The notes under the pieces: model-generated
Databases searched by the model: none
What the model saw: the letters and a program-made list of their open reading frames with translations, nothing else
What the model was told of the DNA's origin: nothing
Part shown: positions 1 to 64,000 of the stretch, piece after piece
Layout of the letters: every line of letters starts with the position of its first letter
Numbering within the stretch: the stretch's first letter is position 1
Program-made: the position numbers and the translations under genes
Source: Pseudoprimorskyibacter sp.
Lineage (GTDB): Bacteria; Pseudomonadota; Alphaproteobacteria; Rhodobacterales; Rhodobacteraceae
Assembly (NCBI GenBank): GCA_029251265.1
Contig: JAQXDR010000042.1
Coordinates: forward strand, 1 to 64,000
Direction: 5' to 3'
Length of the DNA stretch: 64,000 nucleotides

Positions 1-55
1 TTAGCGCAATCCGCACCGCATCCTGGCGGAATTCGTCCGTCCGTTTCAGTCCCAT
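1..55 (-). CDS. IS3-family transposase OrfA, N-terminal 18 residues only
   Basis: The minus strand starts with ATG at 55 and reads MGLKRTDEFRQDAVRIAL before leaving the window. This is the usual start of the small helix-turn-helix OrfA protein of IS3-family elements, which binds the element ends and is fused to the DDE-bearing OrfB by programmed frameshifting. A GGAG-like ribosome binding site (gtctcc on the plus strand, 61-66) lies just upstream. Only the first codons are present, so the family call rests on a short match. It agrees with the element end mapped at 118. Confidence 0.6.
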   Translation of the reverse strand, partial: MGLKRTDEFRQDAVRIAL

Positions 56-118
56 AGTCAGTCTCCTTTGCTGCAGTAAATGCTATCAAAGGGGCGGCAT
101 CAAACCGCGACAGGTCCA
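1..118 (-). mobile_element. Right-hand end of an IS3-family insertion sequence (rest lies outside the window)
   Basis: The stretch carries the start of an IS3-type orfA reading leftward out of the window, preceded by about 60 bases of element end. On the minus strand the element appears to begin with TGGACCTGTCGCGG at 118; IS3 elements typically have TG...CA termini. The junction is placed at 118/119 because amine-oxidase coding sequence stops being recognisable exactly there. The other end, the target duplication and orfB cannot be seen. Confidence 0.65.
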
Positions 119-328
119 CTTGCGTGCCACAGGTTTTGAAAGATGGCGGTAATGCCGACGCCAAGCCCCTTTTGGCAAATGAGAATAAGAGCCATGCGAA
201 AACGGATCACGGCTCCAATTGGTCCGAAGATACCCCAAGAGTTTTGGACCAGCCGCGCGCCCAGCATATGCCATCCATGGCCTCAACCCTGTCAAAACCG
301 CAGCACTGGCTCCTGTTAATACCTGTCG
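119..328 (-). pseudogene. Flavin monoamine oxidase fragment, disrupted by the IS element
   Basis: On the minus strand one open frame reads ...GYLRTNWSRDPFSHGSYSHL... and ...SKPVARKWT. That is the conserved C-terminal part of FAD-dependent amine oxidases (typical pattern W..DPF..GSYS, then PV..RLFFAGE). The frame has no start codon and is closed upstream by a stop at 329-331. Downstream it breaks at the IS end (118), exactly where the FAD-binding FAGE motif should follow. The N-terminal FAD domain is missing as well, so this is a decayed remnant hit by a transposon. I saw no other piece of the gene inside the window. Confidence 0.6.
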
Positions 329-844
329 TCACTTCATATCTGTTTCCTTACAAGAGGCGCTTGCCGTCCAGCGAATATATAAAATAATAATCGCACATTC
401 GTTCATTATTTGAGGGGTCAAAATTGCAAGCACAAAGGTGAAAACGATTCCGCGCGTGCGCTTGGTAGGTAGGGCACATATTCAAGGCATTTCGAAGGGA
501 TAGATGATTAGTCCGCTTTCAGTTTCAGTTTAAGGACGCGTTCTGACAAGCAACATCCAAGACAGACAAACATGGCTTATCGTGTTCGTTTGTTTTCGGT
601 GTACCGCTCATTTTGGATTATTCTGTGGGGCCATACCGGACAATTGCTCCAGATTCACGCTGATATAATTCACGTTACCATACCAATTTGATGTGCTTTC
701 ATTCCGCGTATCGACGTCACCGGACACATCCTCATGCATCCCATTGCTTGAAAACTATTGACGCCAAAGCCCACTTCGATTGACTGGCTCTAGACAGATT
801 GGCACGTCAATACCTGATCGATGCACGTCTAAAAGGACAAGAAC
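329..844. other. Intergenic region upstream of the two-component system; no gene seen
   Basis: About 515 bases without a convincing reading frame, more AT-rich than the genes around it. It must hold the promoter of the response-regulator operon, but no clean -35/-10 pair stands out. A weak dyad (ACAAAC at 566-571, GTTTGT at 588-593) is the only symmetry noticed. An AAAGGA ribosome binding site lies at about 832-837, just ahead of the regulator's ATG at 845. Confidence 0.5.
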
Positions 845-1522
845 ATGCGACTTCTCGTACTTGAAGACGACCCAGAGCTTGGTCCATGGATCGAAAAAGG
901 ACTGACACAGGCCGGTCACATCATCGATCTATTCAGCGATGGCAAAGAGGCCATGATCGGCGCCATGGCGCGGGACTATGACGTGCTGGTTCTTGATCGA
1001 ATGGTTCCCAGTTTGGACGGGCTGGCTGTGCTCAAAGCCTTGCGACAAGCCAAGGTAACTGTACCTGCCATTTTTCTGACAGCCCTTGATGATATCGACG
1101 ATCGTGTCGAAGGCCTGCAAGCCGGGGGCGATGATTATCTGGTCAAGCCGTTCGCCTTTACCGAATTGCTGGCCCGGATCGAAGTTCTTCACCGTCGCCC
1201 CGGCATTCAGGAACAGCACGTATCGGTTTTGACAGCAGGCGATCTGACAATCGATCTGCACAAACGCACGTGTCAGCGAAAAGGACAAAATATCGACCTG
1301 AACACGAAAGAATTCCAATTGCTCGAGATTTTTATGCGCTCGAACAGACGTGTTCAAAGCAAGACCATGCTGCTAGAGCGCGTTTGGGATATGAATTTTG
1401 ACCCTACCACCAGCCTCGTAGAAACGCATATCAGCCGTTTACGCGGCAAGATAGAAAAACCATTCGGAGATACTATTTTGCGCACGATCAGGGGAGCGGG
1501 ATATGTTTTTGAGCCGCGTTAA
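845..1522 (+). CDS. OmpR/PhoB-family response regulator
   Basis: A 225-residue DNA-binding response regulator. The receiver domain (about 1-115) has the acidic pocket E7-D8-D9, phospho-acceptor D51 in VLVLD, T79 and the conserved K101 in DDYLVKPF. A C-terminal winged helix of the OmpR/PhoB type (about 125-223) contains the usual LNTKEFQLLEIF and ETHISRLRGKI stretches. The ATG at 845 has a good ribosome binding site (AAAGGA). The gene overlaps the sensor kinase gene by 20 bases, so the two are translationally coupled and form a cognate pair. It resembles the PmrA/QseB group that often controls envelope stress or metal responses, but the signal cannot be read from sequence. Confidence 0.9.
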   Translation: MRLLVLEDDPELGPWIEKGLTQAGHIIDLFSDGKEAMIGAMARDYDVLVLDRMVPSLDGLAVLKALRQAKVTVPAIFLTALDDIDDRVEGLQAGGDDYLVKPFAFTELLARIEVLHRRPGIQEQHVSVLTAGDLTIDLHKRTCQRKGQNIDLNTKEFQLLEIFMRSNRRVQSKTMLLERVWDMNFDPTTSLVETHISRLRGKIEKPFGDTILRTIRGAGYVFEPR

Positions 1523-2825
1523 GAGGCTCGCAAGCCAGTCTTCGGTCCGCCTTGCATTAAGCCTCATCGTTGTGTTTTTGGTCGCCACAGCGTTTGCTGG
1601 GGCTTTGACATTTCTGCTTGTTCAACGCGAAATTAATCGCATGGCCGATACACGCCTTATCGCTCAGGCAACCCTTATAGAGACGGCTCTTAAACTGGGT
1701 GAGTCCCCTTCAGAGCCTGCTTTGGGTCAGTATTATCTAATTATTTCAGATAATAGCACGATCGGTCGTTTGCCTTTTGACACACCAGACGAGCGCGACG
1801 GGCGTTATTTTTTGGACCGTAGGGGGCCAGAGTTTCACTATCTGAGCCGCACGTTGCCCTCAGGCACACGCATTATCGTTTCCGAAAACGCAGATCGCCA
1901 AGATGAGCTGCTAGACACCTTGCTAGGCGGACTTTTCATCTCGCTTGCGGGTATGTTGTTTATCGGCATTGTCACAAGTATTTGGTTTTCTCTGCGCGCC
2001 CAAAAGCGCCTTGATCTGATCAACGAAGGACTGGCAAAGGTCGCAAACGGGCATTTAGATACGCAGATTAAGCTACCCGGACGACACGATGATCTAAGCC
2101 TTCTGGCCGAGCGGATAAATGCAACGACGCGGCGATTATCGCAGTCAATGCAACAGATGCGGGTTCAGTCGTCAAATATTGCGCACGATCTGCGCACACC
2201 TCTCGCAAGGTTGCGCGCTAGCCTTGAAAGCAGCCTGGACGACCTAATCAAAAGCGGACAACCTATGACAGCCGACACATTAGGTTCCGCACTAGAGCAG
2301 ATCGATCAATTGGTCGCCACCTTCAATGCACTGCTGCGGTTGTCACGGGTTGAAACAGGCGCAGGAAAATCTGCATTCAAACGGGTCGACTTAGGACCCT
2401 TGATAACACATGTTGCTGAAATTTATGCGCCCGTCATGGAAGACCAAGGCCAATATCTTGTCGTTCACATCGCAGATCCTTCGGGGATTAATGGCGACTG
2501 GGATCTCATGGTGCAATTGCTGGCCAATCTGATTCAGAATGCCTTACGTTACGGGGCGGTAGGACAGACCGTCACACTTCAAGTTCAAGGCTCTGTGGTC
2601 AGTGTCATTGATCAAGGTCCCGGCATCCCGCCGGACGAACGCGAAAAAGTTCTAAGGCCACTTTATCAATTGGAACAAACACGCCAAAACTATGGTTTCG
2701 GATTAGGGCTGTCGATGGTTGCAGCGATATGCACGCTGCATGATGCAACCCTTCAGCTGTCAGCTTCTGACACAGGTCAAGGTTTGACCGTAACAATGCG
2801 ATTTCCCAAGCTTACAAAATTGTAA
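1503..2825 (+). CDS. Sensor histidine kinase of the two-component system
   Basis: A 440-residue membrane kinase partnered with the upstream regulator. It has two membrane segments (about 17-40 and 142-164) flanking a periplasmic sensor domain of roughly 100 residues, then a HAMP linker (about 165-215). The dimerisation/phospho-acceptor motif AHDLRTPLARL carries H228. The HATPase domain shows the N box (LLANLIQNALRYG), the G1 box (VIDQGPGIPP) and the G2 box (GFGLGLSMV). The start at 1503 lies inside the regulator gene, which is common for such pairs. The ligand is unknown; the short sensor domain resembles those of PmrB/QseC-type kinases. Confidence 0.9.
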   Translation: MFLSRVKRLASQSSVRLALSLIVVFLVATAFAGALTFLLVQREINRMADTRLIAQATLIETALKLGESPSEPALGQYYLIISDNSTIGRLPFDTPDERDGRYFLDRRGPEFHYLSRTLPSGTRIIVSENADRQDELLDTLLGGLFISLAGMLFIGIVTSIWFSLRAQKRLDLINEGLAKVANGHLDTQIKLPGRHDDLSLLAERINATTRRLSQSMQQMRVQSSNIAHDLRTPLARLRASLESSLDDLIKSGQPMTADTLGSALEQIDQLVATFNALLRLSRVETGAGKSAFKRVDLGPLITHVAEIYAPVMEDQGQYLVVHIADPSGINGDWDLMVQLLANLIQNALRYGAVGQTVTLQVQGSVVSVIDQGPGIPPDEREKVLRPLYQLEQTRQNYGFGLGLSMVAAICTLHDATLQLSASDTGQGLTVTMRFPKLTKL

Positions 2826-2901
2826 ATTCGAAGTCAGGCACCTTTGAGGTTGCGTGTCTATCTCTTGAACAATGTAACGAATTAAAGAGGAAGACAGTTT
2901 C

Positions 2902-3090
2902 ATGGAACGCATCAAATCAACCGTCCTGACCTTCGCCGGCCTTATCTTTGCCCTTGCAGTCATGGGTTTCTTTGCCTCAGTCGGATTGGTTGTTATTGGA
3001 GCACTTTGTGTCGTGGGTACACTCACCGCACTCATCGCAGCGATTACAGCGCTGATGACCAAACGCGACCCCGTACCTGGACTGGCCTGA
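2902..3090 (+). CDS. Small two-helix membrane protein
   Basis: A 62-residue peptide starting at an ATG preceded by a strong AAGAGGAAG ribosome binding site. After a short basic start (MERIKS) it holds two hydrophobic stretches (about 7-29 and 31-54) separated by a Gly/Ala bend and ends with a basic tail (TKRDPVPGLA). It lies 76 bases after the kinase gene on the same strand and may be part of that operon. Small membrane proteins beside two-component systems can act as regulators of the kinase or as its targets, but that is inference. I do not recognise a named family. Confidence 0.6.
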   Translation: MERIKSTVLTFAGLIFALAVMGFFASVGLVVIGALCVVGTLTALIAAITALMTKRDPVPGLA

Positions 3091-3400
3091 ATAGCCGTCA
3101 TGCTGATGCACACCACGAATGCCCGTCGGCCTGAGGCCTTGGTCAAAGCTAATCACAACTGACCGCAGGTAAAGAGGTTGGTGTGATTGGGTCGGCCAGA
3201 GGAAATCTATGGCCAGAGATTGCACAAGAATACACCGCATTTGGGTATTTTAAAAATCATACTCGGCCCGATGATCTAGTTCTTTTGACAAAATGGTTCC
3301 GGCCCATGCAGTTTATCCACATAAAGGTCGCGCGGATGCGTGCCAAGTTAGCGATGTCCCGGGTGAAATCCCCGGCTATCTGACGTTCAGAGGAAGAGTC
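3091..3400. other. Intergenic region between the small membrane protein and cytochrome b561
   Basis: About 310 bases. Short open frames exist (for example from 3183), but they lack ribosome binding sites and recognisable sequence. The only clear signal is the AGAGGAAGA ribosome binding site at 3389-3397, which fixes the cytochrome start at 3401. No terminator hairpin is obvious. Confidence 0.45.
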
Positions 3401-3925
3401 ATGACACAATCAATGGTTCAGTCACCAAAACCACACACAGTTCTGGCGAAGATATTTCACTGGGGGTTTATTGTCATCTTCGCTTATGCAGTGATCAAAC
3501 AGGTGGGCACGATCAGTGATTTAGGTGACACGGCCTTGCTTCGTTTCGAGGTCTTTTTCGCGCTCGGTTTTTTGGGGCTTTTGGTGGCGCGCTTTGTTTA
3601 TATGCGACTGACGCGGCCAACAGCGCTGCCAGAAGGGACACCCCGCATGATGAAACTGATGGCGCGGGCGGGACATCTTGCGATCTATGTCAGTCTTGGA
3701 TCAATTGCGCTCTCCGGACTGATGATTGCCGCGGTTTACTCCATGTATGGGCCGGAAAACTGGATGATAGAACCTGTGCTATGGCTGCATGAAAGTGCCG
3801 TGGCCGCCTCGTACCTAACAATTGGCATTCATATCTCAGCCGCTGTGTTCCACCGGATAAAAGGAGATGGGATTTGGTCCGCCATGGTGCCCGTTTTCAA
3901 AGAAAGGCCGACAGATGGCGCGTGA
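3401..3925 (+). CDS. Cytochrome b561 family protein (CybB-like)
   Basis: A 174-residue integral membrane haem protein expected to move electrons between the quinone pool and a periplasmic or inner-membrane acceptor. Four membrane helices can be seen, with histidines where the family places its haem ligands: KIFHW in helix 1, ARAGHLAIY in helix 3, then WLHE, and IGIHISAAVFHR in helix 4. The ATG at 3401 is chosen over an upstream in-frame start at 3293 because it has an excellent ribosome binding site and gives the usual family length. It may belong to the regulon of the upstream two-component system, judged only by position. Confidence 0.85.
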   Translation: MTQSMVQSPKPHTVLAKIFHWGFIVIFAYAVIKQVGTISDLGDTALLRFEVFFALGFLGLLVARFVYMRLTRPTALPEGTPRMMKLMARAGHLAIYVSLGSIALSGLMIAAVYSMYGPENWMIEPVLWLHESAVAASYLTIGIHISAAVFHRIKGDGIWSAMVPVFKERPTDGA

Positions 3926-4197
3926 TAAAAGTTGGGTCTTTGGTCGCAGACCTTGCCCCGACCGCCATAGGGGAACACCCCACATACCAACCGTGTCGCA
4001 AAGCGCCCCATAGGCCCCGCAACCCGATCGCTGCACCAAAATACACGCAAGACAGAGCCCACGGCAGGTCATCCGTCATGCCCCTACCCTAGCAAGCGAT
4101 GCAAAAAATTTGGCAGGCCCCAGAGACTAAACTGTTCGCGTGTTTCTGGTCCAAACCGAAATGCTCCAACCAAGCGCGTCTTATCAACATCACAAGG

Positions 4198-4818
4198 CTA
4201 GGCACGCAACGCTTCAAATCCACACCTTAGAAAGCTGTCAATTTGAGGCACAGCAACATCTTCTTTTTGCATACGCATCGCCCCCGCGTGCTGCGCATCC
4301 ACAAACAGGGCCCCTATTTTGGTCGGCACATCCTGTCGAAAGGCGTTGTTTGATTTCATATCTTCGATCCAACGCGAAATGCCTTCCAAAAACATCTGCC
4401 TCAGGTCCTGCAAAGCTTGGGCCGTAATCGGCCCAGATCTATGTCGTTGGGCACGCAACATCACAAACAAACACCCGTTTGGAATGCCAAGAACGTTTCG
4501 ATCTTGCAAAAGAAACGCAATCACGGCGTCGACGCTTTCATCAAATGATTTACCCGACGCAAAAATTTCCAGCAGAGGCTCCACCGCAAGCGTCTGATAC
4601 AAAGATAGAACCTCAGCCTTGAGGCCATCATCACTGCCAAACGCACGATAGATCGCAGGTTTTGAAGTCCCTGTTTTTTTACAAATATCCGCAATCGAAA
4701 CCAAATATGGATCATGTGTCCAATACTCATACAATGCAGTTTTCAAAACCACAGCATGATCCAGTGTCGTTGGTCTGCCCCGCGTAGGGGTATGTTTATT
4801 ACTCAATTTCGGACCCAT
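4198..4818 (-). CDS. TetR-family transcriptional regulator
   Basis: A 206-residue repressor-type protein. The N-terminal TetR helix-turn-helix spans about residues 20-68: SIADICKKTGTSKPAIYRAFGSDDGL carries the recognition helix and the conserved YR.F. The C-terminal ligand-binding half is not assignable to a subfamily. It is divergent from the alpha/beta hydrolase gene at 4905, with 86 bases between the two starts. The classic inference is that it represses that gene and itself. No perfect palindrome was found in the short intergenic gap. Confidence 0.85.
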   Translation of the reverse strand: MGPKLSNKHTPTRGRPTTLDHAVVLKTALYEYWTHDPYLVSIADICKKTGTSKPAIYRAFGSDDGLKAEVLSLYQTLAVEPLLEIFASGKSFDESVDAVIAFLLQDRNVLGIPNGCLFVMLRAQRHRSGPITAQALQDLRQMFLEGISRWIEDMKSNNAFRQDVPTKIGALFVDAQHAGAMRMQKEDVAVPQIDSFLRCGFEALRA

Positions 4819-4904
4819 AAGTACTTTATTATTGACCGGAGCTTTCCGTACCCATAGTTACGTTAAAAATTCCCCAATACCACCCTTGAAAATAGGAGCG
4901 CGAA

Positions 4905-5879
4905 ATGTCGAAAGATCCCATCGGTTTAGTGGCAAAGATGAACGCACTAAGTCTAATGTTGATTACTCCGGAATACTACAAGGTTCGGCGCATGCGCGCC
5001 AAAAACGCATCCAAAATTGATCACAAACCTGCCAATTTGTCTATGGAGCCAAAGCGGATGCAAGTGGATGGGCTTAATATCCGATATGCCCAAAACTCTG
5101 TAAAGAATGGTCCCAGCATCCTGTTTCTCAGTCCGCTTCCTCAAAGTATTCTTTGTTACGATAAGGTATGGGCGTCTCTTTCAGAAAAAACCAATCTTGT
5201 CGCACTGGATATGCCCGGTTTTGGACGCAGCGACGGCGATAGCAGCTATATGTCATTTGCCGCCCAAAGTGCATTTCTTGAGAAATTCGTCGCCAAGATG
5301 GGCCTTTCGGACTTTCACATCGTGGCGCCTGACGTCGCAATGCCCGTGGCGTTACACTACGTGATTCATCGAAACCACAAGGCCAAGAGTATTCTAATCG
5401 GAGACGGTCCGGGAATATTGCCATCGTCTGATGGAAGCCTGATCAAGAAGATTGTCGGGTCGGGATTTTGGCGCACCACCGTGAATATGACAGGTGCGGC
5501 GACTTTTATTTCTGGCGCAAATTCATTAGGTTATCTGCACTATAGCCCTACAGCAGAGGAAATGTCTGATTACCTCGCATCGTATTCAGGGCGTATGTCG
5601 CAAATTACGAAATGGTTTAAAAGCTACCCAGAAGGTTCGAAAACAATTGATCCCCATCTTGAAACTCTGACGGTGCCTGTTCAGGTGTTCTGGGGTGATC
5701 AAGACGCGTTTCTGACAACAGATAATGCCAAAAGGTTGCACGCCCGACTTCCAAACAGCGCGCTTACAATTTTTGAAAACTGCGGGCATTTTTGTTACCA
5801 GGACAAAAGCGGCGCTTTTTGCGATATGCTAGATGCGTGGGCGCAGGGCGGATACACATCAGCCGTAAAACATGGCTAG
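4905..5879 (+). CDS. Alpha/beta hydrolase with Asp in the nucleophile position
   Basis: A 324-residue alpha/beta-hydrolase fold protein with a roughly 45-residue N-terminal extension before the core. Landmarks are LDMPGFGRSDG after strand 4, the nucleophile elbow HIVAPDVAMPVAL, the acid turn VFWGDQDAF (D267) and the catalytic histidine NCGHF (H295). At the elbow the residue aligned with the usual Ser of G-x-S-x-G is D143. An Asp nucleophile is characteristic of haloalkane dehalogenases, fluoroacetate dehalogenases and epoxide hydrolases. The flanking glycines are replaced by Ala, and the oxyanion HG motif reads LSPLPQ. The enzyme class is therefore open: dehalogenase- or epoxide-hydrolase-like, or a divergent member. 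It is probably controlled by the divergent TetR gene. The start at 4905 has an AATAGGAGCG ribosome binding site. Confidence 0.8.
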   Translation: MSKDPIGLVAKMNALSLMLITPEYYKVRRMRAKNASKIDHKPANLSMEPKRMQVDGLNIRYAQNSVKNGPSILFLSPLPQSILCYDKVWASLSEKTNLVALDMPGFGRSDGDSSYMSFAAQSAFLEKFVAKMGLSDFHIVAPDVAMPVALHYVIHRNHKAKSILIGDGPGILPSSDGSLIKKIVGSGFWRTTVNMTGAATFISGANSLGYLHYSPTAEEMSDYLASYSGRMSQITKWFKSYPEGSKTIDPHLETLTVPVQVFWGDQDAFLTTDNAKRLHARLPNSALTIFENCGHFCYQDKSGAFCDMLDAWAQGGYTSAVKHG

Positions 5880-6071
5880 CGCTGCCAGCGCTCCCGATCG
5901 TCTGATCCGGGTAAAGGGCCGCTTGGCCGCAAGTGTATCGAGGCTCCTTTGTAAAGAGGCTGTCTGAGCATGAGACAGGGATTGTTGCAGGTCACGTGCA
6001 ACAGTCCCGTATCTCGTATGTGGTTCAACATGACGTAATATTTGCAAAACAAAACTGACAATAGCAGCCTA

Positions 6072-6491
6072 TCAAGCAACCGTTGAAGTTGACCGGAACA
6101 ACCAGACCGCCAGCAAGGGAAACAAAACAAGTTCCAAAGCAAGCGATGGCAAAATGTCCGTGCTCAATACTGCTCCGCCCTCCAGACCGCTAAAGCGGAA
6201 GACCCCAGCACAGGCGATGGCGATGCACAAAATTCCCAAGGTATTGCGCAGTGGCGCTGAAAAGAACGCCCCAAAAAAGAACACAGCCCCGACACAGAAC
6301 CATATGCCGCCTATAAAGCGGATATGACTGTCTTGAACATGATAGATAGCATCATTGGTCACGGTCAGAAACGGCTCGGAAATTTGCCAACCAAGCGTCA
6401 GAATTCCACCCAGTCCAATGTTTAAGCCCAAAGCCATGATTGCAGTTCCAATCAGGACAAGAAGTATTTTCAAGGGAAGCGAATATGTCAT
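6072..6491 (-). CDS. DUF4345 family membrane protein
   Basis: A 139-residue protein with four predicted membrane helices (about 5-27, 55-78, 83-103 and 112-133) and the family hallmark D.HIRFIGGIWFCVG around residues 53-68. The function of DUF4345 is not established. It is divergent from a TetR regulator gene at 6613, with a perfect inverted repeat between them (6519-6535), so it is probably that regulator's target. About 190 bases downstream, up to the hydrolase gene, hold no gene I can support. Confidence 0.8.
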   Translation of the reverse strand: MTYSLPLKILLVLIGTAIMALGLNIGLGGILTLGWQISEPFLTVTNDAIYHVQDSHIRFIGGIWFCVGAVFFFGAFFSAPLRNTLGILCIAIACAGVFRFSGLEGGAVLSTDILPSLALELVLFPLLAVWLFRSTSTVA

Positions 6492-6518
6492 GCGATGCTC
6501 CTATCTGCATGAAGTAAG

Positions 6519-6535
6519 CCAATTCATTTAATTGG
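6519..6535. promoter_or_regulatory. Candidate TetR operator between the DUF4345 and TetR genes
   Basis: The sequence CCAATT-CATTT-AATTGG is a perfect 6-base inverted repeat with a 5-base spacer, centred in the 121-base gap between two divergent genes. Its size and place are those of a TetR-family operator. A TTGACA at 6559-6564 is a possible -35 element for the rightward gene. Confidence 0.5.
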
Positions 6536-6612
6536 TACGCGTTCCATAAACTATAAACTTGACAGCGCAAGACTTATTTGAAACGCGTATTGAAAAATTA
6601 TGGAGTATACCT

Positions 6613-7227
6613 TTGACCAAACCAGCAGGTCGCCCCCCCCGCAGCGAAGAAGACGTCACCAAGTTTCGAACAAAGGTTTCAAAAGGCGCGATGGCACTGT
6701 ATCGCGAGCAAGGTTTTGAGGCCGTCTCAATGCGCAGATTATCAAAAACCATAGGATGCGCGCCAACGACCCTTTACGCACATTTTTCCGGAAAAACAGA
6801 AATTCTCATGCTGTTGTGGTCGGATATTTTATCAGAGATGGCCGCGCATATCGAATTAAGCCTAAGGCCGATCACCCACCCGGTTGATAAACTTCAGACA
6901 GCAGCCGTGATATTTGTAACATACTGGATTGATCACCCCGACCATTTTCGCCTTGTGTTTATGTCAACCGACGTCGGGCGATCAGACGTAGACGGCTTTC
7001 TGCAGAACACTGATGCGTTGCAACATTTCAGGGTATTTGACGACCTTATCAGCGATCTGGATCAAACAAACAGCCCACTCAGGGTGCAGGCAGACACCTT
7101 GATCGCCAGTCTGATCGGGCTGGCGATGTGCTTAAATACACTGCACGGATACAAGTGGTCCGTCATGTCCGAAATGGTCAATCAACTGCTTACCGGCTTT
7201 ATCAACGACCCAGAGCAACAGCATTGA
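6613..7227 (+). CDS. TetR-family transcriptional regulator
   Basis: A 204-residue regulator. The helix-turn-helix is visible as VSMRRLSKTIGCAPTTLYAHFSGKTEIL, with the family's YAHF.GK recognition pattern. The C-terminal half resembles the WHG-type TetR domains. The TTG at 6613 (TTG ACC AAA) is preferred because a GGAG lies 8 bases upstream; an in-frame upstream TTG at 6559 coincides with a TTGACA promoter-like element. It is divergent from the DUF4345 gene, with a palindrome in the gap, so local autoregulated repression is likely. The effector is unknown. Confidence 0.8.
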   Translation: MTKPAGRPPRSEEDVTKFRTKVSKGAMALYREQGFEAVSMRRLSKTIGCAPTTLYAHFSGKTEILMLLWSDILSEMAAHIELSLRPITHPVDKLQTAAVIFVTYWIDHPDHFRLVFMSTDVGRSDVDGFLQNTDALQHFRVFDDLISDLDQTNSPLRVQADTLIASLIGLAMCLNTLHGYKWSVMSEMVNQLLTGFINDPEQQH

Positions 7228-7367
7228 TGCCAATCCTCCCGATAGCTCGACACCGCGTGATGCAGACGGGTCTGCGGCGAAACGCAGACAGCGGCTTGAA
7301 AACGCGGTGAGCGTTTGCCAAAACCATTTCTCACTGGATGAAAAACACGTCAGGTGCGACTCAATGA

Positions 7368-9044
7368 TCAAAGCGTGTCCTTCTGGCAGCCGTTTTGAAA
7401 ACCATTATCGCACAGTAGCTTTAACCGCCGCGTATCCTCGCGGCTCCAGCCAGTTGGATTGGTGACCTGAATCCACGGCCCGATATAGTCCTGAGCGTAA
7501 TATGCATGACCATGACCAGCTGGTGCGCCAAAAGATAGCGCCATATCCAACGCAAGCTGAAACTGCGTCACAACGGGCATAAAAATTAAATGTTCCGACA
7601 TGTCCTCTGACGGTGGATCCAGCATCCAAGGCGGGGCGCGCCAGATAGAGCGGGGATCGTAGAACACAACAGGATCACTGGAATACTGCAAAAAGACGAT
7701 CCGCATACCCCCCCAATCGGCTGTCCCCTCTGACGCATCCCTGATGTTGGACGCGTAGCGAACCAAAGACCCGTTGCCAATTGTGGGCAACACCCATGGC
7801 GTTCCATCGGCCCTTTGACTTTGAACATAGTTCCAGAAGGTTGACGGAAACGGTGGCCCTGCCCAAAACGCGCCGCTAATTGGGTCATCTAAAAGACGAA
7901 AAAGGTTGGTTGCATACATTGATGACCAAGCCCCAAGGCTCAGGCCATGTGCATATAAACGAGGGCGGTCATCAGCGGGAAGTGTCTTCCAGTAACCGTG
8001 AACCGCATCCTGCAAAGCCGTCGCCTGATCGAGACCCGTGTTTGTCTCAAGGATCAAAGCCAAAGGTGATTGCAAATACGAATATTGCGCCGCAACGGTC
8101 GCAATATCGCCATTGTGCATATATTCGACGGGATCATGTGATCCCGGGTCCATCCAACCGGTGCCCGTGGGACTTGCTACGATCAGGACCTCTCGTTCGA
8201 ATGCTCCTTGACGTTTGAGCTCGGCCAGAGCCATCTCGGCCCGTTCCTGCGCTGTTTCGGCATTCGCGCGTCCAACATAGACCCGGATTGGGTCAAGCGC
8301 GTCGCGCCCCGTAAACTGGGCAATATCGTTTGCGTTCGGTCCCGACATGATAAAGTCGCGTCCGGGCTGCCCAATGCCCCCCCAATCGATTAAAGATTCG
8401 GCACTTCCAGTCATTCGGGGATCCAAAGGCTTGGCCGGGGCATCTTCGAACAGTTGCTGTGCGGTCTCGTAGCTTTTATCCAAGCCAACAACGACGCGAT
8501 CAAAGATGCCATCGCGGCTTACCACGAACAAAACAAGCACCACCAAAACAAAACCCAAAACATTTGCACGACGTTTTGGCATAATCCAATATAGCCTAGC
8601 TCGGATTATTCGGAATAATGCGGCAATCAGACGTCCCAGAAAATATGCCAAGGCAAAGGTAGCGGCAGCGACCCAAAGTATCGTCATAAGATGCAGGGCA
8701 TCAGCCGGTTCCATGGTCATTTTTTCACGCAGATCATTTTGCCAAACCAAGCTGAACCACAAAACCCAAAAGAACATAGCAATTAAAGGAATTGTAAAAA
8801 TCGTGATCACAATCTGCGCCGCTCGCCCTTTTAACACCGGAAGGTCTGCCGCCCTCCATAAAACAGCAATGATCTGGCCCAACAGATACCCGATCGCTGT
8901 GACGACCCCGCCAAGAAGGCCTTGAATTTCCGGCCCGCGCGGGATTAACGAGGGCGTAAGCGATGCTGCAAAAAACAATAATCCAAGTAGGAAGCAAGGA
9001 AGTGAGAAGGACCCGATAACCCGAATGACCATTTTAAGCATCAT
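7368..9044 (-). CDS. Membrane-anchored alpha/beta hydrolase (Abhydrolase_9 family)
   Basis: A 558-residue protein in two parts. The first ~195 residues hold about five membrane helices and the motif SLTPSLIPRGPEIQG, typical of the Abhydrolase_9 N-terminal domain. The C-terminal half is a serine hydrolase with the elbow YAHGLSLGAWSS (nucleophile Ser in G-L-S-L-G) and late acid and histidine candidates (YSSDPVVF, GHGHAYY). It probably acts on lipids or esters at the membrane; the substrate is not known for the family. The ATG at 9044 is preferred to 9056 because GAGGA lies 8 bases upstream of it. It is divergent from the exported hydrolase at 9196, and 140 bases separate its stop from the TetR gene. 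Confidence 0.8.
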   Translation of the reverse strand: MMLKMVIRVIGSFSLPCFLLGLLFFAASLTPSLIPRGPEIQGLLGGVVTAIGYLLGQIIAVLWRAADLPVLKGRAAQIVITIFTIPLIAMFFWVLWFSLVWQNDLREKMTMEPADALHLMTILWVAAATFALAYFLGRLIAALFRIIRARLYWIMPKRRANVLGFVLVVLVLFVVSRDGIFDRVVVGLDKSYETAQQLFEDAPAKPLDPRMTGSAESLIDWGGIGQPGRDFIMSGPNANDIAQFTGRDALDPIRVYVGRANAETAQERAEMALAELKRQGAFEREVLIVASPTGTGWMDPGSHDPVEYMHNGDIATVAAQYSYLQSPLALILETNTGLDQATALQDAVHGYWKTLPADDRPRLYAHGLSLGAWSSMYATNLFRLLDDPISGAFWAGPPFPSTFWNYVQSQRADGTPWVLPTIGNGSLVRYASNIRDASEGTADWGGMRIVFLQYSSDPVVFYDPRSIWRAPPWMLDPPSEDMSEHLIFMPVVTQFQLALDMALSFGAPAGHGHAYYAQDYIGPWIQVTNPTGWSREDTRRLKLLCDNGFQNGCQKDTL

Positions 9045-9195
9045 GTATTTCCTCATGAAGGGACCAAAGGGTCCAACACCCTGAATTAGGTCTTATATAC
9101 CTGTAAAGCGGACGCATATAAGTATCTGACCTACAGATTTCACCCCGCTGCTGAGAAAAGAGCACTTGGTATGCAGGGCCACAAGGACGAATTAA

Positions 9196-10314
9196 ATGTT
9201 TGAACGCAAACGGTACAAAATCTTTTCGCGGCTCTTTTGTGCGGCACCCGCCTATTTTGCTATCAGTGTTTTGCTGACGATACTTCCTTTTGCCACCTCC
9301 GCCCAATCACAAGTGCAGGAATTTCAATCCTCTATCCAGCCCAATGCTGCCGGGCCAACCCGAAACGTACCCTTCTTGACCTTGCGCAATCTGACAGGAT
9401 CACAAGATCCTGCTCGTGTGTATGGCGATGAACGAAGCACACTCAAAGCTGGGCTCTGTCAGTTGACCGAATTTGATTTTGGCAAATTGGGTCCATTGGC
9501 TGACAGGGCTCCGGCTTTTGTTCGTGAAGAATTTTTGAGCGTGGACCAAATACGCCAACAAGACCCGGATAGCGTCGTTGAAAACCTGCACAAAACGACA
9601 GCAGGGCGAAGCATGGCACTTTACGTACACGGATATAATATAGGATTTGAAAAGGGATGCAGACGCGCCGTGCTCTTGCAGGAAAACGCGAGATTGACCG
9701 AACGTTTTCTCTGGTTCAGTTGGCCGTCAGACGGGGCAATAGCCTACTATACGCGCGACGAGGCCGATCTTTACTGGAGCGTTCCAGATCTGGCGGACAC
9801 CATCATAGATTTGGACGCTCAATTCGGAAATGCTGCCGTTGATGTCATTGGTCATAGTCTCGGCGCGCGAGGGGTCGTGCTTGCCCTGTACGAAGTCGCG
9901 AATCGAACGCCTGATATCCGCTTGGGAGACGTGGTTCTTTTGGCCCCCGACATGGATTTTGAAATCTTCCAACGCTTTGCGGCGCGGATTGTGTCAATTG
10001 CGCGGTCGGTGACGGTCTATATTGCAGATGGGGATCGTCCCCTTGCCGTTTCAGCTCAGGTCCATGGCTACCCCCGACTTGGGGAAACAGGAAATGACAC
10101 CTCCACCCTATCCGGAGTTGAGTTCATTGACCTGAGCAAAATATCCGGAAACAGCCCTTCTGGGCATTTATACCATATACACAGCCCGCTGGTTGGCCAG
10201 GATCTGGATCAACTTTTGAACAAAGACATGCCAGCAGCAGATCGCCCGAATTTGGAACAATCAGGACCTAATTACTGGGTCATGAAAATGCCTGATCAAG
10301 AGCAGAACGATTAA
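9196..10314 (+). CDS. Exported alpha/beta hydrolase (DUF900-like)
   Basis: A 372-residue protein with an N-terminal signal peptide: a basic start (MFERKRYK), a hydrophobic core to about residue 33, then ATSAQSQ as a likely cleavage region. The mature part has the DUF900-type hydrolase features ALYVHGYNIGFEKG, FSWPSDG and the nucleophile elbow VIGHSLGARGV (Ser). LLAPDMDFEIF and a late His (HLYHIHSPL) follow. It is expected to act in the periplasm or outside the cell on an ester or lipid. It lies head to head with the membrane hydrolase gene (152-base gap), suggesting shared control. An AAGGA ribosome binding site precedes the ATG. Confidence 0.8.
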   Translation: MFERKRYKIFSRLFCAAPAYFAISVLLTILPFATSAQSQVQEFQSSIQPNAAGPTRNVPFLTLRNLTGSQDPARVYGDERSTLKAGLCQLTEFDFGKLGPLADRAPAFVREEFLSVDQIRQQDPDSVVENLHKTTAGRSMALYVHGYNIGFEKGCRRAVLLQENARLTERFLWFSWPSDGAIAYYTRDEADLYWSVPDLADTIIDLDAQFGNAAVDVIGHSLGARGVVLALYEVANRTPDIRLGDVVLLAPDMDFEIFQRFAARIVSIARSVTVYIADGDRPLAVSAQVHGYPRLGETGNDTSTLSGVEFIDLSKISGNSPSGHLYHIHSPLVGQDLDQLLNKDMPAADRPNLEQSGPNYWVMKMPDQEQND

Positions 10315-10358
10315 CCGGCTTGGTCGTCCAGAGGTACGTCCATCCCCACCACCCTGCT

Positions 10359-11849
10359 TTATTGAATCATATCTGCCAATTTCAGACGTTGGATCTTACC
10401 CGACGGCCCCTTGGGCAATTCGGGCAGAAAATGGATACAATTGGGGGTCTTGAAAGCCCCCAACCTCTTTTCGCACAGCGCGATCAACGTATCTTCTGAA
10501 AGATCTGATCCGGGTTTGACCGCAACTGCCGCTTCGACCGTTTCACCATACTGGTCGCACGACCTTGCAAAAGCTGCGGCCTCAATAATTTCGGGAACCG
10601 AATACAAGACCTCGTCGATTTCCCGCGGGGCAATATTTTCGCCCCCCTTGATGATCAACTCTTTCAAGCGACCGGTCACAAAAACATAGTTGTCTTCATC
10701 AATATGTCCCAAATCACCGGTGCGCAGCCAATCTCCGACAAATGTTTTGGCGGTGGCCTCGGGGTTGTGCAGATACCCAAGCATAATATTCGGCCCTCTG
10801 ACTGCAATCTCGCCCTGTTGTCCAATATCACAGGGTTTCAGGTCGTCACTTAGGATGCAGACTTCATTGCCAAAGGCCACCCCTGGCGACCCAATTTTGC
10901 GGATCCCCGGAGGTAGCGGATTGGATAGAATCTGAGCCGCCGTTTCCGTGAGCCCCATGGTTTCCACGATGGGAACCGTAAAACGGTCCTCAAAGGCAGT
11001 CTGTGTCTCAATCGCCAGCGCCGATGAGGCCGAACGTCCAAAACGAAGGCGCGCGCATACCTCGGGGCTGGGATTGCCGTCACTGTGCAGCAAATGACTG
11101 ATGATAGTCGGGACCACAGAAAACCACGTCACTTTTGAAAGGTCGGCTTGGTCCCAAAATCGGCTGACGGAAAATCTGGCCGTCATCGCCAAAGATCCCC
11201 CGGAAACAAGCGCACTCATGACGCTGACACATAGCCCGTTGATATGGTAAATCGGAAGGACACAAAAGCCGCGGTCATTCGGGGAAAGGTCGTGTGCAAT
11301 TGCGGCCGTCCACCCCCCCGCCAAAAGGCTGGCGTGACTGTGTATCACCCCTTTTGGTTGGCCCGTCGTTCCCGAGGTATACATTAACAAGGCGTGCTGT
11401 TTTGATGTGTAGTTGGCAATGTTTGACCGAGTTAACAGCATCTCTGGTCGGATAATCTGAAACCTGTCGGGCGCGATATTGCGGATCGTTGCCACTTGGC
11501 TGTCGTGAACAAATGCAAACCGTGCTCCGCTATGGTCCAGTGCATAGGCAATTGCATCCGGCCCGGCAGCGAGATTTATCATCGTTGCGCGAAATCCACC
11601 ATATACGGCCGCAAATAACGCAAGGACACCTTCGCGCCCGTTCGGGTGCACAATGGCAACGCTTTCCCCCGGTGCCATGCCAAGACCGGCCAGTCCCATG
11701 GCCATTTCGCGTGCCTGATCGCGAAGCGTGGTCCAGGTCAGAGTGTCCCCCTCTTCAGGGAAAACAATTGCAACGTCAGAAGTTTTGGCCCGTGCATCCA
11801 ACCAGTCCCGGACTGTGCCCGTTGGAGGAACTGCTTTGTCCAAAATCAT
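10359..11849 (-). CDS. sauT: Class I adenylate-forming acyl-CoA ligase, candidate sulfoacetate-CoA ligase
   Basis: A 496-residue AMP-dependent ligase that activates a carboxylate as acyl-AMP and then acyl-CoA. It carries the A3 motif LMYTSGTTGQPKGV, the A5 motif VETMGLTETA, the TGDLGHID motif and the hinge/A10 region ending in GKIQRLKL with the catalytic Lys. Its start overlaps the stop of the acylating aldehyde dehydrogenase gene (ATGA). A ligase coupled to an acylating dehydrogenase fits the sulfoacetate pathway of Cupriavidus (SauT then SauS): sulfoacetate to sulfoacetyl-CoA to sulfoacetaldehyde. Substrate assignment is by context. Other short polar acids are possible, and no sulfoacetaldehyde acetyltransferase gene (xsc) is in the window. 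Confidence 0.6.
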   Translation of the reverse strand: MILDKAVPPTGTVRDWLDARAKTSDVAIVFPEEGDTLTWTTLRDQAREMAMGLAGLGMAPGESVAIVHPNGREGVLALFAAVYGGFRATMINLAAGPDAIAYALDHSGARFAFVHDSQVATIRNIAPDRFQIIRPEMLLTRSNIANYTSKQHALLMYTSGTTGQPKGVIHSHASLLAGGWTAAIAHDLSPNDRGFCVLPIYHINGLCVSVMSALVSGGSLAMTARFSVSRFWDQADLSKVTWFSVVPTIISHLLHSDGNPSPEVCARLRFGRSASSALAIETQTAFEDRFTVPIVETMGLTETAAQILSNPLPPGIRKIGSPGVAFGNEVCILSDDLKPCDIGQQGEIAVRGPNIMLGYLHNPEATAKTFVGDWLRTGDLGHIDEDNYVFVTGRLKELIIKGGENIAPREIDEVLYSVPEIIEAAAFARSCDQYGETVEAAVAVKPGSDLSEDTLIALCEKRLGAFKTPNCIHFLPELPKGPSGKIQRLKLADMIQ

Positions 11850-13249
11850 CTACCGACCTCATCCCAATAATCGCCGAAAATGTCTTCGACAGCGGGTTCA
11901 ACTGCGGGAATTTCGCGAACAATTTTGGTCGATTGCAGAAAATGACGCCAATGCAGATTGGTGTCGATCGAATTGCCTCCCCACGACCCACAGCCCATCG
12001 ACAGGGAAAAAGGCATACCATTGCTAAAGGATCCACCTGTCGCAAAGGTGTGCGCCTGATTGACAATAATGCGGCTGGTTGGAATGTTGCGCGCCAGAAC
12101 TAGTGGTCTGTTGGCATCATTTGTATGCAGGCCAACCGAATGTCCTGCCCCCTGATGCAGTTGCAAATCACGCGTGATACGCAGTGCATCATCAAAATTT
12201 TTGGCACGATAAACGCTTAGTACCCGGCTCAGCTTTTCCCCGGAAAGTGGATGCGAAGGCCCGATCCCCGTTGTTTCAACCGCGATATACGATGTATCAG
12301 ACGGCACACTATCCGTGAGGCCAAGCGCAGCGATGGTTTTATCTGCGTCTTGTGCGATGGCTTTGGGGTTCAAATGGCCTTTGGTCCAAAGTGTTGAGGT
12401 GATTTGGGTGTCATCTGTGATCAGGGCAGCGCCGGTGCGTGCCATCTCGGCGACAAAGTCATCATATATCGCGTCGACAATCACCACGGCATTTTCCGAC
12501 GAGCACGATGTTGCATTATCAAAGGTTTTCGACGCTTGGATTTTATCGGCTGCATCTGCAAGATCCGCCGTCTCGTCAACAATAACGGCCACGTTTCCCG
12601 CACCAACAGCCAGCGCAGGCGTGCCCGATGTATAGGCCCGTTTGACGTTATTTTGACTGCCCGTGACCACGACAAGATCTGCCGTTTCAAGCAAACGTTG
12701 TGTTTTCTCCTTAGATCCGCGACCCGGGATCATCTGTACCAGATCACGGTCCAAGCCGATCTTATCAAACTCGGCATGAACGTAGGTCAAAAGCGCCTCG
12801 CAGGTGGGCACCCCTTTGGGGGACGGCGATAGAACAATCGCATTACCGCATTTTACAGCGTTGATGATGTTGTTTGCCGGTGTAGCACCCGGATTTGTCG
12901 AAGGCACCACAGCCCCAATAACACCGATAGGTCGGGCAATTTCCGTGATACCTGTTTCCGCTTCATCCAAGATCACACCAAAGGTCTTTGCCGTACGAAT
13001 ATCGCGCATCAACCCCAAAGTTTTACGGTGGTTTTTTATTATCTTGTCTGCCACGTTGCCCAAGCCTGTCGTTGACACGGCAAGTTCAGCCAAATGCCGG
13101 TTGCGTGATGGCTCCATGATGGCCCATGCAGCGGCCTGTGCCGCCCGATCATAAAGCTGTTGTGACCCGCATTTTTCAAATGTGGATTGCGCAACGCGCG
13201 CCCGCAAAACGAGGGCGTCGACCTCGGCAATGGGATCAACGGTGTTCAT
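11846..13249 (-). CDS. sauS: Acylating aldehyde dehydrogenase, SauS-like (sulfoacetaldehyde dehydrogenase)
   Basis: A 467-residue CoA-dependent aldehyde dehydrogenase of the AdhE/PduP type. Residues about 102-145 (EIARPIGVIGAVVPSTNP, then CGNAIVLSPSPKG) form the nucleotide/CoA-side motifs, and the catalytic cysteine is C249 in FDNATSCSSENA. The N-terminal stretch around residues 37-86 (AWAIMEP, TGLGNVADK, KTLGLMRDI) and the C-terminal stretch with TGGSFSNGMPFSLSMGCGSWG match what I recall of SauS, which reduces sulfoacetyl-CoA to sulfoacetaldehyde. Its gene is followed by the ligase gene with an ATGA overlap and preceded by the TTT transporter genes, 59 bases after the binding-protein stop. 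The family is secure; the substrate is inferred from similarity and context. Confidence 0.65.
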   Translation of the reverse strand: MNTVDPIAEVDALVLRARVAQSTFEKCGSQQLYDRAAQAAAWAIMEPSRNRHLAELAVSTTGLGNVADKIIKNHRKTLGLMRDIRTAKTFGVILDEAETGITEIARPIGVIGAVVPSTNPGATPANNIINAVKCGNAIVLSPSPKGVPTCEALLTYVHAEFDKIGLDRDLVQMIPGRGSKEKTQRLLETADLVVVTGSQNNVKRAYTSGTPALAVGAGNVAVIVDETADLADAADKIQASKTFDNATSCSSENAVVIVDAIYDDFVAEMARTGAALITDDTQITSTLWTKGHLNPKAIAQDADKTIAALGLTDSVPSDTSYIAVETTGIGPSHPLSGEKLSRVLSVYRAKNFDDALRITRDLQLHQGAGHSVGLHTNDANRPLVLARNIPTSRIIVNQAHTFATGGSFSNGMPFSLSMGCGSWGGNSIDTNLHWRHFLQSTKIVREIPAVEPAVEDIFGDYWDEVGR

Positions 13250-13271
13250 CTGCTATATTCCTGATTGAAAA

Positions 13272-13300
13272 TCACGGCGCTCTTGGTCAAAGCGCCGTGA
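13272..13300 (-). terminator. Intercistronic hairpin after the TctC gene
   Basis: TCACGGCGCT and AGCGCCGTGA form a perfect 10-base stem around a 9-base loop. It lies 8 bases downstream of the binding-protein stop on the minus strand and is followed there by TTTTC. It may partly terminate, or protect, the transcript between transporter and enzyme genes. It cannot be a full stop if the downstream dehydrogenase shares the promoter. Confidence 0.7.
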
Positions 13301-13308
13301 TAATTGTG

Positions 13309-14280
13309 TTAAAGTCCAGCCAAAAGCGTTTCCAAGGTGACCTGACGGGCGGCCCACATATCCAACACTTCATCACGCGTCATGATATGCATCGGCGATC
13401 CACCCGCCGCCATCCGGCTTTGCACCCGTTTGTTTTCAAACATGGTGGGCACCGTCGCCGCAAGATGGTCAATAATGTCCTGGGGCGTCCCCTTTGGCAC
13501 CATCACACCGCGGAAATTGACCGACGCATTGTCGATGTCAAACCCCTGCTCCATCATTGTTGGAACATCCGGCAAGAAGGCTTCGTTACGCTGCACGTCG
13601 AACACGCCGAGTATTTTGACGTTGCCTGCGGCCTGCGCACGATATGCGTCAGATAGGTTATTGACGCCACCCAAAACTTGCCCGGCAATCACCGCCCGCA
13701 TCGCACCTGCACCCCCGGCATTATTGGGAATATAGGCCAATTTCACACCCGCTGCTTTTTCCAGTTGCAGTGCGGCAATGTGATGTCCAACAAACAACCC
13801 AGCCCCCGAAAAGGTCAGACCGCCCGGGTTTTCCTTGGCGTAGGCAACGACATCGGCCATCGAATTGAACGTACTATCTGCACCGACCACGAACACGGCC
13901 GGATCCGCTCCCCAATTTGCAATGGGCTCAAAGCTATCTGCCGAATAGGACACACCACCCTCAATCGACTGAGCGATAAAATGTGGAATGTTGTACGCGC
14001 CAAGTGTGTACCCGTCCCCTTCGGCTTCGGTTGCGAACCAATTCCAGCCCACACGTCCGCCGGCACCGGAGCGATTCAGGATAGCAATAGGCATGCCCAA
14101 GGCGTCCTTATTGCCTGCCGTCATCGTCACAATTCGGGCCTGAAAATCAGTTGCGCCACCAGCCCCATAGCTGACCATCAACATAATTGGCCGTTCCGGA
14201 TAGCTGCCGTGGCCCTCGGCGAAAGCTGATCCCGCCATTGCAGCCAGAGCCAGCGCGGCCCCTGCGATCCATTTTTTCAT
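13309..14280 (-). CDS. tctC: TTT-family periplasmic solute-binding protein (TctC/Bug type)
   Basis: A 323-residue tripartite tricarboxylate transporter binding protein. It has a clear signal peptide (MKKWIAGAALALAAMAGSAFA-E), then YPERPIMLMVSYGAGGATD, the Bug-family start with its carboxylate-binding loop. AGGAGAMRAVIAGQV and the VPTMMEQG motif follow. It captures a carboxylated solute in the periplasm and passes it to the TctA/TctB membrane pair encoded just upstream. The TctB-TctC gap is 38 bases. From the adjoining SauS/SauT-like genes the ligand could be sulfoacetate, but Bug proteins bind many acids, so this is inference. Confidence 0.88.
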   Translation of the reverse strand: MKKWIAGAALALAAMAGSAFAEGHGSYPERPIMLMVSYGAGGATDFQARIVTMTAGNKDALGMPIAILNRSGAGGRVGWNWFATEAEGDGYTLGAYNIPHFIAQSIEGGVSYSADSFEPIANWGADPAVFVVGADSTFNSMADVVAYAKENPGGLTFSGAGLFVGHHIAALQLEKAAGVKLAYIPNNAGGAGAMRAVIAGQVLGGVNNLSDAYRAQAAGNVKILGVFDVQRNEAFLPDVPTMMEQGFDIDNASVNFRGVMVPKGTPQDIIDHLAATVPTMFENKRVQSRMAAGGSPMHIMTRDEVLDMWAARQVTLETLLAGL

Positions 14281-14318
14281 AGTATCCTCCCTAGGGTTGA
14301 GCCTGCCGTTATTACGGT

Positions 14319-14783
14319 TCAGAAAAAGATCTCATGCGGTGTGAACACATTCAGCAACTGCGCAAAAAGACCATACATAACCGCCATGAAAGCAGCGGTA
14401 ATCAGCAGCCTTTTGACCCAGCTTTGCGCATGGGTATGCGGGGCCGGATCGTAAAGCGTTAACAGTATAAAAAAGGCAATCGCGGTGGCGGTGTAGAACC
14501 CAAGCGCCTTTGCGGCCCAAAAGACATAAAGACATGTCACCACGAGACCCGGCAGCATATTTCGCAACGCCGAGACGCTGATGCCATTGCCCACTTTGGT
14601 TCGACCCAAAACTGCCTTGGCAAAGGTCCAAATCGCCAAAACAGCAAAAACAGATGATATCAGCCTTGGAAAGATGAACGCGTCTGCGGGCTCTTGTGTG
14701 AAGCTGATGTAGGCGACGCTTGTCCCTATGGCCGCAATCACACCAGAGGCAATGATATGCTGGTTACGTGGTAAATCAGTCAT
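14319..14783 (-). CDS. tctB: TTT transporter small membrane subunit TctB
   Basis: A 154-residue subunit with four predicted membrane helices, including SGVIAAIGTSVAYISF near the start and a long hydrophobic pair at about 80-110. A DPA loop (LYDPAPH) and a final helix (LLITAAFMAVMYGLFAQLL) follow. The start at 14783 is chosen because its ATG overlaps the tctA stop (ATGA); a longer frame to 14906 runs through tctA and encodes unlikely sequence. It is required with TctA and TctC for uptake driven by an ion gradient. Confidence 0.85.
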   Translation of the reverse strand: MTDLPRNQHIIASGVIAAIGTSVAYISFTQEPADAFIFPRLISSVFAVLAIWTFAKAVLGRTKVGNGISVSALRNMLPGLVVTCLYVFWAAKALGFYTATAIAFFILLTLYDPAPHTHAQSWVKRLLITAAFMAVMYGLFAQLLNVFTPHEIFF

Positions 14784-16309
14784 GACAACGCCTCTTCTTT
14801 TGCAATGGCTTCGTCTTTGGTGGTGTAGCGGCGCATCATCACTTCCATCCAGATCGAATAGCCGATGGAGGCGGTGACAATGCAGATCAGCAACCAGTTC
14901 AGCCACCCGGTGAAAAAATATACCCCCACGCCTATCGTGGCCGTCGCAATCATCGACCCTTGAATGAAATTCGCTTCGGCAATCGGTCCAAGGATGAGGC
15001 CCAACACAAGCGGAGCAGCCGAAAATCCAAACCTTTCAAGAAAATACATCGCGATGCCGAGCGTGGCCATGACATAGACGTCGCCCATGGAATGTTGAAC
15101 AGAATAACTACCAAAAAGAGCAAGCCCCAGCACAATAGAGGCCATGACCGCCCGAGGCACCTGCGCCACCCGCGCGGCCAGCCCTGCGATGTACAACCCA
15201 AAAATGCACATCAGAATTTGGCCGATCAGCATAGAGTCGATAAACGTCCACGCCACCTGCGGATAGTTCATGAAAAGATCTGGGCCGGGAAAAATACCGT
15301 GTATCAGAAGCCCGCCCAATAGCACTGCTGCCGTGGGCGATCCGGGAATGGACAGTGTCAAAAGAGGAACCAAAGACGGACCTACCATTGCATTATTGGC
15401 GCTTTCGGCAGCAATCACGCCTTCGCTATGACCTGTGCCGAATTTTTCGCTTTCGCGGCTAAATTTCCGCGACTGGTCATAGGCAACCAGACCTGCGATC
15501 TGACCACCAACCCCCGGAATCAACCCGATGATCGACCCTGTCAGCGTGCCAATGACCAAGGCCGTCTTACGCTTGAATATCTCGATAAATGCGAAGCGGA
15601 TGGGATGTTTTTTGACAGTTATGACCTCGGCAGTATCCTTGGTGCGTCCCTTGGTGAACATCGTGATCACCTGCGGAATTGCAAACAATCCGATCAAGGC
15701 CGGTATTACGTTGATGCCCCCGCTGACCGCGGGATGAAAGATAAACCGCTGCGCGCCCATGATATCGTCAAAGCCGATCGTTGCCAGCCAAAGACCAATG
15801 CAGCCCGACAACAACCCTTTCACAACCGAACTTGAATCCAGTGTCCCAATCACGGTCACGCCCAGGATTGCCAACCAGAACAAATGCGATGGACCAAAAG
15901 CAAGCGCCCATTGCGCCAAGACGGGCGTCAGGAAAATGAGCAGCAGAACGCCAAACACACCCCCAATCGCAGACGCGAGGAACGACACCTGCAAGGCCTT
16001 TGCACCTTCGCCTTTTGTGGCCATCTTATGCCCGTCAAGCGTCGTGGCAATATTCGCAGGCGCCCCGGGTATCTTGAGCAAAATCGCACTCACCGCCCCG
16101 CCTGCCACGGTCGACGTGTAGGCCGCACCCAGCAAGATCAGACCTTGCTGAGGCTCTAGCTGAAACGTGAAAGGTATTAACAAAGCCACGGCCATTGTCG
16201 GCGACAGCCCCGGCGTCGCACCCAAGATCAAACCGCCGACAGTCCCAAGCACCAAAAGCCCGAAATTGACCGGGCTGAACACGTCGCCCATGTAGAACAG
16301 GAACTCCAT
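14780..16309 (-). CDS. tctA: TTT transporter large membrane subunit TctA
   Basis: A 509-residue polytopic membrane protein with about 11-12 helices. It shows the TctA signatures LGATPGLSPTMAVALLIPFT, ILLKIPGAPANIATTLDG, LIPGVGGQIAGLVAYDQ and [16 protein letters not shown]. The ATG at 16309 has a GGGAGGAGA ribosome binding site and gives the family length; an in-frame ATG at 16384 lacks one. It is first in the operon tctA-tctB-tctC-sauS-sauT, transcribed away from the LacI regulator at 16418. It probably imports the acid used by the downstream enzymes. Confidence 0.9.
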   Translation of the reverse strand: MEFLFYMGDVFSPVNFGLLVLGTVGGLILGATPGLSPTMAVALLIPFTFQLEPQQGLILLGAAYTSTVAGGAVSAILLKIPGAPANIATTLDGHKMATKGEGAKALQVSFLASAIGGVFGVLLLIFLTPVLAQWALAFGPSHLFWLAILGVTVIGTLDSSSVVKGLLSGCIGLWLATIGFDDIMGAQRFIFHPAVSGGINVIPALIGLFAIPQVITMFTKGRTKDTAEVITVKKHPIRFAFIEIFKRKTALVIGTLTGSIIGLIPGVGGQIAGLVAYDQSRKFSRESEKFGTGHSEGVIAAESANNAMVGPSLVPLLTLSIPGSPTAAVLLGGLLIHGIFPGPDLFMNYPQVAWTFIDSMLIGQILMCIFGLYIAGLAARVAQVPRAVMASIVLGLALFGSYSVQHSMGDVYVMATLGIAMYFLERFGFSAAPLVLGLILGPIAEANFIQGSMIATATIGVGVYFFTGWLNWLLICIVTASIGYSIWMEVMMRRYTTKDEAIAKEEALS

Positions 16310-16357
16310 CTCGCCCGTCTCCTCCCGAACTAAGGCTTGACCAATTACGCTAGGGGA

Positions 16358-16384
16358 TGAAAATAGTTTTGCAAATGTTTTCAT
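16358..16384. promoter_or_regulatory. Candidate LacI-family operator between tctA and the regulator gene
   Basis: Within the 108-base divergent gap, TTTGCAAA (16369-16376) is a perfect palindrome. It is flanked by ATGAAA at 16358-16363 and TTTCAT at 16379-16384, which pair with each other around a slightly different centre. LacI-family sites usually have a central CG or GC, as here. Position and symmetry suggest the local regulator's site. Confidence 0.35.
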
Positions 16385-16417
16385 AAAATAGTATAAAAAT
16401 GGATCTTAGACGTTGAT

Positions 16418-17443
16418 ATGAAACATAAAAAAGCAGACATTATTGCGGTTGCAAAAGCAGCAAGCGTATCGCCATCAACGGTCTCGCGATATTTCAACCA
16501 CCCTGAATTGTTGAAATTGGCGACCCGCAAAAAAATTGATTCCGCCGTGCGGCGGACTGGCTATATCCGAAATCGGGCAGCGCAAACCATTCATGGCATT
16601 CGCTCCGGAACCATTGGTGTGTTGGTCCCAACACTCGACAATGCGATTTTTGCAGAAGTGGTGCAGGCGTTTTCTGACACGGTTGCCGCCAATGGGTTTA
16701 CCATTTTATTGGCGTCACATGGATATGATCTACAGCGCGAATATAAAATCCTACGCAAATTTTTAGAACACCGCGTTGATGGTGTCGTTCTGACAGGGCT
16801 CGATCATGACGAAGCGGTATTTCAACTTATAGACAGTCAGAATATACCCTGTGTGCTGATCTGGAATTACGCCGCCCGCTCGCGGTATCCAGCCATCGGG
16901 GCCGATAACGAATTAGCTGGCAAGATGATTGCTGATCATATTGCGTCCTTGGGGCATAGAAAGATCGGATGCATGTTTCCCCCAACCCATGGAAACGACC
17001 GCGCACTGGCACGACGCGAGGTGGTAATCGATACATTGCACTCTTATGGAATAAGCATCCCGGAAGAATGGATGTTACAAACGGTGTACAGTATTTCAGC
17101 GTCGAAAAGTGATGCATCAAGGCTGTTTTCGCAGCCTAATCAACCGACTGCACTGATCTGTGGCAACGACGTCTTGGCCACGGGCGCTTTATACGCGGCG
17201 ACCGCTTCGGGGTTAAAAGTGCCAACAGATGTGTCCATCGTCGGCATTGGGGATTTCAAAGGCTCTTCGGAAATCGAACCCGCACTGACCACTGTCAGGC
17301 TTCCTGCAAAACGAATTGGACAACAGGCCGGCGAAGCTCTTGCCAACGCGATCATCACCACCGAAGGTCACACAAAAGACAGCATACACTGCGAGCCGGA
17401 GCTTATAATCAGACGATCCAGCATGCCCATGCGCAACACCTGA
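16418..17443 (+). CDS. LacI-family transcriptional regulator of the TTT/SauST-like operon
   Basis: A 341-residue regulator. The N-terminal helix-turn-helix IIAVAKAASVSPSTVSRYFNHPE (about 8-30) is of LacI type. A hinge helix (TGYIRNRAAQTI) and a periplasmic-binding-protein-like ligand domain follow, with GTIGVLVPTLDNAIFAEV, HRVDGVVLTGL, GHRKIGCM, the effector-loop segment ALICGNDVLATGAL and a C-terminal ALTTVRLPA. It is divergent from tctA with a candidate operator between. Its likely role is repression of the transport/catabolic operon until the substrate or an intermediate binds. The inducer is unknown. Confidence 0.88.
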   Translation: MKHKKADIIAVAKAASVSPSTVSRYFNHPELLKLATRKKIDSAVRRTGYIRNRAAQTIHGIRSGTIGVLVPTLDNAIFAEVVQAFSDTVAANGFTILLASHGYDLQREYKILRKFLEHRVDGVVLTGLDHDEAVFQLIDSQNIPCVLIWNYAARSRYPAIGADNELAGKMIADHIASLGHRKIGCMFPPTHGNDRALARREVVIDTLHSYGISIPEEWMLQTVYSISASKSDASRLFSQPNQPTALICGNDVLATGALYAATASGLKVPTDVSIVGIGDFKGSSEIEPALTTVRLPAKRIGQQAGEALANAIITTEGHTKDSIHCEPELIIRRSSMPMRNT

Positions 17444-17661
17444 AAACCCTAAAGTCCCCGAGAGATGGCGCGCCTGTCACCATGGCATATGATCTCGCAC
17501 TGAAAACTGAAATAGCCTACCAAAACCAAAAAGAGCGGAGATGCACGCAAAAAACCTTCGCACATTTTCAAGACTTGGTTTCGATTGCCACTGCACGGAT
17601 CACGCTCCGGATATTTCGCACCGTCCGGGCTTGCTGCTGCCCAATCCGGTTTTGTGTGCAC

Positions 17662-18678
17662 TCATGCGGGTTGGGCTAAGCTCGTCCAGCTTTTTGACTT
17701 CAACGACTCCAAAATACCCTCAAACGCTGCCAGGCCATTTATAACATCATCCAGCGGAACAGGGTAAACAGACCGAGTTTTTATAGACATCGCAAATGCT
17801 TCCAACTGGGCCCGTTCCATGGACACCTCTGCATGGTGCCAGGTTTGCGGCGTCCCAACAACAGGGGTCCATGTCAGATCGTTTTCTCCACGCAGCTCAA
17901 GCCACCCTTTTTCGCCAAACACCTGTAATCGAAAATTCCGCGCGGTTGCGGTCATGGTGGCCAAGGTTCCGGTGGCGTCGTTTTCAAAACGAAACATCAT
18001 CGTCGTCACGTCATCATGATCTATCTGATGGACCAACCGATTACTGATTGCAATCACGGACCCAATAGGGCCCAAGAGATGGATCATGAGATCAATCACA
18101 TGAATTCCGGCTGCTGCCAGACCACCTGCGGGGCTTTCACCCGGTGCAACGCGCCAGATTTCCGGTGTGTAGACTTCGCCAAAGCCCACATGACTGCTCA
18201 TATTGCCCTCGACATGCAGAATGCGACCCAGATCCCCTGAACGGATCATGCTTTTCATCCGCGCAACCGCCGGTAAAAACCGACGATTGTGCCCCGGCGC
18301 AAAGATGACATCCGCACGCCGGACGGCATCCACTGCCGTTTTTGCACCCCGATGTGTGAGGGCAATGGGCTTTTCGCAAAACACGTCTTTTCCTGCCGCA
18401 GCAACTTGCACGATCTGACGTTCATGTTGCGAATGCGGTGTGGCAAGGACAATGCCGTCCACCTCTGGATCCTTCAGGACAGACGCCAGATCGTCACTTA
18501 GAAAAATATCGTTTTCTCTGCTCCAACACAGGGCCTTATCAGGCGATCTTGCCACCGCATGCGTAAACATCACACGTTCAGACAGTCCCTGCACTGACGC
18601 AACCAGAATGCGGCCCCACCGTCCCGGACCGACCAGAGCCAGTCGCGCCACATCCCCGTCATGCGGTATCTTACGCAT
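17662..18678 (-). CDS. Gfo/Idh/MocA-family NAD(P)-dependent oxidoreductase
   Basis: A 338-residue dehydrogenase. The Rossmann start ARLALVGPGRWGRILV has the family's G.G.WG pattern, ATPHSQHE follows strand 4, and the conserved E-K-P motif appears in VFCEKPIALT. The C-terminal half includes GGLAAAGIHVIDLMIHLLG with the expected D/H pair. The start at 18678 is preferred because the longer frame (to 18726) runs far into the DUF3830 gene; this start overlaps that gene by 8 bases. It is the last gene of the nine-gene operon that begins near 27747. The substrate is not predictable; a cyclic polyol, imine or keto acid derivative would fit the family. Confidence 0.82.
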   Translation of the reverse strand: MRKIPHDGDVARLALVGPGRWGRILVASVQGLSERVMFTHAVARSPDKALCWSRENDIFLSDDLASVLKDPEVDGIVLATPHSQHERQIVQVAAAGKDVFCEKPIALTHRGAKTAVDAVRRADVIFAPGHNRRFLPAVARMKSMIRSGDLGRILHVEGNMSSHVGFGEVYTPEIWRVAPGESPAGGLAAAGIHVIDLMIHLLGPIGSVIAISNRLVHQIDHDDVTTMMFRFENDATGTLATMTATARNFRLQVFGEKGWLELRGENDLTWTPVVGTPQTWHHAEVSMERAQLEAFAMSIKTRSVYPVPLDDVINGLAAFEGILESLKSKSWTSLAQPA

Positions 18679-19084
18679 AGTTGAAAGAGATATCTTTTGC
18701 GCCTTCCCATAGAACCAGATTGCCAAGGGTCATCAAATTCTCCAGTCCTGAGGTCAACGTAATAAAGTGGTTTCCTGCCAACTGACCCATTTTTGACGAA
18801 AAATCGACGCCGCCGTAAGCAAGCAAAATCTCGGTCTCGCTGATCCCGCCTGGATACAGGATAATCTGTCCCGGCGCCGGATGACTTGTGTGATTTTCAT
18901 ATCCAACGCCAAAATCATGGTCACCAAGTGGGATCCACACGCCCTCTCCCGACCAGCGCACGTGAACAATTTTTCCGCCATAGGGCATTGCTGATTCAAA
19001 AGCGGCACAGGTTTGCGGGGCAGCGTCGCGTTCCAATTTCGCATCAAAACTGAACGGCCCAGCGGTTATTTTTAGTGCACTCAT
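18671..19084 (-). CDS. DUF3830 family protein
   Basis: A 137-residue cytoplasmic protein that reads as a DUF3830 member, a cyclophilin-like beta-barrel family of unknown role. Landmarks are AAPQTCAAFESAMPYGGKIVHVRWSGE (about 20-46, here split by family-typical Pro and Gly), YPGGISETEILLAYGG near residue 85 and GNHFIT. DUF3830 genes are often found beside amino-acid and hydantoin-type catabolic genes, in my memory of such clusters. Here the gene follows the fused FAD dehydrogenase by 18 bases with an AAGGAGAAG ribosome binding site, so it is co-expressed and may act on the same compound. No catalytic residues can be named. Confidence 0.7.
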   Translation of the reverse strand: MSALKITAGPFSFDAKLERDAAPQTCAAFESAMPYGGKIVHVRWSGEGVWIPLGDHDFGVGYENHTSHPAPGQIILYPGGISETEILLAYGGVDFSSKMGQLAGNHFITLTSGLENLMTLGNLVLWEGAKDISFNYA

Positions 19085-19102
19085 GTGTCTTCTCCTTATG
19101 AT

Positions 19103-21958
19103 TTACTGAAAACGGGCCATTGAAAAAGCCTCTAGGTCCTGTCGCATTCGACCATGTAACGCGAAAGCGGCGGCTTCGCGTCCCATCAGCGGCCCAAGCG
19201 TGAATCCATTGGCAGTGGCCGCAACCGATACCCCGTCATACCCCGGCACCGGCCCAATCAAAGGCGCCCCATCGATGTCGATATTCATGGCCGCCCAACT
19301 GCGGATCATATGCAGACTGCCTACCAGTGGTACCGTATGGGCGGCGACCCATAAACTGCCCTCAAGACTATCGGGCAAAACATCTGCATATCCGCTTGGC
19401 CCAGTTGTTGCGGGCCATGCACCCCCGATGATGATTGATCCCGAAGCCGCCTGTTTCATTGTCAAATGGCGTCCTGCATGTGCCAAAAGGCATGGAACGA
19501 GCGGAGGGGCTGGCGCAGTAACAACCATTTGAAGGGGGGCACCTCGGATCGGCAAATCAGTACCTAGCATCCGCGCGATCTGGGTGCTCCAACCGCCGGC
19601 AGCTATCAACACGCGCCGCGCGGAAATGGCGCCACGCGCTGTGTTGAGCAGATACCCCTGATCTTCGCGGGCAATAGCCGACACGGGTGCAAATTCCTCA
19701 ATAATGGCACCACTGGCCCGCGCTGCTCGTGCCAGCGCCGGTGTTGCAGTCAGGGGATTGATCTTTCCCTCTCCGGGACACCACGCGGCGCCAATAATGT
19801 TATCAGATATATTCGGGATGATTGATTTTACACGCGCTGCATCTATCACCTCGGACTGGATACCAACCCGTTCTTCGGCGCGCACTTTGTCCTCCAGAAA
19901 TGGTAAATGCTCAGGGGTTTCCGCAACCATCAGCCCCCCTGTGACTTGCATCTCAAAATTCGCACCAATCTCTTTTTCCAGTTCACGCCAGAGACCTATT
20001 GCCTCTTTTTGAAGTGGCAGCGTGCGCAGTTGCAAACTGCCATCACCGACAGCCTTGCCCCCGAAATCCCATGACAACAATTGCAGGTGAAGACTGCCCG
20101 CATTGCCACCCGAGGCCTCTGCGTTCACACGCCCGCGATCGAGGCATACAACCGATGCCCCTGCCCGTGCAGCATAAAGGGCTGCCGAAATACCCGTGAC
20201 GCCACCGCCAACAATCACCAAGTCCGCCGCTGACACGCCAAGCGGTTCGGACACGGGACGATCCGGCCGTTGACTGGGCGCACTGGCGCGATGACCGCCC
20301 CATTCCGCTTTTTCCGATCCGATCGCCCCGATAGATACGGGTCGTGCAGGAATCTGCGGCGCGAACAGGGCGTCTGCCGAACAGGTATGTCCGGCATCCC
20401 TGAACACTTTAATCGCTTGCGGTAGGCAATATCGTCCCTGACACCGCCCCATACCAATCCGCGTTTCACGTTTCAACGTGGCCGGATCACGCGCGCCATT
20501 GTCAATCGTCTTGCGGGCCGTCGCAACACGGATCCCCTCGCAGCGACACAACACAGTATTGCTCTGCGGCGCGGCCCGTTCTGGCGCGTCATATATGCGC
20601 CATAGTGCTTTTTGAAAGCGCTGCGCACGTTGAAGTCGCCGTCGCGCATCAGACCGCATAACGCCCGGTTCTTTTCCCAAAAATTTCAAGGTGCCTCGCG
20701 CACTGAGCGTACCTTGACAAGCGGCAATTTCTGCGCCCCCCAGCCCACCGGCATCACCCGCAATCCATACTCCCTCAACAGGGGTGCGCCCATCCGGATC
20801 CCGCTTGGGCGACATCGCATTCGTCTCTGGATGCTGCTCAATCGGGACCCCCAAAAGCCGCGCAATCTCCAGTTGCGGGGCAAAGCCGTCGCCCGCAATA
20901 ACAAAATCAACCTCAAACTGTTTGGTCTCGCCGGTGCGCAGATTTTCAACGATAGCCCCCTGCACGCCGGTTTGTCCCGTTACAGCCGACAGTTGCCACC
21001 CGGACAGGATCTGGGTCTGTGACCGCTTTGTCGTCAACCAGTAACCCGCCCCATCCACCAACAACCGCGGCGCAGTTATAGCGGCTTGCATCAAAGATCC
21101 ACCCAGACGCGGGCGCCCCCGTTCCGCGAGGGCAACAACATGGCCGCCCAAACGGTTCAACTCGGCGGCCAGTTGCAGTCCAAGCGGTCCATGACCGGCA
21201 ATCAAAAGACGCCCCTTCGGAGCGACACCATAGCGGCGGGCATATGTTTGCGCAGCCCCGATGGTCATGACACCCGGCAGCGTCCATCCCGGCACCATGG
21301 CCGGGCGTTCGAACGCTCCGGTTGCAATGATAACAGCCCGAGCCCTGATTTTCAGGCTTTGATCCGATCCGAGACTGCGCAGATCAAACCCTGCTGCGTC
21401 CTGTCGCGCAAACCACACCGTTTGACCTGTAAATATCCTTGCGTCAGAGTTCAAAGCCGCATTCCGCAGATCAGTGCCGTTTCTGTGTTGTCTGTCGGCA
21501 GCAGAATGGCCGCGATATCCTGAGCTTCTGGGTTTGAAATACTGGCCACCTGTCTCAGAGCGTTCGTCAAGCACAATAACGCTTGCGCCGGCACGGGCCG
21601 CGTTGATAGCCGCGGTTAATCCTGCAGGACCGGCGCCTATGACAACGATCTCGGCCTGACAGGTCTTTTCTGCCGTCCGCTGTGTCAAAACAGTATCTGC
21701 TGCCAGCAGGCTGTCGCTCTCGGATTGGACCGTCATTGCCTCACGAACGGAGACCATGCACGCGCGCTGACCACGCTGACCGTCCACCGTGACAAGGCAA
21801 TCATGGCAGACACCCATTCCACAGAATGCCGCACGATTATGACCGTTTCGTCGCTGGCCGAGTATCGTTTCACCACACGCAGCCAAGGCCGCAGCGATGC
21901 TATCACCCGGCGCGGCCGCGACGTCTTGGCCATCAAAGGTAAAGACGATTTTCCCCAT
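19103..21958 (-). CDS. Fused [2Fe-2S]/FAD/FAD amino-acid-type dehydrogenase (HcnABC/opine-oxidase-like, one chain)
   Basis: A 951-residue protein joining three normally separate subunits. Residues 1-80 form a plant-type [2Fe-2S] domain with C46, C51, C54 and C67 (HcnA-like). Residues about 100-460 form a pyridine-nucleotide-disulphide-type FAD domain with GAGPAGLTAA at 108-117 (HcnB-like). Next comes a BFD-like [2Fe-2S] site with C470, C472, C505 and C510. From about 577 a DAO-type FAD domain with GGGVTGISAALYAARAG (HcnC/LhpB-like) ends in AATANGFTLGP. Such complexes oxidise amines: hydrogen cyanide synthase from glycine, opine oxidase, and D-hydroxyproline dehydrogenase of Pseudomonas. The fusion probably channels electrons from substrate FAD through FeS to the second flavin. 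It abuts the DapA-family gene with no gap. Confidence 0.85.
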   Translation of the reverse strand: MGKIVFTFDGQDVAAAPGDSIAAALAACGETILGQRRNGHNRAAFCGMGVCHDCLVTVDGQRGQRACMVSVREAMTVQSESDSLLAADTVLTQRTAEKTCQAEIVVIGAGPAGLTAAINAARAGASVIVLDERSETGGQYFKPRSSGYRGHSAADRQHRNGTDLRNAALNSDARIFTGQTVWFARQDAAGFDLRSLGSDQSLKIRARAVIIATGAFERPAMVPGWTLPGVMTIGAAQTYARRYGVAPKGRLLIAGHGPLGLQLAAELNRLGGHVVALAERGRPRLGGSLMQAAITAPRLLVDGAGYWLTTKRSQTQILSGWQLSAVTGQTGVQGAIVENLRTGETKQFEVDFVIAGDGFAPQLEIARLLGVPIEQHPETNAMSPKRDPDGRTPVEGVWIAGDAGGLGGAEIAACQGTLSARGTLKFLGKEPGVMRSDARRRLQRAQRFQKALWRIYDAPERAAPQSNTVLCRCEGIRVATARKTIDNGARDPATLKRETRIGMGRCQGRYCLPQAIKVFRDAGHTCSADALFAPQIPARPVSIGAIGSEKAEWGGHRASAPSQRPDRPVSEPLGVSAADLVIVGGGVTGISAALYAARAGASVVCLDRGRVNAEASGGNAGSLHLQLLSWDFGGKAVGDGSLQLRTLPLQKEAIGLWRELEKEIGANFEMQVTGGLMVAETPEHLPFLEDKVRAEERVGIQSEVIDAARVKSIIPNISDNIIGAAWCPGEGKINPLTATPALARAARASGAIIEEFAPVSAIAREDQGYLLNTARGAISARRVLIAAGGWSTQIARMLGTDLPIRGAPLQMVVTAPAPPLVPCLLAHAGRHLTMKQAASGSIIIGGAWPATTGPSGYADVLPDSLEGSLWVAAHTVPLVGSLHMIRSWAAMNIDIDGAPLIGPVPGYDGVSVAATANGFTLGPLMGREAAAFALHGRMRQDLEAFSMARFQ

Positions 21959-22855
21959 TCAGGCGTCAGTGTCGGGAAGCAGGCCAACGCTGGCCAGTGC
22001 TTGGGTGACATCTCTCATTTCACTGTCTGGCAGGGGCAGACGCGGCGCACGCGGGGGACCCATAGGTTGATCGATTAACGCGAGGGCTGCCTTGCTGCCC
22101 GACACGTATCGATGACCAGCCACCAAGCGGATGATGGGCAGGACCTCCCGATAGAGCGCGCGCGCGGCGTCGTAGTCCTTGTCATCAGCCGTCAGATTGA
22201 AGAGTTTGGCCAAGGCGGCTGGCAAGATGTTGGAGCCCACGGCAACCCAGCCTTCCGCACCCTCGACAAAGCTTTCAAACCCCATGATGCCCCCAAAAAC
22301 AGTCATCCGCCCGTCGCACATATCAAGGATGTCCCGGATGCGCGTGACGTCCATGGTAGATTCCTTGATATAGTCAACGTTTGGCAAGCGCGACAGTTCC
22401 GCCACCAAAGGCGGGGTCAAATCCACATTCGCGGTGGCTGGATTGTTATAGATCATAATGGGCCGCGTCGCGGCGTCGCCTATGCATCGGAAATGATGAA
22501 TCAACTCGTCCCAGGTTGGTGTTGAGTAAAAGGGGGGAATGATCATTGTTCCATCAGCGCCAAGCTCTTCTGCCATAGCGACATTATCAATCACATCCTG
22601 CGTCCATTCAGCCCCTGCACCGACCAAAACGGGCACCCGTCCGGCGACCGTATCAATCACACATTTTGCAACGGCTTTGCGTTCCTCTGGGGTTAATGAC
22701 AAAAACTCTCCAGTGGATCCAAGGGGGATAAGTCCATGAATTCCCTCTCGGACCTGCCAGTCGGTAAAGCGCGCCTGCGCCTCAAGGTCCAACCGCCCGG
22801 CACTATCAAAGGCGGTGACCATTACGGTAAAAGTGCCACGAAACGGTTTTGTCAT
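21959..22855 (-). CDS. DapA-family (DHDPS/NAL superfamily) Schiff-base lyase or deaminase
   Basis: A 298-residue TIM-barrel enzyme of the dihydrodipicolinate synthase superfamily. It has the substrate-carboxylate loop LGSTGEFLSL, the Tyr motif IMIYNNP and the Schiff-base lysine in YIKESTMD. These enzymes form or break C-C bonds of 2-oxo acids or remove water or ammonia from them. It stands between an amine dehydrogenase gene and a phosphotriesterase-family gene, not beside lysine genes. A catabolic role is therefore likely, for example a deaminase like the pyrroline-4-hydroxy-2-carboxylate deaminase of hydroxyproline pathways, or an aldolase. The start overlaps the upstream stop (ATGA), and the gene ends directly at the next start. 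Confidence 0.82.
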   Translation of the reverse strand: MTKPFRGTFTVMVTAFDSAGRLDLEAQARFTDWQVREGIHGLIPLGSTGEFLSLTPEERKAVAKCVIDTVAGRVPVLVGAGAEWTQDVIDNVAMAEELGADGTMIIPPFYSTPTWDELIHHFRCIGDAATRPIMIYNNPATANVDLTPPLVAELSRLPNVDYIKESTMDVTRIRDILDMCDGRMTVFGGIMGFESFVEGAEGWVAVGSNILPAALAKLFNLTADDKDYDAARALYREVLPIIRLVAGHRYVSGSKAALALIDQPMGPPRAPRLPLPDSEMRDVTQALASVGLLPDTDA

Positions 22856-23877
22856 ACTGGGGTCTCCTTGAGGCTCAAAAGCCGCAGTGGCGTGTCGCGC
22901 AAAAGATTTGATATGAGGCCGGGCTCAAATCCAAACCGGTGCATCAGGGGGACAACATTGCGCAGAATATGGCCATACCCATGGCCGCCCCAATGGTGCA
23001 GTCGTGTTTTGGTGCATATGTCTTGTGAGACAAGAATCTGATCTTCATACCCGGCCTGTGCAAAATCCGCGATTAGCCACAATCGATCGCGGTCGATGGG
23101 CAAATCCACCTCGCCCATCCAGTAATGCGATTGTTCTATACCAAAAAAATCCCATTCCACATTTGCACCGCGTGCAAGCAGCGGCTGGATGCCGCTCCCG
23201 TCGGGATGGGTGCGGTCCATATGACACAAAACCACCCTTTGAAGATCAAGACCCTCGCCTTCGACAATATCAAGGATGTCTTCGCAAGCATGGGGCGCCC
23301 GTCCGGGATGTACAGACAACGCAGCACCCGTTTCACAAGCGGCCCGCGCCGCCGCACGAAGAGCCCGGCATTCAAATGGTGCCATAGGCCAAGAGCATCC
23401 CATTTCCCCGATAAGACCAGCCCTGACAGAGGTGCCGTCCAGCCCCTGCGTCACCTCGGCTTTGAAGCGTGCCGTCAAATCATCAATATCCAGTCGGATC
23501 AAAGCGGAGGATAGATAAGGACGCGTATAGGTCCCCGCAGCAGCAACGAGGTGCGTGCCGGACGCCTTGGCCACATGGGCCAATCCGTTGGCATCTCTTG
23601 CAAGCCCTGCAACTGACTGATCGACAATCAAACCGCCGCCGTCAGCTGAAAACCTACGCAATTCCTGGGCTGCGATGTCCACATCCTGCTGATGGGCGTT
23701 CGCCACCGTATCATTTGACCGATAGTCAATTTGCCAACGCTCTGTCACGGGCATGGCCGCATCGCGATCTTCGCATGATCCCGGTGGAACAATATCGAAC
23801 AAAACATGTTCATGAAACATCACCGGCCCGATGTCTTCAGCAGGGATATCCCCCAAAACTGTTCGCACAAACGCCAT
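22852..23877 (-). CDS. Phosphotriesterase-family metal-dependent hydrolase
   Basis: A 341-residue amidohydrolase-superfamily TIM barrel of the phosphotriesterase (PTE) type. The predicted dinuclear metal ligands are all visible: H22 and H24 in FHEHVL, a bridging Glu E158 in GLIGEMG (in place of the carboxylated Lys of true PTE), H190 in LSVHPG, H219 in VLCHMDRT and D286 in VSQDICT. Enzymes with this Glu variant are often lactonases or other small-ester/amide hydrolases rather than organophosphatases. Its place in the operon suggests that it opens a lactone or amide formed from the imported compound. The start lies 2 bases from the ABC ATPase stop. Confidence 0.8.
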   Translation of the reverse strand: MAFVRTVLGDIPAEDIGPVMFHEHVLFDIVPPGSCEDRDAAMPVTERWQIDYRSNDTVANAHQQDVDIAAQELRRFSADGGGLIVDQSVAGLARDANGLAHVAKASGTHLVAAAGTYTRPYLSSALIRLDIDDLTARFKAEVTQGLDGTSVRAGLIGEMGCSWPMAPFECRALRAAARAACETGAALSVHPGRAPHACEDILDIVEGEGLDLQRVVLCHMDRTHPDGSGIQPLLARGANVEWDFFGIEQSHYWMGEVDLPIDRDRLWLIADFAQAGYEDQILVSQDICTKTRLHHWGGHGYGHILRNVVPLMHRFGFEPGLISNLLRDTPLRLLSLKETPV

Positions 23878-23879
23878 CG

Positions 23880-24710
23880 CTAATGATGCAGGATTTTCGA
23901 CAGGAACAAAGTCGTATGCTCGCTCTCTGGATTGGTAAAGAATTTCTCTGGTGGGGCTTCTTCAACGACCTGCCCATCATGCATCAGGATGACCCGATCC
24001 GCCGCCGCGCGCGCAAATCCCATCTCGTGGGTTACCACGATCATCGTCATCCCCTGCGTGGATAAATCCACCATAACATCCAGAACCTCTGATATCATTT
24101 CGGGATCCAGCGCCGAGGTTGGCTCGTCAAACAACATGACCTGAGGCTTCATGGCCAAGGCGCGGGCAATTGCAACGCGCTGCTGTTGCCCCCCGGAAAG
24201 CTGTCGGGGATAGGCGTTTTCCTTGTCCGGCAGACCAACCCGACGCAACAGGGCACGTGCCTCTTCGCGCACCTCTGCGACATTCCTTTTCAGGATACGG
24301 ACCGGAGCCATGGTGATGTTTTCGATCACGCTGACATGCGGGAACAAATTGAAATTCTGAAACACCATGCCAAGGTCGCGCTGCTGCTTTGCGATTTGAG
24401 AATCGCGTAAGGCGACGCGCTTGCCATTTGCCTCTCGGAACCCCATCAGATGGCCTGCCGCACGGATGGTTCCTCCGTCAATGCTTTCCAGTTGATCAAT
24501 GCAACGCAAAAGCGTGCTTTTGCCACTGCCCGACCGTCCACAGATCACAACCACCTCGCCTTTGCGAACCGACAAGGACACGTCCTTTAAAACATGGTTG
24601 TCTCCAAAGGATTTTTGCACATTTTCAATCATTACGATGGGATCACCAAGGGTGCGCGTGTCCGACGGGCGTGGGGGCAATTCCTGGTCTTGTTCGACTG
24701 TCATGCTCAT
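23880..24710 (-). CDS. Amino-acid ABC transporter ATP-binding protein (PAAT family)
   Basis: A 276-residue ATPase of the polar amino acid uptake type (GlnQ/HisP-like). It shows Walker [14 protein letters not shown], the Q loop [11 protein letters not shown], the signature [16 protein letters not shown], Walker [15 protein letters not shown] and the H switch VVTHEMGFA. It powers import with the permease and binding protein encoded upstream. Its start overlaps the permease stop (ATGA). An N-terminal extension of about 30 residues precedes the core. Confidence 0.92.
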
Positions 24711-25450
24711 GCCTCCTTGACCGGCTTGGATTTTCGAAACGCCGCACGACGGGCTTTTTTTGCATCGAAAGAAACAGCTTCGTCCGGGCCAAAGGGCTTT
24801 TCATATCGTGCCTCGATGCGCACCTGGATCACGCTCCAGATCGAGACGAGGATCAGGTACCAAAGTGCTGCGCAGGTATAGGCCTCGAGCACGCGAAATT
24901 GTGTTTGCGCCAGCATTTGTGCCATGCGCATCAGCTCTTCCATCGAGATAACCGACGCCAGAGATGTCGTCTTGAGCATCCCGTTAAACTGATTACCCAA
25001 AGGAGGAATGATCGTCCGCGTTGCTTGGGGCAGAATAACCAGCCACATTCTTTGTCGCCATGTCATACCGACGGCCCGCGAGGCATCGGTCTGTCCTTTG
25101 TCGACAGACATTATCCCCGATCGAATGATCTCGGCCAAATAGGCACCTTCGTTCAATGCAAGGCCCAGTATCGCCGATTCAATCACGGTCAGACGAATGC
25201 CCAGTTGCGGCAAACCCGTATAGATAATCACCAGCTGGATAAGAACCGGTGTGCCCCGAAACAGCCAAATGTAGAATTCAGCCGTCCATCTGAGCGTTCT
25301 GTTGCCGTACATCTTCATCATGGCTGCCAAAACGCCAAGACCAAGGCCGAGAGCCATGGAAATGACGCTGAGCCAAACAGTCGTCCACGCCCCTTGCAGC
25401 ATGAGACCGTTGGTCACATAGCTAAAGAATATCTCCCAACTCCAGTTCAC
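24707..25450 (-). CDS. Amino-acid ABC transporter permease (PAAT family)
   Basis: A 247-residue permease of the HisMQ/GlnP type with five or six helices. It has the cytoplasmic EAA loop around [20 protein letters not shown], which docks the ATPase. Only one permease gene is present, so the channel is probably a homodimer. The C-terminus carries a basic tail of about 30 residues beyond the last helix. The gap of 107 bases to the upstream binding-protein gene holds a strong hairpin, which may lower expression of the permease and later genes relative to the binding protein. Confidence 0.9.
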
Positions 25451-25521
25451 AGGCGTCTCCGCTATCAGTTGTTACAACACCGATCGCCCTTGGGGCGCTT
25501 TATGCATATTTTAGACAAAGG

Positions 25522-25545
25522 TCCGGCCCCTTGGCAGGGGCCGGA
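25522..25545 (-). terminator. Intercistronic hairpin after the ABC binding-protein gene
   Basis: TCCGGCCCC and GGGGCCGGA form a perfect 9-base, very GC-rich stem around TTGGCA, 12 bases past the binding-protein stop on the minus strand. No long U run follows. It is more likely an mRNA-protecting or partial-termination element, as commonly found after binding-protein genes, than a full terminator. Confidence 0.75.
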
Positions 25546-25557
25546 GATGTTTAGACG

Positions 25558-26406
25558 TTATTCAGGTGTGTAGTAGACAGCAATATCACCAGTGTAGTCA
25601 TCCCAGAACTGGATCTGGGTCGCGCCGTAGGCTGACATCATTTCGTTGTAGGTGCCATCCGCAACCATATCACGCAAAACATCCGCCACAGCATGTGCAA
25701 GATCCCCACCGGTCACACCGTCAAACCCGAAAGACGATGGCAATCCAGGGTTCAGACCTGATGCCCCAACATCAAACGGGCCCTGATCAGCAAGATAGGC
25801 CGCGGTTGCGTCCGAGCCGAACACCGCGCGCACCTGACCGGCACCAAGGGCCGCAAAGGCATCACCAAATGTGTTGAAGGCCTGAATGTCCATGGACTCC
25901 ATACCCTGAGCGACCTGCGCCTCGTTAATTTCCCGCATCAACGCATCCGCAAAACCAGAAATCTCTGTACCAACGGGCTGGCCTGCCAATTGCGCGTAGC
26001 CCGTGATGTCATGCGGATTGCCATCCTGAACAACGATGGCCAGTGCATTCACCACATAAGGAACCATCTGCATGATCTTGGCACGGTCGGGTTTGTAGTA
26101 AAGCCCGGTGTTGATCATATCCCAACGTTTGCTGGCCAGTCCTGGGATCTGAACCTCAAAAGGAACGTTGGTGTATACAGGCTCAAGGCAAAGTCGCTTT
26201 GCAATTTCATCGCCAAGATCAGGATGCAAACCCATCAATTTGCCCGATACATCAATATATTGGCGGGGCGGAAGCGTCGCATTGATCGACATAGTCAGTT
26301 TACCAGGCTCGACCGTTGTCAGGTTGTCCGGGCAATCTTGTGCGAGGGCACTGCTTGCCAACAGGCCCAAGCCAATCGCGACGGAACTCAGTGAAAAATA
26401 CTTCAT
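25558..26406 (-). CDS. Periplasmic amino-acid-type solute-binding protein (ABC family 3)
   Basis: A 282-residue SBP with a signal peptide (MKYFSLSSVAIGLGLLASSALA-Q). The mature part shows the family-3 features DVSGKLMGLHPDLGDEIAKRL, RWDMINTGLYYKPDRAKIM and GTEISGFADALM. It captures a small, probably amino-acid-like or amine solute in the periplasm and delivers it to the single permease/ATPase. An AAGGAAAAG ribosome binding site precedes the ATG. It is the second gene of the operon after the M20 homologue. The family binds mostly amino acids and their derivatives; the exact ligand is unknown. Confidence 0.88.
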   Translation of the reverse strand: MKYFSLSSVAIGLGLLASSALAQDCPDNLTTVEPGKLTMSINATLPPRQYIDVSGKLMGLHPDLGDEIAKRLCLEPVYTNVPFEVQIPGLASKRWDMINTGLYYKPDRAKIMQMVPYVVNALAIVVQDGNPHDITGYAQLAGQPVGTEISGFADALMREINEAQVAQGMESMDIQAFNTFGDAFAALGAGQVRAVFGSDATAAYLADQGPFDVGASGLNPGLPSSFGFDGVTGGDLAHAVADVLRDMVADGTYNEMMSAYGATQIQFWDDYTGDIAVYYTPE

Positions 26407-26445
26407 ACTCTTTTCCTTTCCCTTGGTTACGTAATGTCTTCCGCG

Positions 26446-27747
26446 TTAGTGCGGGGGTGATTGAGGTGACTTTTGTGCCTGTTTTCCAGAGCACCAGTTG
26501 ACGACTATTTCTGCCGTGACATCCACCATGCACTGAAAGTCGGCCACATCGACCCATTCATCGTTCCGACCATTCTGCGTCAGATCTCCGCCAAGACACC
26601 CAAGGCCGACACAGGGGATATTCGCCTCGACAATGGGGTTGCGGATATCAGAGGACGTGTGCATCGGGTTGACCTGAGGCAGACCGCCTGTGATGTCGGC
26701 CACAACGCGCGCCGCCGTGGCGTATAGCGGGTGGTGCGGCGGCACCTCTCCACCGGTGACCCCGGTCACCCACGTGATTTTCGGCGGATGGTCCTTGAGC
26801 CACGGGTCTTTTGTTGTCGCATTCCGAACCGCGTCAGAAATTTCTGCTTTCACATTATCCAGCGTTTCGCCAGGTGGAAATGACACCGCACAGCCAAGTG
26901 TACATCGATCCTGGATTCTGGACAGACGCTGCATGTCACCGGACTGGATGTGTGACACATGTATGTTGGTAGCCCGCCCAACAATAGATTCAATCAACGG
27001 GTGGCGCACACGGGCTGCACGATCTTCGGCCAATTGCATCAATGCCGACCGGACCAGCAACGCCTTGTCGATCGGGTTATCGGACAAATGGGAAAAGGCA
27101 GTGTGACCGGGCTCTGTTGTGTCGGGCTGGCGACCCGACACCTCGATAAGAAACTCTATATGACCGGAGGCCGTGGCTTTTATCTCGCGCATGCCAATAC
27201 CGGATTCTGCGGGATGCAAATAAAGCGCAGCATCCGCGCGCAACCCATCGTGTAACAGCGCTGCAACACCCCGCGCATACCGTTTTGAAGGTGTCGATGC
27301 AAAAACCACTCGTCCCATCGGGATATTCGCAGCCGCCGCCCGTTCAATGGCAAGCACAGCGGCGGCGCATCCGGCAAGGTCATCCGCAACACCCCATCCG
27401 TAAAGGCGCCCGTTTTCTATTTCTGCCCCAAAAGGATCGTGATGCCACCGGCTGACATCACTTTGCGCCTCACCATCAGGATGAGCAAACATTAAAAGGC
27501 TGGGCAGGGATGGATCCCCCGCGAGACTGCCCACAACTGCGGTTCGTTCACCGACAGCACGCGCGGCATCCAGAGCAAATTCCCCCACCACTGTTACGTC
27601 AGCTGGATCGTAGCGGTGCACATCAACCATGCAGCCAGCCGCCAAAAGCCGTTGCTGGATCACGTCTTGAACAGCGGATTCGCCATGCGCCTGCGCAAAA
27701 ACAAGCTGTCGCAATAGATCTAGTGCTGCGTTTTCGATGTTCCCCAA
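26446..27747 (-). CDS. M20-family peptidase homologue with a degraded metal site
   Basis: A 433-residue protein with the M20 (ArgE/DapE/CPG2) fold. H89-P-D91 in MFAHPDGE and D122 in YGWGVADDLAG match the first metal ligand, catalytic Asp and bridging Asp. The place of the catalytic Glu-Glu pair reads FASTPSKRYARG (about 149-160), so both Glu are missing. The next ligand (E-P-T in the family) is LHPAES with H178, and the last His before the E-Y/W-V motif is Asn (QNGRNDEWV). It may use another metal set, act on a different bond, or be non-catalytic. The start is TTG at 27747, since a stop lies just upstream. It is first in the nine-gene operon, and GTATAC operators lie 10-33 bases before the start. 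Confidence 0.75.
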   Translation of the reverse strand: MGNIENAALDLLRQLVFAQAHGESAVQDVIQQRLLAAGCMVDVHRYDPADVTVVGEFALDAARAVGERTAVVGSLAGDPSLPSLLMFAHPDGEAQSDVSRWHHDPFGAEIENGRLYGWGVADDLAGCAAAVLAIERAAAANIPMGRVVFASTPSKRYARGVAALLHDGLRADAALYLHPAESGIGMREIKATASGHIEFLIEVSGRQPDTTEPGHTAFSHLSDNPIDKALLVRSALMQLAEDRAARVRHPLIESIVGRATNIHVSHIQSGDMQRLSRIQDRCTLGCAVSFPPGETLDNVKAEISDAVRNATTKDPWLKDHPPKITWVTGVTGGEVPPHHPLYATAARVVADITGGLPQVNPMHTSSDIRNPIVEANIPCVGLGCLGGDLTQNGRNDEWVDVADFQCMVDVTAEIVVNWCSGKQAQKSPQSPPH

Positions 27748-27756
27748 GCCTCAAAA

Positions 27757-27780
27757 TTTTGGTATACAGACGGTATACCG
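27757..27780. promoter_or_regulatory. Tandem GTATAC operators for an FCD-type GntR regulator
   Basis: TTTTGGTATAC (27757-27767) and CGGTATACCG (27771-27780, a perfect palindrome) stand side by side in the gap between the divergent M20 and GntR genes. GntR proteins of the FCD (FadR) branch typically bind TGGTATACCA-like sites. The pair lies only 10-33 bases ahead of the M20 start codon, so a bound regulator would block leftward transcription. Confidence 0.6.
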
Positions 27781-27949
27781 TTATTTTGTCGTGCCATATG
27801 AGGACAAAGCAAGAATTATTTTCCAACTTTGGCGTCGAAAGGTAACTTCTCTTTCACTTACAGAGTGCTTTGGCTACAAATCGGCAGGCACAAAATAGCT
27901 GTTCGTCGAAAAATTATGCAAAAAGCAAATCAAGAGAGGGAGATGTGAT

Positions 27950-28624
27950 GTGACGACGACCCACGCAAGCCCTCTGGATGATCAAACCGATTCGCTTGGC
28001 GGACCTACGACCCTGTCCCAAAAGGCCTACGTAGCGCTGTACCGTCTGATACAGGAACGGGCTTTGCCTGTTGGTCGCCCGATTGTGGAGGCCAAACTGG
28101 CCGAACAACTTGGTGTATCACGCACACCTCTGCGTCAGGCGCTACAACGGCTTGAAAGCGAAGGGTTGCTAAAAAAGCTGGAAAGTAGATCCTATGTGGT
28201 GCGCCGTGTCGAGCTACGCGAGTATCTTCAAAGCTTGAAAGCCCGCGAAATCCTAGAGGCAGAGGCCGCCGAGTTGGCAATAGGCCGTATAGACGCCGCG
28301 CATCTGGCGCAGGCACGTCATTCCTTGCGCGACGTCCAGAACCAAAGCCCGTACGATATGCTTGAGCATTGGAGATCTGACGACAAAGTCCACAACCTCT
28401 ATATCCGCGCCTGTGGCAATTTGGTCATTCAGGATATTTTATTTTCCTTGCGCACAACCACGAAGCTGTTCGAAATCGAACGGCTGTCCGAGCGGCTGAA
28501 ACCAGATAGCAGACAGCATGAAGAGATTTTGGATGCTATTGAAAAAAGGGACGCGGCAGAGGTGCGTGCCGCTGTGCAAAGTCATCTCAGGTCCCTTGCA
28601 GAATTTGCCATTTCTGTCCTGTAG
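27950..28624 (+). CDS. GntR-family (FCD-type) regulator of the adjacent catabolic operon
   Basis: A 224-residue regulator. The winged helix-turn-helix (about 20-85) contains PIVEAKLAEQLGVSRTPLRQALQRLESEGLL, split by family-typical positions. The C-terminal all-helical FCD domain shows the metal/ligand residues in D.H pairs (RSDDKVHNLYI) and a late QHEEI.DAI motif. The start is GTG at 27950 with a GAGAGGGAGA ribosome binding site about 7 bases upstream. It diverges from the nine-gene operon ending at 17662, with tandem GTATAC sites between. It is very likely that operon's repressor, released by the substrate or a carboxylated intermediate. Confidence 0.88.
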   Translation: MTTTHASPLDDQTDSLGGPTTLSQKAYVALYRLIQERALPVGRPIVEAKLAEQLGVSRTPLRQALQRLESEGLLKKLESRSYVVRRVELREYLQSLKAREILEAEAAELAIGRIDAAHLAQARHSLRDVQNQSPYDMLEHWRSDDKVHNLYIRACGNLVIQDILFSLRTTTKLFEIERLSERLKPDSRQHEEILDAIEKRDAAEVRAAVQSHLRSLAEFAISVL

Positions 28625-28816
28625 GAACTTAAAAGCTTCTGATCATAGAGTATTGCTACCCAGCAAATTCATGCCCGCTGTTATGGATAATGGGGGGTGT
28701 TCGAACGAACAATGCATTGACCACGCAGAATATATTTACGCGCATGCAACCAAAGTGAAAATGCGCCCAGCATGGCCAACCCTGCGCGCATCCAAGTCTA
28801 AAAAATCACATCCGGG

Positions 28817-30331
28817 TTAGGTTAACAAATCCGCCGAAAGCAAAGTGTCGCTAAAGTTTTGGAAACAGACCGGACGCAAAAACCGGCGTATCGACAGCGT
28901 GCCGACCGAGGTTGCCCCAAAATTTGTCGACGCAGGATATGGCCCACCGTGCACCATGCTGTCTGCTACCTCGACACCTGTTGGATATCCATTGGCCAAA
29001 AGACGGCCAGCTTTTCTCTCTAATATCGGTAAAAGCGCAAGAGCATCGGCTTCGTCTGATTGATCCAAGTGCAGCGTGACGGTCAACTGTCCGAGCAGCG
29101 ACTGTGCAATATCACGCATTTCGGACATGTCTTTGGCGATGACAATCAGCCCCAAAGGCCCAAAGACCTCTTCTCCCAGATCCGCATTTTGCAACCATGT
29201 CTTGGCAGTCGTTTGATACAAATAGGGCGTTGCAACCCGACCATCACAGGTCGTGCTGACCAGAGCGTCAACGTCCTCAGATCCTGCGACCAGTTGCTGT
29301 CCCCGGCGGAAGGCCTCTGCAATTCCATCCGTCAGCATGACCTGCGATGGTGTCTTCGCCAGCGCCTCCGTTGCAGCCTCGATGAAGGGGGCAGAAATAT
29401 CTTCCAGCACAACCGCGATACCGGGGTTGGTACAGAACTGGCCCGCCCCCATCGTCAGTGACGCAGCCCAGCCCGTGCCAATATCAGTACCGCGCGCTTT
29501 CGTTGCCTCGGGCAGCAAGAACATCGGATTGACCGAGCCCAATTCGCCAAAGAATGGAATGGGCTCAGGACGCGCCGCACATAAATCATACAGCGCCCGT
29601 CCCCCAGCCAAAGATCCGGTAAATCCGACGGCTTTGATAAGCGGGTGCTGAACCAATCTTGTGCCAACGGCCCGGTCGCCCCCTTGTATCAGTGAAAATA
29701 CGCCAGGATGGACATCGCATTTTTGTATGGCTGCGAGAATAGCTTCAGCGATAATCTCGCCTGTGCCGGGGTGCGCTGAATGTCCTTTGACAACGACAGG
29801 ACACCCCGCCGCCATAGCCGCGGCTGTATCGCCACCGGCCGTAGAGAACGCCAGTGGGAAGTTGGATGCACCAAATACGGCAACAGGTCCAATAGGACGC
29901 TGGATCATTTTAAGATCAGGGCGCGGCAAAGGTTTACGGTCAATCAGCACGGGATCATGGCGTAGATCCAGATACTTACCTTGCAGAAGATGCTCGGCGA
30001 AAAGCCGTAACTGCCCAGTTGTCCGGCCACGTTCGCCTTGCAGACGGGCTTCTGGCAAACCGGTTTCCTGACATCCGATCTCGGTTATCGCATCACCCCG
30101 GGCCTCGATCTCGTCAGCGATCGCATGCAAGAAGGCCGCGCGATGATCCCGGCTGGAATATCCAAAAGACCAAAATGCGTCTTCGGCCGCTTCGACAGCC
30201 TTATCAACATTTTCAACAGAGCCTACCGAATATGAATGTGCCGGACCATGGGCTGGCGAGGACATGAAGCTTTGTGTCCCGGGGGTCCAATGACCCGCTA
30301 TCAAATGGTTTCCAGTCGGTTGAAATGTCAT
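28817..30331 (-). CDS. Alpha-ketoglutarate semialdehyde dehydrogenase-like enzyme
   Basis: A 504-residue aldehyde dehydrogenase of the KGSADH type, which oxidises 2,5-dioxopentanoate to alpha-ketoglutarate with NAD(P). The catalytic pair is visible: E263 in FFGELGSVNP and C300 in MGAGQFCTNPG. The glycine loop is GFTGSLAGGRALYDL, and FGASNFPLAFSTAGGDTAAAMAAG is the KGSADH-typical variant of the nucleotide-side region. It is the last gene of the eight-gene operon, overlapping the PdxA homologue by ATGA. With the keto-deoxypentonate dehydratase homologue upstream it completes a non-phosphorylative (Weimberg-type) route. It could also serve a hydroxyproline-type pathway from the neighbouring operon. 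Confidence 0.82.
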   Translation of the reverse strand: MTFQPTGNHLIAGHWTPGTQSFMSSPAHGPAHSYSVGSVENVDKAVEAAEDAFWSFGYSSRDHRAAFLHAIADEIEARGDAITEIGCQETGLPEARLQGERGRTTGQLRLFAEHLLQGKYLDLRHDPVLIDRKPLPRPDLKMIQRPIGPVAVFGASNFPLAFSTAGGDTAAAMAAGCPVVVKGHSAHPGTGEIIAEAILAAIQKCDVHPGVFSLIQGGDRAVGTRLVQHPLIKAVGFTGSLAGGRALYDLCAARPEPIPFFGELGSVNPMFLLPEATKARGTDIGTGWAASLTMGAGQFCTNPGIAVVLEDISAPFIEAATEALAKTPSQVMLTDGIAEAFRRGQQLVAGSEDVDALVSTTCDGRVATPYLYQTTAKTWLQNADLGEEVFGPLGLIVIAKDMSEMRDIAQSLLGQLTVTLHLDQSDEADALALLPILERKAGRLLANGYPTGVEVADSMVHGGPYPASTNFGATSVGTLSIRRFLRPVCFQNFSDTLLSADLLT

Positions 30332-31338
30332 GCAGCAGCACCCTTTTCCCAGTTCGTGACCATGTCACATAGAATATCAAAAGCAGCCCGCGTTGCGCCT
30401 ACGTCGGCGACGCCTTTGCCGGCGATATCAAAAGCCGTGCCATGTGCGGGCGTAGCCACAGGAATGGGCAGCCCGCCTTGCACGGTGACACCCCGATCAA
30501 AACCCAACAGCTTTAACGCAATCTGGCCTTGATCGTGATACATCGTCACAACAGCGTCGATCTCTTTCGCGACTGCCTTGAGAAACACCGTGTCGGACGG
30601 CCACGGTCCGTCAACGGCCATTTGAGTTTCGGCCAGTTTTTGCACGGCTGGTATCAGAATGTCGATTTCCTCTGATCCGAAATTTCCATTGTCACCGGCA
30701 TGCGGATTTAATGCTGCAACAGAGATCCGAGGCCGCGCCAGCCCGGATCGACGCAATACAGTATCAATCAGGTAGACAGCCTCATGCACGCGCTTTTCCG
30801 AAATCACACCCGCAACGTCGCGAAGCGGAATGTGGCTTGTCACGCGGCTGGTCCACATTCCGTCCAGTGTATTAAGTTCGGAAATGTAAGTCGTAACGCC
30901 CAGCTTTTCGGCCATATAATGCAATTCATCATCATGGCCCAAACCACCAAGGTGCAAAGACGCCTTGTTGAAAGGCGCAAACAAAAATCCGTCGATCACC
31001 CCGTCTTGCGTCAAGGCCATGGCCGCATCCAGCGTTCGAAGGGCAGAGATACCCCCCTCTTTGGTAACCTCTGCCGGACGGATATCGTCAGGATCCACGG
31101 TCTGCATCGCATGCAAGGCGCAAAGCGGCTTTGACACCCAATCTTCAGCGCGCGCATCCACCGGCGTCATTGCGATTGTGGTTCCAGCGATCGTCGCACC
31201 TGCCTCAAAAATATGTGCGTCCCCAATGAGCAAAATATCTGCCATTGCATCCACTGCGTCGTCAGCAAGAAGTTTGGCAATCAATTCCGGCCCGATACCG
31301 CTTGGATCGCCGGGGATAATACCGATTTTAGGTTTCAT
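30328..31338 (-). CDS. PdxA-family NAD-dependent dehydrogenase (4-hydroxythreonine-4-phosphate dehydrogenase-like)
   Basis: A 336-residue PdxA-fold protein with IGIIPGDPSGIGPELIAK at the start. Metal-site histidines appear in the VTSHIPLRDV region and in LNPHAGDNGNFGSEE, followed by VTMYHDQGQIALKLLGF and TPAHGTAFDIAGKG. Biosynthetic PdxA makes a pyridoxal precursor. Catabolic PdxA2 proteins oxidise and decarboxylate phosphorylated four-carbon acids in threonate/erythronate pathways and usually sit beside a DUF1537 kinase, which is absent here. Embedded in a sugar-acid operon (ATGA overlap with the dehydrogenase gene, 11-base overlap with the GntR gene), it probably acts on an intermediate or side substrate. 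The exact reaction is unknown. Confidence 0.75.
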   Translation of the reverse strand: MKPKIGIIPGDPSGIGPELIAKLLADDAVDAMADILLIGDAHIFEAGATIAGTTIAMTPVDARAEDWVSKPLCALHAMQTVDPDDIRPAEVTKEGGISALRTLDAAMALTQDGVIDGFLFAPFNKASLHLGGLGHDDELHYMAEKLGVTTYISELNTLDGMWTSRVTSHIPLRDVAGVISEKRVHEAVYLIDTVLRRSGLARPRISVAALNPHAGDNGNFGSEEIDILIPAVQKLAETQMAVDGPWPSDTVFLKAVAKEIDAVVTMYHDQGQIALKLLGFDRGVTVQGGLPIPVATPAHGTAFDIAGKGVADVGATRAAFDILCDMVTNWEKGAAA

Positions 31339-32035
31339 CGCTTGAGGCCCTGATATGATGAAGGTTACGGATTGTGCTTTCTAGGTGCTGTCGCATTTCA
31401 TGGGATGTGCGCGGACCATTTCGTGCAATGAGAGATTTGGTGATCGCGTCATGCTCTGCCAGCGTGTTTTCACGCCGATCCTGCTGTCTGGAAGACATAA
31501 AGCGTGACCGCCACAAACGCGCGTTATACTGCTTATGGGTCGCGGCCAGCGGCGCATTTTTCGCAGCCTCCACAATCCTTGCATGAAACGCCATGTCGAG
31601 ATGAAAAAAGGCAAGCGGCGTTGCGTCATCTGGCAGGGCATGCATCGATTGGCTAAGCGCACGAATTTCGTCAAGGTCCCCCTCATCCGCGGCCTTGCAG
31701 GCCAGATCCCCCGCCAAACCTTCCAGAGCGCTTAGAACCTCAATATTCTGGGTGATTTCTTCTAACGATGGATCGGCAATCCGCGGACGGCGCGTGGGTC
31801 CATATTCAATCAAGCCTTCGGTTTCGAGAATACGCAGCGCATCTTTCAGGGGGGTCCTGCTAATCCCCAAGCCCTCTGCCAGATCACGTTCGGGAACTGG
31901 CGTGCCAGGGGCAAGTTTTTCAAGCAAAATCAGTTCGCGCAGGGTGTCCGCAGCCTCTGCACTCAATGAGCGGCGCTCAGGTACCGAAGCCCCCTTGCTG
32001 ACAATAGAGACGAGGCTTTGATGCGGTTTGCTCAT
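31328..32035 (-). CDS. GntR-family (FCD-type) regulator inside the pentonate operon
   Basis: A 235-residue regulator. The winged helix-turn-helix (about 22-90) includes GTPVPERDLAEGLGISRTPLKDALRILETEGLI, split by family-typical positions, and an FCD domain with HLDMAFHARIVEAAKN and a late H follows. The start at 32035 is chosen because its ATG overlaps the stop of the upstream dehydratase gene (ATGA); the longer frame to 32131 lies within that gene. Carried within its target operon, it is probably auto-regulated. The palindrome at 37135-37150 upstream of the first gene is its most likely operator. Confidence 0.86.
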   Translation of the reverse strand: MSKPHQSLVSIVSKGASVPERRSLSAEAADTLRELILLEKLAPGTPVPERDLAEGLGISRTPLKDALRILETEGLIEYGPTRRPRIADPSLEEITQNIEVLSALEGLAGDLACKAADEGDLDEIRALSQSMHALPDDATPLAFFHLDMAFHARIVEAAKNAPLAATHKQYNARLWRSRFMSSRQQDRRENTLAEHDAITKSLIARNGPRTSHEMRQHLESTIRNLHHIRASSDET

Positions 32036-32943
32036 TTTGCCCACCTTAGGATCAGGGGATCCAGAGGGCGTAAATGGTCGATAAGCTCGCTGCGTGTTGG
32101 TGCGGGTAACGGTGCAATGGGATGCCGGCAAAAAGCAGAGTGTATCACGTGGCCTTCAACCAGCGCCTCTTTTGTTGCACGGAACCCGCATTGACGGTTT
32201 TCGTGGTTTATCACTGGTAGGACCCTCCGATAGGCGGTCTTGGCAGAAACGCGGTCCCCGTTCAAATGATCAGAAATGATGGGCTTGATGAGATCGGGGA
32301 TCAAGGCCGATGTCATGGAACCGGTGGCCCCTGCATCCAGATCCGCAAGCAATGTGATCGCCTCTTCTCCGTCAAAGGGGCCTTCGATGGCATCGCCTCC
32401 CTGCGCGATCAATCCTCTGAGCTTGGAGGCCGTGCCCGGGCATTCAATCTTAAATAACTTCAGCATCTCGATCTCGCGCGCCATACGCACAAGCAAGGCA
32501 ACGGGCAGATCCACCCCTGAAAGAGGCGCATCTTGCAACATGATCGGGATACCAACCTCGCCCACGTGCGCGAATTGTTCAAAGGTCTGCTCGGGCGTGC
32601 CCTTTAACAAAGCCCCATGATAGGGAGCCATCATCATGACGACGGACGCCCCAAGATCTTTGGCCTGGACCGCCCGCTGTACAACGATTTCGGTTGCAAA
32701 ATGACTGACCGTGACAATGACAGGCACCCTGCCATCAACATGTGCAAGGCATAACCTGGTCAGGGTGTCGCGTTCCGCATCCGAGATCAGGAACTGTTCC
32801 GAGAAGTTGGCCAGAATACAAATACCATCGACCCCTTGATCAATCATCAGATCAAGAACCCGTTTCATACCGTCAAGATCCAACGTTCCGTCATCCTTAA
32901 ACGGCGTTGGTGCCACCGGCCAAATTCCACTATAAGGTCTCAT
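32032..32943 (-). CDS. L-2-keto-3-deoxypentonate dehydratase-like DapA-family enzyme
   Basis: A 303-residue TIM-barrel lyase of the DapA superfamily. The usual Tyr of the Y-N-x-P motif is absent: the segment reads [15 protein letters not shown]. The Schiff-base Lys is in [22 protein letters not shown] near residue 40 and [17 protein letters not shown] in the C-terminal half agree with what I recall of L-2-keto-3-deoxyarabonate dehydratase of Azospirillum, which converts the keto-deoxy acid to alpha-ketoglutarate semialdehyde. The dehydrogenase for that product is encoded downstream. Overlaps on both sides (ATGA) show tight coupling. An aldolase with the same fold is the main alternative. Confidence 0.72.
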
Positions 32944-34112
32944 TCTATGATCTCAAAGTTGTGCATATGTTCGTTGGTGATCTCGATACCAAGGCCGGGC
33001 AGATCATCGTCCAACTGCAGGTAGCCATCTACGGCGTCGGGATCGCCTTTGAAGATGTAGTAAAAAAGCTCATTGCCGACTTCTACATCAAAAACGGGGA
33101 AGTATTCGCTGATCGGACAATTCACGTTTGCCATGGTCAGGTGGTAGTTATGCATCTGGCCCGCATGCGGAATTACCGGAATCTGAAACGCTTCGGCGAC
33201 GGCATTGATTTTCTGCGCAGCGGTTATGCCTCCGACACGATTGGTGTCATACTGCAACACGCTGACCGCGCCTTTTCGAAGAAGGTCTGCACAGCCAATC
33301 AGACCAAATTCGTGCTCGCCACCAGAAATCGGAATAGGCCCCTTGTTGAGTTCGGCGTATCCATGCACATCCTCGGCGATCACGGGCTCTTCCAGCCATC
33401 GCGGTTCAAACTTTTCAAGTTTGGGAAGCATACGACGCGTATAGTCAAGGTTCCATCCCATGTAGGCCTCAAGCATCAGATCCTTATCGTATCCGATGAC
33501 CTCGCGCACGGCCTCAACGCGTTTTAGGTTCTCGCGCATTCCGGCCATGCCGTCTTTGGGACCATATCCAAAGCGGGATTTAAAAGCCTGATAACCGTTC
33601 TTCATCGCCTCTTCGGCTTCGGCCTGCATAACCTCGATCGGACCCGCATACAGCTTTGAATAATAGACCGGTATCTTGTCTTTGGTGCGTCCGCCCAACA
33701 GCTTGAACACTGGCTTGCCGGACAATTTCCCCATCAAATCCCAGATGGCGATATCAATGGCCGAAATGGCCGTCATACCAATGCCTTTTCGGCCCCAGGC
33801 ATGCGTGCGCCGGTACATTTTTTCCCAAAGATAAGCATAGTCAAAAGGGTCATGGCCAATCACCAGCGGGGCATACCAGTCGTCGATTGCCTTTTTGACA
33901 ACCGTTGGCGCCAAGGCCGCATTGCCGATCCCAACGGTGCCGTCTTCTGTCTCCACCTCGCAGGTCAGCCATTGATGAAACCGAAACGATGTCATCGCAT
34001 CGCCGCGCTCGTACAGTGCATCACTGGCATTCGTACAAAAATTACCTGTCGGAGGAACCGTCGGCCCCTTCCAATTCCAGACGCGGGTACGGATTGATTT
34101 GATTTTTGTCAT
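32940..34112 (-). CDS. Enolase-superfamily sugar-acid (probably pentonate) dehydratase
   Basis: A 390-residue mandelate-racemase/enolase superfamily member closest, by motif pattern, to the rhamnonate-dehydratase-like branch. Metal ligands are E215 ([10 protein letters not shown]), E241 (RWLEEPV) and E266 (SGGEHEF), with catalytic H316 ([12 protein letters not shown]). Most relatives have Asp at the first ligand; here it is Glu, apparently a subgroup feature. It would dehydrate an aldonate to a 2-keto-3-deoxy acid for the next enzyme. L-lyxonate dehydratase of Pseudomonas is a plausible functional match because that pathway uses the same three steps, but other aldonates are possible. The gene overlaps tctA and the dehydratase gene by ATGA. 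Confidence 0.78.
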
Positions 34113-35608
34113 GACGACGCCTCGTTTGAATCAGGGCGGTTTCGTTTAAGATAGCCAACACACAGCGGACCAAACAAAGCCAGCGCCGTGGCTGCAAAGA
34201 ATACAGCACAAATCGGCCGGGTGACCATAAGCCACCATTGTTCATCCAGCATTACCATGGATTGACCAAGTCGTTGTTCCAGCATCCCACCCAGAATTAA
34301 GCCTATGGCAAGAGGAACAACAGAGAACCCAAAAAGACGCATCAAATAGCCAAATACGCCGGCAATCAGGGCGACCCAGACATCAAACATTGACTGGTCC
34401 AGTGCATAGGCCCCAACGACCGAAAACATAAACACGCTCGGCCAAAGAATCTGAGTGGGGATAAGGGTGACCCGCGCAAACAGTTTTGCTCCGTACAGAC
34501 CAATGACCAAAAACAGCAGGTTCACGAACAGCATCGACCAAAAGATCGCAAAGGCAAAATTCGCCTGCTCGGTAAACATGGTCGGCCCGGGGCGCAATCC
34601 ATGCACCAAAAGCCCGGCAAGAATAACAGCGGCGGTTGGCGATCCCGGAATGCCAAGGGCCAGTGTCGGCACCATTGCCCCACCTGTGGCAGAGTTATTT
34701 GCCGCCTCGGAACCTGCAATCCCCTCGGGGGCGCCCTTTCCAAACTCTTCAGGGTTTTTTGACCAGCGTTTGGCCTCGTTGTATCCGATCATTGACGCGA
34801 CCGTCGCGCCTTCGGCCGGCAGGATCCCGATAAATGTGCCAATACCAGAAGACCGCAGGATCGTTTTCCAAACCCGCCTGTAATCCTCGCGACTGGGCAA
34901 CTTTATCGCGTTCATGGTGATTGTTTCGCGCTTGTCATGGATACGCGTGGCCTGCGCGATCAGCTCTGATATTCCAAAGACCCCAATCATGACCGGCACG
35001 AAACCAATACCTTCGTACAAATGCGGGACGTCAAAGGTGTAGCGTTTAACCGATGTCAACAAATCGGTGCCCACGGTCGCCAAAAAAATACCAACCGCGC
35101 CTGCAATGAGGTTTCGGATCGGGGATCCACCGCCAATACTGACCAGCATGGACAGTCCGAAAACTGTAAGTGCAAAGTACTCTGGCGGTGCGAAACTATA
35201 GGCCGCCCGCGCCAGCAAAGGTGCCGATAACATCAGGACGAACACGCTCAGAACACCGCCAATGGTTGAGGACACCACGGCCAGACCAAGCGCCCTGCCC
35301 GCTTCGCCGCGGATGGCCATCGGATACCCGTCTAGGCACGTTGTTGCGCTTGCAGACGTTCCGGGAGTGTTGATCAAGATCGCCGTAATTGCGCCTGCAA
35401 AGGTTGCTGAGCAATAGATCGCCGTCAAAATCGAAATCGCTGCAACAGGTTCCATCGTCAACGTGAATGGCAAAAGCAGTGCTGCTCCTGTGGTTGCGTT
35501 CAGCCCCGGCAAGGCGCCGATTACAACCCCCCCAAGCGTTGCACAAATCAGCAAAAGGATCAGGTACGGATCCCCAAGCGCCATAAGTCCTGCCCAAAAC
35601 GGAGCCAT
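34109..35608 (-). CDS. tctA: TTT transporter large membrane subunit TctA (pentonate operon)
   Basis: A 499-residue membrane protein with the TctA signatures [59 protein letters not shown] and [20 protein letters not shown]. The ATG at 35608 overlaps the tctB stop (TAATG) and gives normal length; a GTG at 35620 is the alternative. The gene order is tctC-tctB-tctA, unlike the tctA-tctB-tctC order of the other TTT system at 13.3-16.3 kb, and the two TctA sequences are clearly divergent. They are therefore separate acquisitions rather than a recent duplication. It probably imports the sugar acid. Confidence 0.9.
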
Positions 35609-36078
35609 TAGCCATACCACATGTTTGTTAGAAGACCGCGGGGAAATCGCACTCTGAATCCAAGGTCAAAAATAAAAAAGATGACAACCGGCATGACCAA
35701 ACCAACCAATCCCAAAGCCATAATCCGGCGCTCCCCCCAGGCAAACGACAGGGCTGCCGCAAACGCGCCAAGCGCAATGAACAAATCGACTTGGACCAGC
35801 AGAACGAACATGCCAACCAAAGCGACTGTCAGAAATGTCTGCCGCGATACCCGCTCCTGAATTTTAACCGGATCAAACCATGCCATTAGCAACGATAAAA
35901 AGATGATCAGACCACAGATCAGGCGTGGAAAGTCCGAGGGCTGGATACCTCTTTTCAAGATTGGCGGCATTTTCTTAAAGGTGGTCGAGATGTAGATCGC
36001 CACAACCGCAAACAAGATCAGTGCCAATGGGACCAACCAGCGGACCAAACGTTCAGATTTTTCAGAATGAAGGTTCAT
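35608..36078 (-). CDS. tctB: TTT transporter small membrane subunit TctB (pentonate operon)
   Basis: A 156-residue protein with four predicted helices: LVPLALILFAVVAIYIST, LICGLIIFLSLLMAWF, a long pair from about 83 to 113, and a final one before the terminal NMWYG. The loop with RGIQPSDFPRL after helix 1 is typical of TctB. It is co-transcribed with tctC (55-base gap containing a hairpin) and tctA (1-base overlap). It forms the membrane complex with TctA. Confidence 0.85.
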   Translation of the reverse strand: MNLHSEKSERLVRWLVPLALILFAVVAIYISTTFKKMPPILKRGIQPSDFPRLICGLIIFLSLLMAWFDPVKIQERVSRQTFLTVALVGMFVLLVQVDLFIALGAFAAALSFAWGERRIMALGLVGLVMPVVIFFIFDLGFRVRFPRGLLTNMWYG

Positions 36079-36094
36079 GATCTACCTAAGTGTG

Positions 36095-36121
36095 TGCGGA
36101 GCCACCATTTGCAGCTCCGCA
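36095..36121 (-). terminator. Intercistronic hairpin after the second TctC gene
   Basis: TGCGGAGC (36095-36102) and GCTCCGCA (36114-36121) form an 8-base stem with an 11-base loop, 12 bases after the tctC stop on the minus strand and just ahead of tctB. There is no U tract. It probably raises binding-protein mRNA over the membrane subunits, like the hairpins after the other two binding-protein genes. Confidence 0.65.
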
Positions 36122-36133
36122 TGATGAATAATT

Positions 36134-37084
36134 TTATTCGATGAAGCCAAGCTCTTTCAGAGCTGTCTGCATGTCGTTGACCATTACGGAAAGCTGGCTG
36201 CCCCATTCGTCAGATCCAACGACCGACGTGCTGTCCAGACCTACGGATGTCAGAAAACCCTGATAAACGCCATGTCCCATCGCCTTCATCAACGACGCTT
36301 CAATTTTGGCGGCGATATCATCTGGTGTATCTGCATGCACTACAAAGCCGCGAACAGTCGAGAAGCTGACAGGAATTCCCATTTCTTCCGCCGTAGAGAC
36401 ATCCGGCAATGCCGACATCCGCTCTGGCGCAAGCACGACAATAGGGCATACATCGCCGGACTCGATCTGGCTGCCTGCTTCGGCAAGGTTCAGAACCGCC
36501 GCATCAACAGCACCCGCAACAAGCTGCGTGGCCAGCTCGCCACCACCATCAAATGGCAGAATTTTCGGCGTCAACATGCCACCTTTGGTGGTGAACATAA
36601 ACGCCGAAACGTCATCAATATTCCCAAGATGGGTTGTACCATACGTAATCGGTGCTTCTTTCTGCTTTGCAACGAAATCGTCCGCGCTGTCATATGCACC
36701 GCAACGCACCATCAAGATCTGTGGATCGTCTGTGCCCCGCGCGATTGGACGGATATCATCCAGCGTCATGTCCGTTTCGCCTTTCGCCAACGTCGCGGCG
36801 TGGCCAATGGTGAACGTCAGAATGCTATACCCGTCTGCAGGCACACTCAAATAGTGGTCCATCGCGACCGCGCCGCCACCGCCACGCTTGTTGACCACAA
36901 CCATATCTGCACCTAGTTCACGACGGGCGCGAAGCATCATCATTCTGGTTGTGACATCGGTACCGCCACCGTTACCAGCATGTGTGACAACTTCGATGGT
37001 CTTTTCAGGATATTCTTGGGCGCCAGCCGCACCCGCCAAAAGAGCAACAGCCGCAACAGCTGCGCCCACAATACGGAATTTCAT
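36134..37084 (-). CDS. tctC: TTT-family periplasmic solute-binding protein (TctC/Bug type, pentonate operon)
   Basis: A 316-residue binding protein with a signal peptide (MKFRIVGAAVAAVALLAGAAGA-Q), then YPEKTIEVVTHAGNGGGTDVTTR, a Bug-type start with the ligand loop. The late motif reads LPDVSTAEEMGI. The ATG at 37084 has a GGGAGGA ribosome binding site; a longer frame to 37162 has none and would hide the signal peptide. It is first in the eight-gene operon. From its partners the ligand should be a sugar acid. A palindrome of GntR type lies about 50 bases upstream of the start. Confidence 0.88.
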   Translation of the reverse strand: MKFRIVGAAVAAVALLAGAAGAQEYPEKTIEVVTHAGNGGGTDVTTRMMMLRARRELGADMVVVNKRGGGGAVAMDHYLSVPADGYSILTFTIGHAATLAKGETDMTLDDIRPIARGTDDPQILMVRCGAYDSADDFVAKQKEAPITYGTTHLGNIDDVSAFMFTTKGGMLTPKILPFDGGGELATQLVAGAVDAAVLNLAEAGSQIESGDVCPIVVLAPERMSALPDVSTAEEMGIPVSFSTVRGFVVHADTPDDIAAKIEASLMKAMGHGVYQGFLTSVGLDSTSVVGSDEWGSQLSVMVNDMQTALKELGFIE

Positions 37085-37134
37085 GGTATCCTCCCTTATA
37101 TATGACAAGCCATATCTCAGCTCGTCTAGATGAT

Positions 37135-37150
37135 ATTTGGCATACCAAAT
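37135..37150. promoter_or_regulatory. Candidate GntR (FCD) operator of the pentonate operon
   Basis: ATTTGG-CATA-CCAAAT is a 16-base inverted repeat with perfect 6-base arms, 51-66 bases upstream of the tctC start. It resembles the TGGTATACCA-like sites of FCD-type GntR regulators and the GTATAC pair found at 27757-27780. The operon's own GntR gene (31328-32035) is the natural candidate to bind it. Confidence 0.5.
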
Positions 37151-37882
37151 TCCAATGGTCAAGTTTCTCCTGAAAATTGACGGTGTGCTCTATTACATCG
37201 AAATCCGAAAACAAACCCGCAAAAATCAAGTCGCTCAATCGTTTTCGAACCTTAATCCTCTGAAAAAATTCGAACAATATGACCCCTTGGGAATCATCTT
37301 GGGACAAATAAAAAGGCACCCCTCACACCGACAAGTCAGCATCTGTCATAACATCTGCCTGATCAACGCAAGGCTGAACACAAACCAATCCTATGACCTG
37401 CTGTCACATTGCCGAATCTTTGTCCGACATAAAATAGCGTTTAAAAAGAGACAGTGGATTTCGGTAGCATCATTGGAAACAATTCCCCCTTCAGGTGATC
37501 ACCTTACAAGAAATCGCGGGCGTAGAATTTGCATCCCCAGGCGTTTTTGATGCAGCAATGGCATCTACCGCCCGCTATTCACGATGTCGGCTTTGGGATA
37601 GAGGGTCATTTGGCCTACGCACAAAAAACTCCCAAGTGAACAACGCCGCATCAAGTCCCACTGCCTTAATCTGGGTTAGACAGACATCGACAATCATGCC
37701 AGTTTTAAACGTTCCCAGACTTCGGAGGTGACGTGTCGGCGCGACAACACTCCCAGCTGTGTTAGACTGCATTCAAATTGAACGAACCGCGGTCGTCATA
37801 AAACTCGGACGCATGCGTGAAGCAGAATAGAGCCCGGGCCGCAAATCAAACTGGGTGCGATATCTGCCAAGGTTCCATAGAC
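37151..37882. other. Long gene-poor region between the pentonate operon and the hflKC-DUF2065 operon
   Basis: About 730 bases. No frame has both a ribosome binding site and recognisable sequence. A minus-strand open stretch (37575-37772) and a plus-strand one (37495-37731) cover the same bases and may be the eroded end of a gene or mobile element, but I cannot assign a family. This is the boundary between the catabolic block and the core block, a likely place for past insertions. Confidence 0.4.
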
Positions 37883-38065
37883 CTACACGCCCGCCAGCCA
37901 CAAAAGAACGACGCCCAAAGCCGTGAAGACCAAACCAATCATACGCCGTTTTTCTAATGTCGTTGCGCGCAACGCTTGCAACAGTTGTTCCACAAGCGAA
38001 GGGGCCAGCGCATAGACCAGCCCCTCTGCAATTAGCACATAGGCAATCGCCCGAACTGCTTCCAT
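37883..38065 (-). CDS. DUF2065 family small membrane protein (YjeT-like)
   Basis: A 60-residue protein with two membrane helices (about 4-20 and 42-58) and the family pattern AEGLVYALAP...LLQALRATTLEKRRMIGL, quoted with its middle omitted. YjeT-type proteins follow hflC in many proteobacteria; here the ATG overlaps the hflC stop (TAATG). The function is unknown; the position suggests an accessory to the HflKC/FtsH complex. There is no gene for about 730 bases downstream. Confidence 0.8.
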   Translation of the reverse strand: MEAVRAIAYVLIAEGLVYALAPSLVEQLLQALRATTLEKRRMIGLVFTALGVVLLWLAGV

Positions 38066-38952
38066 TACTGCGACGGTCCATCAGGATTTTGCAGATAATC
38101 AAAGAACGGACTATCGGGCGAGATCACCATCGTTGAATTGCCTTCTTGCAAGGCACGCTCATAGGCCGTCAGCGAACGATAGAACTCAAAGAATTCAACA
38201 TCAGCACCGAAGGCTTTTGCGAAAATTCCGTTCCGCGTGGCGTCCGCTTCACCGCGTATGATCTCGGACTGTCTCTGCGCGTCGGACACAATCTCGACCT
38301 GCGTTCTGTCAGCCTGCGCGCGCACACGCTGTGCGGCCTCGTTACCGCGCGCAATCTCGTCGGCTGCTTCACGCTGACGTTCGGCTGCCATTCGATCGTA
38401 CGTCGCCTGCAGGTTGCCATCTGGCAGGTCTGTCCGCTTCAAACGCACGTCGATGATTTCCAAACCCAGGCCTGCCGCGTCAAAACGGGCAGAATCGCGA
38501 ATCCGAGCCATGAGCGCCGCTCGATCAGAACTAAGGATTTCACCAGATGTCACAGAACCAAGGATTTCCCGCGTCCGCGCATTCAAGATAGAGTCCAAAC
38601 GACGTCCTGCGATGTCTTCTGACATGACACCCGATGCACCAGTGGCTTCACGGAACTGTTCAACGTCTGCAATGCGATACCGTGCAAAGGCATCCACAAC
38701 CAAACGCCGGTCATCCAAAGGTGTTACCTCTAAAGGCTGGACGTCGCGGCTGAGGATACGATCATCATATATCGCGACCTCTTCGACAAACGGAATTTTA
38801 AAATACAAACCCGGATCTTCTTTGACCGCTGTTACACGTCCAAAGCGCAATTTCATCGCTTTTTGACGTTCGTCAACAATGTAGACGGACAAATACAGCC
38901 CACCAACGATTGCGACCAAAAGACCAATCAGTATGTTGCTACGCGTGACCAT
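38065..38952 (-). CDS. hflC: HflC, modulator of FtsH protease
   Basis: A 295-residue SPFH/prohibitin-domain protein with an N-terminal membrane anchor (about 7-27), then VDERQKAMKLRFGRV. The band-7 domain (about 28-190) contains LDSILNARTREILGSVTSGEIL. A coiled, Ala/Glu-rich segment (about 185-225) holds AAERQREADEIARGNEAAQ-like repeats. HflC and HflK form a cage around the FtsH protease in the inner membrane and limit its action on membrane proteins. The gene overlaps hflK by one base (TAATG). Confidence 0.92.
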   Translation of the reverse strand: MVTRSNILIGLLVAIVGGLYLSVYIVDERQKAMKLRFGRVTAVKEDPGLYFKIPFVEEVAIYDDRILSRDVQPLEVTPLDDRRLVVDAFARYRIADVEQFREATGASGVMSEDIAGRRLDSILNARTREILGSVTSGEILSSDRAALMARIRDSARFDAAGLGLEIIDVRLKRTDLPDGNLQATYDRMAAERQREAADEIARGNEAAQRVRAQADRTQVEIVSDAQRQSEIIRGEADATRNGIFAKAFGADVEFFEFYRSLTAYERALQEGNSTMVISPDSPFFDYLQNPDGPSQ

Positions 38953-40097
38953 TAATTCGACCCCTTGCGCAATTCATTCAACGGAAGGTACGGCACGATC
39001 CCGCCATCCCCGCCAACACCGCCTTCTATGATGACTTTGTCGATGCGACCCAGAACCTTTTCCATAGTTTCAAGGTAAAGCCGGGTGCGCGTGACGTCTG
39101 GCGCTTTGGAGTATTCGGTCAGAACCGAAGTGAAGCGCGCGGCCTCACCCTCTGCCTCATTGACGACCTGCGCACGATAGGCTTCTGCCTCTTCAAGAAC
39201 CTGAGCCCCTTCACCACGCGCAGCAGCAACCACACGGTTAGCGTAGGCGTCTGCCTCTTTTTCAAGCCGGTCACGCTGCTGTTCAGCAGACTGAACTGCA
39301 AGAAACTCGTCAATCACCTGATCGGGCGGGTCTGCCCGTGTAAAGTTCACGCGCACAATATTCACGCCACTGTCGTAGCTGTCCAGAGTCGACTGGATCA
39401 ATTCTTTCAGCCGGGTTGCGATAGACTCGCGGTCCCGGTTCAAGATGGGCGCCAGTTCGGACTGTGCGATGATCTCGCGCATCGCAGACTCCGACACTGC
39501 CGAGATTGTAAGCTCGGGCTCGGCAAGGTTGAACAGGTATTGCGCAGGATCATTGATGTTCCAAACAACCTGAAAATCGATATCCACGATATTTTCGTCA
39601 CCAGTCAGCATCAGGCCTTGTTCAGACCTTCGGCTTGAAGAACTGGCAACTCCTATATCGACCGTACGTTCGCTTGTAACTGCAACGATTTCGCGTGTCT
39701 CCAGCGGCCAAGGCGCAAAACGCAGGCCCTCATCCCGAGTGCCGACATACCGACCAAGAAAAAGTTCGACGGACTGTTCAAAGTTTTGAACACGGTAAAA
39801 GCTGCTGAACAGCCACGTGATTACAACAGCCACGAGGGCAATCAAAATAATCAAACGGTTCGGAAGCCCCGGACCGGATCCACCTGCGCCACCTGGTCCA
39901 CCGGCACCACCGCGCCCGCCGATGATACCCTTTAGACGTTCTTGACCTTTTTTTACCAATTCGTCGATTTCCGGAATCTGGTTCGGATCCTGGCCGGGTC
40001 CCCGGCCGCCGCCGTTGTTACCACCGCCGTTTTGGCCACTGCGGTTGCCGCCATCTCCGCCGCCCCCTCCCCAGGGGCCGCCATTGTTTCCTGCCAT
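38952..40097 (-). CDS. hflK: HflK, modulator of FtsH protease
   Basis: A 381-residue partner of HflC. The first ~75 residues are strongly Gly/Asn-rich (NNGGPWGGGGGDGGN, GGRGGAGGPGGAGGSGPG), as usual for HflK. A membrane helix follows (about 80-101), then the SPFH domain with FEQSVELFLGRYVG and a coiled segment (SAEQQRDRLEKEADAYANRV). The start at 40097 is chosen because an AGGAG lies 10 bases upstream; the ATG at 40106 would be only one base from it. It is first in the hflK-hflC-DUF2065 operon, about 100 bases after gor. Confidence 0.92.
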   Translation of the reverse strand: MAGNNGGPWGGGGGDGGNRSGQNGGGNNGGGRGPGQDPNQIPEIDELVKKGQERLKGIIGGRGGAGGPGGAGGSGPGLPNRLIILIALVAVVITWLFSSFYRVQNFEQSVELFLGRYVGTRDEGLRFAPWPLETREIVAVTSERTVDIGVASSSSRRSEQGLMLTGDENIVDIDFQVVWNINDPAQYLFNLAEPELTISAVSESAMREIIAQSELAPILNRDRESIATRLKELIQSTLDSYDSGVNIVRVNFTRADPPDQVIDEFLAVQSAEQQRDRLEKEADAYANRVVAAARGEGAQVLEEAEAYRAQVVNEAEGEAARFTSVLTEYSKAPDVTRTRLYLETMEKVLGRIDKVIIEGGVGGDGGIVPYLPLNELRKGSN

Positions 40098-40201
40098 AAG
40101 GTGCATGCTCCTTTTTGCATTCTGCGCCTGTCACATGGGACGGACGCCCGACTGGGACCAGGCCCAGCTCATTCATTAAATTGTGATTGCGCACCACAAA
40201 A

Positions 40202-41563
40202 TCAAGGTGTTCTCTCCGGGTTGCGCATCGTGACGATTTCCTCGGACATAGTAGGGTGAACAGCGACAGTACGGTCGAAATCCTCTTTGGTTGCACCCAT
40301 TTTAACGGCAATGCCTGCCAACTGTATTATCTCGCCCGCGTGTGGCGCGACAATATGACAGCCCAGCACACGACGCGAAGCCTTGGAGACAATCAACTTC
40401 ATCATAACCCGATCAGGGCGTCCGGCAAAACTGGTCTGCATAGGCTTGAATGTGGTGCGGTATACCTCGATCTCTTCTTGTTCACGCGCGTCCTGTTCGC
40501 TCAGGCCCACCGTTCCCATTTCAGGCTGCGTGAAAACAGCAGATGGGATAAGAGCGTGATCCACCGGCGTGGGATTTCCTTTGAACACAGTCTCGACAAA
40601 GGCCATCCCTTCGCGGATGGCTACTGGTGTCAAGTTGACGCGATTGGTCACATCTCCAATGGCATAAATCGACGGAACGGCAGTCTGGCTGAAATCATCA
40701 ACCACCACTGCACCGGACCGACCAAGCGTCACCCCCACGGGCTCAAGCCCCAATCCGTCGGTGTTTGGGTTACGCCCCGTCGCAAATAAAACCGCATCGT
40801 ATGCTTTGGCGTGGCCCTTCGTATCCGTTGCCACAATGGCTTTGTCATCGCGCTGAAGATCGACCACGTTGCAGTTCAATCTAAGGTCAATGCCACGCTC
40901 GTGCATACCGTCTGCGATCACGTTGCGCGCATCATCATCAAAACCACGCAATATTTGCGCACCCCGATACATTTGTGTGACCTTTGCGCCCAATCCGTTC
41001 AGGATGCCTGCAAATTCACACGCGATGTAGCCCCCGCCCACGATCAGCAATCTCTGAGGGATGGTTGCCATATCAAACAAATCATCCGACACCATGGCGA
41101 GCTCGGCACCGGGAATTTCCAGGCGCACGGGTCGTCCGCCTGTCGCCACAAGAATATGTTTGGCCGTTTTGGTAGTGCCATCGGCCAGTGTGACCTCATG
41201 CGGACCGACAACTGTGGCCCTTTGATCGAAGGTCTTGACACCTGAATTGGCCAGCAGCGAACGGTAAATGCGTTCCAGCCTGTCTAACTCGGCGCGCATG
41301 TGCGTTTGAAACCGTGCCCAGTCAAAGTCGCTTTCACCAAAGCTCCATCCATAGGTTTGCGCGGTTTCGACCGTGTCCGCATATTCGCTTGCAAAAACCA
41401 TCAGCTTTTTGGGAACACATCCGCGAATAACACATGTCCCGCCGTATCGGCTTTCTTCAGCCAATCCCACCTTAACCCCCAGCTCCCCTGATGCGACACG
41501 CGCTGCACGCACACCACCGGATCCACCACCAATGACAAACAGATCAAAGTCAAAGTCGCTCAT
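40202..41563 (-). CDS. gor: Glutathione-disulfide reductase
   Basis: A 453-residue flavoenzyme that reduces GSSG to GSH with NADPH. It has the FAD motif FVIGGGSGGVRAAR, the redox-active pair C44/C49 in GGTCVIRGCVPKK, the NADPH domain VGGGYIACEFAGIL, the second FAD motif YAIGDVTNR and the C-terminal interface HPTMSEE with the catalytic His. The Cys spacing and the SGGVRAAR segment separate it from lipoamide dehydrogenase. An AAAGGACC ribosome binding site precedes the ATG. It lies upstream of hflK in the same direction with a 104-base gap. Confidence 0.92.
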   Translation of the reverse strand: MSDFDFDLFVIGGGSGGVRAARVASGELGVKVGLAEESRYGGTCVIRGCVPKKLMVFASEYADTVETAQTYGWSFGESDFDWARFQTHMRAELDRLERIYRSLLANSGVKTFDQRATVVGPHEVTLADGTTKTAKHILVATGGRPVRLEIPGAELAMVSDDLFDMATIPQRLLIVGGGYIACEFAGILNGLGAKVTQMYRGAQILRGFDDDARNVIADGMHERGIDLRLNCNVVDLQRDDKAIVATDTKGHAKAYDAVLFATGRNPNTDGLGLEPVGVTLGRSGAVVVDDFSQTAVPSIYAIGDVTNRVNLTPVAIREGMAFVETVFKGNPTPVDHALIPSAVFTQPEMGTVGLSEQDAREQEEIEVYRTTFKPMQTSFAGRPDRVMMKLIVSKASRRVLGCHIVAPHAGEIIQLAGIAVKMGATKEDFDRTVAVHPTMSEEIVTMRNPERTP

Positions 41564-41883
41564 GAACTAAGGGTCCTTTCAGGACATATACGCCGCGACG
41601 TATCACACACGACAACCCAGATGGAAAGACATACCGGCCAAACCATGGCGGACAAAACGTCCCTTGCAACTGTCTTGTAAGACCAGCCGGTACGACCGGC
41701 AAAAACCATTTTGTGGTTTTGAACACATCAGCCCAACCATCAGCAGAAATAAAAAAGCGTCTGGGAAACGGCCTGTGGTACTAAGTAATATCGCTGGAGT
41801 TTTGTTTTGAAAGTCTATCAAAATCATCCGTCATTTACTGACAAAAACGCGTTCATAAAATCGTATCGCGATATATGTGACTT
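41564..41883. other. Intergenic region between rpiA and gor
   Basis: About 320 bases downstream of rpiA and upstream of gor (both minus strand). It must hold the end of the rpiA transcript and the gor promoter, but neither a U-tracted hairpin nor a clean promoter was recognised. Short open stretches have no ribosome binding site. Confidence 0.4.
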
Positions 41884-42669
41884 TTAATTTAGGTCGGAAA
41901 AAATATTGACTTCGTCCCCGACGCTGATCTGCTCTTCGGTAATTGTGCCTTCCTTTATGTCGCGCAATTCCACGCGCCCATCCGGATTACCAATAATCAC
42001 AAGATCGCAAATATCGACGAACAGCCCGTTTTCAACGACCCCTGGCATCTGGTTTAAAACCATCGCCAGCTGCCGCGCATTCCCAATACGGTTGAGGTGC
42101 AGGTCAATTATAAAATTGCCCTCATCGGTCACAAAGGGTGTTTCGCCGCTCATACGCAACGCAGAAGATCGCCCCATCACTTCCATTGAAATCAACGTTT
42201 CCTCAATCAAGGCCTGCGTTGTGCGCCACCCGAACGGAATCACCTCGCACGGTAGAGGAAAGGCGCCAAGGGTTACGGCTTCTTTTGTTGCATCCGTGAT
42301 AACGACCATCTCGTCGCTGGCAGTGGCCACGATTTTTTCTTGTAGCAGCGCGCCACCACCCCCTTTTATCAGGTTGAGCTCTGGATCAAATTCATCGGCA
42401 CCATCAATCGTCAAATCTAGCCATCGCGCCTCGTCCAACGAAATAGTCGCAATACCTACCTTTGCAGCTAGTTCTCGGGTGCGGGTGGATGTCGGAACAC
42501 ATTTCACCCGTAGATTTTCATCACGAATGCGGTCCCCTAAAACGCGGACAAACCAAGCAGCCGTGGAACCAGTGCCCAAGCCAATCCGCATCCCGTCCTG
42601 CACCAAAGCGGTAGCCCGCCGAGCTGCAACGTATTTCGACCAGTCGGACGGCGACAATTTATCGGTCAT
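41884..42669 (-). CDS. rpiA: Ribose-5-phosphate isomerase A
   Basis: A 261-residue enzyme of the pentose phosphate pathway interconverting ribose-5-phosphate and ribulose-5-phosphate. It shows the RpiA motifs RIGLGTGSTAAWFV (phosphate loop), LDLTIDGADEFDPELNLIKGGGGAL (acidic active-site segment and catalytic Lys loop, quoted across its family breaks) and MPGVVENGLF. The ATG at 42669 is preferred to 42699, which adds residues absent from the family. It is divergent from sdaA with 234 bases between. Confidence 0.92.
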   Translation of the reverse strand: MTDKLSPSDWSKYVAARRATALVQDGMRIGLGTGSTAAWFVRVLGDRIRDENLRVKCVPTSTRTRELAAKVGIATISLDEARWLDLTIDGADEFDPELNLIKGGGGALLQEKIVATASDEMVVITDATKEAVTLGAFPLPCEVIPFGWRTTQALIEETLISMEVMGRSSALRMSGETPFVTDEGNFIIDLHLNRIGNARQLAMVLNQMPGVVENGLFVDICDLVIIGNPDGRVELRDIKEGTITEEQISVGDEVNIFSDLN

Positions 42670-42903
42670 TTCCAAAGCTCCAAACCAGCGCGGCACCAAA
42701 GTTCACACATTGCCCAATAGAAGGCCAGACTATTAACCAAAGATCTCAACCAAGCAGAGTGAGGATGCACGTTAGTGTGGATATGAGCAAGGTATGAATT
42801 TTTCTCTTATTTAGCATTTTTTTATCATTCCGTCGTTTCTGCGACACTCAAGCCTCGTGTATGCGGTTAAAGCACTGGTCGAAACACGGAAGCGGGGCAC
42901 GTA

Positions 42904-44277
42904 ATGTTTCTTTCAGTATTCGACATGTTCAAGATTGGCATCGGACCATCGTCTTCTCATACTATGGGGCCGATGCTAGCTGGTGCGAGGTTTCTTGACC
43001 ATCTGCGCACCTTACCCTTCGAGGTGGCCGGCCTAAGCGCGCGATTGCACGGATCCCTTGCGCATACAGGAATTGGTCACGCGACGGATCGGGCGACAAT
43101 TTTAGGCCTCGCAGGAGTTGTCCCGCATAACTACGACGCAGAAAAAGCCGCTCAAATACTGATCGAAAACCGCGACACCAAACGGCTCCATCCACAAGGC
43201 TTGCCTGACTTGCGCTTTGATCCACTGAGCGATCTTGTGTTCGACTTTGGGCCAAATCTGGATGGTCATGCAAATGGCATGGTGCTCAGTGCCACAGACC
43301 CGCAGGGCGATATCATCGCGCAACAAACCTATTATTCAATAGGTGGCGGGTTTGTGGTGACAGATGCAGAATTCGACAAGGCGAGCGACACCGAGCAGGC
43401 CACAAGGGTGCCATTTCCTTTTGCTACGGCAGCCGACATGCTGGCGATGGCGCGCCGCTCGGGCAAAACCATCGCCGAGATGAAGGCTGCCAACGAATCA
43501 CAATGGCAGTCCAAGACCGCTTTGCAAGATGGTCTGACACGCATTTGGACCGTGATGAACGATTGCATCAACCGCGGTCTCATGGCTCAGGGCATCCTGC
43601 CCGGAGGCTTAAAGGTGCGCCGTCGCGCGCATGCGATCCACGAGGCCCTAACAGCGGAAAAAGGTCTCAACATCGTTGCACCGCACACAATAAACGACTG
43701 GATTGGCGTGTACGCTATGGCCGTTAACGAAGAAAACGCAGCCGGCGGACAGGTTGTCACTGCGCCAACCAATGGCGCCGCCGGCGTAGTTCCAGCCGTT
43801 ATTCGCTACTGGTTGGATCATGTGCCGGCGGCGTCTGCAAAGCGGGTAGATGAATTTTTGCTGACTGCCTCTGCCGTCGGAGGCTTGGTCAAGACAAATG
43901 CCTCCATCTCCGGCGCCGAGGCAGGATGTCAGGCCGAAGTCGGCAGCGCCGCAGCCATGGCCGCAGCGGGCCTATGCGCCGTTATGGGAGGAACACCCGA
44001 GCAGGTCGAAAATGCGGCAGAAATCGCGCTTGAACATCACTTGGGGATGACCTGTGATCCGATTGCTGGACTGGTTCAGGTTCCGTGTATAGAACGCAAC
44101 GGCTTGGGCGCGGTCAAAGCCGTGACAGCCGCATCACTGGCGTTACGCGGTGATGGGCAGCATCTGGTTCCATTAGATGCCTGCATAGAAACGATGCGCC
44201 AAACGGGGGCGGATATGAACGAAAAGTACAAAGAAACATCGTTGGGCGGATTGGCGGTAAACGTACCCAACTGTTAA
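42904..44277 (+). CDS. sdaA: L-serine ammonia-lyase (iron-sulfur type)
   Basis: A 457-residue single-chain L-serine dehydratase that converts serine to pyruvate and ammonia. It has the beta-domain start [19 protein letters not shown] and the alpha-domain motif [14 protein letters not shown]. Cysteines that would hold the [4Fe-4S] cluster appear in [15 protein letters not shown] and in [19 protein letters not shown]. Both domains are joined, as in the gamma-proteobacterial type. The ribosome binding site is weak (GGGGC). No glycine riboswitch is visible in the 234-base gap upstream. Confidence 0.93.
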
Positions 44278-44436
44278 AATTTTAAAAAAATTGCAGGCGT
44301 CATCCACGCCCAAGACCCATCGACAAACAAACACAACATCATAGCCGCGCTTAGGATCTGCCACTTATACAGCCCCTTGCCACATCATCCCCAAATGCGT
44401 ACCCAAGACGCAGGCAAACACTCACAGGCGCTGCTC

Positions 44437-45537
44437 ATGAAAAAAGACACCAAAGGCGTGCTCCCGTTGCAAGATCTGCGCGATCTGGCATCGACCGGTG
44501 CGATCAAGGCCAGCACTGTCTTTGCAAAGGGTCAGATCCAGCCGGCCAGTCTGGATTTGCGCCTTGGCCACAGAGCATACCGATTGCGCGCCTCGTTCCT
44601 TCCGGGCGCACGCAGAACCGTCACGGAACGACTTCCTGATTTTGAAATGCATCAAATTGACCTTACGAACGGCGCCGTGTTGGAAAAGGGGTGCGTCTAT
44701 CTGGTCCCGCTTCAGGAAACGCTTTGCCTTCCGGATGATCTTGACGGTGTCGCCAATGCCAAAAGCTCAACCGGACGGCTGGATTTGCTGACGCGGACGG
44801 TCACCGACCAAGGCACGGAATTCGACCGGATCCCGCGCGGCTACACAGGCCCGCTTTATGCCGAAATTTGTCCGCGCAGCTTTTCTGTACTGGTGCGACC
44901 GGGTATGCGGCTCAACCAGCTTAGGCTGCGCAGGGGACAGGCCATACTCAATGACCGCGAGCTCACCACCCTGCACGGCAGCGACACGCTGGTCAGCGGT
45001 GGACCTGCGCTTATCGATGACGGTTTGGGATTTTCCGTAGATCTGAGACCAGGTGCCAAAAATCTGCTTGGCTACCGCGCCAAGCCCCATACCGGCGTCA
45101 TCGACCTCGACCGCATCGGCCACTACGCACCGCGTGATTTTTGGGAAGAGATCCGGTCCACACAAGACTACATCATCCTTGATCCGGGGGCATTCTACAT
45201 TCTTGTCAGTCGCGAAGCGGTTCATATACCGCCAGATTATGCCGCCGAAATGGCCCCCTACCTCAGCATGGTCGGAGAATTCCGCGTGCATTATGCCGGT
45301 TTTTTCGATCCGGGCTTCGGTCATGCCGCCGCTGGAGGTCACGGCGCGCGCGGTGTCCTCGAAGTGCGATGCCACGAAGCCCCCTTTGTGCTGGAACATG
45401 GACAAATCGTCGGGCGTTTGGTCTACGAACGCATGGCAGCCCGGCCCGAGACACTTTATGGTGCGGGACTGGCGTCAAATTATCAGGGCCAAGGCCTCAA
45501 GCTCAGCAAACATTTTGCACCGCCAGACCCCACCTGA
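44437..45537 (+). CDS. dcd: 2'-deoxycytidine 5'-triphosphate deaminase, double-domain form
   Basis: A 366-residue protein, about twice the usual Dcd length, matching the alphaproteobacterial DCD_N/DCD_C arrangement. The first half has IQPASLDLRLG, NAKSSTGRLDLLTRTV and a GPLYAEICPRSFSVLVRPG core. The second half repeats the dUTPase-like fold with a substrate-type segment around GFFDPGFGHAAAGG. It converts dCTP to dUTP for thymidylate synthesis. The start is uncertain: ATG at 44437 gives the cleanest family start, while ATG at 44395 and TTG at 44377 are in frame upstream. It is convergent with scpB, 56 bases away. Confidence 0.9.
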   Translation: MKKDTKGVLPLQDLRDLASTGAIKASTVFAKGQIQPASLDLRLGHRAYRLRASFLPGARRTVTERLPDFEMHQIDLTNGAVLEKGCVYLVPLQETLCLPDDLDGVANAKSSTGRLDLLTRTVTDQGTEFDRIPRGYTGPLYAEICPRSFSVLVRPGMRLNQLRLRRGQAILNDRELTTLHGSDTLVSGGPALIDDGLGFSVDLRPGAKNLLGYRAKPHTGVIDLDRIGHYAPRDFWEEIRSTQDYIILDPGAFYILVSREAVHIPPDYAAEMAPYLSMVGEFRVHYAGFFDPGFGHAAAGGHGARGVLEVRCHEAPFVLEHGQIVGRLVYERMAARPETLYGAGLASNYQGQGLKLSKHFAPPDPT

Positions 45538-45593
45538 TCAAAGCACCCGGAATCTTGGCGACAAACCAAAGGCCCACATCCTCATCGCTGTGG

Positions 45594-46229
45594 CTACGGG
45601 TCTTCAAACAACTCTGGCTGCCCATCATCACCGTGTGGATCTGGCATAGCCTCTGAAGGCGGACGGCTTTCCAGCAATCCAGCCGACCGCAGCTCTTTCA
45701 ATCCCGGAAGATCGCGCGCAGTCTCAAGCCCGAAGTGGTCCAGAAACCCACCGGTCACAACGAAGGTTACCGGCCGGCCCGGTGTCATACGCCGTCGACC
45801 AAAGCGGATCCATTCCATCTCCAGTAGTTGGTCCACCGTCCCCCGAGAAACAGCCACGCCGCGAATTTCTTCTATTTCGGCACGGGTCACAGGCTGGTGA
45901 TAGGCGATTATCGCCAAAGTCTCGATCGCGGCACGGCTCAGTTTGCGCGTCTCGACCACCTCTTTTTGCATGAGAAAGCCAAGGTCCGATGCCGTGCGGA
46001 TGGCCCAGGCTTCGCCGACTTTTGTGACCTGCACGCCCCGTCCGTCATAACGTTTGCGCAAATGTTCCAAGGCTGCTGCGGCATCACAGCCATGCGGCAT
46101 TCGTGCATTCAGATCGGCAACGCTGACGGGCGCGGCGCTGGCGAAAAGGACGGCTTCGACCATGCGTTCCTGTTCCCCCATCGGCGGGGCAGCAAACAGG
46201 CTTTGTTCCTCTGAGGTCTCCTTGGTCAC
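45594..46229 (-). CDS. scpB: Segregation and condensation protein B
   Basis: A 211-residue winged-helix protein of the SMC-ScpA-ScpB condensin. Landmarks are MVEAVLFASAAPVSVADLNARM at the start (split by family variation), then SRAAIETLAIIAYHQPVTRAEIEEIRGV and RPVTFVVTGGFLDHFGL. Two winged-helix domains lie at about 25-95 and 105-180. The start overlaps the scpA stop (ATGA). It is the last gene of the argS-to-scpB series. Confidence 0.93.
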   Translation of the reverse strand: MTKETSEEQSLFAAPPMGEQERMVEAVLFASAAPVSVADLNARMPHGCDAAAALEHLRKRYDGRGVQVTKVGEAWAIRTASDLGFLMQKEVVETRKLSRAAIETLAIIAYHQPVTRAEIEEIRGVAVSRGTVDQLLEMEWIRFGRRRMTPGRPVTFVVTGGFLDHFGLETARDLPGLKELRSAGLLESRPPSEAMPDPHGDDGQPELFEDP

Positions 46230-47020
46230 GATCGATCCTCTTTGCGGCGCAGTTCAATCGGGGCAAACATATCAGACTGGCGCAATTCTACCTTGCCTTC
46301 TTTGACCAGCTCAAGAGACGCGGCAAATGTTGCGGCCGTCGCAGATCGCCAACGCACCGCGTCATCCCCCCAACCCTCTGGCAGGTACGCTTCAATTTCG
46401 GTCCACTGGCCTGCATAACCAATCAGGCCCCGCATACGCTCCAGAGCCTGTTCCATGGTAAACACGGACTCGCGGTCAAATGCATAGGGACGGAATTCAT
46501 CGCGTGTTCGCAGACGCGAATATCCCTGCATCAGATCCATCAGCGTCGCCGTGTACCGGGTGCGTCGAACACGTTCAACCTGTTCGGGAATTCCCCGCAC
46601 AAAACGATCCCGTCCAAGGCGATCCTGCGCCATCAAGCGCGCCGCCGCATCCCGCATAGCCTGTAAACGTTCCAGCTGAAACGCCAGATGCGCGGCCAGT
46701 TCTTCGCCTGACGGGCCTTCTTCCGTGGGATCCGGCGGTAAAAGCAGCCGTGATTTTAAAAACGCTAACCATGTCGCCATCACCAGATAGTCGGCCGCCA
46801 GTTCGATCCGCAGCTCTTTGGCTTTGTTCACAAAGGCCAGATACTGCCGCGCCAGCGTCAGGATCGAAATGGTCCGAAGATCAACCTTTTGGCTTCGCGA
46901 CAAAGACAGCAAAAGATCGAGTGGGCCTTCAAAACCATCCACATCAACAATCAACGCCTCGGCGACAAGCCGGTCTTCGACTGAAATGGCCGTCAAAAGG
47001 TCGCCGGTCGCATCACTCAA
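46226..47020 (-). CDS. scpA: Segregation and condensation protein A (kleisin)
   Basis: A 264-residue kleisin that bridges the SMC heads. It shows VDGFEGPLDLLLSLSRSQKVDL (split by family variation), ELAADYLVMATWLAFLKSRLLLP in the first third, and a C-terminal winged helix ending in LELVKEGKVELRQSDMF. The ATG overlaps the nagZ stop, and the stop overlaps the scpB start, both by ATGA. Confidence 0.93.
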   Translation of the reverse strand: MSDATGDLLTAISVEDRLVAEALIVDVDGFEGPLDLLLSLSRSQKVDLRTISILTLARQYLAFVNKAKELRIELAADYLVMATWLAFLKSRLLLPPDPTEEGPSGEELAAHLAFQLERLQAMRDAAARLMAQDRLGRDRFVRGIPEQVERVRRTRYTATLMDLMQGYSRLRTRDEFRPYAFDRESVFTMEQALERMRGLIGYAGQWTEIEAYLPEGWGDDAVRWRSATAATFAASLELVKEGKVELRQSDMFAPIELRRKEDRS

Positions 47021-48018
47021 AGCCGCGACTCCATGTTTTTGTATGCAGCAACAAGATCGGCGGTCGGAACAAGGTCGCGCCCGGGTCGCGCAGCCAAGGC
47101 CGCGTCTGCTCTGGCTTGAGCTGCATCGCTCAAGGGTCCGATGCGATCTGCAAGGGCCTGCATTTCATCAAGATCGCCGTTACAATGCAGCACCGCGTCA
47201 CAGCCTGCCGCCAAAGCAGCTGCACCACGTTCCGGCACTGTTCCCGACAAGGCATTCATCGACACATCATCCGTCATCAAAAAGCCGCTTACTCCCAGAT
47301 CCCGGCGCATCCGCATCACGACCTGCGGTGACTGGGTCGCGGGTTTGTCGTCCAAAGTAGCATAGACCACATGCGCGGTCATCGCCAGCGGCAGCGCCCC
47401 AAGCCCACGAACGGGTACAAAGTCTACACTTTCCAGTTTTGTCAGGGATACATCTGTCCTGGGCAAGGCAAGATGACTGTCCAGCTGCGCGCGCCCATGA
47501 CCCGGCAGATGCTTGACCACCGGCAAGGCCCCGCCGGCAAGGGTGCCCTCCGCCACGGCCTGCGCAATCGTCAAAACCGTGTCGGGATCCCGGCCATAGC
47601 AGCGATTGCGCAAGACCGGATGGGTGTTGTCATGCGCCACATCGATTAATGGCGCGCAAATCCCGTCGATGCCAAATGTAGCCATCTCGTGGGCAATGAT
47701 ACGCGCGCGCAATGCAAATGCCGCAGGTGCTTGGGCTTGGAAACGGTCGGCGTCGTCCAAAGGAGGCATCCAGTTGCGCACCATTGGTGGCCTAATCCGT
47801 TGAACCCTGCCACCTTCTTGATCGATAAAGACCGGAGCGTCCCATCCAACCGCTGCACGCACGTCGGTCGTAAGGGCGCGCAGCTGTTGGGCCGTCGACA
47901 CATTTCTTGCAAACAGGATAAAACCAAATGGCTGGAATGCGCCAAAAAATGCCGCCTCTTCGCGCGTAAGAGACAGCCCAGCACAGCCTAGAAGAGCTGC
48001 ACCAAACCTTCGGGTCAC
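47017..48018 (-). CDS. nagZ: Beta-N-acetylhexosaminidase (NagZ)
   Basis: A 333-residue GH3-family glycosidase that removes N-acetylglucosamine from peptidoglycan fragments during wall recycling. It has FIDQEGGRVQRIRPP, the motif KHLPGHGRAQLDSH with the catalytic His/Asp pair, and FLMTDDVSMNAL carrying the catalytic Asp nucleophile. There is no signal peptide, in keeping with cytoplasmic NagZ. The gene is coupled to the SPOR gene upstream (ATGA) and to scpA downstream (ATGA), the usual Rhodobacterales order. Confidence 0.93.
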   Translation of the reverse strand: MTRRFGAALLGCAGLSLTREEAAFFGAFQPFGFILFARNVSTAQQLRALTTDVRAAVGWDAPVFIDQEGGRVQRIRPPMVRNWMPPLDDADRFQAQAPAAFALRARIIAHEMATFGIDGICAPLIDVAHDNTHPVLRNRCYGRDPDTVLTIAQAVAEGTLAGGALPVVKHLPGHGRAQLDSHLALPRTDVSLTKLESVDFVPVRGLGALPLAMTAHVVYATLDDKPATQSPQVVMRMRRDLGVSGFLMTDDVSMNALSGTVPERGAAALAAGCDAVLHCNGDLDEMQALADRIGPLSDAAQARADAALAARPGRDLVPTADLVAAYKNMESRL

Positions 48019-49061
48019 TTGTGGCTTACGGGGATACAGTCCGTGCGTCCCGCTTTGATCACAGCACAGAACCGCCGCGCATCTGCCAATCCGTCAAACC
48101 CTGCAACACGCAAACGGTACAAAGTGCGGCCATTGTTTTCAACAGGCTGTATCACGCGTTGTTTATCCGAAAAAAGCACGCCAAACCGGCCTGCCAGACG
48201 TTGCCATTCACGCTGTGCGATAGCGGGCGTGTCCAACGCCCCAACCTGAGCCAGCTGAACGCCTGCTGCCAATGTATTGGGGTCCAGATCAAGGTCAGCC
48301 ACCATGGGCGCCACTACTGACGCCACGACGGCAGCGAGGGTTGTGTCTGCCTCGCTCGCTATTGCGGGCGTCACCGCGGACACTGGCTGTGATTGAGCGA
48401 TTGGAACCAATATGGGCCGTGCGATTGGCCGCAAGCTACGTTTCAAGCCAGCAATCTTATCCGAGATAGCCGCTACCGGAAACGTGACAGCCGGCGTCAC
48501 AATCGAGGCCACCTGTACACCGACCACGCCACCATCATCACCAGCCGCGTCCAGACGCAGATTTTCCAACGATCGTGAAACAGCCTCAGCAGTTACAGGG
48601 CTGCGAGCCGCGCTTTGATCGGCCAAAGCTGTTGTGCGCGCCAGTCCTTCAGCGCTGGTGGATACGTAGGTATATTCTTCTACTTTTGACAAATCGGAAC
48701 GCCCAACGGGCGATACCTCAGACATTTGCGCAAGTGGAAGGTCATCGTTTGATAATCCCACCTCAGTCGGAGCGAGGGCGACTTCATCGACCGCATCTGC
48801 TGCGGTTCCCGTTCCCGCAACACCATTTACAGCATAACCTTGATGTTCTGCCTCACGACCACCGCCGGTTTCCGGCACGATTTTAATCGGGCCCTCCAGC
48901 GCTCTTACGATCGGGATTACAGACACATCACGTGCGATCAATTGATAACCCCAAAACGCGACACCCGCCATCAATACAATAGCCAATCCCGCGCCAAACC
49001 AATGTATGGACTGGACTCCCATTCGTCCCGAGTCCACCTCAGGATGCACCATATCTGCCAT
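48015..49061 (-). CDS. SPOR-domain membrane protein
   Basis: A 348-residue bitopic protein with a cytoplasmic start (MADMVHPEVDSGRM), a membrane helix (about 20-43), a long low-complexity periplasmic linker and a C-terminal SPOR domain (about 265-345). That domain ends in LYRLRVAGFDGLADARRFCAVIKAG. SPOR domains bind denuded peptidoglycan at the division site. Its place between argS and nagZ is the standard one in this order, suggesting a wall or division role. Confidence 0.88.
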   Translation of the reverse strand: MADMVHPEVDSGRMGVQSIHWFGAGLAIVLMAGVAFWGYQLIARDVSVIPIVRALEGPIKIVPETGGGREAEHQGYAVNGVAGTGTAADAVDEVALAPTEVGLSNDDLPLAQMSEVSPVGRSDLSKVEEYTYVSTSAEGLARTTALADQSAARSPVTAEAVSRSLENLRLDAAGDDGGVVGVQVASIVTPAVTFPVAAISDKIAGLKRSLRPIARPILVPIAQSQPVSAVTPAIASEADTTLAAVVASVVAPMVADLDLDPNTLAAGVQLAQVGALDTPAIAQREWQRLAGRFGVLFSDKQRVIQPVENNGRTLYRLRVAGFDGLADARRFCAVIKAGRTDCIPVSHK

Positions 49062-49145
49062 ATTTGCCTCACCGCCCAGGTCCCCGTATGGGGCCCAGGT
49101 CTCTTGCCAATTGCCTCAACCGGCAGTGGTGAAGGATCTGACGCC

Positions 49146-50870
49146 CTACATTTCCTCGGCCGGAGTTACGCCAAGGATACTCAATCCTGCTGAAATAACA
49201 ACCTGTGTCGCGCGCGCGAGTGGCAGTTTTGCCGCACTGCGTGTCTTGTCTTCTTGGACAAAGCGCAGGTCGTGCCGGTCTTGTGTCGCAAGCGTGTAAA
49301 GCGTCGCCAAGTCTGACGCCAACTCGTAAAGATAAAAGGCGACGCGGTGTGGTTCGTTTGTGCGCGCGGCGATCTCCACCAAACGTGGCCATTCCGCAAT
49401 CTTTTGAACAAGACGTTCTTCGGCAGGGTCCTCGATCAGGAAATCTGTGCCATTGGTCGGAATGCCTGCCTTTTCAGCATTGCGCAGCGCGGACAGACAG
49501 CGGGTATGTGCATATTGAACATACCAGACAGGATTGTCTCGCCCGCCAGCCACGACCTTGTCAAAGTCAAAATCAAGCGGCGCATCATTCTTGCGCATCA
49601 ACATGACAAAACGCGTCACATCGGGGCCGACCTGATCAATGACATCGCGCAGTGTAACAAACGTCCCTGCGCGTTTTGACATTTTGAACGGCTCACCATT
49701 TTTGTACAGCTTTACCAGTTGCGTCAGCTTGACGTCCAGCGGCGTGCGATTTTCCGACAAGGCCGCAACAGCAGCCTTCATCCGTTTGACGTACCCACCA
49801 TGATCGGCGCCAAACACATCAATCAAAGCATCATATCCACGACTAACCTTATCGTAATGATAGGCTATGTCGGGCGCAAAATAAGTCCATGCACCATCAG
49901 ATTTCTGAATCGGACGGTCCACATCATCGCCATAGTCAGTTGACCGAAACAGGGTCTGTTCGCGTGGCTCCCAATCTTCGGGCACTTTCCCTTTCGGAGG
50001 CTCTAGGGTTCCGCGATAAATCAGATTTTTGCTTCTCAGATCATCTATAGCAGCCTCGATCCGACCGGATCCATACAGTGACTTTTCACTGTAAAAGACA
50101 TCCATTTTGACACCAAGCGCCAAAAGATCACTGCGGATCAGATCCATCATGGCAGCGGTCGCAAACTCCCGAATGTCTTGCAGCCAAACGGACTCTGGCG
50201 CGTTCAGATAAGCCCCTCCCACTTTGGTCTTTAGCGCCTCGCCGACGGGAACCAAATAATCGCCGGGATAAGTGCCATCTACAAACGCCACCTCCTGACC
50301 GTGCGCTTCGAGATACCGCAGATAAACCGACCGGGCGAGGACGTCGACCTGTCCACCGCCATCGTTAATGTAATATTCCCGCGTTACATCAAACCCAGCA
50401 TAGGCCAGCAAAGATGCCAGCGCATCGCCAAAAACCGCACCGCGGGTATGGCCCACGTGCAAGGGGCCGGTGGGATTGGCAGAGACGTACTCCACGTTGA
50501 CACGCTGCCCCGCCCCCATGGACGATCGGCCAAAGTCCGTTCCCTGTGCCAGTGCAGCGCGCGCGACATCCGCCCAAACCTTCGGATTGAGCCGCAAATT
50601 CAAAAACCCCGGTCCCGCGACTTCGGCAGCGTCTACACGTGGATCAGCTGTCAGCTTGGGCGCCAAGGCTTGGGCGATGTCACGTGGTTTCATCTTGGCC
50701 GGTTTTGCCAGTACCATGGCGGCATTGGTGGCCATATCCCCGTGCAAAGGATCGCGTGGGGGCTCTACTGCCACATGGGCTGTGTCAAGGCCCTCGGGCA
50801 GATGGCCTTCTGTTTCTAGGTCATGTAACGCGGTAACTACCAGCGCGCGGATCTCTGCAAAAAGGTTCAT
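49146..50870 (-). CDS. argS: Arginyl-tRNA synthetase
   Basis: A 574-residue class I synthetase charging tRNA-Arg. It has the N-terminal Add-1 domain, the HIGH-type motif [28 protein letters not shown], the KMSKS-like [15 protein letters not shown] and a C-terminal anticodon-binding DALR domain ending in [11 protein letters not shown]. The gene is divergent from glk. The dGTPase gene that often precedes argS in relatives is not seen here. Confidence 0.95.
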
Positions 50871-50960
50871 TTGGCTGTCCTGTCAATTACGGGAGGGTCT
50901 ACCAGTCTGACGGCTCGCGTCAATGCAGCTTGCGCCAGGGCAGGCCCGATCCAGCCAGCA

Positions 50961-50974
50961 CGATTGCGCTAACA
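50961..50974. promoter_or_regulatory. Weak CceR-like (LacI-type) site upstream of glk
   Basis: CGATTGCGCTAACA keeps the right half GCGCTAACA of the palindrome TGTTAGCGCTAACA and matches it at 11 of 14 positions. It lies about 110-120 bases before the glk ATG in the argS-glk divergent gap. I recall that palindrome as the motif of the LacI-family central-carbon regulator CceR of Rhodobacter. The call is tentative. Confidence 0.3.
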
Positions 50975-51082
50975 CACCCCTTGGCAAAATCTGGCGAAGA
51001 CTGTATTCAGCCGACGCTTTTCAAGCTTTGTTACCTCCGGGGTCACCGGGGTTTCGGGCACCAAAACAGGGACATCACAGCC

Positions 51083-52042
51083 ATGGCTGCGCATCTTGCA
51101 ATTATTGCCGATATTGGTGGAACCAACACGCGTGTCGCGCTGGCAGATGGTGCAGTTGTACGCACGCAGTCTACGCGTCGATATCGCAATGCAGACCACG
51201 CAGGACTGGGTGAAGTATTATCTCATTTCCTGCATGAAACCCGCGTGCAAGTGAATGCAGCCTGTGTTGCAATGGCAGGACCGGTCAAAGAAGGCATCGG
51301 AAGTCTTACCAATCTGGATTGGCGCGTAGATGCCACAGAAATAGGCAATGCAACGGGCGCAAAGCTGGTCGGTGTCCTTAACGATCTTCAGGCTCAGGGA
51401 CATGCTTTGGCGCATGTGCCGCAAGCCTCGCTAACCCAAGTTCTGCCAGGCAAACCCAGTATCGCGGGTGCGGCACAGCTTATGTTGAACGTGGGAACAG
51501 GGCTGAACTCGGCTTTGGTTGTGCATGGCAAGGGTGTCACAATCGTTCCACCATCCGAATCTGGCCATGTCGGCCTACCTGTAAAAACAGATGCAGATTT
51601 GCGGCTGGCACATTTTTTATCAAAAGAGCATGGATTTGCCGGAGCAGAAGAAGCGGCCTCTGGTCGCGGGCTGGGCAACCTTTATGCGTGGCTTTTGGAA
51701 GAAGACAAAAGCCTCGACCCTGCACTTTCGTCGCATGATGTGATGGCCTCGATTCAGCATTCAGACAGATCAACACGGGCGGCAGCACTGTTTGTCCGCA
51801 TGCTTGGAATGTATGCAGGCGACTTGGCCCTGATCCAACTGCCATTTGGCGGCATATTTTTGTGTGGCGGGCTGGCGCGTGCATTTGCCCCGTATTACGG
51901 ACCCATGGGCTTTGAGAATGCATTTTGCGCAAAGGGCCGATTTTCCAGCTTCATGTCCCAATTCCCCGTCCACATTGTGACCGACGACAATGCAGCTTTG
52001 CAAGGATGCGCCGGGTATCTTGCTGAAATGTCGGAAATTTGA
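51083..52042 (+). CDS. glk: Glucokinase
   Basis: A 319-residue ROK-unrelated Glk-family kinase. It has the phosphate-binding motif IIADIGGTNTRVALADG, VAMAGPVKEGIGSLTNLDW, GVLNDLQAQGHAL with the catalytic Asp, NVGTGLNSALV, and PPSESGHVGLPV with the sugar-binding Glu/His. It phosphorylates glucose to feed the Entner-Doudoroff route. The ATG at 51083 follows a GGGA ribosome binding site and gives the family length; the longer frame from 50930 adds unrelated residues. Confidence 0.93.
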   Translation: MAAHLAIIADIGGTNTRVALADGAVVRTQSTRRYRNADHAGLGEVLSHFLHETRVQVNAACVAMAGPVKEGIGSLTNLDWRVDATEIGNATGAKLVGVLNDLQAQGHALAHVPQASLTQVLPGKPSIAGAAQLMLNVGTGLNSALVVHGKGVTIVPPSESGHVGLPVKTDADLRLAHFLSKEHGFAGAEEAASGRGLGNLYAWLLEEDKSLDPALSSHDVMASIQHSDRSTRAAALFVRMLGMYAGDLALIQLPFGGIFLCGGLARAFAPYYGPMGFENAFCAKGRFSSFMSQFPVHIVTDDNAALQGCAGYLAEMSEI

Positions 52043-52101
52043 TCAAGGTATCGCATCGCTCGTCATCGGGGGTTGAAACCGTGGACGCGGATCATGGCGC
52101 G

Positions 52102-53118
52102 TCATTCCTCAAACGCCCCAAGCACAGCAGCCAGATTTTCTGACAAAGCATCGCTTAAATAGCCTCCTTCCTGAATAAGAACCACAGGCTTACCGCATCG
52201 GGCAAGACGCCGGCCCAGTGCACCGAACCCTTGCGTGGTTATGCGTAGTGCATTGAATGGATCCGACACATGCGCATCCAGTCCCAAAGCCACCACAAGA
52301 CAATCCGCACCAAAGGTATCTGAATACCCTAATGCGCGCTCTATTGCGTGCAGCCATGGGCTATCTTCGCTCCCCAATGGCAGAGATAGGTTCAAATTCG
52401 CACCAAGACCTGCTCCTGCACCGCGTTCGTGTGGATGCCCCCAGAAAAAAGGATAGAACCGCGCGGCATCCGCGTGTACCGACGCGGTCAGGATATCAGA
52501 GCGTTCATAAAAAATTTCCTGCGTTCCGTTGCCATGATGCACATCGACATCCAGCACGGCGACGCGACGCCCCGCCTGCGTCATCCATTGTGCCGCAATG
52601 GCCGCATTGTTCAAAAAACAAAACCCTCCAGCCATATCAGAGAACGCATGATGACCCGGTGGACGGCACAGGGCATAGCTGGCCCCGTTATCCAGCGCAA
52701 ATTCGGCCGCGGTCAACGCAGATTGCGCCGACCAATAAGCCGACGCCCAGGTGTCCGCACCAATCGGACAGGCCATATCTGCCTGATGCCAGCCTGCCTG
52801 ACCAACCGGATGACTGGGGTAACTATCTGACCGGGAACGCGAATGTATATTCGGGATTACCTCGGCACTGGCGTCGGGCATTTGCACCCATCGAGCGTGA
52901 ATTGTTTGCAAAAATGCCAGATAGTCTGCACCATGCACCGCCGCAATCGGCGCCAAACCATAATCCTTCGGCGATATCAAATCCCATCCCGCCGTTGCCG
53001 CCCCGGACTGCAATCGCCGTGCGCGTTCGGGCTGTTCGGGGCTGGCCTGCACCTGACCCATCCGTAAAAACGTCTTTGGATCATGCGCCATTTGACGCGT
53101 ATCAAACACTGCTTTCAT
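52102..53118 (-). CDS. Histone-deacetylase-family amidohydrolase (acetylpolyamine deacetylase-like)
   Basis: A 338-residue zinc-dependent deacetylase. It has the catalytic His pair in CRPPGHHAF, the zinc ligands in VLDVDVHHGNGTQ and VALGLDAHVSDP, and the transition-state Tyr in IQEGGYLSD. Bacterial members of this length act on acetylated polyamines or similar small amides. The ATG at 53118 is preferred to 53142 because a GGGGGCA stretch lies just upstream and the extra residues are absent from the family. It is divergent from mnmH with only 43 bases between the starts. Confidence 0.9.
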   Translation of the reverse strand: MKAVFDTRQMAHDPKTFLRMGQVQASPEQPERARRLQSGAATAGWDLISPKDYGLAPIAAVHGADYLAFLQTIHARWVQMPDASAEVIPNIHSRSRSDSYPSHPVGQAGWHQADMACPIGADTWASAYWSAQSALTAAEFALDNGASYALCRPPGHHAFSDMAGGFCFLNNAAIAAQWMTQAGRRVAVLDVDVHHGNGTQEIFYERSDILTASVHADAARFYPFFWGHPHERGAGAGLGANLNLSLPLGSEDSPWLHAIERALGYSDTFGADCLVVALGLDAHVSDPFNALRITTQGFGALGRRLARCGKPVVLIQEGGYLSDALSENLAAVLGAFEE

Positions 53119-53161
53119 TTGCCCCCTGCCCCTTTGCCTCATTCAACTATAGAAGACCACT

Positions 53162-54214
53162 ATGGAACGCATTTACACCTCTTTGCAAAGCATACTCGAC
53201 AGTGGTTTCGACACGATCATAGATGTGCGAAGTCCTTCAGAATTTGCACTGGATCACATTGCCGGTGCGATCAATCTACCTGTGCTAAGCGATCTTGAGC
53301 GCGCCGAGGTCGGGACGATCTACACACAAGACAGTCGCTTCCGTGCGCGCAAAATTGGTGCTGCACATATTTTTACAAACACTGCCGCGCATGTTGCGGG
53401 GCCTTTGGCGCAATACGACGGGTCATGGCGCCCTTTGGTCTATTGCTGGCGAGGCGGACAACGGTCGGGGTCATTCGGGTATCTGCTTGAACAAATCGGT
53501 TGGCGGGCCGAGGTCATTCAAGGGGGTTACCGGGCGTATCGCGCGCTTGTGCACGACGTACTGTATTCAGAGCCCGTCTCGCACCGGATTGTTTTGCTGG
53601 ATGGCAACACCGGCACCGCCAAAACGGAGATATTGCACCGTATGGCGGCATTGGGGCACCAGGTCATAGATCTGGAGGGTCTGGCAGGTCACCGAGGGTC
53701 ACTATTGGGAGGAATGGGCCCGCAGCCTAGTCAAAAAGCGTTTGAGTCCGAAATTGCAGGTCAACTATGCCGTATGGATCCCAACCGACCCATTCTGATC
53801 GAAGCCGAATCCAGCAAGATCGGTGAAAGGCTTATTCCCCCAATGCTGTGGTCAGCCATGCGCGCAGCACCTCGGATTGAAATCACGGCCCCCGTGGCCG
53901 CGCGTGCGGTGTACCTTGCCCGGATATACGACGATCTTTGGCAGGACGATCTGGAACTGCTGCGTCTTCTTGAACCTCTGCACAGCATCCGCGGAGACGC
54001 CGTCGTTGCGCGGTGGCGGGCGAAGATTGCGGAGGCAGACAAGATAGGGCTCGCGTGTTCATTGATGACTGATCACTACGATCTTGCATATCAGAAATCC
54101 AGGGCGGTGCGCGGATCAAAAATTATGTCAAGCATCCATACTGATGGTCTGGAGGACACTGATCTCACCCGGGTGACTGACGCCCTGAGCGAAGCCCTGG
54201 CTAAAATCCAATAA
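53162..54214 (+). CDS. mnmH: tRNA 2-selenouridine synthase
   Basis: A 350-residue two-domain enzyme that replaces sulfur with selenium in 2-thiouridine at the tRNA wobble position, using selenophosphate. An N-terminal rhodanese domain (about 1-130) carries the active Cys C95 in VYCWRGGQRSGS. A P-loop domain follows with LLDGNTGTAKTEIL (148-155 region). It is convergent with the selD fusion gene, so selenophosphate supply and use are encoded side by side. No selA or selB is in the window, suggesting the selenouridine rather than the selenocysteine branch here. Confidence 0.92.
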   Translation: MERIYTSLQSILDSGFDTIIDVRSPSEFALDHIAGAINLPVLSDLERAEVGTIYTQDSRFRARKIGAAHIFTNTAAHVAGPLAQYDGSWRPLVYCWRGGQRSGSFGYLLEQIGWRAEVIQGGYRAYRALVHDVLYSEPVSHRIVLLDGNTGTAKTEILHRMAALGHQVIDLEGLAGHRGSLLGGMGPQPSQKAFESEIAGQLCRMDPNRPILIEAESSKIGERLIPPMLWSAMRAAPRIEITAPVAARAVYLARIYDDLWQDDLELLRLLEPLHSIRGDAVVARWRAKIAEADKIGLACSLMTDHYDLAYQKSRAVRGSKIMSSIHTDGLEDTDLTRVTDALSEALAKIQ

Positions 54215-54283
54215 ATCAATACTTTGCAATATCTTAAAAGATACTTCTAATGCAAAACATACGTTGTTCGACAAAATCGTGAC

Positions 54284-56425
54284 TTAAGGACTGTTGGGCA
54301 CAACATCGACCATCCCGCCCTTTATATTGGTTATTCTACCAATAATATCGTAGGACAGCTTGGCCTTTTGAAATTTCTTTACAATCTGCTCTACTTGTTC
54401 TGGATCGACTGCGGCAAGCAATCCTCCAGCTGTTTGTGGATCAAACAGCAGCTCTGCCCGCGTTGTGTCCGGACAATCGCCTATCAATCCCCTGTTGTCT
54501 GCATACAACGATGATCTGACCCCTGCTTTGGCAAGGCCGAGCGCCCCTGGCAAAATTGGTATTCGATCCAGCCAGATCTGCGCAGATACGTTGCTTTGGA
54601 CGCAAATACCCTGCACATGTCCAGCCAATCCAAACCCAGTGACATCTGTCATTGCATGTGCCTTTGATAGAATGTGCGCCGCCAGATCAGAAGGCTGAGA
54701 CATGCTTGCCAATGCGCCCGCGACCACGTCACCCGAAGCCTTCATCTGCATCTCGGCGGCAAGAACAACGCCGGTTCCAATCGGCTTGGTTAATATTAAT
54801 GCGTCCCCCGGGCGCGCACCTTGCAACGTTATGGGCGCATCGCCGCACAAACCACTGATCGAAAATCCCAATGTCATCTCGTCACCCTGAGAGCTATGGC
54901 CACCAACTATCTGTGCACCTGCCTGAGCAAACACGTCGCCAGCTGCCTGCATGATCTCGGTCAGGGTGCGGGCCTGCAATTCGGGTGCCATACGCGGTAA
55001 GACAACCTGCGCCAAGGCCGCCTGTGGTGTGGCCCCCATCGCCCAAATATCCCCCAAGGCATGCACTGCCGCAATGCGAGCCATCAAAGCCGGATCGTGG
55101 GTGAACGCCCGAAGATGATCTGTTGTCAGCACCTGTTGGACGCCGCCAACGCGAACAACCGCCGCATCATCTCCAGGCAGCGTCAGAACATCGTCCCGAA
55201 AATGTGGCAGGCCTTGCAATGCTTTGTGTAAAGGTCCTCGCCCAACTTTGGCGCCACAACCGGCGCATAATGGCATGTCAGGCACATCGCCGACGGCTCG
55301 TTCCTTGGGTGGTTTTGGCAGTGTCATGGGCAAAAGATCTGCGAATTGCTTCATGAAACGTTGATCGATGTCGTCTTTCCAACGCCACATAGCAGCGCCA
55401 CTCAGAGGGATCCCCAGCTTTTCTCCAAGTGCTGTTTTACCACCGAGAGATACCAGCTTGAGATAATCACGCTGAGGCACGAAGCGTCGCAGCGGGCGTT
55501 GCATCAGGCAGGCACGCAAGTTGTATAGTAACGCAGGCGCTTGCCGGACTGCGAACACGCCTGCTTTGGGACGCGGCGTATCGCGCATATGGGCGCAATC
55601 CCCGACCGCAAAAACGTCTGCTACACTGCTTTGTAAGTTTTTGTCGACGCTTACGAACCCATCATGAAGATCCAAACCGGTCTGTGCCAACCATGGCCAC
55701 GCCCGACCAATGGCCGCCCCTGTTACAAAATCACTTTTGATAAAGCGTCCATCCAACAACATGACACCTTTGTTCGTGACCTCCACAGGCGTTGCATTTT
55801 CTATGACATTGATGCCCAAAGCACGCATGGCCCGCAAAATATGCTGTCTCGGCCAAGGTGGAACGGTCTGTAATACCTGACCCACATCAATCACCGTGAT
55901 CTTGGTTTTGCGATGTCGGGCATGAGCCATGGCCATCGCAATCTCGGCCCCGGCGATTCCCCCACCAAGCACGACGATGTCTTCGCTTTTGTCACGCGCG
56001 TCTCCCCATGCCTGTGCAAAAGCTCCCAAAGGCTTGACTGGGACGCCAAAAGTCTCAAATCCTGATAAATCTGGCATCGAGGCCGTCAAACCAACATCCA
56101 GACTGGCGACATCAAAGGAAATCACGCGATCACCGACCGCGATCTGACGGGCAATGGGATCCAATGCGGTTGCCGCACCCAAAATCAAACGTGCCCCAGC
56201 AAAACGCGCCAACTGCACCAGATCTATGGACAGCGCCGCGCGGTCATAATGGCCTGCGACAAACCCGGGCAGCATGCCGGAATACGGCGATGCCGGACCA
56301 GGGTTGATCAGTGTCAGCCGGACCCCAGCCAAAGGGCGCATTCCCCAAGCACGCAACACCAGCGCGTGTGTATGTCCCCCACCAATCAGCACAAGATCCT
56401 TTGTCATGGGCAAGCTGGGCGTCAT
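54284..56425 (-). CDS. selD: Selenide, water dikinase fused to an NADH-dehydrogenase-like flavoprotein
   Basis: A 713-residue fusion. Residues about 1-370 form an FAD/NAD disulfide-reductase-type domain with VLIGGGHTHALVLRAWG at the start, a second nucleotide motif VVLGGGIAGAEIAMAMAHA and VFAVGDCAHM, and no redox disulfide. From about 385 to the end is SelD: CAGCGAKVG gives the essential Cys (C390) and Lys (K393), the second Cys of AGCGCK is Ala, and GDDAAVVRVG, GGHSSQGDEMTLGF and DVTGFGLAGH follow. SelD makes selenophosphate from selenide and ATP; the flavoprotein part may generate or hold reduced selenium. The ATG at 56425 has AAGGA about 10 bases upstream. Confidence 0.9.
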   Translation of the reverse strand: MTPSLPMTKDLVLIGGGHTHALVLRAWGMRPLAGVRLTLINPGPASPYSGMLPGFVAGHYDRAALSIDLVQLARFAGARLILGAATALDPIARQIAVGDRVISFDVASLDVGLTASMPDLSGFETFGVPVKPLGAFAQAWGDARDKSEDIVVLGGGIAGAEIAMAMAHARHRKTKITVIDVGQVLQTVPPWPRQHILRAMRALGINVIENATPVEVTNKGVMLLDGRFIKSDFVTGAAIGRAWPWLAQTGLDLHDGFVSVDKNLQSSVADVFAVGDCAHMRDTPRPKAGVFAVRQAPALLYNLRACLMQRPLRRFVPQRDYLKLVSLGGKTALGEKLGIPLSGAAMWRWKDDIDQRFMKQFADLLPMTLPKPPKERAVGDVPDMPLCAGCGAKVGRGPLHKALQGLPHFRDDVLTLPGDDAAVVRVGGVQQVLTTDHLRAFTHDPALMARIAAVHALGDIWAMGATPQAALAQVVLPRMAPELQARTLTEIMQAAGDVFAQAGAQIVGGHSSQGDEMTLGFSISGLCGDAPITLQGARPGDALILTKPIGTGVVLAAEMQMKASGDVVAGALASMSQPSDLAAHILSKAHAMTDVTGFGLAGHVQGICVQSNVSAQIWLDRIPILPGALGLAKAGVRSSLYADNRGLIGDCPDTTRAELLFDPQTAGGLLAAVDPEQVEQIVKKFQKAKLSYDIIGRITNIKGGMVDVVPNSP

Positions 56426-56522
56426 ATCTCGCAATCCTTCGATGAATGGCACGGGTGCGCCGACTGGCTATTTCCAATTGTCCACCCTAAAGGCTGTATA
56501 CAGGCATATTTCAGAGGGCGAG

Positions 56523-57395
56523 ATGGAAAATTTACGAGGCATTCTTTTCATGGTCGTGGCGATGGGGGCTTTTGCCGTTGAAGATGCGTTAATCAAGTCA
56601 ACCACACAAACCATTCCCACTGCACAATTGGCCCTAAGTGTGGGGAGCATGGGAACCGTCGCGCTATTAATTTTGTGCCGCATCATCCGTGTGCCTTTGC
56701 TGAACGCCGCATTGCTTCATCCAGCAGTCATCGCACGAAACCTTGCCGATGTCGTGGGCGTGGTATTCTTCATCTCTGCATTGGCGCTTGCGCCGCTGAC
56801 AACACTGGCCGCGCTCATTCAGGTGACACCTTTGACGCTGACGTTCTGTGCAGCGCTTTTATTGGGAGAGCACGTCGGATGGCGCAGATGGAGCGCGGTT
56901 TTCGTAGGTTTTGTTGGCATGCTCTTGATCATCAAGCCCGGGTCCGACGCATTTGATTCGACAACGCTTTTGGCGGTCGGGGCCGTGGTTTGCCTGACAG
57001 CCCGTGATCTGGCAACGCGCTTCGTGCCAAAGGACATGCACAACCTGCAACTTACAACATACGGCTTTTCGACCATGATCCCCGCCGGTCTGGTGTTGTG
57101 GCCTTTTGCCGAGGCGACGGTTTCCCCGACGGGCCTACAGTGGAGCGTACTGGCCATAATTTCAACTTTGGGGTTGATCGGGTATTATGCTGTGACGGCG
57201 GCAATGCGCCTTGGCGAGGTCTCGGTGATTTCGCCTTTCCGCTACACACGTTTAATCTTGGCCATGATCATCGGGTTGGTGTTTTTCAACGAAACTCCTG
57301 ACACAATCACGTGGATAGGCGCAGGCATGATTGTCACAGCCGGTCTGTATCTTTTGTACCGCGAGGCCGTCCAGCGTCGCACTCAAACTGTATGA
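56523..57395 (+). CDS. DMT-family (EamA) transporter
   Basis: A 290-residue protein with ten predicted helices in two EamA repeats (about 1-137 and 148-282). It starts with LRGILFMVVAMGAFAVEDALIKS and ends with WIGAGMIVTAGLYLLYRE. Members export metabolites or amino acids; the substrate cannot be read. The start at 56523 has AGAGGGCGAG upstream; a longer frame from 56274 overlaps the divergent selD gene and is not used. It is followed by eno after 128 bases. Confidence 0.85.
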   Translation: MENLRGILFMVVAMGAFAVEDALIKSTTQTIPTAQLALSVGSMGTVALLILCRIIRVPLLNAALLHPAVIARNLADVVGVVFFISALALAPLTTLAALIQVTPLTLTFCAALLLGEHVGWRRWSAVFVGFVGMLLIIKPGSDAFDSTTLLAVGAVVCLTARDLATRFVPKDMHNLQLTTYGFSTMIPAGLVLWPFAEATVSPTGLQWSVLAIISTLGLIGYYAVTAAMRLGEVSVISPFRYTRLILAMIIGLVFFNETPDTITWIGAGMIVTAGLYLLYREAVQRRTQTV

Positions 57396-57434
57396 CGCGG
57401 CACGCCCCCTGAGCATGCCATATCAAAGTATTAC

Positions 57435-57446
57435 GTTAGCGCTATC
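57435..57446. promoter_or_regulatory. CceR-like (LacI-type) operator upstream of eno
   Basis: GTTAGCGCTATC differs by one base from the palindrome GTTAGCGCTAAC, which I recall as the core of the site bound by CceR, the LacI-family regulator of central carbon metabolism in Rhodobacter. It lies about 78-90 bases before the eno start, inside the 128-base gap where the promoter must be. Confidence 0.45.
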
Positions 57447-57493
57447 GCTTAACACTGCTTCACTGGTTTACAATTCGCAAGCGGTTGCTATGA

Positions 57494-58801
<1,308 letters not shown>

Positions 58802-59129
58802 TCCCGCCGCGCGCTAAGATCCTACTACAGCGTCTGTGATATATGCCGAACCAACGCGACGCCTATTACCATGCTTTTGTGCCTCTCCCCTTTTTAGGGG
58901 GGATAGATCGTGCCAGCAGCATTACCGATGGCGCTCTGAGCGTGGTTTCAGGGCCGTATCACAGACGGTTTGAGCGGCCGCACAGGGGCGTCGCGTTTAA
59001 AGGTCTCGGTGGCCAACAGAGCCAGAACTGGCCAAAACCCTGAAGGCTGCAACAGATGTTGTTGGCAGTGGGCCTCCCTCGGCCGGTTTTTAAACAAGCT
59101 CGAATACACTGACAAAAAAGTCGCTGGTT
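58802..59129. other. Region between eno and the IS630 remnant; no gene recognised
   Basis: About 330 bases without a supported gene. A small hairpin, TCCCC(TTTTT)AGGGGG near 58886-58901, could help end the eno transcript, though no U run follows. The right part may be the eroded 5' half of the transposase gene that becomes recognisable at about 59130. Confidence 0.4.
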
Positions 59130-59590
59130 GCCACCGAGCAACGGCGCGCTGGTGCGACGAAGCGCTGTGGATCATCAAGGGTTGTATGGATGGTAACGCA
59201 TTGAATACCATGTCATAAACGGTCCTGCTCTGGAATTTCAGCCGGTCATTGTCGTCATTTGCGACAACCTCGCCAGCGATTGCACTCGGGCTGCGGCTTC
59301 AGCGATGCGCGATATTGGGCGCTGGCTCCTTTATTGGCCATCGTATTCGCCAGCCCTTAAATCCTGTCGAGATGGCATGCCCAAACCCCAAAGCCCGCCT
59401 GCGCAGAATTGAGCCAAGACCATTCGACCAAGGGTACGACGCACTTACCGAAATCTGCAATCGCTTCAGCCCTGACGAATGTTGGAACGTCTTCTGCGAG
59501 GCAGGATATGGATCGAACGAAAAGCGAGGCGCTTTAGAACACCTATTCAAAAAAGAATTTGGCATTACAGATATCAAATTTATTGATTAA
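59130..59590 (+). pseudogene. Degenerate IS630-family transposase
   Basis: Three reading frames must be joined to recover IS630-type sequence. First, RWCDEALWIIKGCMDGNALN ends at a stop near 59217. Then, in another frame, PALEFQPVIVVICDNLAS and LLYWPSYSP appear; the latter matches the usual LPPYSP before the catalytic Glu region. Finally LNPVEMACPNPKARLRR and FSPDECWNVFCEAGY run to a stop at 59590. At least two frameshifts and an internal stop make it inactive. It marks the border between the core block and the more AT-rich glycan cluster. Confidence 0.72.
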
Positions 59591-59914
59591 GTTTTTTAAA
59601 AATATGAGCGCCCACAGTAGGATGTCGATCCTGATGCGATCACTATAGGGCGATCACCCAATATTCGCCAAAGGCGAAGACCAAATCTTAGTCAAAACCT
59701 TACTATCCCAAATTAAATACGGACGCTTAAAGGTTCATAATTGCTATGATATTGAACGATCCGATCAATGGCTGGTAACGAGATGATGGTTTTGATGTAT
59801 CAGTCCGTCCTCGGGACTGTCTGAAGGCGCTGCGCTTTATGCAGTAGTTAATGAAAATGAGCTGAGCGAATAAATCGATATTTGATCTAGGAAATTTACA
59901 GTAAGAAAATACAT
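59591..59914. other. AT-rich intergenic region upstream of the glycan operon
   Basis: About 320 bases with no supported gene. It contains a direct repeat GCGATCAC (about 59636-59660) and a short hairpin TTCGCC-AAA-GGCGAA near 59664-59678. The promoter of the glycosyltransferase operon should be here, but no clear elements were recognised. The base composition is visibly more AT-rich than in eno. Confidence 0.4.
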
Positions 59915-60985
59915 ATGACAGACAATCGTCCAATCTTGATGGATGTAACTCGCGTCCTTCGGCGCATGGGACATCGGCATACTGGCATAGATCGGGTGGA
60001 ACAGGCTTGGCTAACCTATTTGGCCAATCATAATTCCCCAGCCATGGGATTTATGCGATCACATTATGGATACGGACTTATTCCGAAATCCGGGTTGGCG
60101 CGTTTATCACGCAGTCAACACACGAAACCAACAATCTGGCGGCCCATGTTGATGTTGCCAAATCTACTCAAATATGTGCCTGCAGACTCAATATACCTCA
60201 ATGTTGGACATAGTAACCTTACGCAACGGGTTGTGACTGGCCTACGAAACAGCGCAATGGGGCCCTTAGCTGTGATGGTGCACGACGCGATCCCATTGGA
60301 CTATCCGCATCTACAAAGGCCCGGTACAAATAACCGATTTCGCTCTTTTTTGCGACAAGCAGAGCGCGTAGATCACATCATTTGCCCATCAAAATACAGT
60401 TCAGATCGCGTAAGCCGCCATATGAAACACCATTCTGTCACTATTGCACCACTTGGTTTGACTGAATTTCCACCCCCACAGAAACTTGTTCTACCAGAAA
60501 AAATTTTCGTTTTCATAGGCACTGTGGAGCCACGGAAAAATATTGGTCTCTTGCTGTCTGTCTGGCAGCAGAACGCCCATCGGCCCGATTGGCCATCGCT
60601 TTTGGTTTGTGGCGCGCCTGGATGGGAATCGCCTGCCTTGCTGAAAAGCCTTGGGCAGACCCCCCCTGAAAAAGTTATATGGCTCCCCAACGCCAACGAT
60701 GCACAGTTAGCGTACGCTCTAGATCATGCGCAGGGGCTCCTATTTCCATCTTTGGTTGAAGGTTACGGTTTCCCCCCCCGCGAAGCACTGGCACGAGGCT
60801 GCCCTGTGATTGCTTCAAATTTGTCAGTGCTGAAGCAGGGTCTCAAAAAATCAGTCATCTATGTGGACCCACATAATGCTAAGGATTGGACCGATGCTAT
60901 CCTTTCATGTCCGCCACGACACACCCCTATTTTGGTTCCTCAGTGGTCTGAACATTTCAAGACTGTGTTAAATTCTATCTGTTAG
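59915..60985 (+). CDS. Glycosyltransferase, GT4-type (GT-B fold)
   Basis: A 356-residue retaining-type glycosyltransferase. The N-terminal half has LMDVTRVLRRMGHRHTGIDRVEQAW, a pattern seen in mannosyl/rhamnosyl-transferase-like GT4 proteins, and MVHDAIPLDYPH. The C-terminal donor domain shows FIGTVEPRKNIGLLLSVW, LVCGAPGW and the E-x7-E type motif in FPSLVEGYGFPPREALARGCPVIAS. It adds a sugar from a nucleotide donor to a surface glycan on the cytoplasmic side. It is first of a four-gene rightward operon, 46 bases before the next gene. Confidence 0.88.
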   Translation: MTDNRPILMDVTRVLRRMGHRHTGIDRVEQAWLTYLANHNSPAMGFMRSHYGYGLIPKSGLARLSRSQHTKPTIWRPMLMLPNLLKYVPADSIYLNVGHSNLTQRVVTGLRNSAMGPLAVMVHDAIPLDYPHLQRPGTNNRFRSFLRQAERVDHIICPSKYSSDRVSRHMKHHSVTIAPLGLTEFPPPQKLVLPEKIFVFIGTVEPRKNIGLLLSVWQQNAHRPDWPSLLVCGAPGWESPALLKSLGQTPPEKVIWLPNANDAQLAYALDHAQGLLFPSLVEGYGFPPREALARGCPVIASNLSVLKQGLKKSVIYVDPHNAKDWTDAILSCPPRHTPILVPQWSEHFKTVLNSIC

Positions 60986-61031
60986 GCCTTGCGTAGAATA
61001 AGCGCCTTAAGAATGGAAAAATCTCGCAAAT

Positions 61032-62027
61032 ATGGGGCTTTGGCTATCTTATAAACTTCGGCTTAGACGACGTCGCTACCTGCTGCGTGCCATTCGTAAA
61101 CGACGGGAATTGCAAGTGGTACGCAATCGCACGCACTCTATTCAGCCAAAAGACATTCTTGTCTTCGCCACTGTCCAAGATGAGGCAGCACAGCTTCCAT
61201 ATTTTCTGGACCACTACAGACGCATGGGCGTCCAACATTTTTTGATCGTAGATAATAATAGCCAAGACGAAACACAAAGTATCTTAATAAACGCGCCAGA
61301 TGTATCTTGTTGGCATACGTCCTTTAGCTACCGCCATGCCCGTTTCGGCATGGATTGGATGAATTTTTTATTACTACGATACGGGAAAAATCATTGGTGT
61401 TTAACAGTCGATGCTGATGAATTCCTGACCTATCCACATGAAGACAGCCGTTCTATTCGGGCGCTCACAGACTGGATGGACATGTCAGGTATACAATCCA
61501 TGCCTGCTATGTTGTTGGATCTTTATGCCGACCATCCCTTTGATCATAGGGATGCTCCCCTAAACTCGGAGCTTATGTTTGATGTAGGTAATTATCGCAC
61601 CTCACGAAATCCGGAATATCATAACCTTTGGATTCAAGGTGGCCCGCGCGACCGTTTGTTTTTTTCTGATAATCCTGCCCATGCGCCTGCGTTGAATAAA
61701 ATTCCTTTGGTGAAGTGGCACTGGCGATACGCATATGCCAGTTCAACACACACCCTTTTACCACGAAGGCTGAACGTCGTTTATGGCAAGCCCAAATATG
61801 TCCGCCCATCTGGCCTGTTGTTACATACAAAATTAGCACATAATTTTTGGTGCAAAACATTAAACGCTATTGAGCGTAAAGAACATTTTGATGGTGCAAA
61901 GGAATATCAGGCTTACGCGCGCGGATTGACAAGAGGCACGGTATTCAGTGCGCCAGTTTCGCATAAAATGTGTAGCTGGCGTGAAATGGAACGCTTAGAG
62001 CTTATGTCCAGAGGAGATTGGGCATGA
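61032..62027 (+). CDS. Glycosyltransferase, family-2-like (Glyco_tranf_2_4 type)
   Basis: A 331-residue protein with a GT-A-like core: ATVQDEAAQLPYFLDHYRRMGVQHFLIVDNNSQD (about 47-80, typical of this family and broken here by variable positions), then the metal-binding D-x-D in LTVDADEFLTYP. A basic N-terminus (KLRLRRRRYLLRAIRKRRE) may lie at the membrane. The C-terminal part is unlike standard GT2 enzymes and resembles proteins found beside GT14 and sulfotransferase genes in this family. Its stop overlaps the next start (ATGA), so the two proteins are co-made. Confidence 0.82.
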   Translation: MGLWLSYKLRLRRRRYLLRAIRKRRELQVVRNRTHSIQPKDILVFATVQDEAAQLPYFLDHYRRMGVQHFLIVDNNSQDETQSILINAPDVSCWHTSFSYRHARFGMDWMNFLLLRYGKNHWCLTVDADEFLTYPHEDSRSIRALTDWMDMSGIQSMPAMLLDLYADHPFDHRDAPLNSELMFDVGNYRTSRNPEYHNLWIQGGPRDRLFFSDNPAHAPALNKIPLVKWHWRYAYASSTHTLLPRRLNVVYGKPKYVRPSGLLLHTKLAHNFWCKTLNAIERKEHFDGAKEYQAYARGLTRGTVFSAPVSHKMCSWREMERLELMSRGDWA

Positions 62028-63604
62028 GCTCTTTGGGTGTTGTCATCTTGGCCCATAACCATCTTGATCGTGTCATCAGCGCCACTAAAATTTGGGCAGA
62101 ATCCCATATACCCGTTGAAATTCACATAGATGCAAAAGTACCAACTGTTGATTTTGCACCATTACAGGACATGGCAACCCGATCACAATCTTTGGGTATA
62201 ACACCACGACGGGAATGCGAGTGGGGACGTTGGTCCATCGTTCAAGCGACCATATCAGCGACACAGCGTATTCTGGCACAAAACCCCAAGGTATCTCATG
62301 TCATGCTTTGTTCGGGCAGTTGTATACTTTTACGGCCCCCATCAGAGCTTTTGGCATTTCTCAAAAACAATAAAAATGTCGATTTTATTGAGAGCTTTAG
62401 AACAGATCTGGTAGACTCCGGACCAGATGGATTAAGCCAAGAACGTCTTACGCTCCATCATCCAATTTCCTGGAAAAGGTTTCCAAGAAGTTTTAATTTT
62501 TCCGTAAACGTGCAGCGAAGCCTTGGTGTAACGCGGCACCTGCCTGCCGGAATTGTACCTCATATGGGAAGCCAATGGTGGTGCTTAACCCGCGCAACTC
62601 TAGAATATATTTTTAACGACCCTGACCAAAAAAAAATTGAGCGACTTTATAAAGGCAGCTGGATCCCGGACGAAGGGTATTTTCAAACTCAAGCACGTCG
62701 CTGGTCCACAAATATCTCAGGACAAAGCCTGACCTATTCTCATTTTGACAAACAAGGCAAACCTAGAGTGTTCTACAATGATCACGCAGACGCCCTGGAA
62801 AGATCTGCTGTCTTTGTAGCAAGAAAGATTTGGCACGGTGCAAATCATTTATATGAAAGATTTCCCAAAGCCCGCGGTTGTCAGAATCCGGATCATGCAC
62901 TTCTAGACTATGAGCTCAAGGACGCCGTTCGATCCCGTCCTGTTGTGCAAACATGTTCGCCGACTAAGTCTGCCAAACCTGCCAATCCCTTGTATATTTT
63001 TTGCGGGTTTGAAGAACTTTGGCCAGAATTTACAAAATGGGCCAATAGTGGTGATCACCGTATTGCCCAAAGCCTTTTTGCACCAAAAACGGCGGCTGCT
63101 TGGGCGTCAAAATTTCCCTCTGCCCATAAAAAATCCCTGGTAGTCAGTTTGCTACAAAGGCACCAAGCAAAAAAAAGCATTTCAGGCATTTTAATTCAGG
63201 CACAGGACCTTTTGGACATTGGGCATTCTTGGGCCCACGATCCAAACATATCAGTCGAATTAATTTCAGGTTCATGGCTATCGCAACACCCCGATCCGTC
63301 CACGGCAGCACAATTGCAGCGTGCCGAATTGGCTTGGATAAACGAGCTTCATAAGGCATCTGCACAATTTAATGTAACAACCCTTGGAGATGCCTTGGCG
63401 AATCCAAATGATGTTTTGCGCCCTATCGCCAAAACCCTTGCCCTAAATAAAAACGTCAGCCTACCTCAGTTAAGAATCCATTCTGGAATGAGTGAAACGT
63501 TACAAAATTTGCGTGTCGCCGGCTTAGCTCCAAAAGTTTTTGGGCCACTGCACATGGTGTATGCACCATCAGGTCCTGCTTACATACCAACGGCTGTCCC
63601 ATGA
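62024..63604 (+). CDS. GT14-type beta-1,6-N-acetylglucosaminyltransferase-like protein with a C-terminal DUF5928-type domain
   Basis: A 526-residue protein. The first ~280 residues look like the core-2/I-branching (GT14) fold: VVILAHNHLDRVISATKIW, CEWGRWSIVQATISATQRIL, MLCSGSCILLRPP, and GSQWWCLTRATLEYIF with the conserved G-S-Q-W-W. The SWIPDEGYFQT segment carries the catalytic Glu. The remaining ~240 residues look like the extension called DUF5928, which I recall as typical of Rhodobacteraceae members. The ATG at 62024 overlaps the previous stop and has a GAGGAGA ribosome binding site; a TTG at 62018 is less likely. It probably transfers a GlcNAc-type sugar onto a surface glycan. Confidence 0.8.
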   Translation: MSSLGVVILAHNHLDRVISATKIWAESHIPVEIHIDAKVPTVDFAPLQDMATRSQSLGITPRRECEWGRWSIVQATISATQRILAQNPKVSHVMLCSGSCILLRPPSELLAFLKNNKNVDFIESFRTDLVDSGPDGLSQERLTLHHPISWKRFPRSFNFSVNVQRSLGVTRHLPAGIVPHMGSQWWCLTRATLEYIFNDPDQKKIERLYKGSWIPDEGYFQTQARRWSTNISGQSLTYSHFDKQGKPRVFYNDHADALERSAVFVARKIWHGANHLYERFPKARGCQNPDHALLDYELKDAVRSRPVVQTCSPTKSAKPANPLYIFCGFEELWPEFTKWANSGDHRIAQSLFAPKTAAAWASKFPSAHKKSLVVSLLQRHQAKKSISGILIQAQDLLDIGHSWAHDPNISVELISGSWLSQHPDPSTAAQLQRAELAWINELHKASAQFNVTTLGDALANPNDVLRPIAKTLALNKNVSLPQLRIHSGMSETLQNLRVAGLAPKVFGPLHMVYAPSGPAYIPTAVP

Positions 63605-64000
63605 CTTGGCCAAAGGGCGTTGTAATCTTCAGCGGCATGCGCAGTGGTTCAAATTATCTGGAGGAGGGAATTGCACAATGGTCGGGGTTTCGCAGCTATG
63701 GAGAGGTCTTTAATCCGAATTTCATAGGCCATCCAGACGCGCCTTCTGTACCCAACCTTACACTTGAAGACCGCAGGGCTGCGCCAGAATCGGTCTGCGA
63801 TACACTTGCTTCCGGTGCAACAATTCCCATCGTACGCTGGTTTGATGGACATAACCGACGCGCACAGTTGCATATGATTTCAGATCCCAACTGGGCGAAA
63901 ATACGACTTACACGCTCTGTCTTAGATCGTTATGCAAGCCTGAAGCTTGCTCAAATGTCTGGGCAATGGCGAGTACGTACCCGAAAAGATAGAAAACGGC
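63601..64000 (+). CDS. Sulfotransferase (NodH/Stf0-like), truncated by the window edge
   Basis: The first 133 residues of a PAPS-dependent sulfotransferase. The 5'-phosphosulfate loop is visible as VVIFSGMRSGSNYLEEGIAQW near the start (split by the family's variable positions), and the 3'-phosphate-binding segment as KIRLTRSVLDRYASLKLAQ at about 100-118. Its ATG overlaps the previous gene's stop (ATGA). It probably sulfates the sugar added by the upstream transferases. The C-terminus lies outside the window. Confidence 0.8.
   Translation, partial: MTWPKGVVIFSGMRSGSNYLEEGIAQWSGFRSYGEVFNPNFIGHPDAPSVPNLTLEDRRAAPESVCDTLASGATIPIVRWFDGHNRRAQLHMISDPNWAKIRLTRSVLDRYASLKLAQMSGQWRVRTRKDRKR

Follow-up and report, generated by a model that had tools for sequence, protein, structure and literature searches.

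What compound is served by a compact set of nine genes in the genome of Pseudoprimorskyibacter sp. (Rhodobacteraceae; GCA_029251265.1, contig JAQXDR010000042.1)? An earlier note on the 64,000-nucleotide stretch that carries them, hereafter the window, had described a nine-gene operon under one GntR operator, guessed at a lactone- or amide-bearing cyclic amine as its substrate, and remarked on parts shared with D-hydroxyproline use. We found no assigned operon of the same make-up in the open PMC literature, and to our knowledge no activity is known for any member of the cassette. The reading put forward here, tentatively and at a little short of even chances, is that the operon takes up and breaks down an amide-masked amino acid, likeliest a cyclic ureide or imide, or a ureido or N-acyl amino acid derived from one.

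An eight-gene core with one accessory gene

All nine ORFs lie on the minus strand between positions 17662 and 27747 (Table 1), and their spacing is tight. The gap between the M20-like and binding-protein genes is 39 bp, that between binding protein and permease 107 bp (with a GC-rich hairpin inside), and those downstream are 2 bp (ATPase and phosphotriesterase-family hydrolase, hereafter PTE), 0 (DapA-type protein and dehydrogenase) and 18 bp (dehydrogenase and DUF3830); permease and ATPase, and likewise PTE and DapA, overlap by 4 bp. The DUF3830 and Gfo/Idh ORFs also overlap, and the latter perhaps starts at the ATG at 18678 rather than the TTG at 18726. In all nine products, and in that of the divergent GntR gene, a Pfam domain scores above cut-off.

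Table 1. Operon genes and regulatory features in the window
Feature	Positions	Strand	Basis
GntR/FCD regulator, divergent	27950..28624	+	Pfam FCD and GntR above cut-off
GntR operator-like palindrome GTATAC-N5-GTATAC, GGTATACAGACGGTATACC	27761..27779		Sequence
M20-fold protein without canonical catalytic residues	26446..27747	-	Pfam M20, 55.9 bits
Family 3 solute-binding protein (SBP)	25558..26406	-	Pfam
GC-rich hairpin, binding-protein/permease gap	25522..25545	-	z -4.2 for 25470-25560
Amino-acid-type ABC permease	24707..25450	-	Pfam
ABC ATPase	23880..24710	-	Pfam
PTER-like phosphotriesterase-family amidohydrolase	22852..23877	-	Pfam, solved relatives, residues
DapA-superfamily lyase/aldolase	21959..22855	-	Pfam, motifs
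Fused gamma-alpha-beta (2Fe-2S, FAD, FAD) dehydrogenase	19103..21958	-	Pfam, motifs
DUF3830 protein, cyclophilin-like fold	18671..19084	-	Pfam, predicted structure
Gfo/Idh/MocA oxidoreductase, accessory gene	17662..18726	-	Pfam; 3/12 PTE-type loci

The earlier note had looked to gene order in other genomes as a check, and the comparison bears out the operon-like set with one correction to its membership. Eight genes form the core: the M20-like gene, three ABC genes, PTE, the DapA-type gene, the fused dehydrogenase and DUF3830. Their order is repeated in all nine other loci compared (L008-L016; L008 is cut inside M20), so the arrangement is more than chance. The ninth gene, Gfo/Idh, is accessory, since it occurs only in the window, L010 and L013 among the PTE-type loci, a count limited by L009 and L012, which end shortly after DUF3830.

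A single GntR gene and an operator-like site do stand beside this operon-like catabolic set, as the note had described. Among nine upstream regions examined, both GTATAC halves occur at spacing 5 in four (window, L009, L010 and L013) and with one mismatch in two (L012 and L016); the halves lie far apart in L014, and L011 and L015 hold a single half each. The operator thus appears conserved in part across PTE-type loci, and the GntR protein would control the operon. The stems in the binding-protein/permease gap, compared without shuffle controls, are strong and GC-rich in L008, L010, L011, L013-L016 and L022; those of L009, L012, L021 and L026 are weaker or poorer in GC.

The hydrolase position: PTE or dihydropyrimidinase

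Cassettes related to this marine-bacterial operon occur in soil bacteria, plant-associated ones and others among their hosts: on A. vitis pAt, Azospirillum p4 and Aureimonas pAU20b, in R. lusitanum, in two Variovorax and in two further genomes. We found no characterized example in the open PMC literature. All eight share homologous DapA, fused dehydrogenase and GntR (36–50% identity) with the window. A homologous importer is present in seven (SBP 40–42%, permease 51–56%, ATPase 52–55%), with TRAP-type genes in its place in L066, and DUF3830 is present in four. Unlike the window operon, they carry a dihydropyrimidinase (HydA) in place of PTE and the M20-like protein, and their gene order differs. 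Two HydA members tested score 522 and 554 bits against a D-hydantoinase model with a cut-off of 393, and all 11 aligned sequences retain the motifs of the family. GntR homologues are 36–74% identical across 18 loci of both types, with weaker matches (26–27%) in L017 and L025. Because importer and regulator are homologous, the compound imported by the two cassette types is probably alike, and the presence of HydA where the window has PTE suggests a ureide-type amide, in ring or chain form.

Within the stretches examined, all eight HydA cassettes with the fused dehydrogenase are free of PTE and M20, and a nearby HydA is missing from 11 of 12 PTE cassettes; none lies in the window. L067, which has PTE and M20, falls inside the HydA clade of both the DapA and the dehydrogenase trees, so the PTE/HydA label needs two changes, with one change sufficing in 0 of 200 bootstrap trees. 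In L018, PTE is paired with dehydrogenase subunits that share 51–58% identity with their counterparts in a Paraburkholderia cassette, where HydA, a DapA-family protein and DUF3830 are also encoded. L018 itself is without M20, DapA and DUF3830, and the stretches examined of four HydA cassettes (L031, L039, L064 and L066) are without DUF3830, so each of these three genes is dispensable.

The exception among PTE cassettes is L012, where a HydA gene adjoins the GntR gene at the same locus as the PTE cassette and clusters in the tree with HydA from the cassettes L065, L026, L021 and L037 (support 98/98; 87/86 without L065). The exchange is therefore not strict, and we dropped the idea of mutual exclusion. 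Other dihydropyrimidinase-like genes lie elsewhere in all six PTE genomes searched, including two outside the window in its own genome (41% and 39%), and HydA activity might therefore come from a gene outside the cassette. L012 and the two further genes in the window genome fit a two-step scheme. Ring opening would fall to HydA, encoded within the cassette, next to it or at a distant site, and PTE would act second by taking off the N-carbamoyl group, which resembles in shape the N-acetyl group cleaved by PTER; the M20-like protein would be either a remnant of the customary M20 carbamoylase or a partner of it. Against it stand the separation of the hydrolases in nearly all cassettes and the genome G671, whose best HydA relative reaches just 38%. 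We regard this scheme as rather unlikely.

The closest solved relative of the window PTE is the phosphotriesterase-related protein 9efa (E 4e-64). Two reports describe PTER as cleaving N-acetyltaurine and N-acetyl-beta-alanine (PMC11374699, PMC13311154), which also fits the two-step scheme. With mouse residue numbers (PMC13311154) placed by spacing along 9efa, the six metal ligands H26, H28, E169, H201, H230 and D298 are kept in all 13 PTE rows, as is an Arg matching Arg233, with Arg204 matched in 11. Unlike PTER, the window PTE has Cys at the His300 position, again in 13 of 13 rows, and sits in a catabolic operon. Judged by these residues, it is a PTER-like, amidase-type hydrolase, which gives the added hydrolase step of the earlier note a more definite form. 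It might simply be a bacterial PTER through which the cell uses an N-acyl amino acid such as N-acetyltaurine or N-acetyl-beta-alanine, no ring compound being involved; the closest solved relative, the two arginines and a gene near the operon that passes a model for acylating sulfoacetaldehyde dehydrogenase fit that explanation. The Cys for His300 and the HydA-type sister cassettes speak against it, and we think it highly unlikely.

The usual partner of PTE would be the M20-fold protein, found in 12 of 13 PTE loci (L018 is the exception). Its homology to M20, claimed earlier, holds at the domain level (PF01546, cut-off 24.6 bits), but catalytic residues have been lost. The positions that we take to be the M20 catalytic Glu-Glu read Ser-Lys (SK), and a further presumed metal Glu reads His, in all 12 rows, as opposed to three control rows that keep Glu-Glu. 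The C-terminal metal His, its place set by alignment of the window protein to 7rsf, is likewise missing in 12 of 12.

Downstream enzymes and the unlikely case for hydroxyproline

The fused dehydrogenase of the note is upheld, as one of the Lhp/opine/sarcosine type: two GxGxxG motifs, the gamma 2Fe-2S motif and Arg-X-Trp occur in all 20 fused rows. The D-hydroxyproline/opine dehydrogenase family shares the two 2Fe-2S sites, the two nucleotide-binding motifs and Arg-X-Trp, but is assembled as alpha4 beta4 gamma4 (PMC4575208), whereas the window enzyme is one 951-aa gamma-alpha-beta chain. Moreover, the alpha 2Fe-2S Cys spacing is X31-33 in 20 of 20 fused rows, against the published C-X-C-X15-20-C-X4-C.

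The DapA-type protein keeps what we take to be the Schiff-base Lys and Tyr of DHDPS, with Thr in place of the presumed substrate Arg after YNxP; against the DHDPS model TIGR00674 it scores below the cut-off. Its motifs (GSTGE and YNNPATAN) differ from those (GSMGD and YNSPYYG) in L084, a stretch of S. meliloti pSymB, unannotated in its record, that is presumably the hydroxyproline locus and whose own DapA-type protein is presumably the pathway enzyme.

Could the substrate nevertheless be D-hydroxyproline or an N-acylated form of it? PTE and M20 would free D-hydroxyproline, the dehydrogenase would form a pyrroline, DapA would deaminate it, and the aldehyde dehydrogenase (ALDH) at 28817-30331 would finish. 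The bacterial trans-4-hydroxyproline pathway also joins a DAAO-superfamily dehydrogenase to a DHDPS-superfamily protein (PMC4113996); the dehydrogenase motifs are shared, and the ALDH, itself below NCBIfam cut-offs, is 69% identical to an ALDH of L084. However, the ALDH lies outside the operon, as part of a different gene set on the far side of the GntR gene. The operon also differs from that pathway in its added hydrolase, M20-like protein and DUF3830, and homologous cassettes hold dihydropyrimidinase. As the note had stated, there is no epimerase: a PF05544 search for hydroxyproline 2-epimerase (proline racemase family) found none in this 99.47%-complete genome, a family with members somewhere in six of nine genomes searched. 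With the epimerase missing and the DapA motifs different, the suggested D-hydroxyproline link loses its footing; ordinary hydroxyproline use is unlikely, and the scheme above, with free or N-acylated hydroxyproline, very much so.

Ectoine/hydroxyectoine uptake (EhuABC) was also rejected, with EhuA at 288.7 against 345.4, EhuC at 151.5 against 196.95 and EhuB at 58.5 against 190.9 (NCBIfam cut-offs). Relatives of the binding protein in the PDB single out no ligand.

We return to the amide-masked amino acid. The ABC importer would bring in the compound, most likely a hydantoin- or dihydropyrimidine-type ring or a ureido or N-acyl amino acid from such a ring; PTE would hydrolyze its C-N amide bond, standing in for the dihydropyrimidinase of the homologous cassettes. 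The fused dehydrogenase would oxidize the product of this step, a secondary amine or D-amino acid, yielding an imine or 2-oxo acid that the DapA-type enzyme may split or deaminate through a Schiff base. The amide in the earlier note is supported as a guess; for a lactone we found nothing.

DUF3830 and ureide gene sets

DUF3830 probably acts on a pathway intermediate through C-N chemistry of the imine, aminal or ureido kind. The window protein matches PF12903 at 114.6 bits (cut-off 26), and we found no papers on the family in the open PMC literature. In a predicted structure of middling quality (mean pLDDT 74, ten close sequences), it has a cyclophilin-like fold near the Pictet-Spenglerases McbB and KslB, superposing on one KslB domain with Z 16.7 and rmsd 2.1 over 129 aligned residues at 15% identity. 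A shared fold is no proof of function, and DUF3830 differs from these enzymes in its low identity, single domain and ureide context.

Among 299 genomes, 19 carry DUF3830, frequently among genes for urate, allantoin or hydantoin. In 11 of 17 neighborhoods, a count without a random-locus control, a gene recognizable as a hydrolase of ureides or amides lies close by; the other six (L068, L075, L077 and L079-L081) show no recognizable one. The 17 derive from the 19 positive genomes with G345 and G413 left out, the 12 plasmid loci among those around DUF3830 were chosen for variety rather than at random, and labels come from BLAST against a small reference set of our own and a few Pfam scans, with many ORFs unlabeled.

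A bolder proposal, which we consider unlikely, is that a PTE-family enzyme took over ureide or imide ring opening from dihydropyrimidinase together with a rebuilt-site M20 (Ser-Lys for Glu-Glu, His for Glu), and that DUF3830 is a new ureide-catabolism family of bacteria and haloarchaea, a minimal Pictet-Spenglerase-like cyclophilin fold performing C-N chemistry with the catalytic set Arg43, Glu63, Glu85 and His106. Were the exchange of HydA and PTE true, two distant families would serve one cyclic-amide step, and a ureide-type nutrient would be common to marine and plant-associated bacteria. Three poorly understood proteins, a PTER relative in a catabolic operon, the rebuilt-site M20 and DUF3830, are tied here to one testable chemical theme.

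Two other readings of DUF3830 were set aside. That it replaces the ureidoglycolate lyase AllA is not supported, as AllA is also present in 12 of the 19 DUF3830 genomes, and a genome-level link to urate says little, with OHCU decarboxylase in 19 of 19 genomes with DUF3830 and 16 of 20 without. The OHCU decarboxylase and DUF3830 genes are adjacent in seven of the 19 genomes, all in one family, f8.

Gene order and putative control region

The operon is a well-conserved orphan catabolic cassette; no assignment of such a cassette was found in the literature searched. All nine genes proposed in the earlier note are present on the minus strand at the positions given there (17662-27747), with short gaps or overlaps between them. 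Scanning genome contigs with the PTE protein of the window (a PTER-like phosphotriesterase-family amidohydrolase) gave nine loci, from Jannaschia, Maritimibacter, Marinibacterium, an uncultured Granulosicoccus and MAGs. Genes for the M20-like protein, solute-binding protein (SBP), permease, ATPase, PTE, DapA, fused dehydrogenase and DUF3830 follow the same order in 9/9, one sequence (L008) starting within the M20-like gene. The ninth gene of the proposed set, Gfo/Idh, was seen in three PTE-type loci out of 12, namely the window and both Jannaschia. The cassette from L017 (PTE 57% identical) keeps M20-like, PTE, DapA, dehydrogenase and DUF3830 genes without the window-type importer. PTE matches at E 1e-60 occur in 7/295 genomes of the window's family, its own included, four with at least 57% identity.

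The palindrome GTATAC-N5-GTATAC is intact in four of nine upstream regions compared and has one mismatch in two; its halves lie far apart in one, and two have a single half. A strong hairpin lies within the SBP–permease gap of the window, and similar GC-rich stems occur there in most, not all, of 12 other folded loci. A hairpin behind a binding-protein gene is the usual arrangement where that protein is made in excess.

Features by position
Feature	Sequence	Position	Remarks
Palindrome	window	27761-27779	just before first gene
GntR/FCD regulator	window	27950-28624	divergent from operon
Gene set	window	10359-17443	perhaps sulfoacetate use
Gene set	window	28817-37162	perhaps sugar-acid breakdown
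DapA-relative set	L033	3540-12760	
DapA-relative set	L034	3174-10694	
DapA-relative set	L065	4833-11839	
DUF3830 set	L069	4746-10172	looks like a urate operon
Two DUF3830 genes	L028 (Paracoccus pantotrophus)	7504-8423	tandem

Predicted chemistry and the hydroxyproline alternative

Our best guess is that the operon serves uptake and breakdown of a ureide-type compound, which would be imported, hydrolysed at an amide, oxidised at an amine and cleaved by the lyase. The earlier note saw parts in common with D-hydroxyproline use. The fused dehydrogenase carries both kinds of 2Fe-2S motif, two nucleotide-binding motifs and Arg-X-Trp in 20/20 rows, a set resembling that of D-hydroxyproline and opine dehydrogenases as described in PMC4575208; it differs from them in its fused subunits and in its alpha spacing of X31-33. 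Opines, prolines and other amines are all substrates of that family, so the compound used here cannot be read from membership. In the DapA protein the Schiff-base Lys and the Tyr are conserved, and Thr occupies the position of the DHDPS Arg. This protein differs from the DapA-type one encoded in the pSymB stretch of S. meliloti, which we take to be the hydroxyproline locus. The genome search found no epimerase family gene, which makes the ordinary form of hydroxyproline use unlikely; D-hydroxyproline itself could still be the nutrient.

Relative to 3pfo and 7rsf, the M20-like protein has Ser-Lys in place of the Glu-Glu pair and His in place of one metal Glu, and the final His is absent from its position. 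These substitutions hold in 12/12 M20-like rows (that of L008 without its first part), whereas three control M20 proteins retain Glu-Glu. Judged by its residues, it should not have standard M20 activity; the gene does not look decayed, and its orthologues are 45-74% identical to the window protein. At E 1e-35, only the window's genome and G671 among 398 sampled from the phylum have it, both beside PTE.

Alternation of the hydrolase

PTER cleaves N-acetyltaurine and N-acetyl-beta-alanine, according to PMC11374699 and PMC13311154. The solved structure closest to PTE by sequence is 9efa, a phosphotriesterase-related protein (E 4e-64), along which mouse PTER residues were located by counting. The six metal ligands described for mouse PTER and an Arg233 counterpart are kept in 13/13 PTE rows, and that of Arg204 in 11/13 (Asn in L009 and L012); Cys replaces His300 in all 13. 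An N-carbamoyl group resembles N-acetyl in shape, so ring opening and decarbamoylation by PTE are both chemically reasonable, and the sequence favours neither.

Eight homologous cassettes, found on plasmids of A. vitis, Azospirillum, Aureimonas, R. lusitanum and two Variovorax and in the genomes G659 and G344, carry dihydropyrimidinase (HydA) with DapA (57-63%), fused dehydrogenase (42-45%) and a GntR homologue; neither PTE nor M20-like genes were found in the stretches examined. Seven have the homologous importer, that of G344 (L066) having TRAP-type genes instead, and four have DUF3830 (61-80%). Both HydA proteins tested pass the curated D-hydantoinase model, and family motifs are kept in 11/11 aligned sequences. 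Conversely, HydA was not found in the examined stretch of 11/12 PTE cassettes; in the exception, L012, it adjoins the GntR gene and groups with the cassette HydA of L065, L026, L021 and L037 (98/98). Because L067, with PTE and M20-like genes, is nested in the HydA clade of both DapA and dehydrogenase trees, these trees call for two or more changes of hydrolase. A third, looser case comes from comparing L018 with a plasmid of Paraburkholderia. L018 has PTE, the importer and a dehydrogenase whose three subunits are separate, and M20, DapA and DUF3830 were not found within the 20 kb examined; the plasmid carries homologues of these subunits along with HydA, DUF3830 and a DapA-family protein only 25% identical to the window's.

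DUF3830 and neighbouring gene sets

Twelve plasmid loci around DUF3830 were chosen by us out of 38 matching records; all except L023 have a cyclic-amide or ureide gene nearby, namely HydA, allantoinase, ring-opening amidohydrolase, hydantoinase A/B, AllE or Zn-dependent hydrolase. In 7/19 sampled genomes, those seven all from family f8, roughly 1 kb separates DUF3830 from OHCU decarboxylase; genome-level co-occurrence of the two is uninformative (19/19 versus 16/20 controls). The structure predicted for DUF3830 (pLDDT 74) forms a cyclophilin-like barrel that matches 3kop (Z 17.0), KslB (16.7), McbB (15.5) and true cyclophilins (about 12), and Arg43, Ser45, Glu63, Glu85, Asn105 and His106 do not vary among 19 bacterial and haloarchaeal sequences. 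From fold and neighbourhood we infer that DUF3830 may perform C-N chemistry, the fold by itself showing no function. At L069, the neighbours of DUF3830 are a PuuE-like gene and one in which OHCU decarboxylase is fused to HIUase; a molybdenum protein resembling xanthine dehydrogenase is encoded beside the set.

Relatives of the window DapA (51-61%) also sit beside CoA-transferase, acyl-CoA dehydrogenase and MaoC genes (L033, L034 and L065), perhaps a different use of the same lyase; the L034 set includes a tautomerase-like small protein slightly below its cut-off. Within the window, the possible sulfoacetate set comprises a LacI-type regulator and TctC/TctA-like genes, named by eye, perhaps for a tripartite transporter, together with one gene that scores 669.5 bits against SauS, the model for acylating sulfoacetaldehyde dehydrogenase (cut-off 600), and another that resembles acyl-CoA ligases but stays below cut-offs. 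The possible sugar-acid set, a second catabolic one whose scanned genes fall below NCBIfam cut-offs, has a TctC/B/A-like transporter (by eye), enolase-superfamily dehydratase-like, DapA-like, GntR-like and PdxA-like genes, and an ALDH 69% identical to one from the pSymB stretch.
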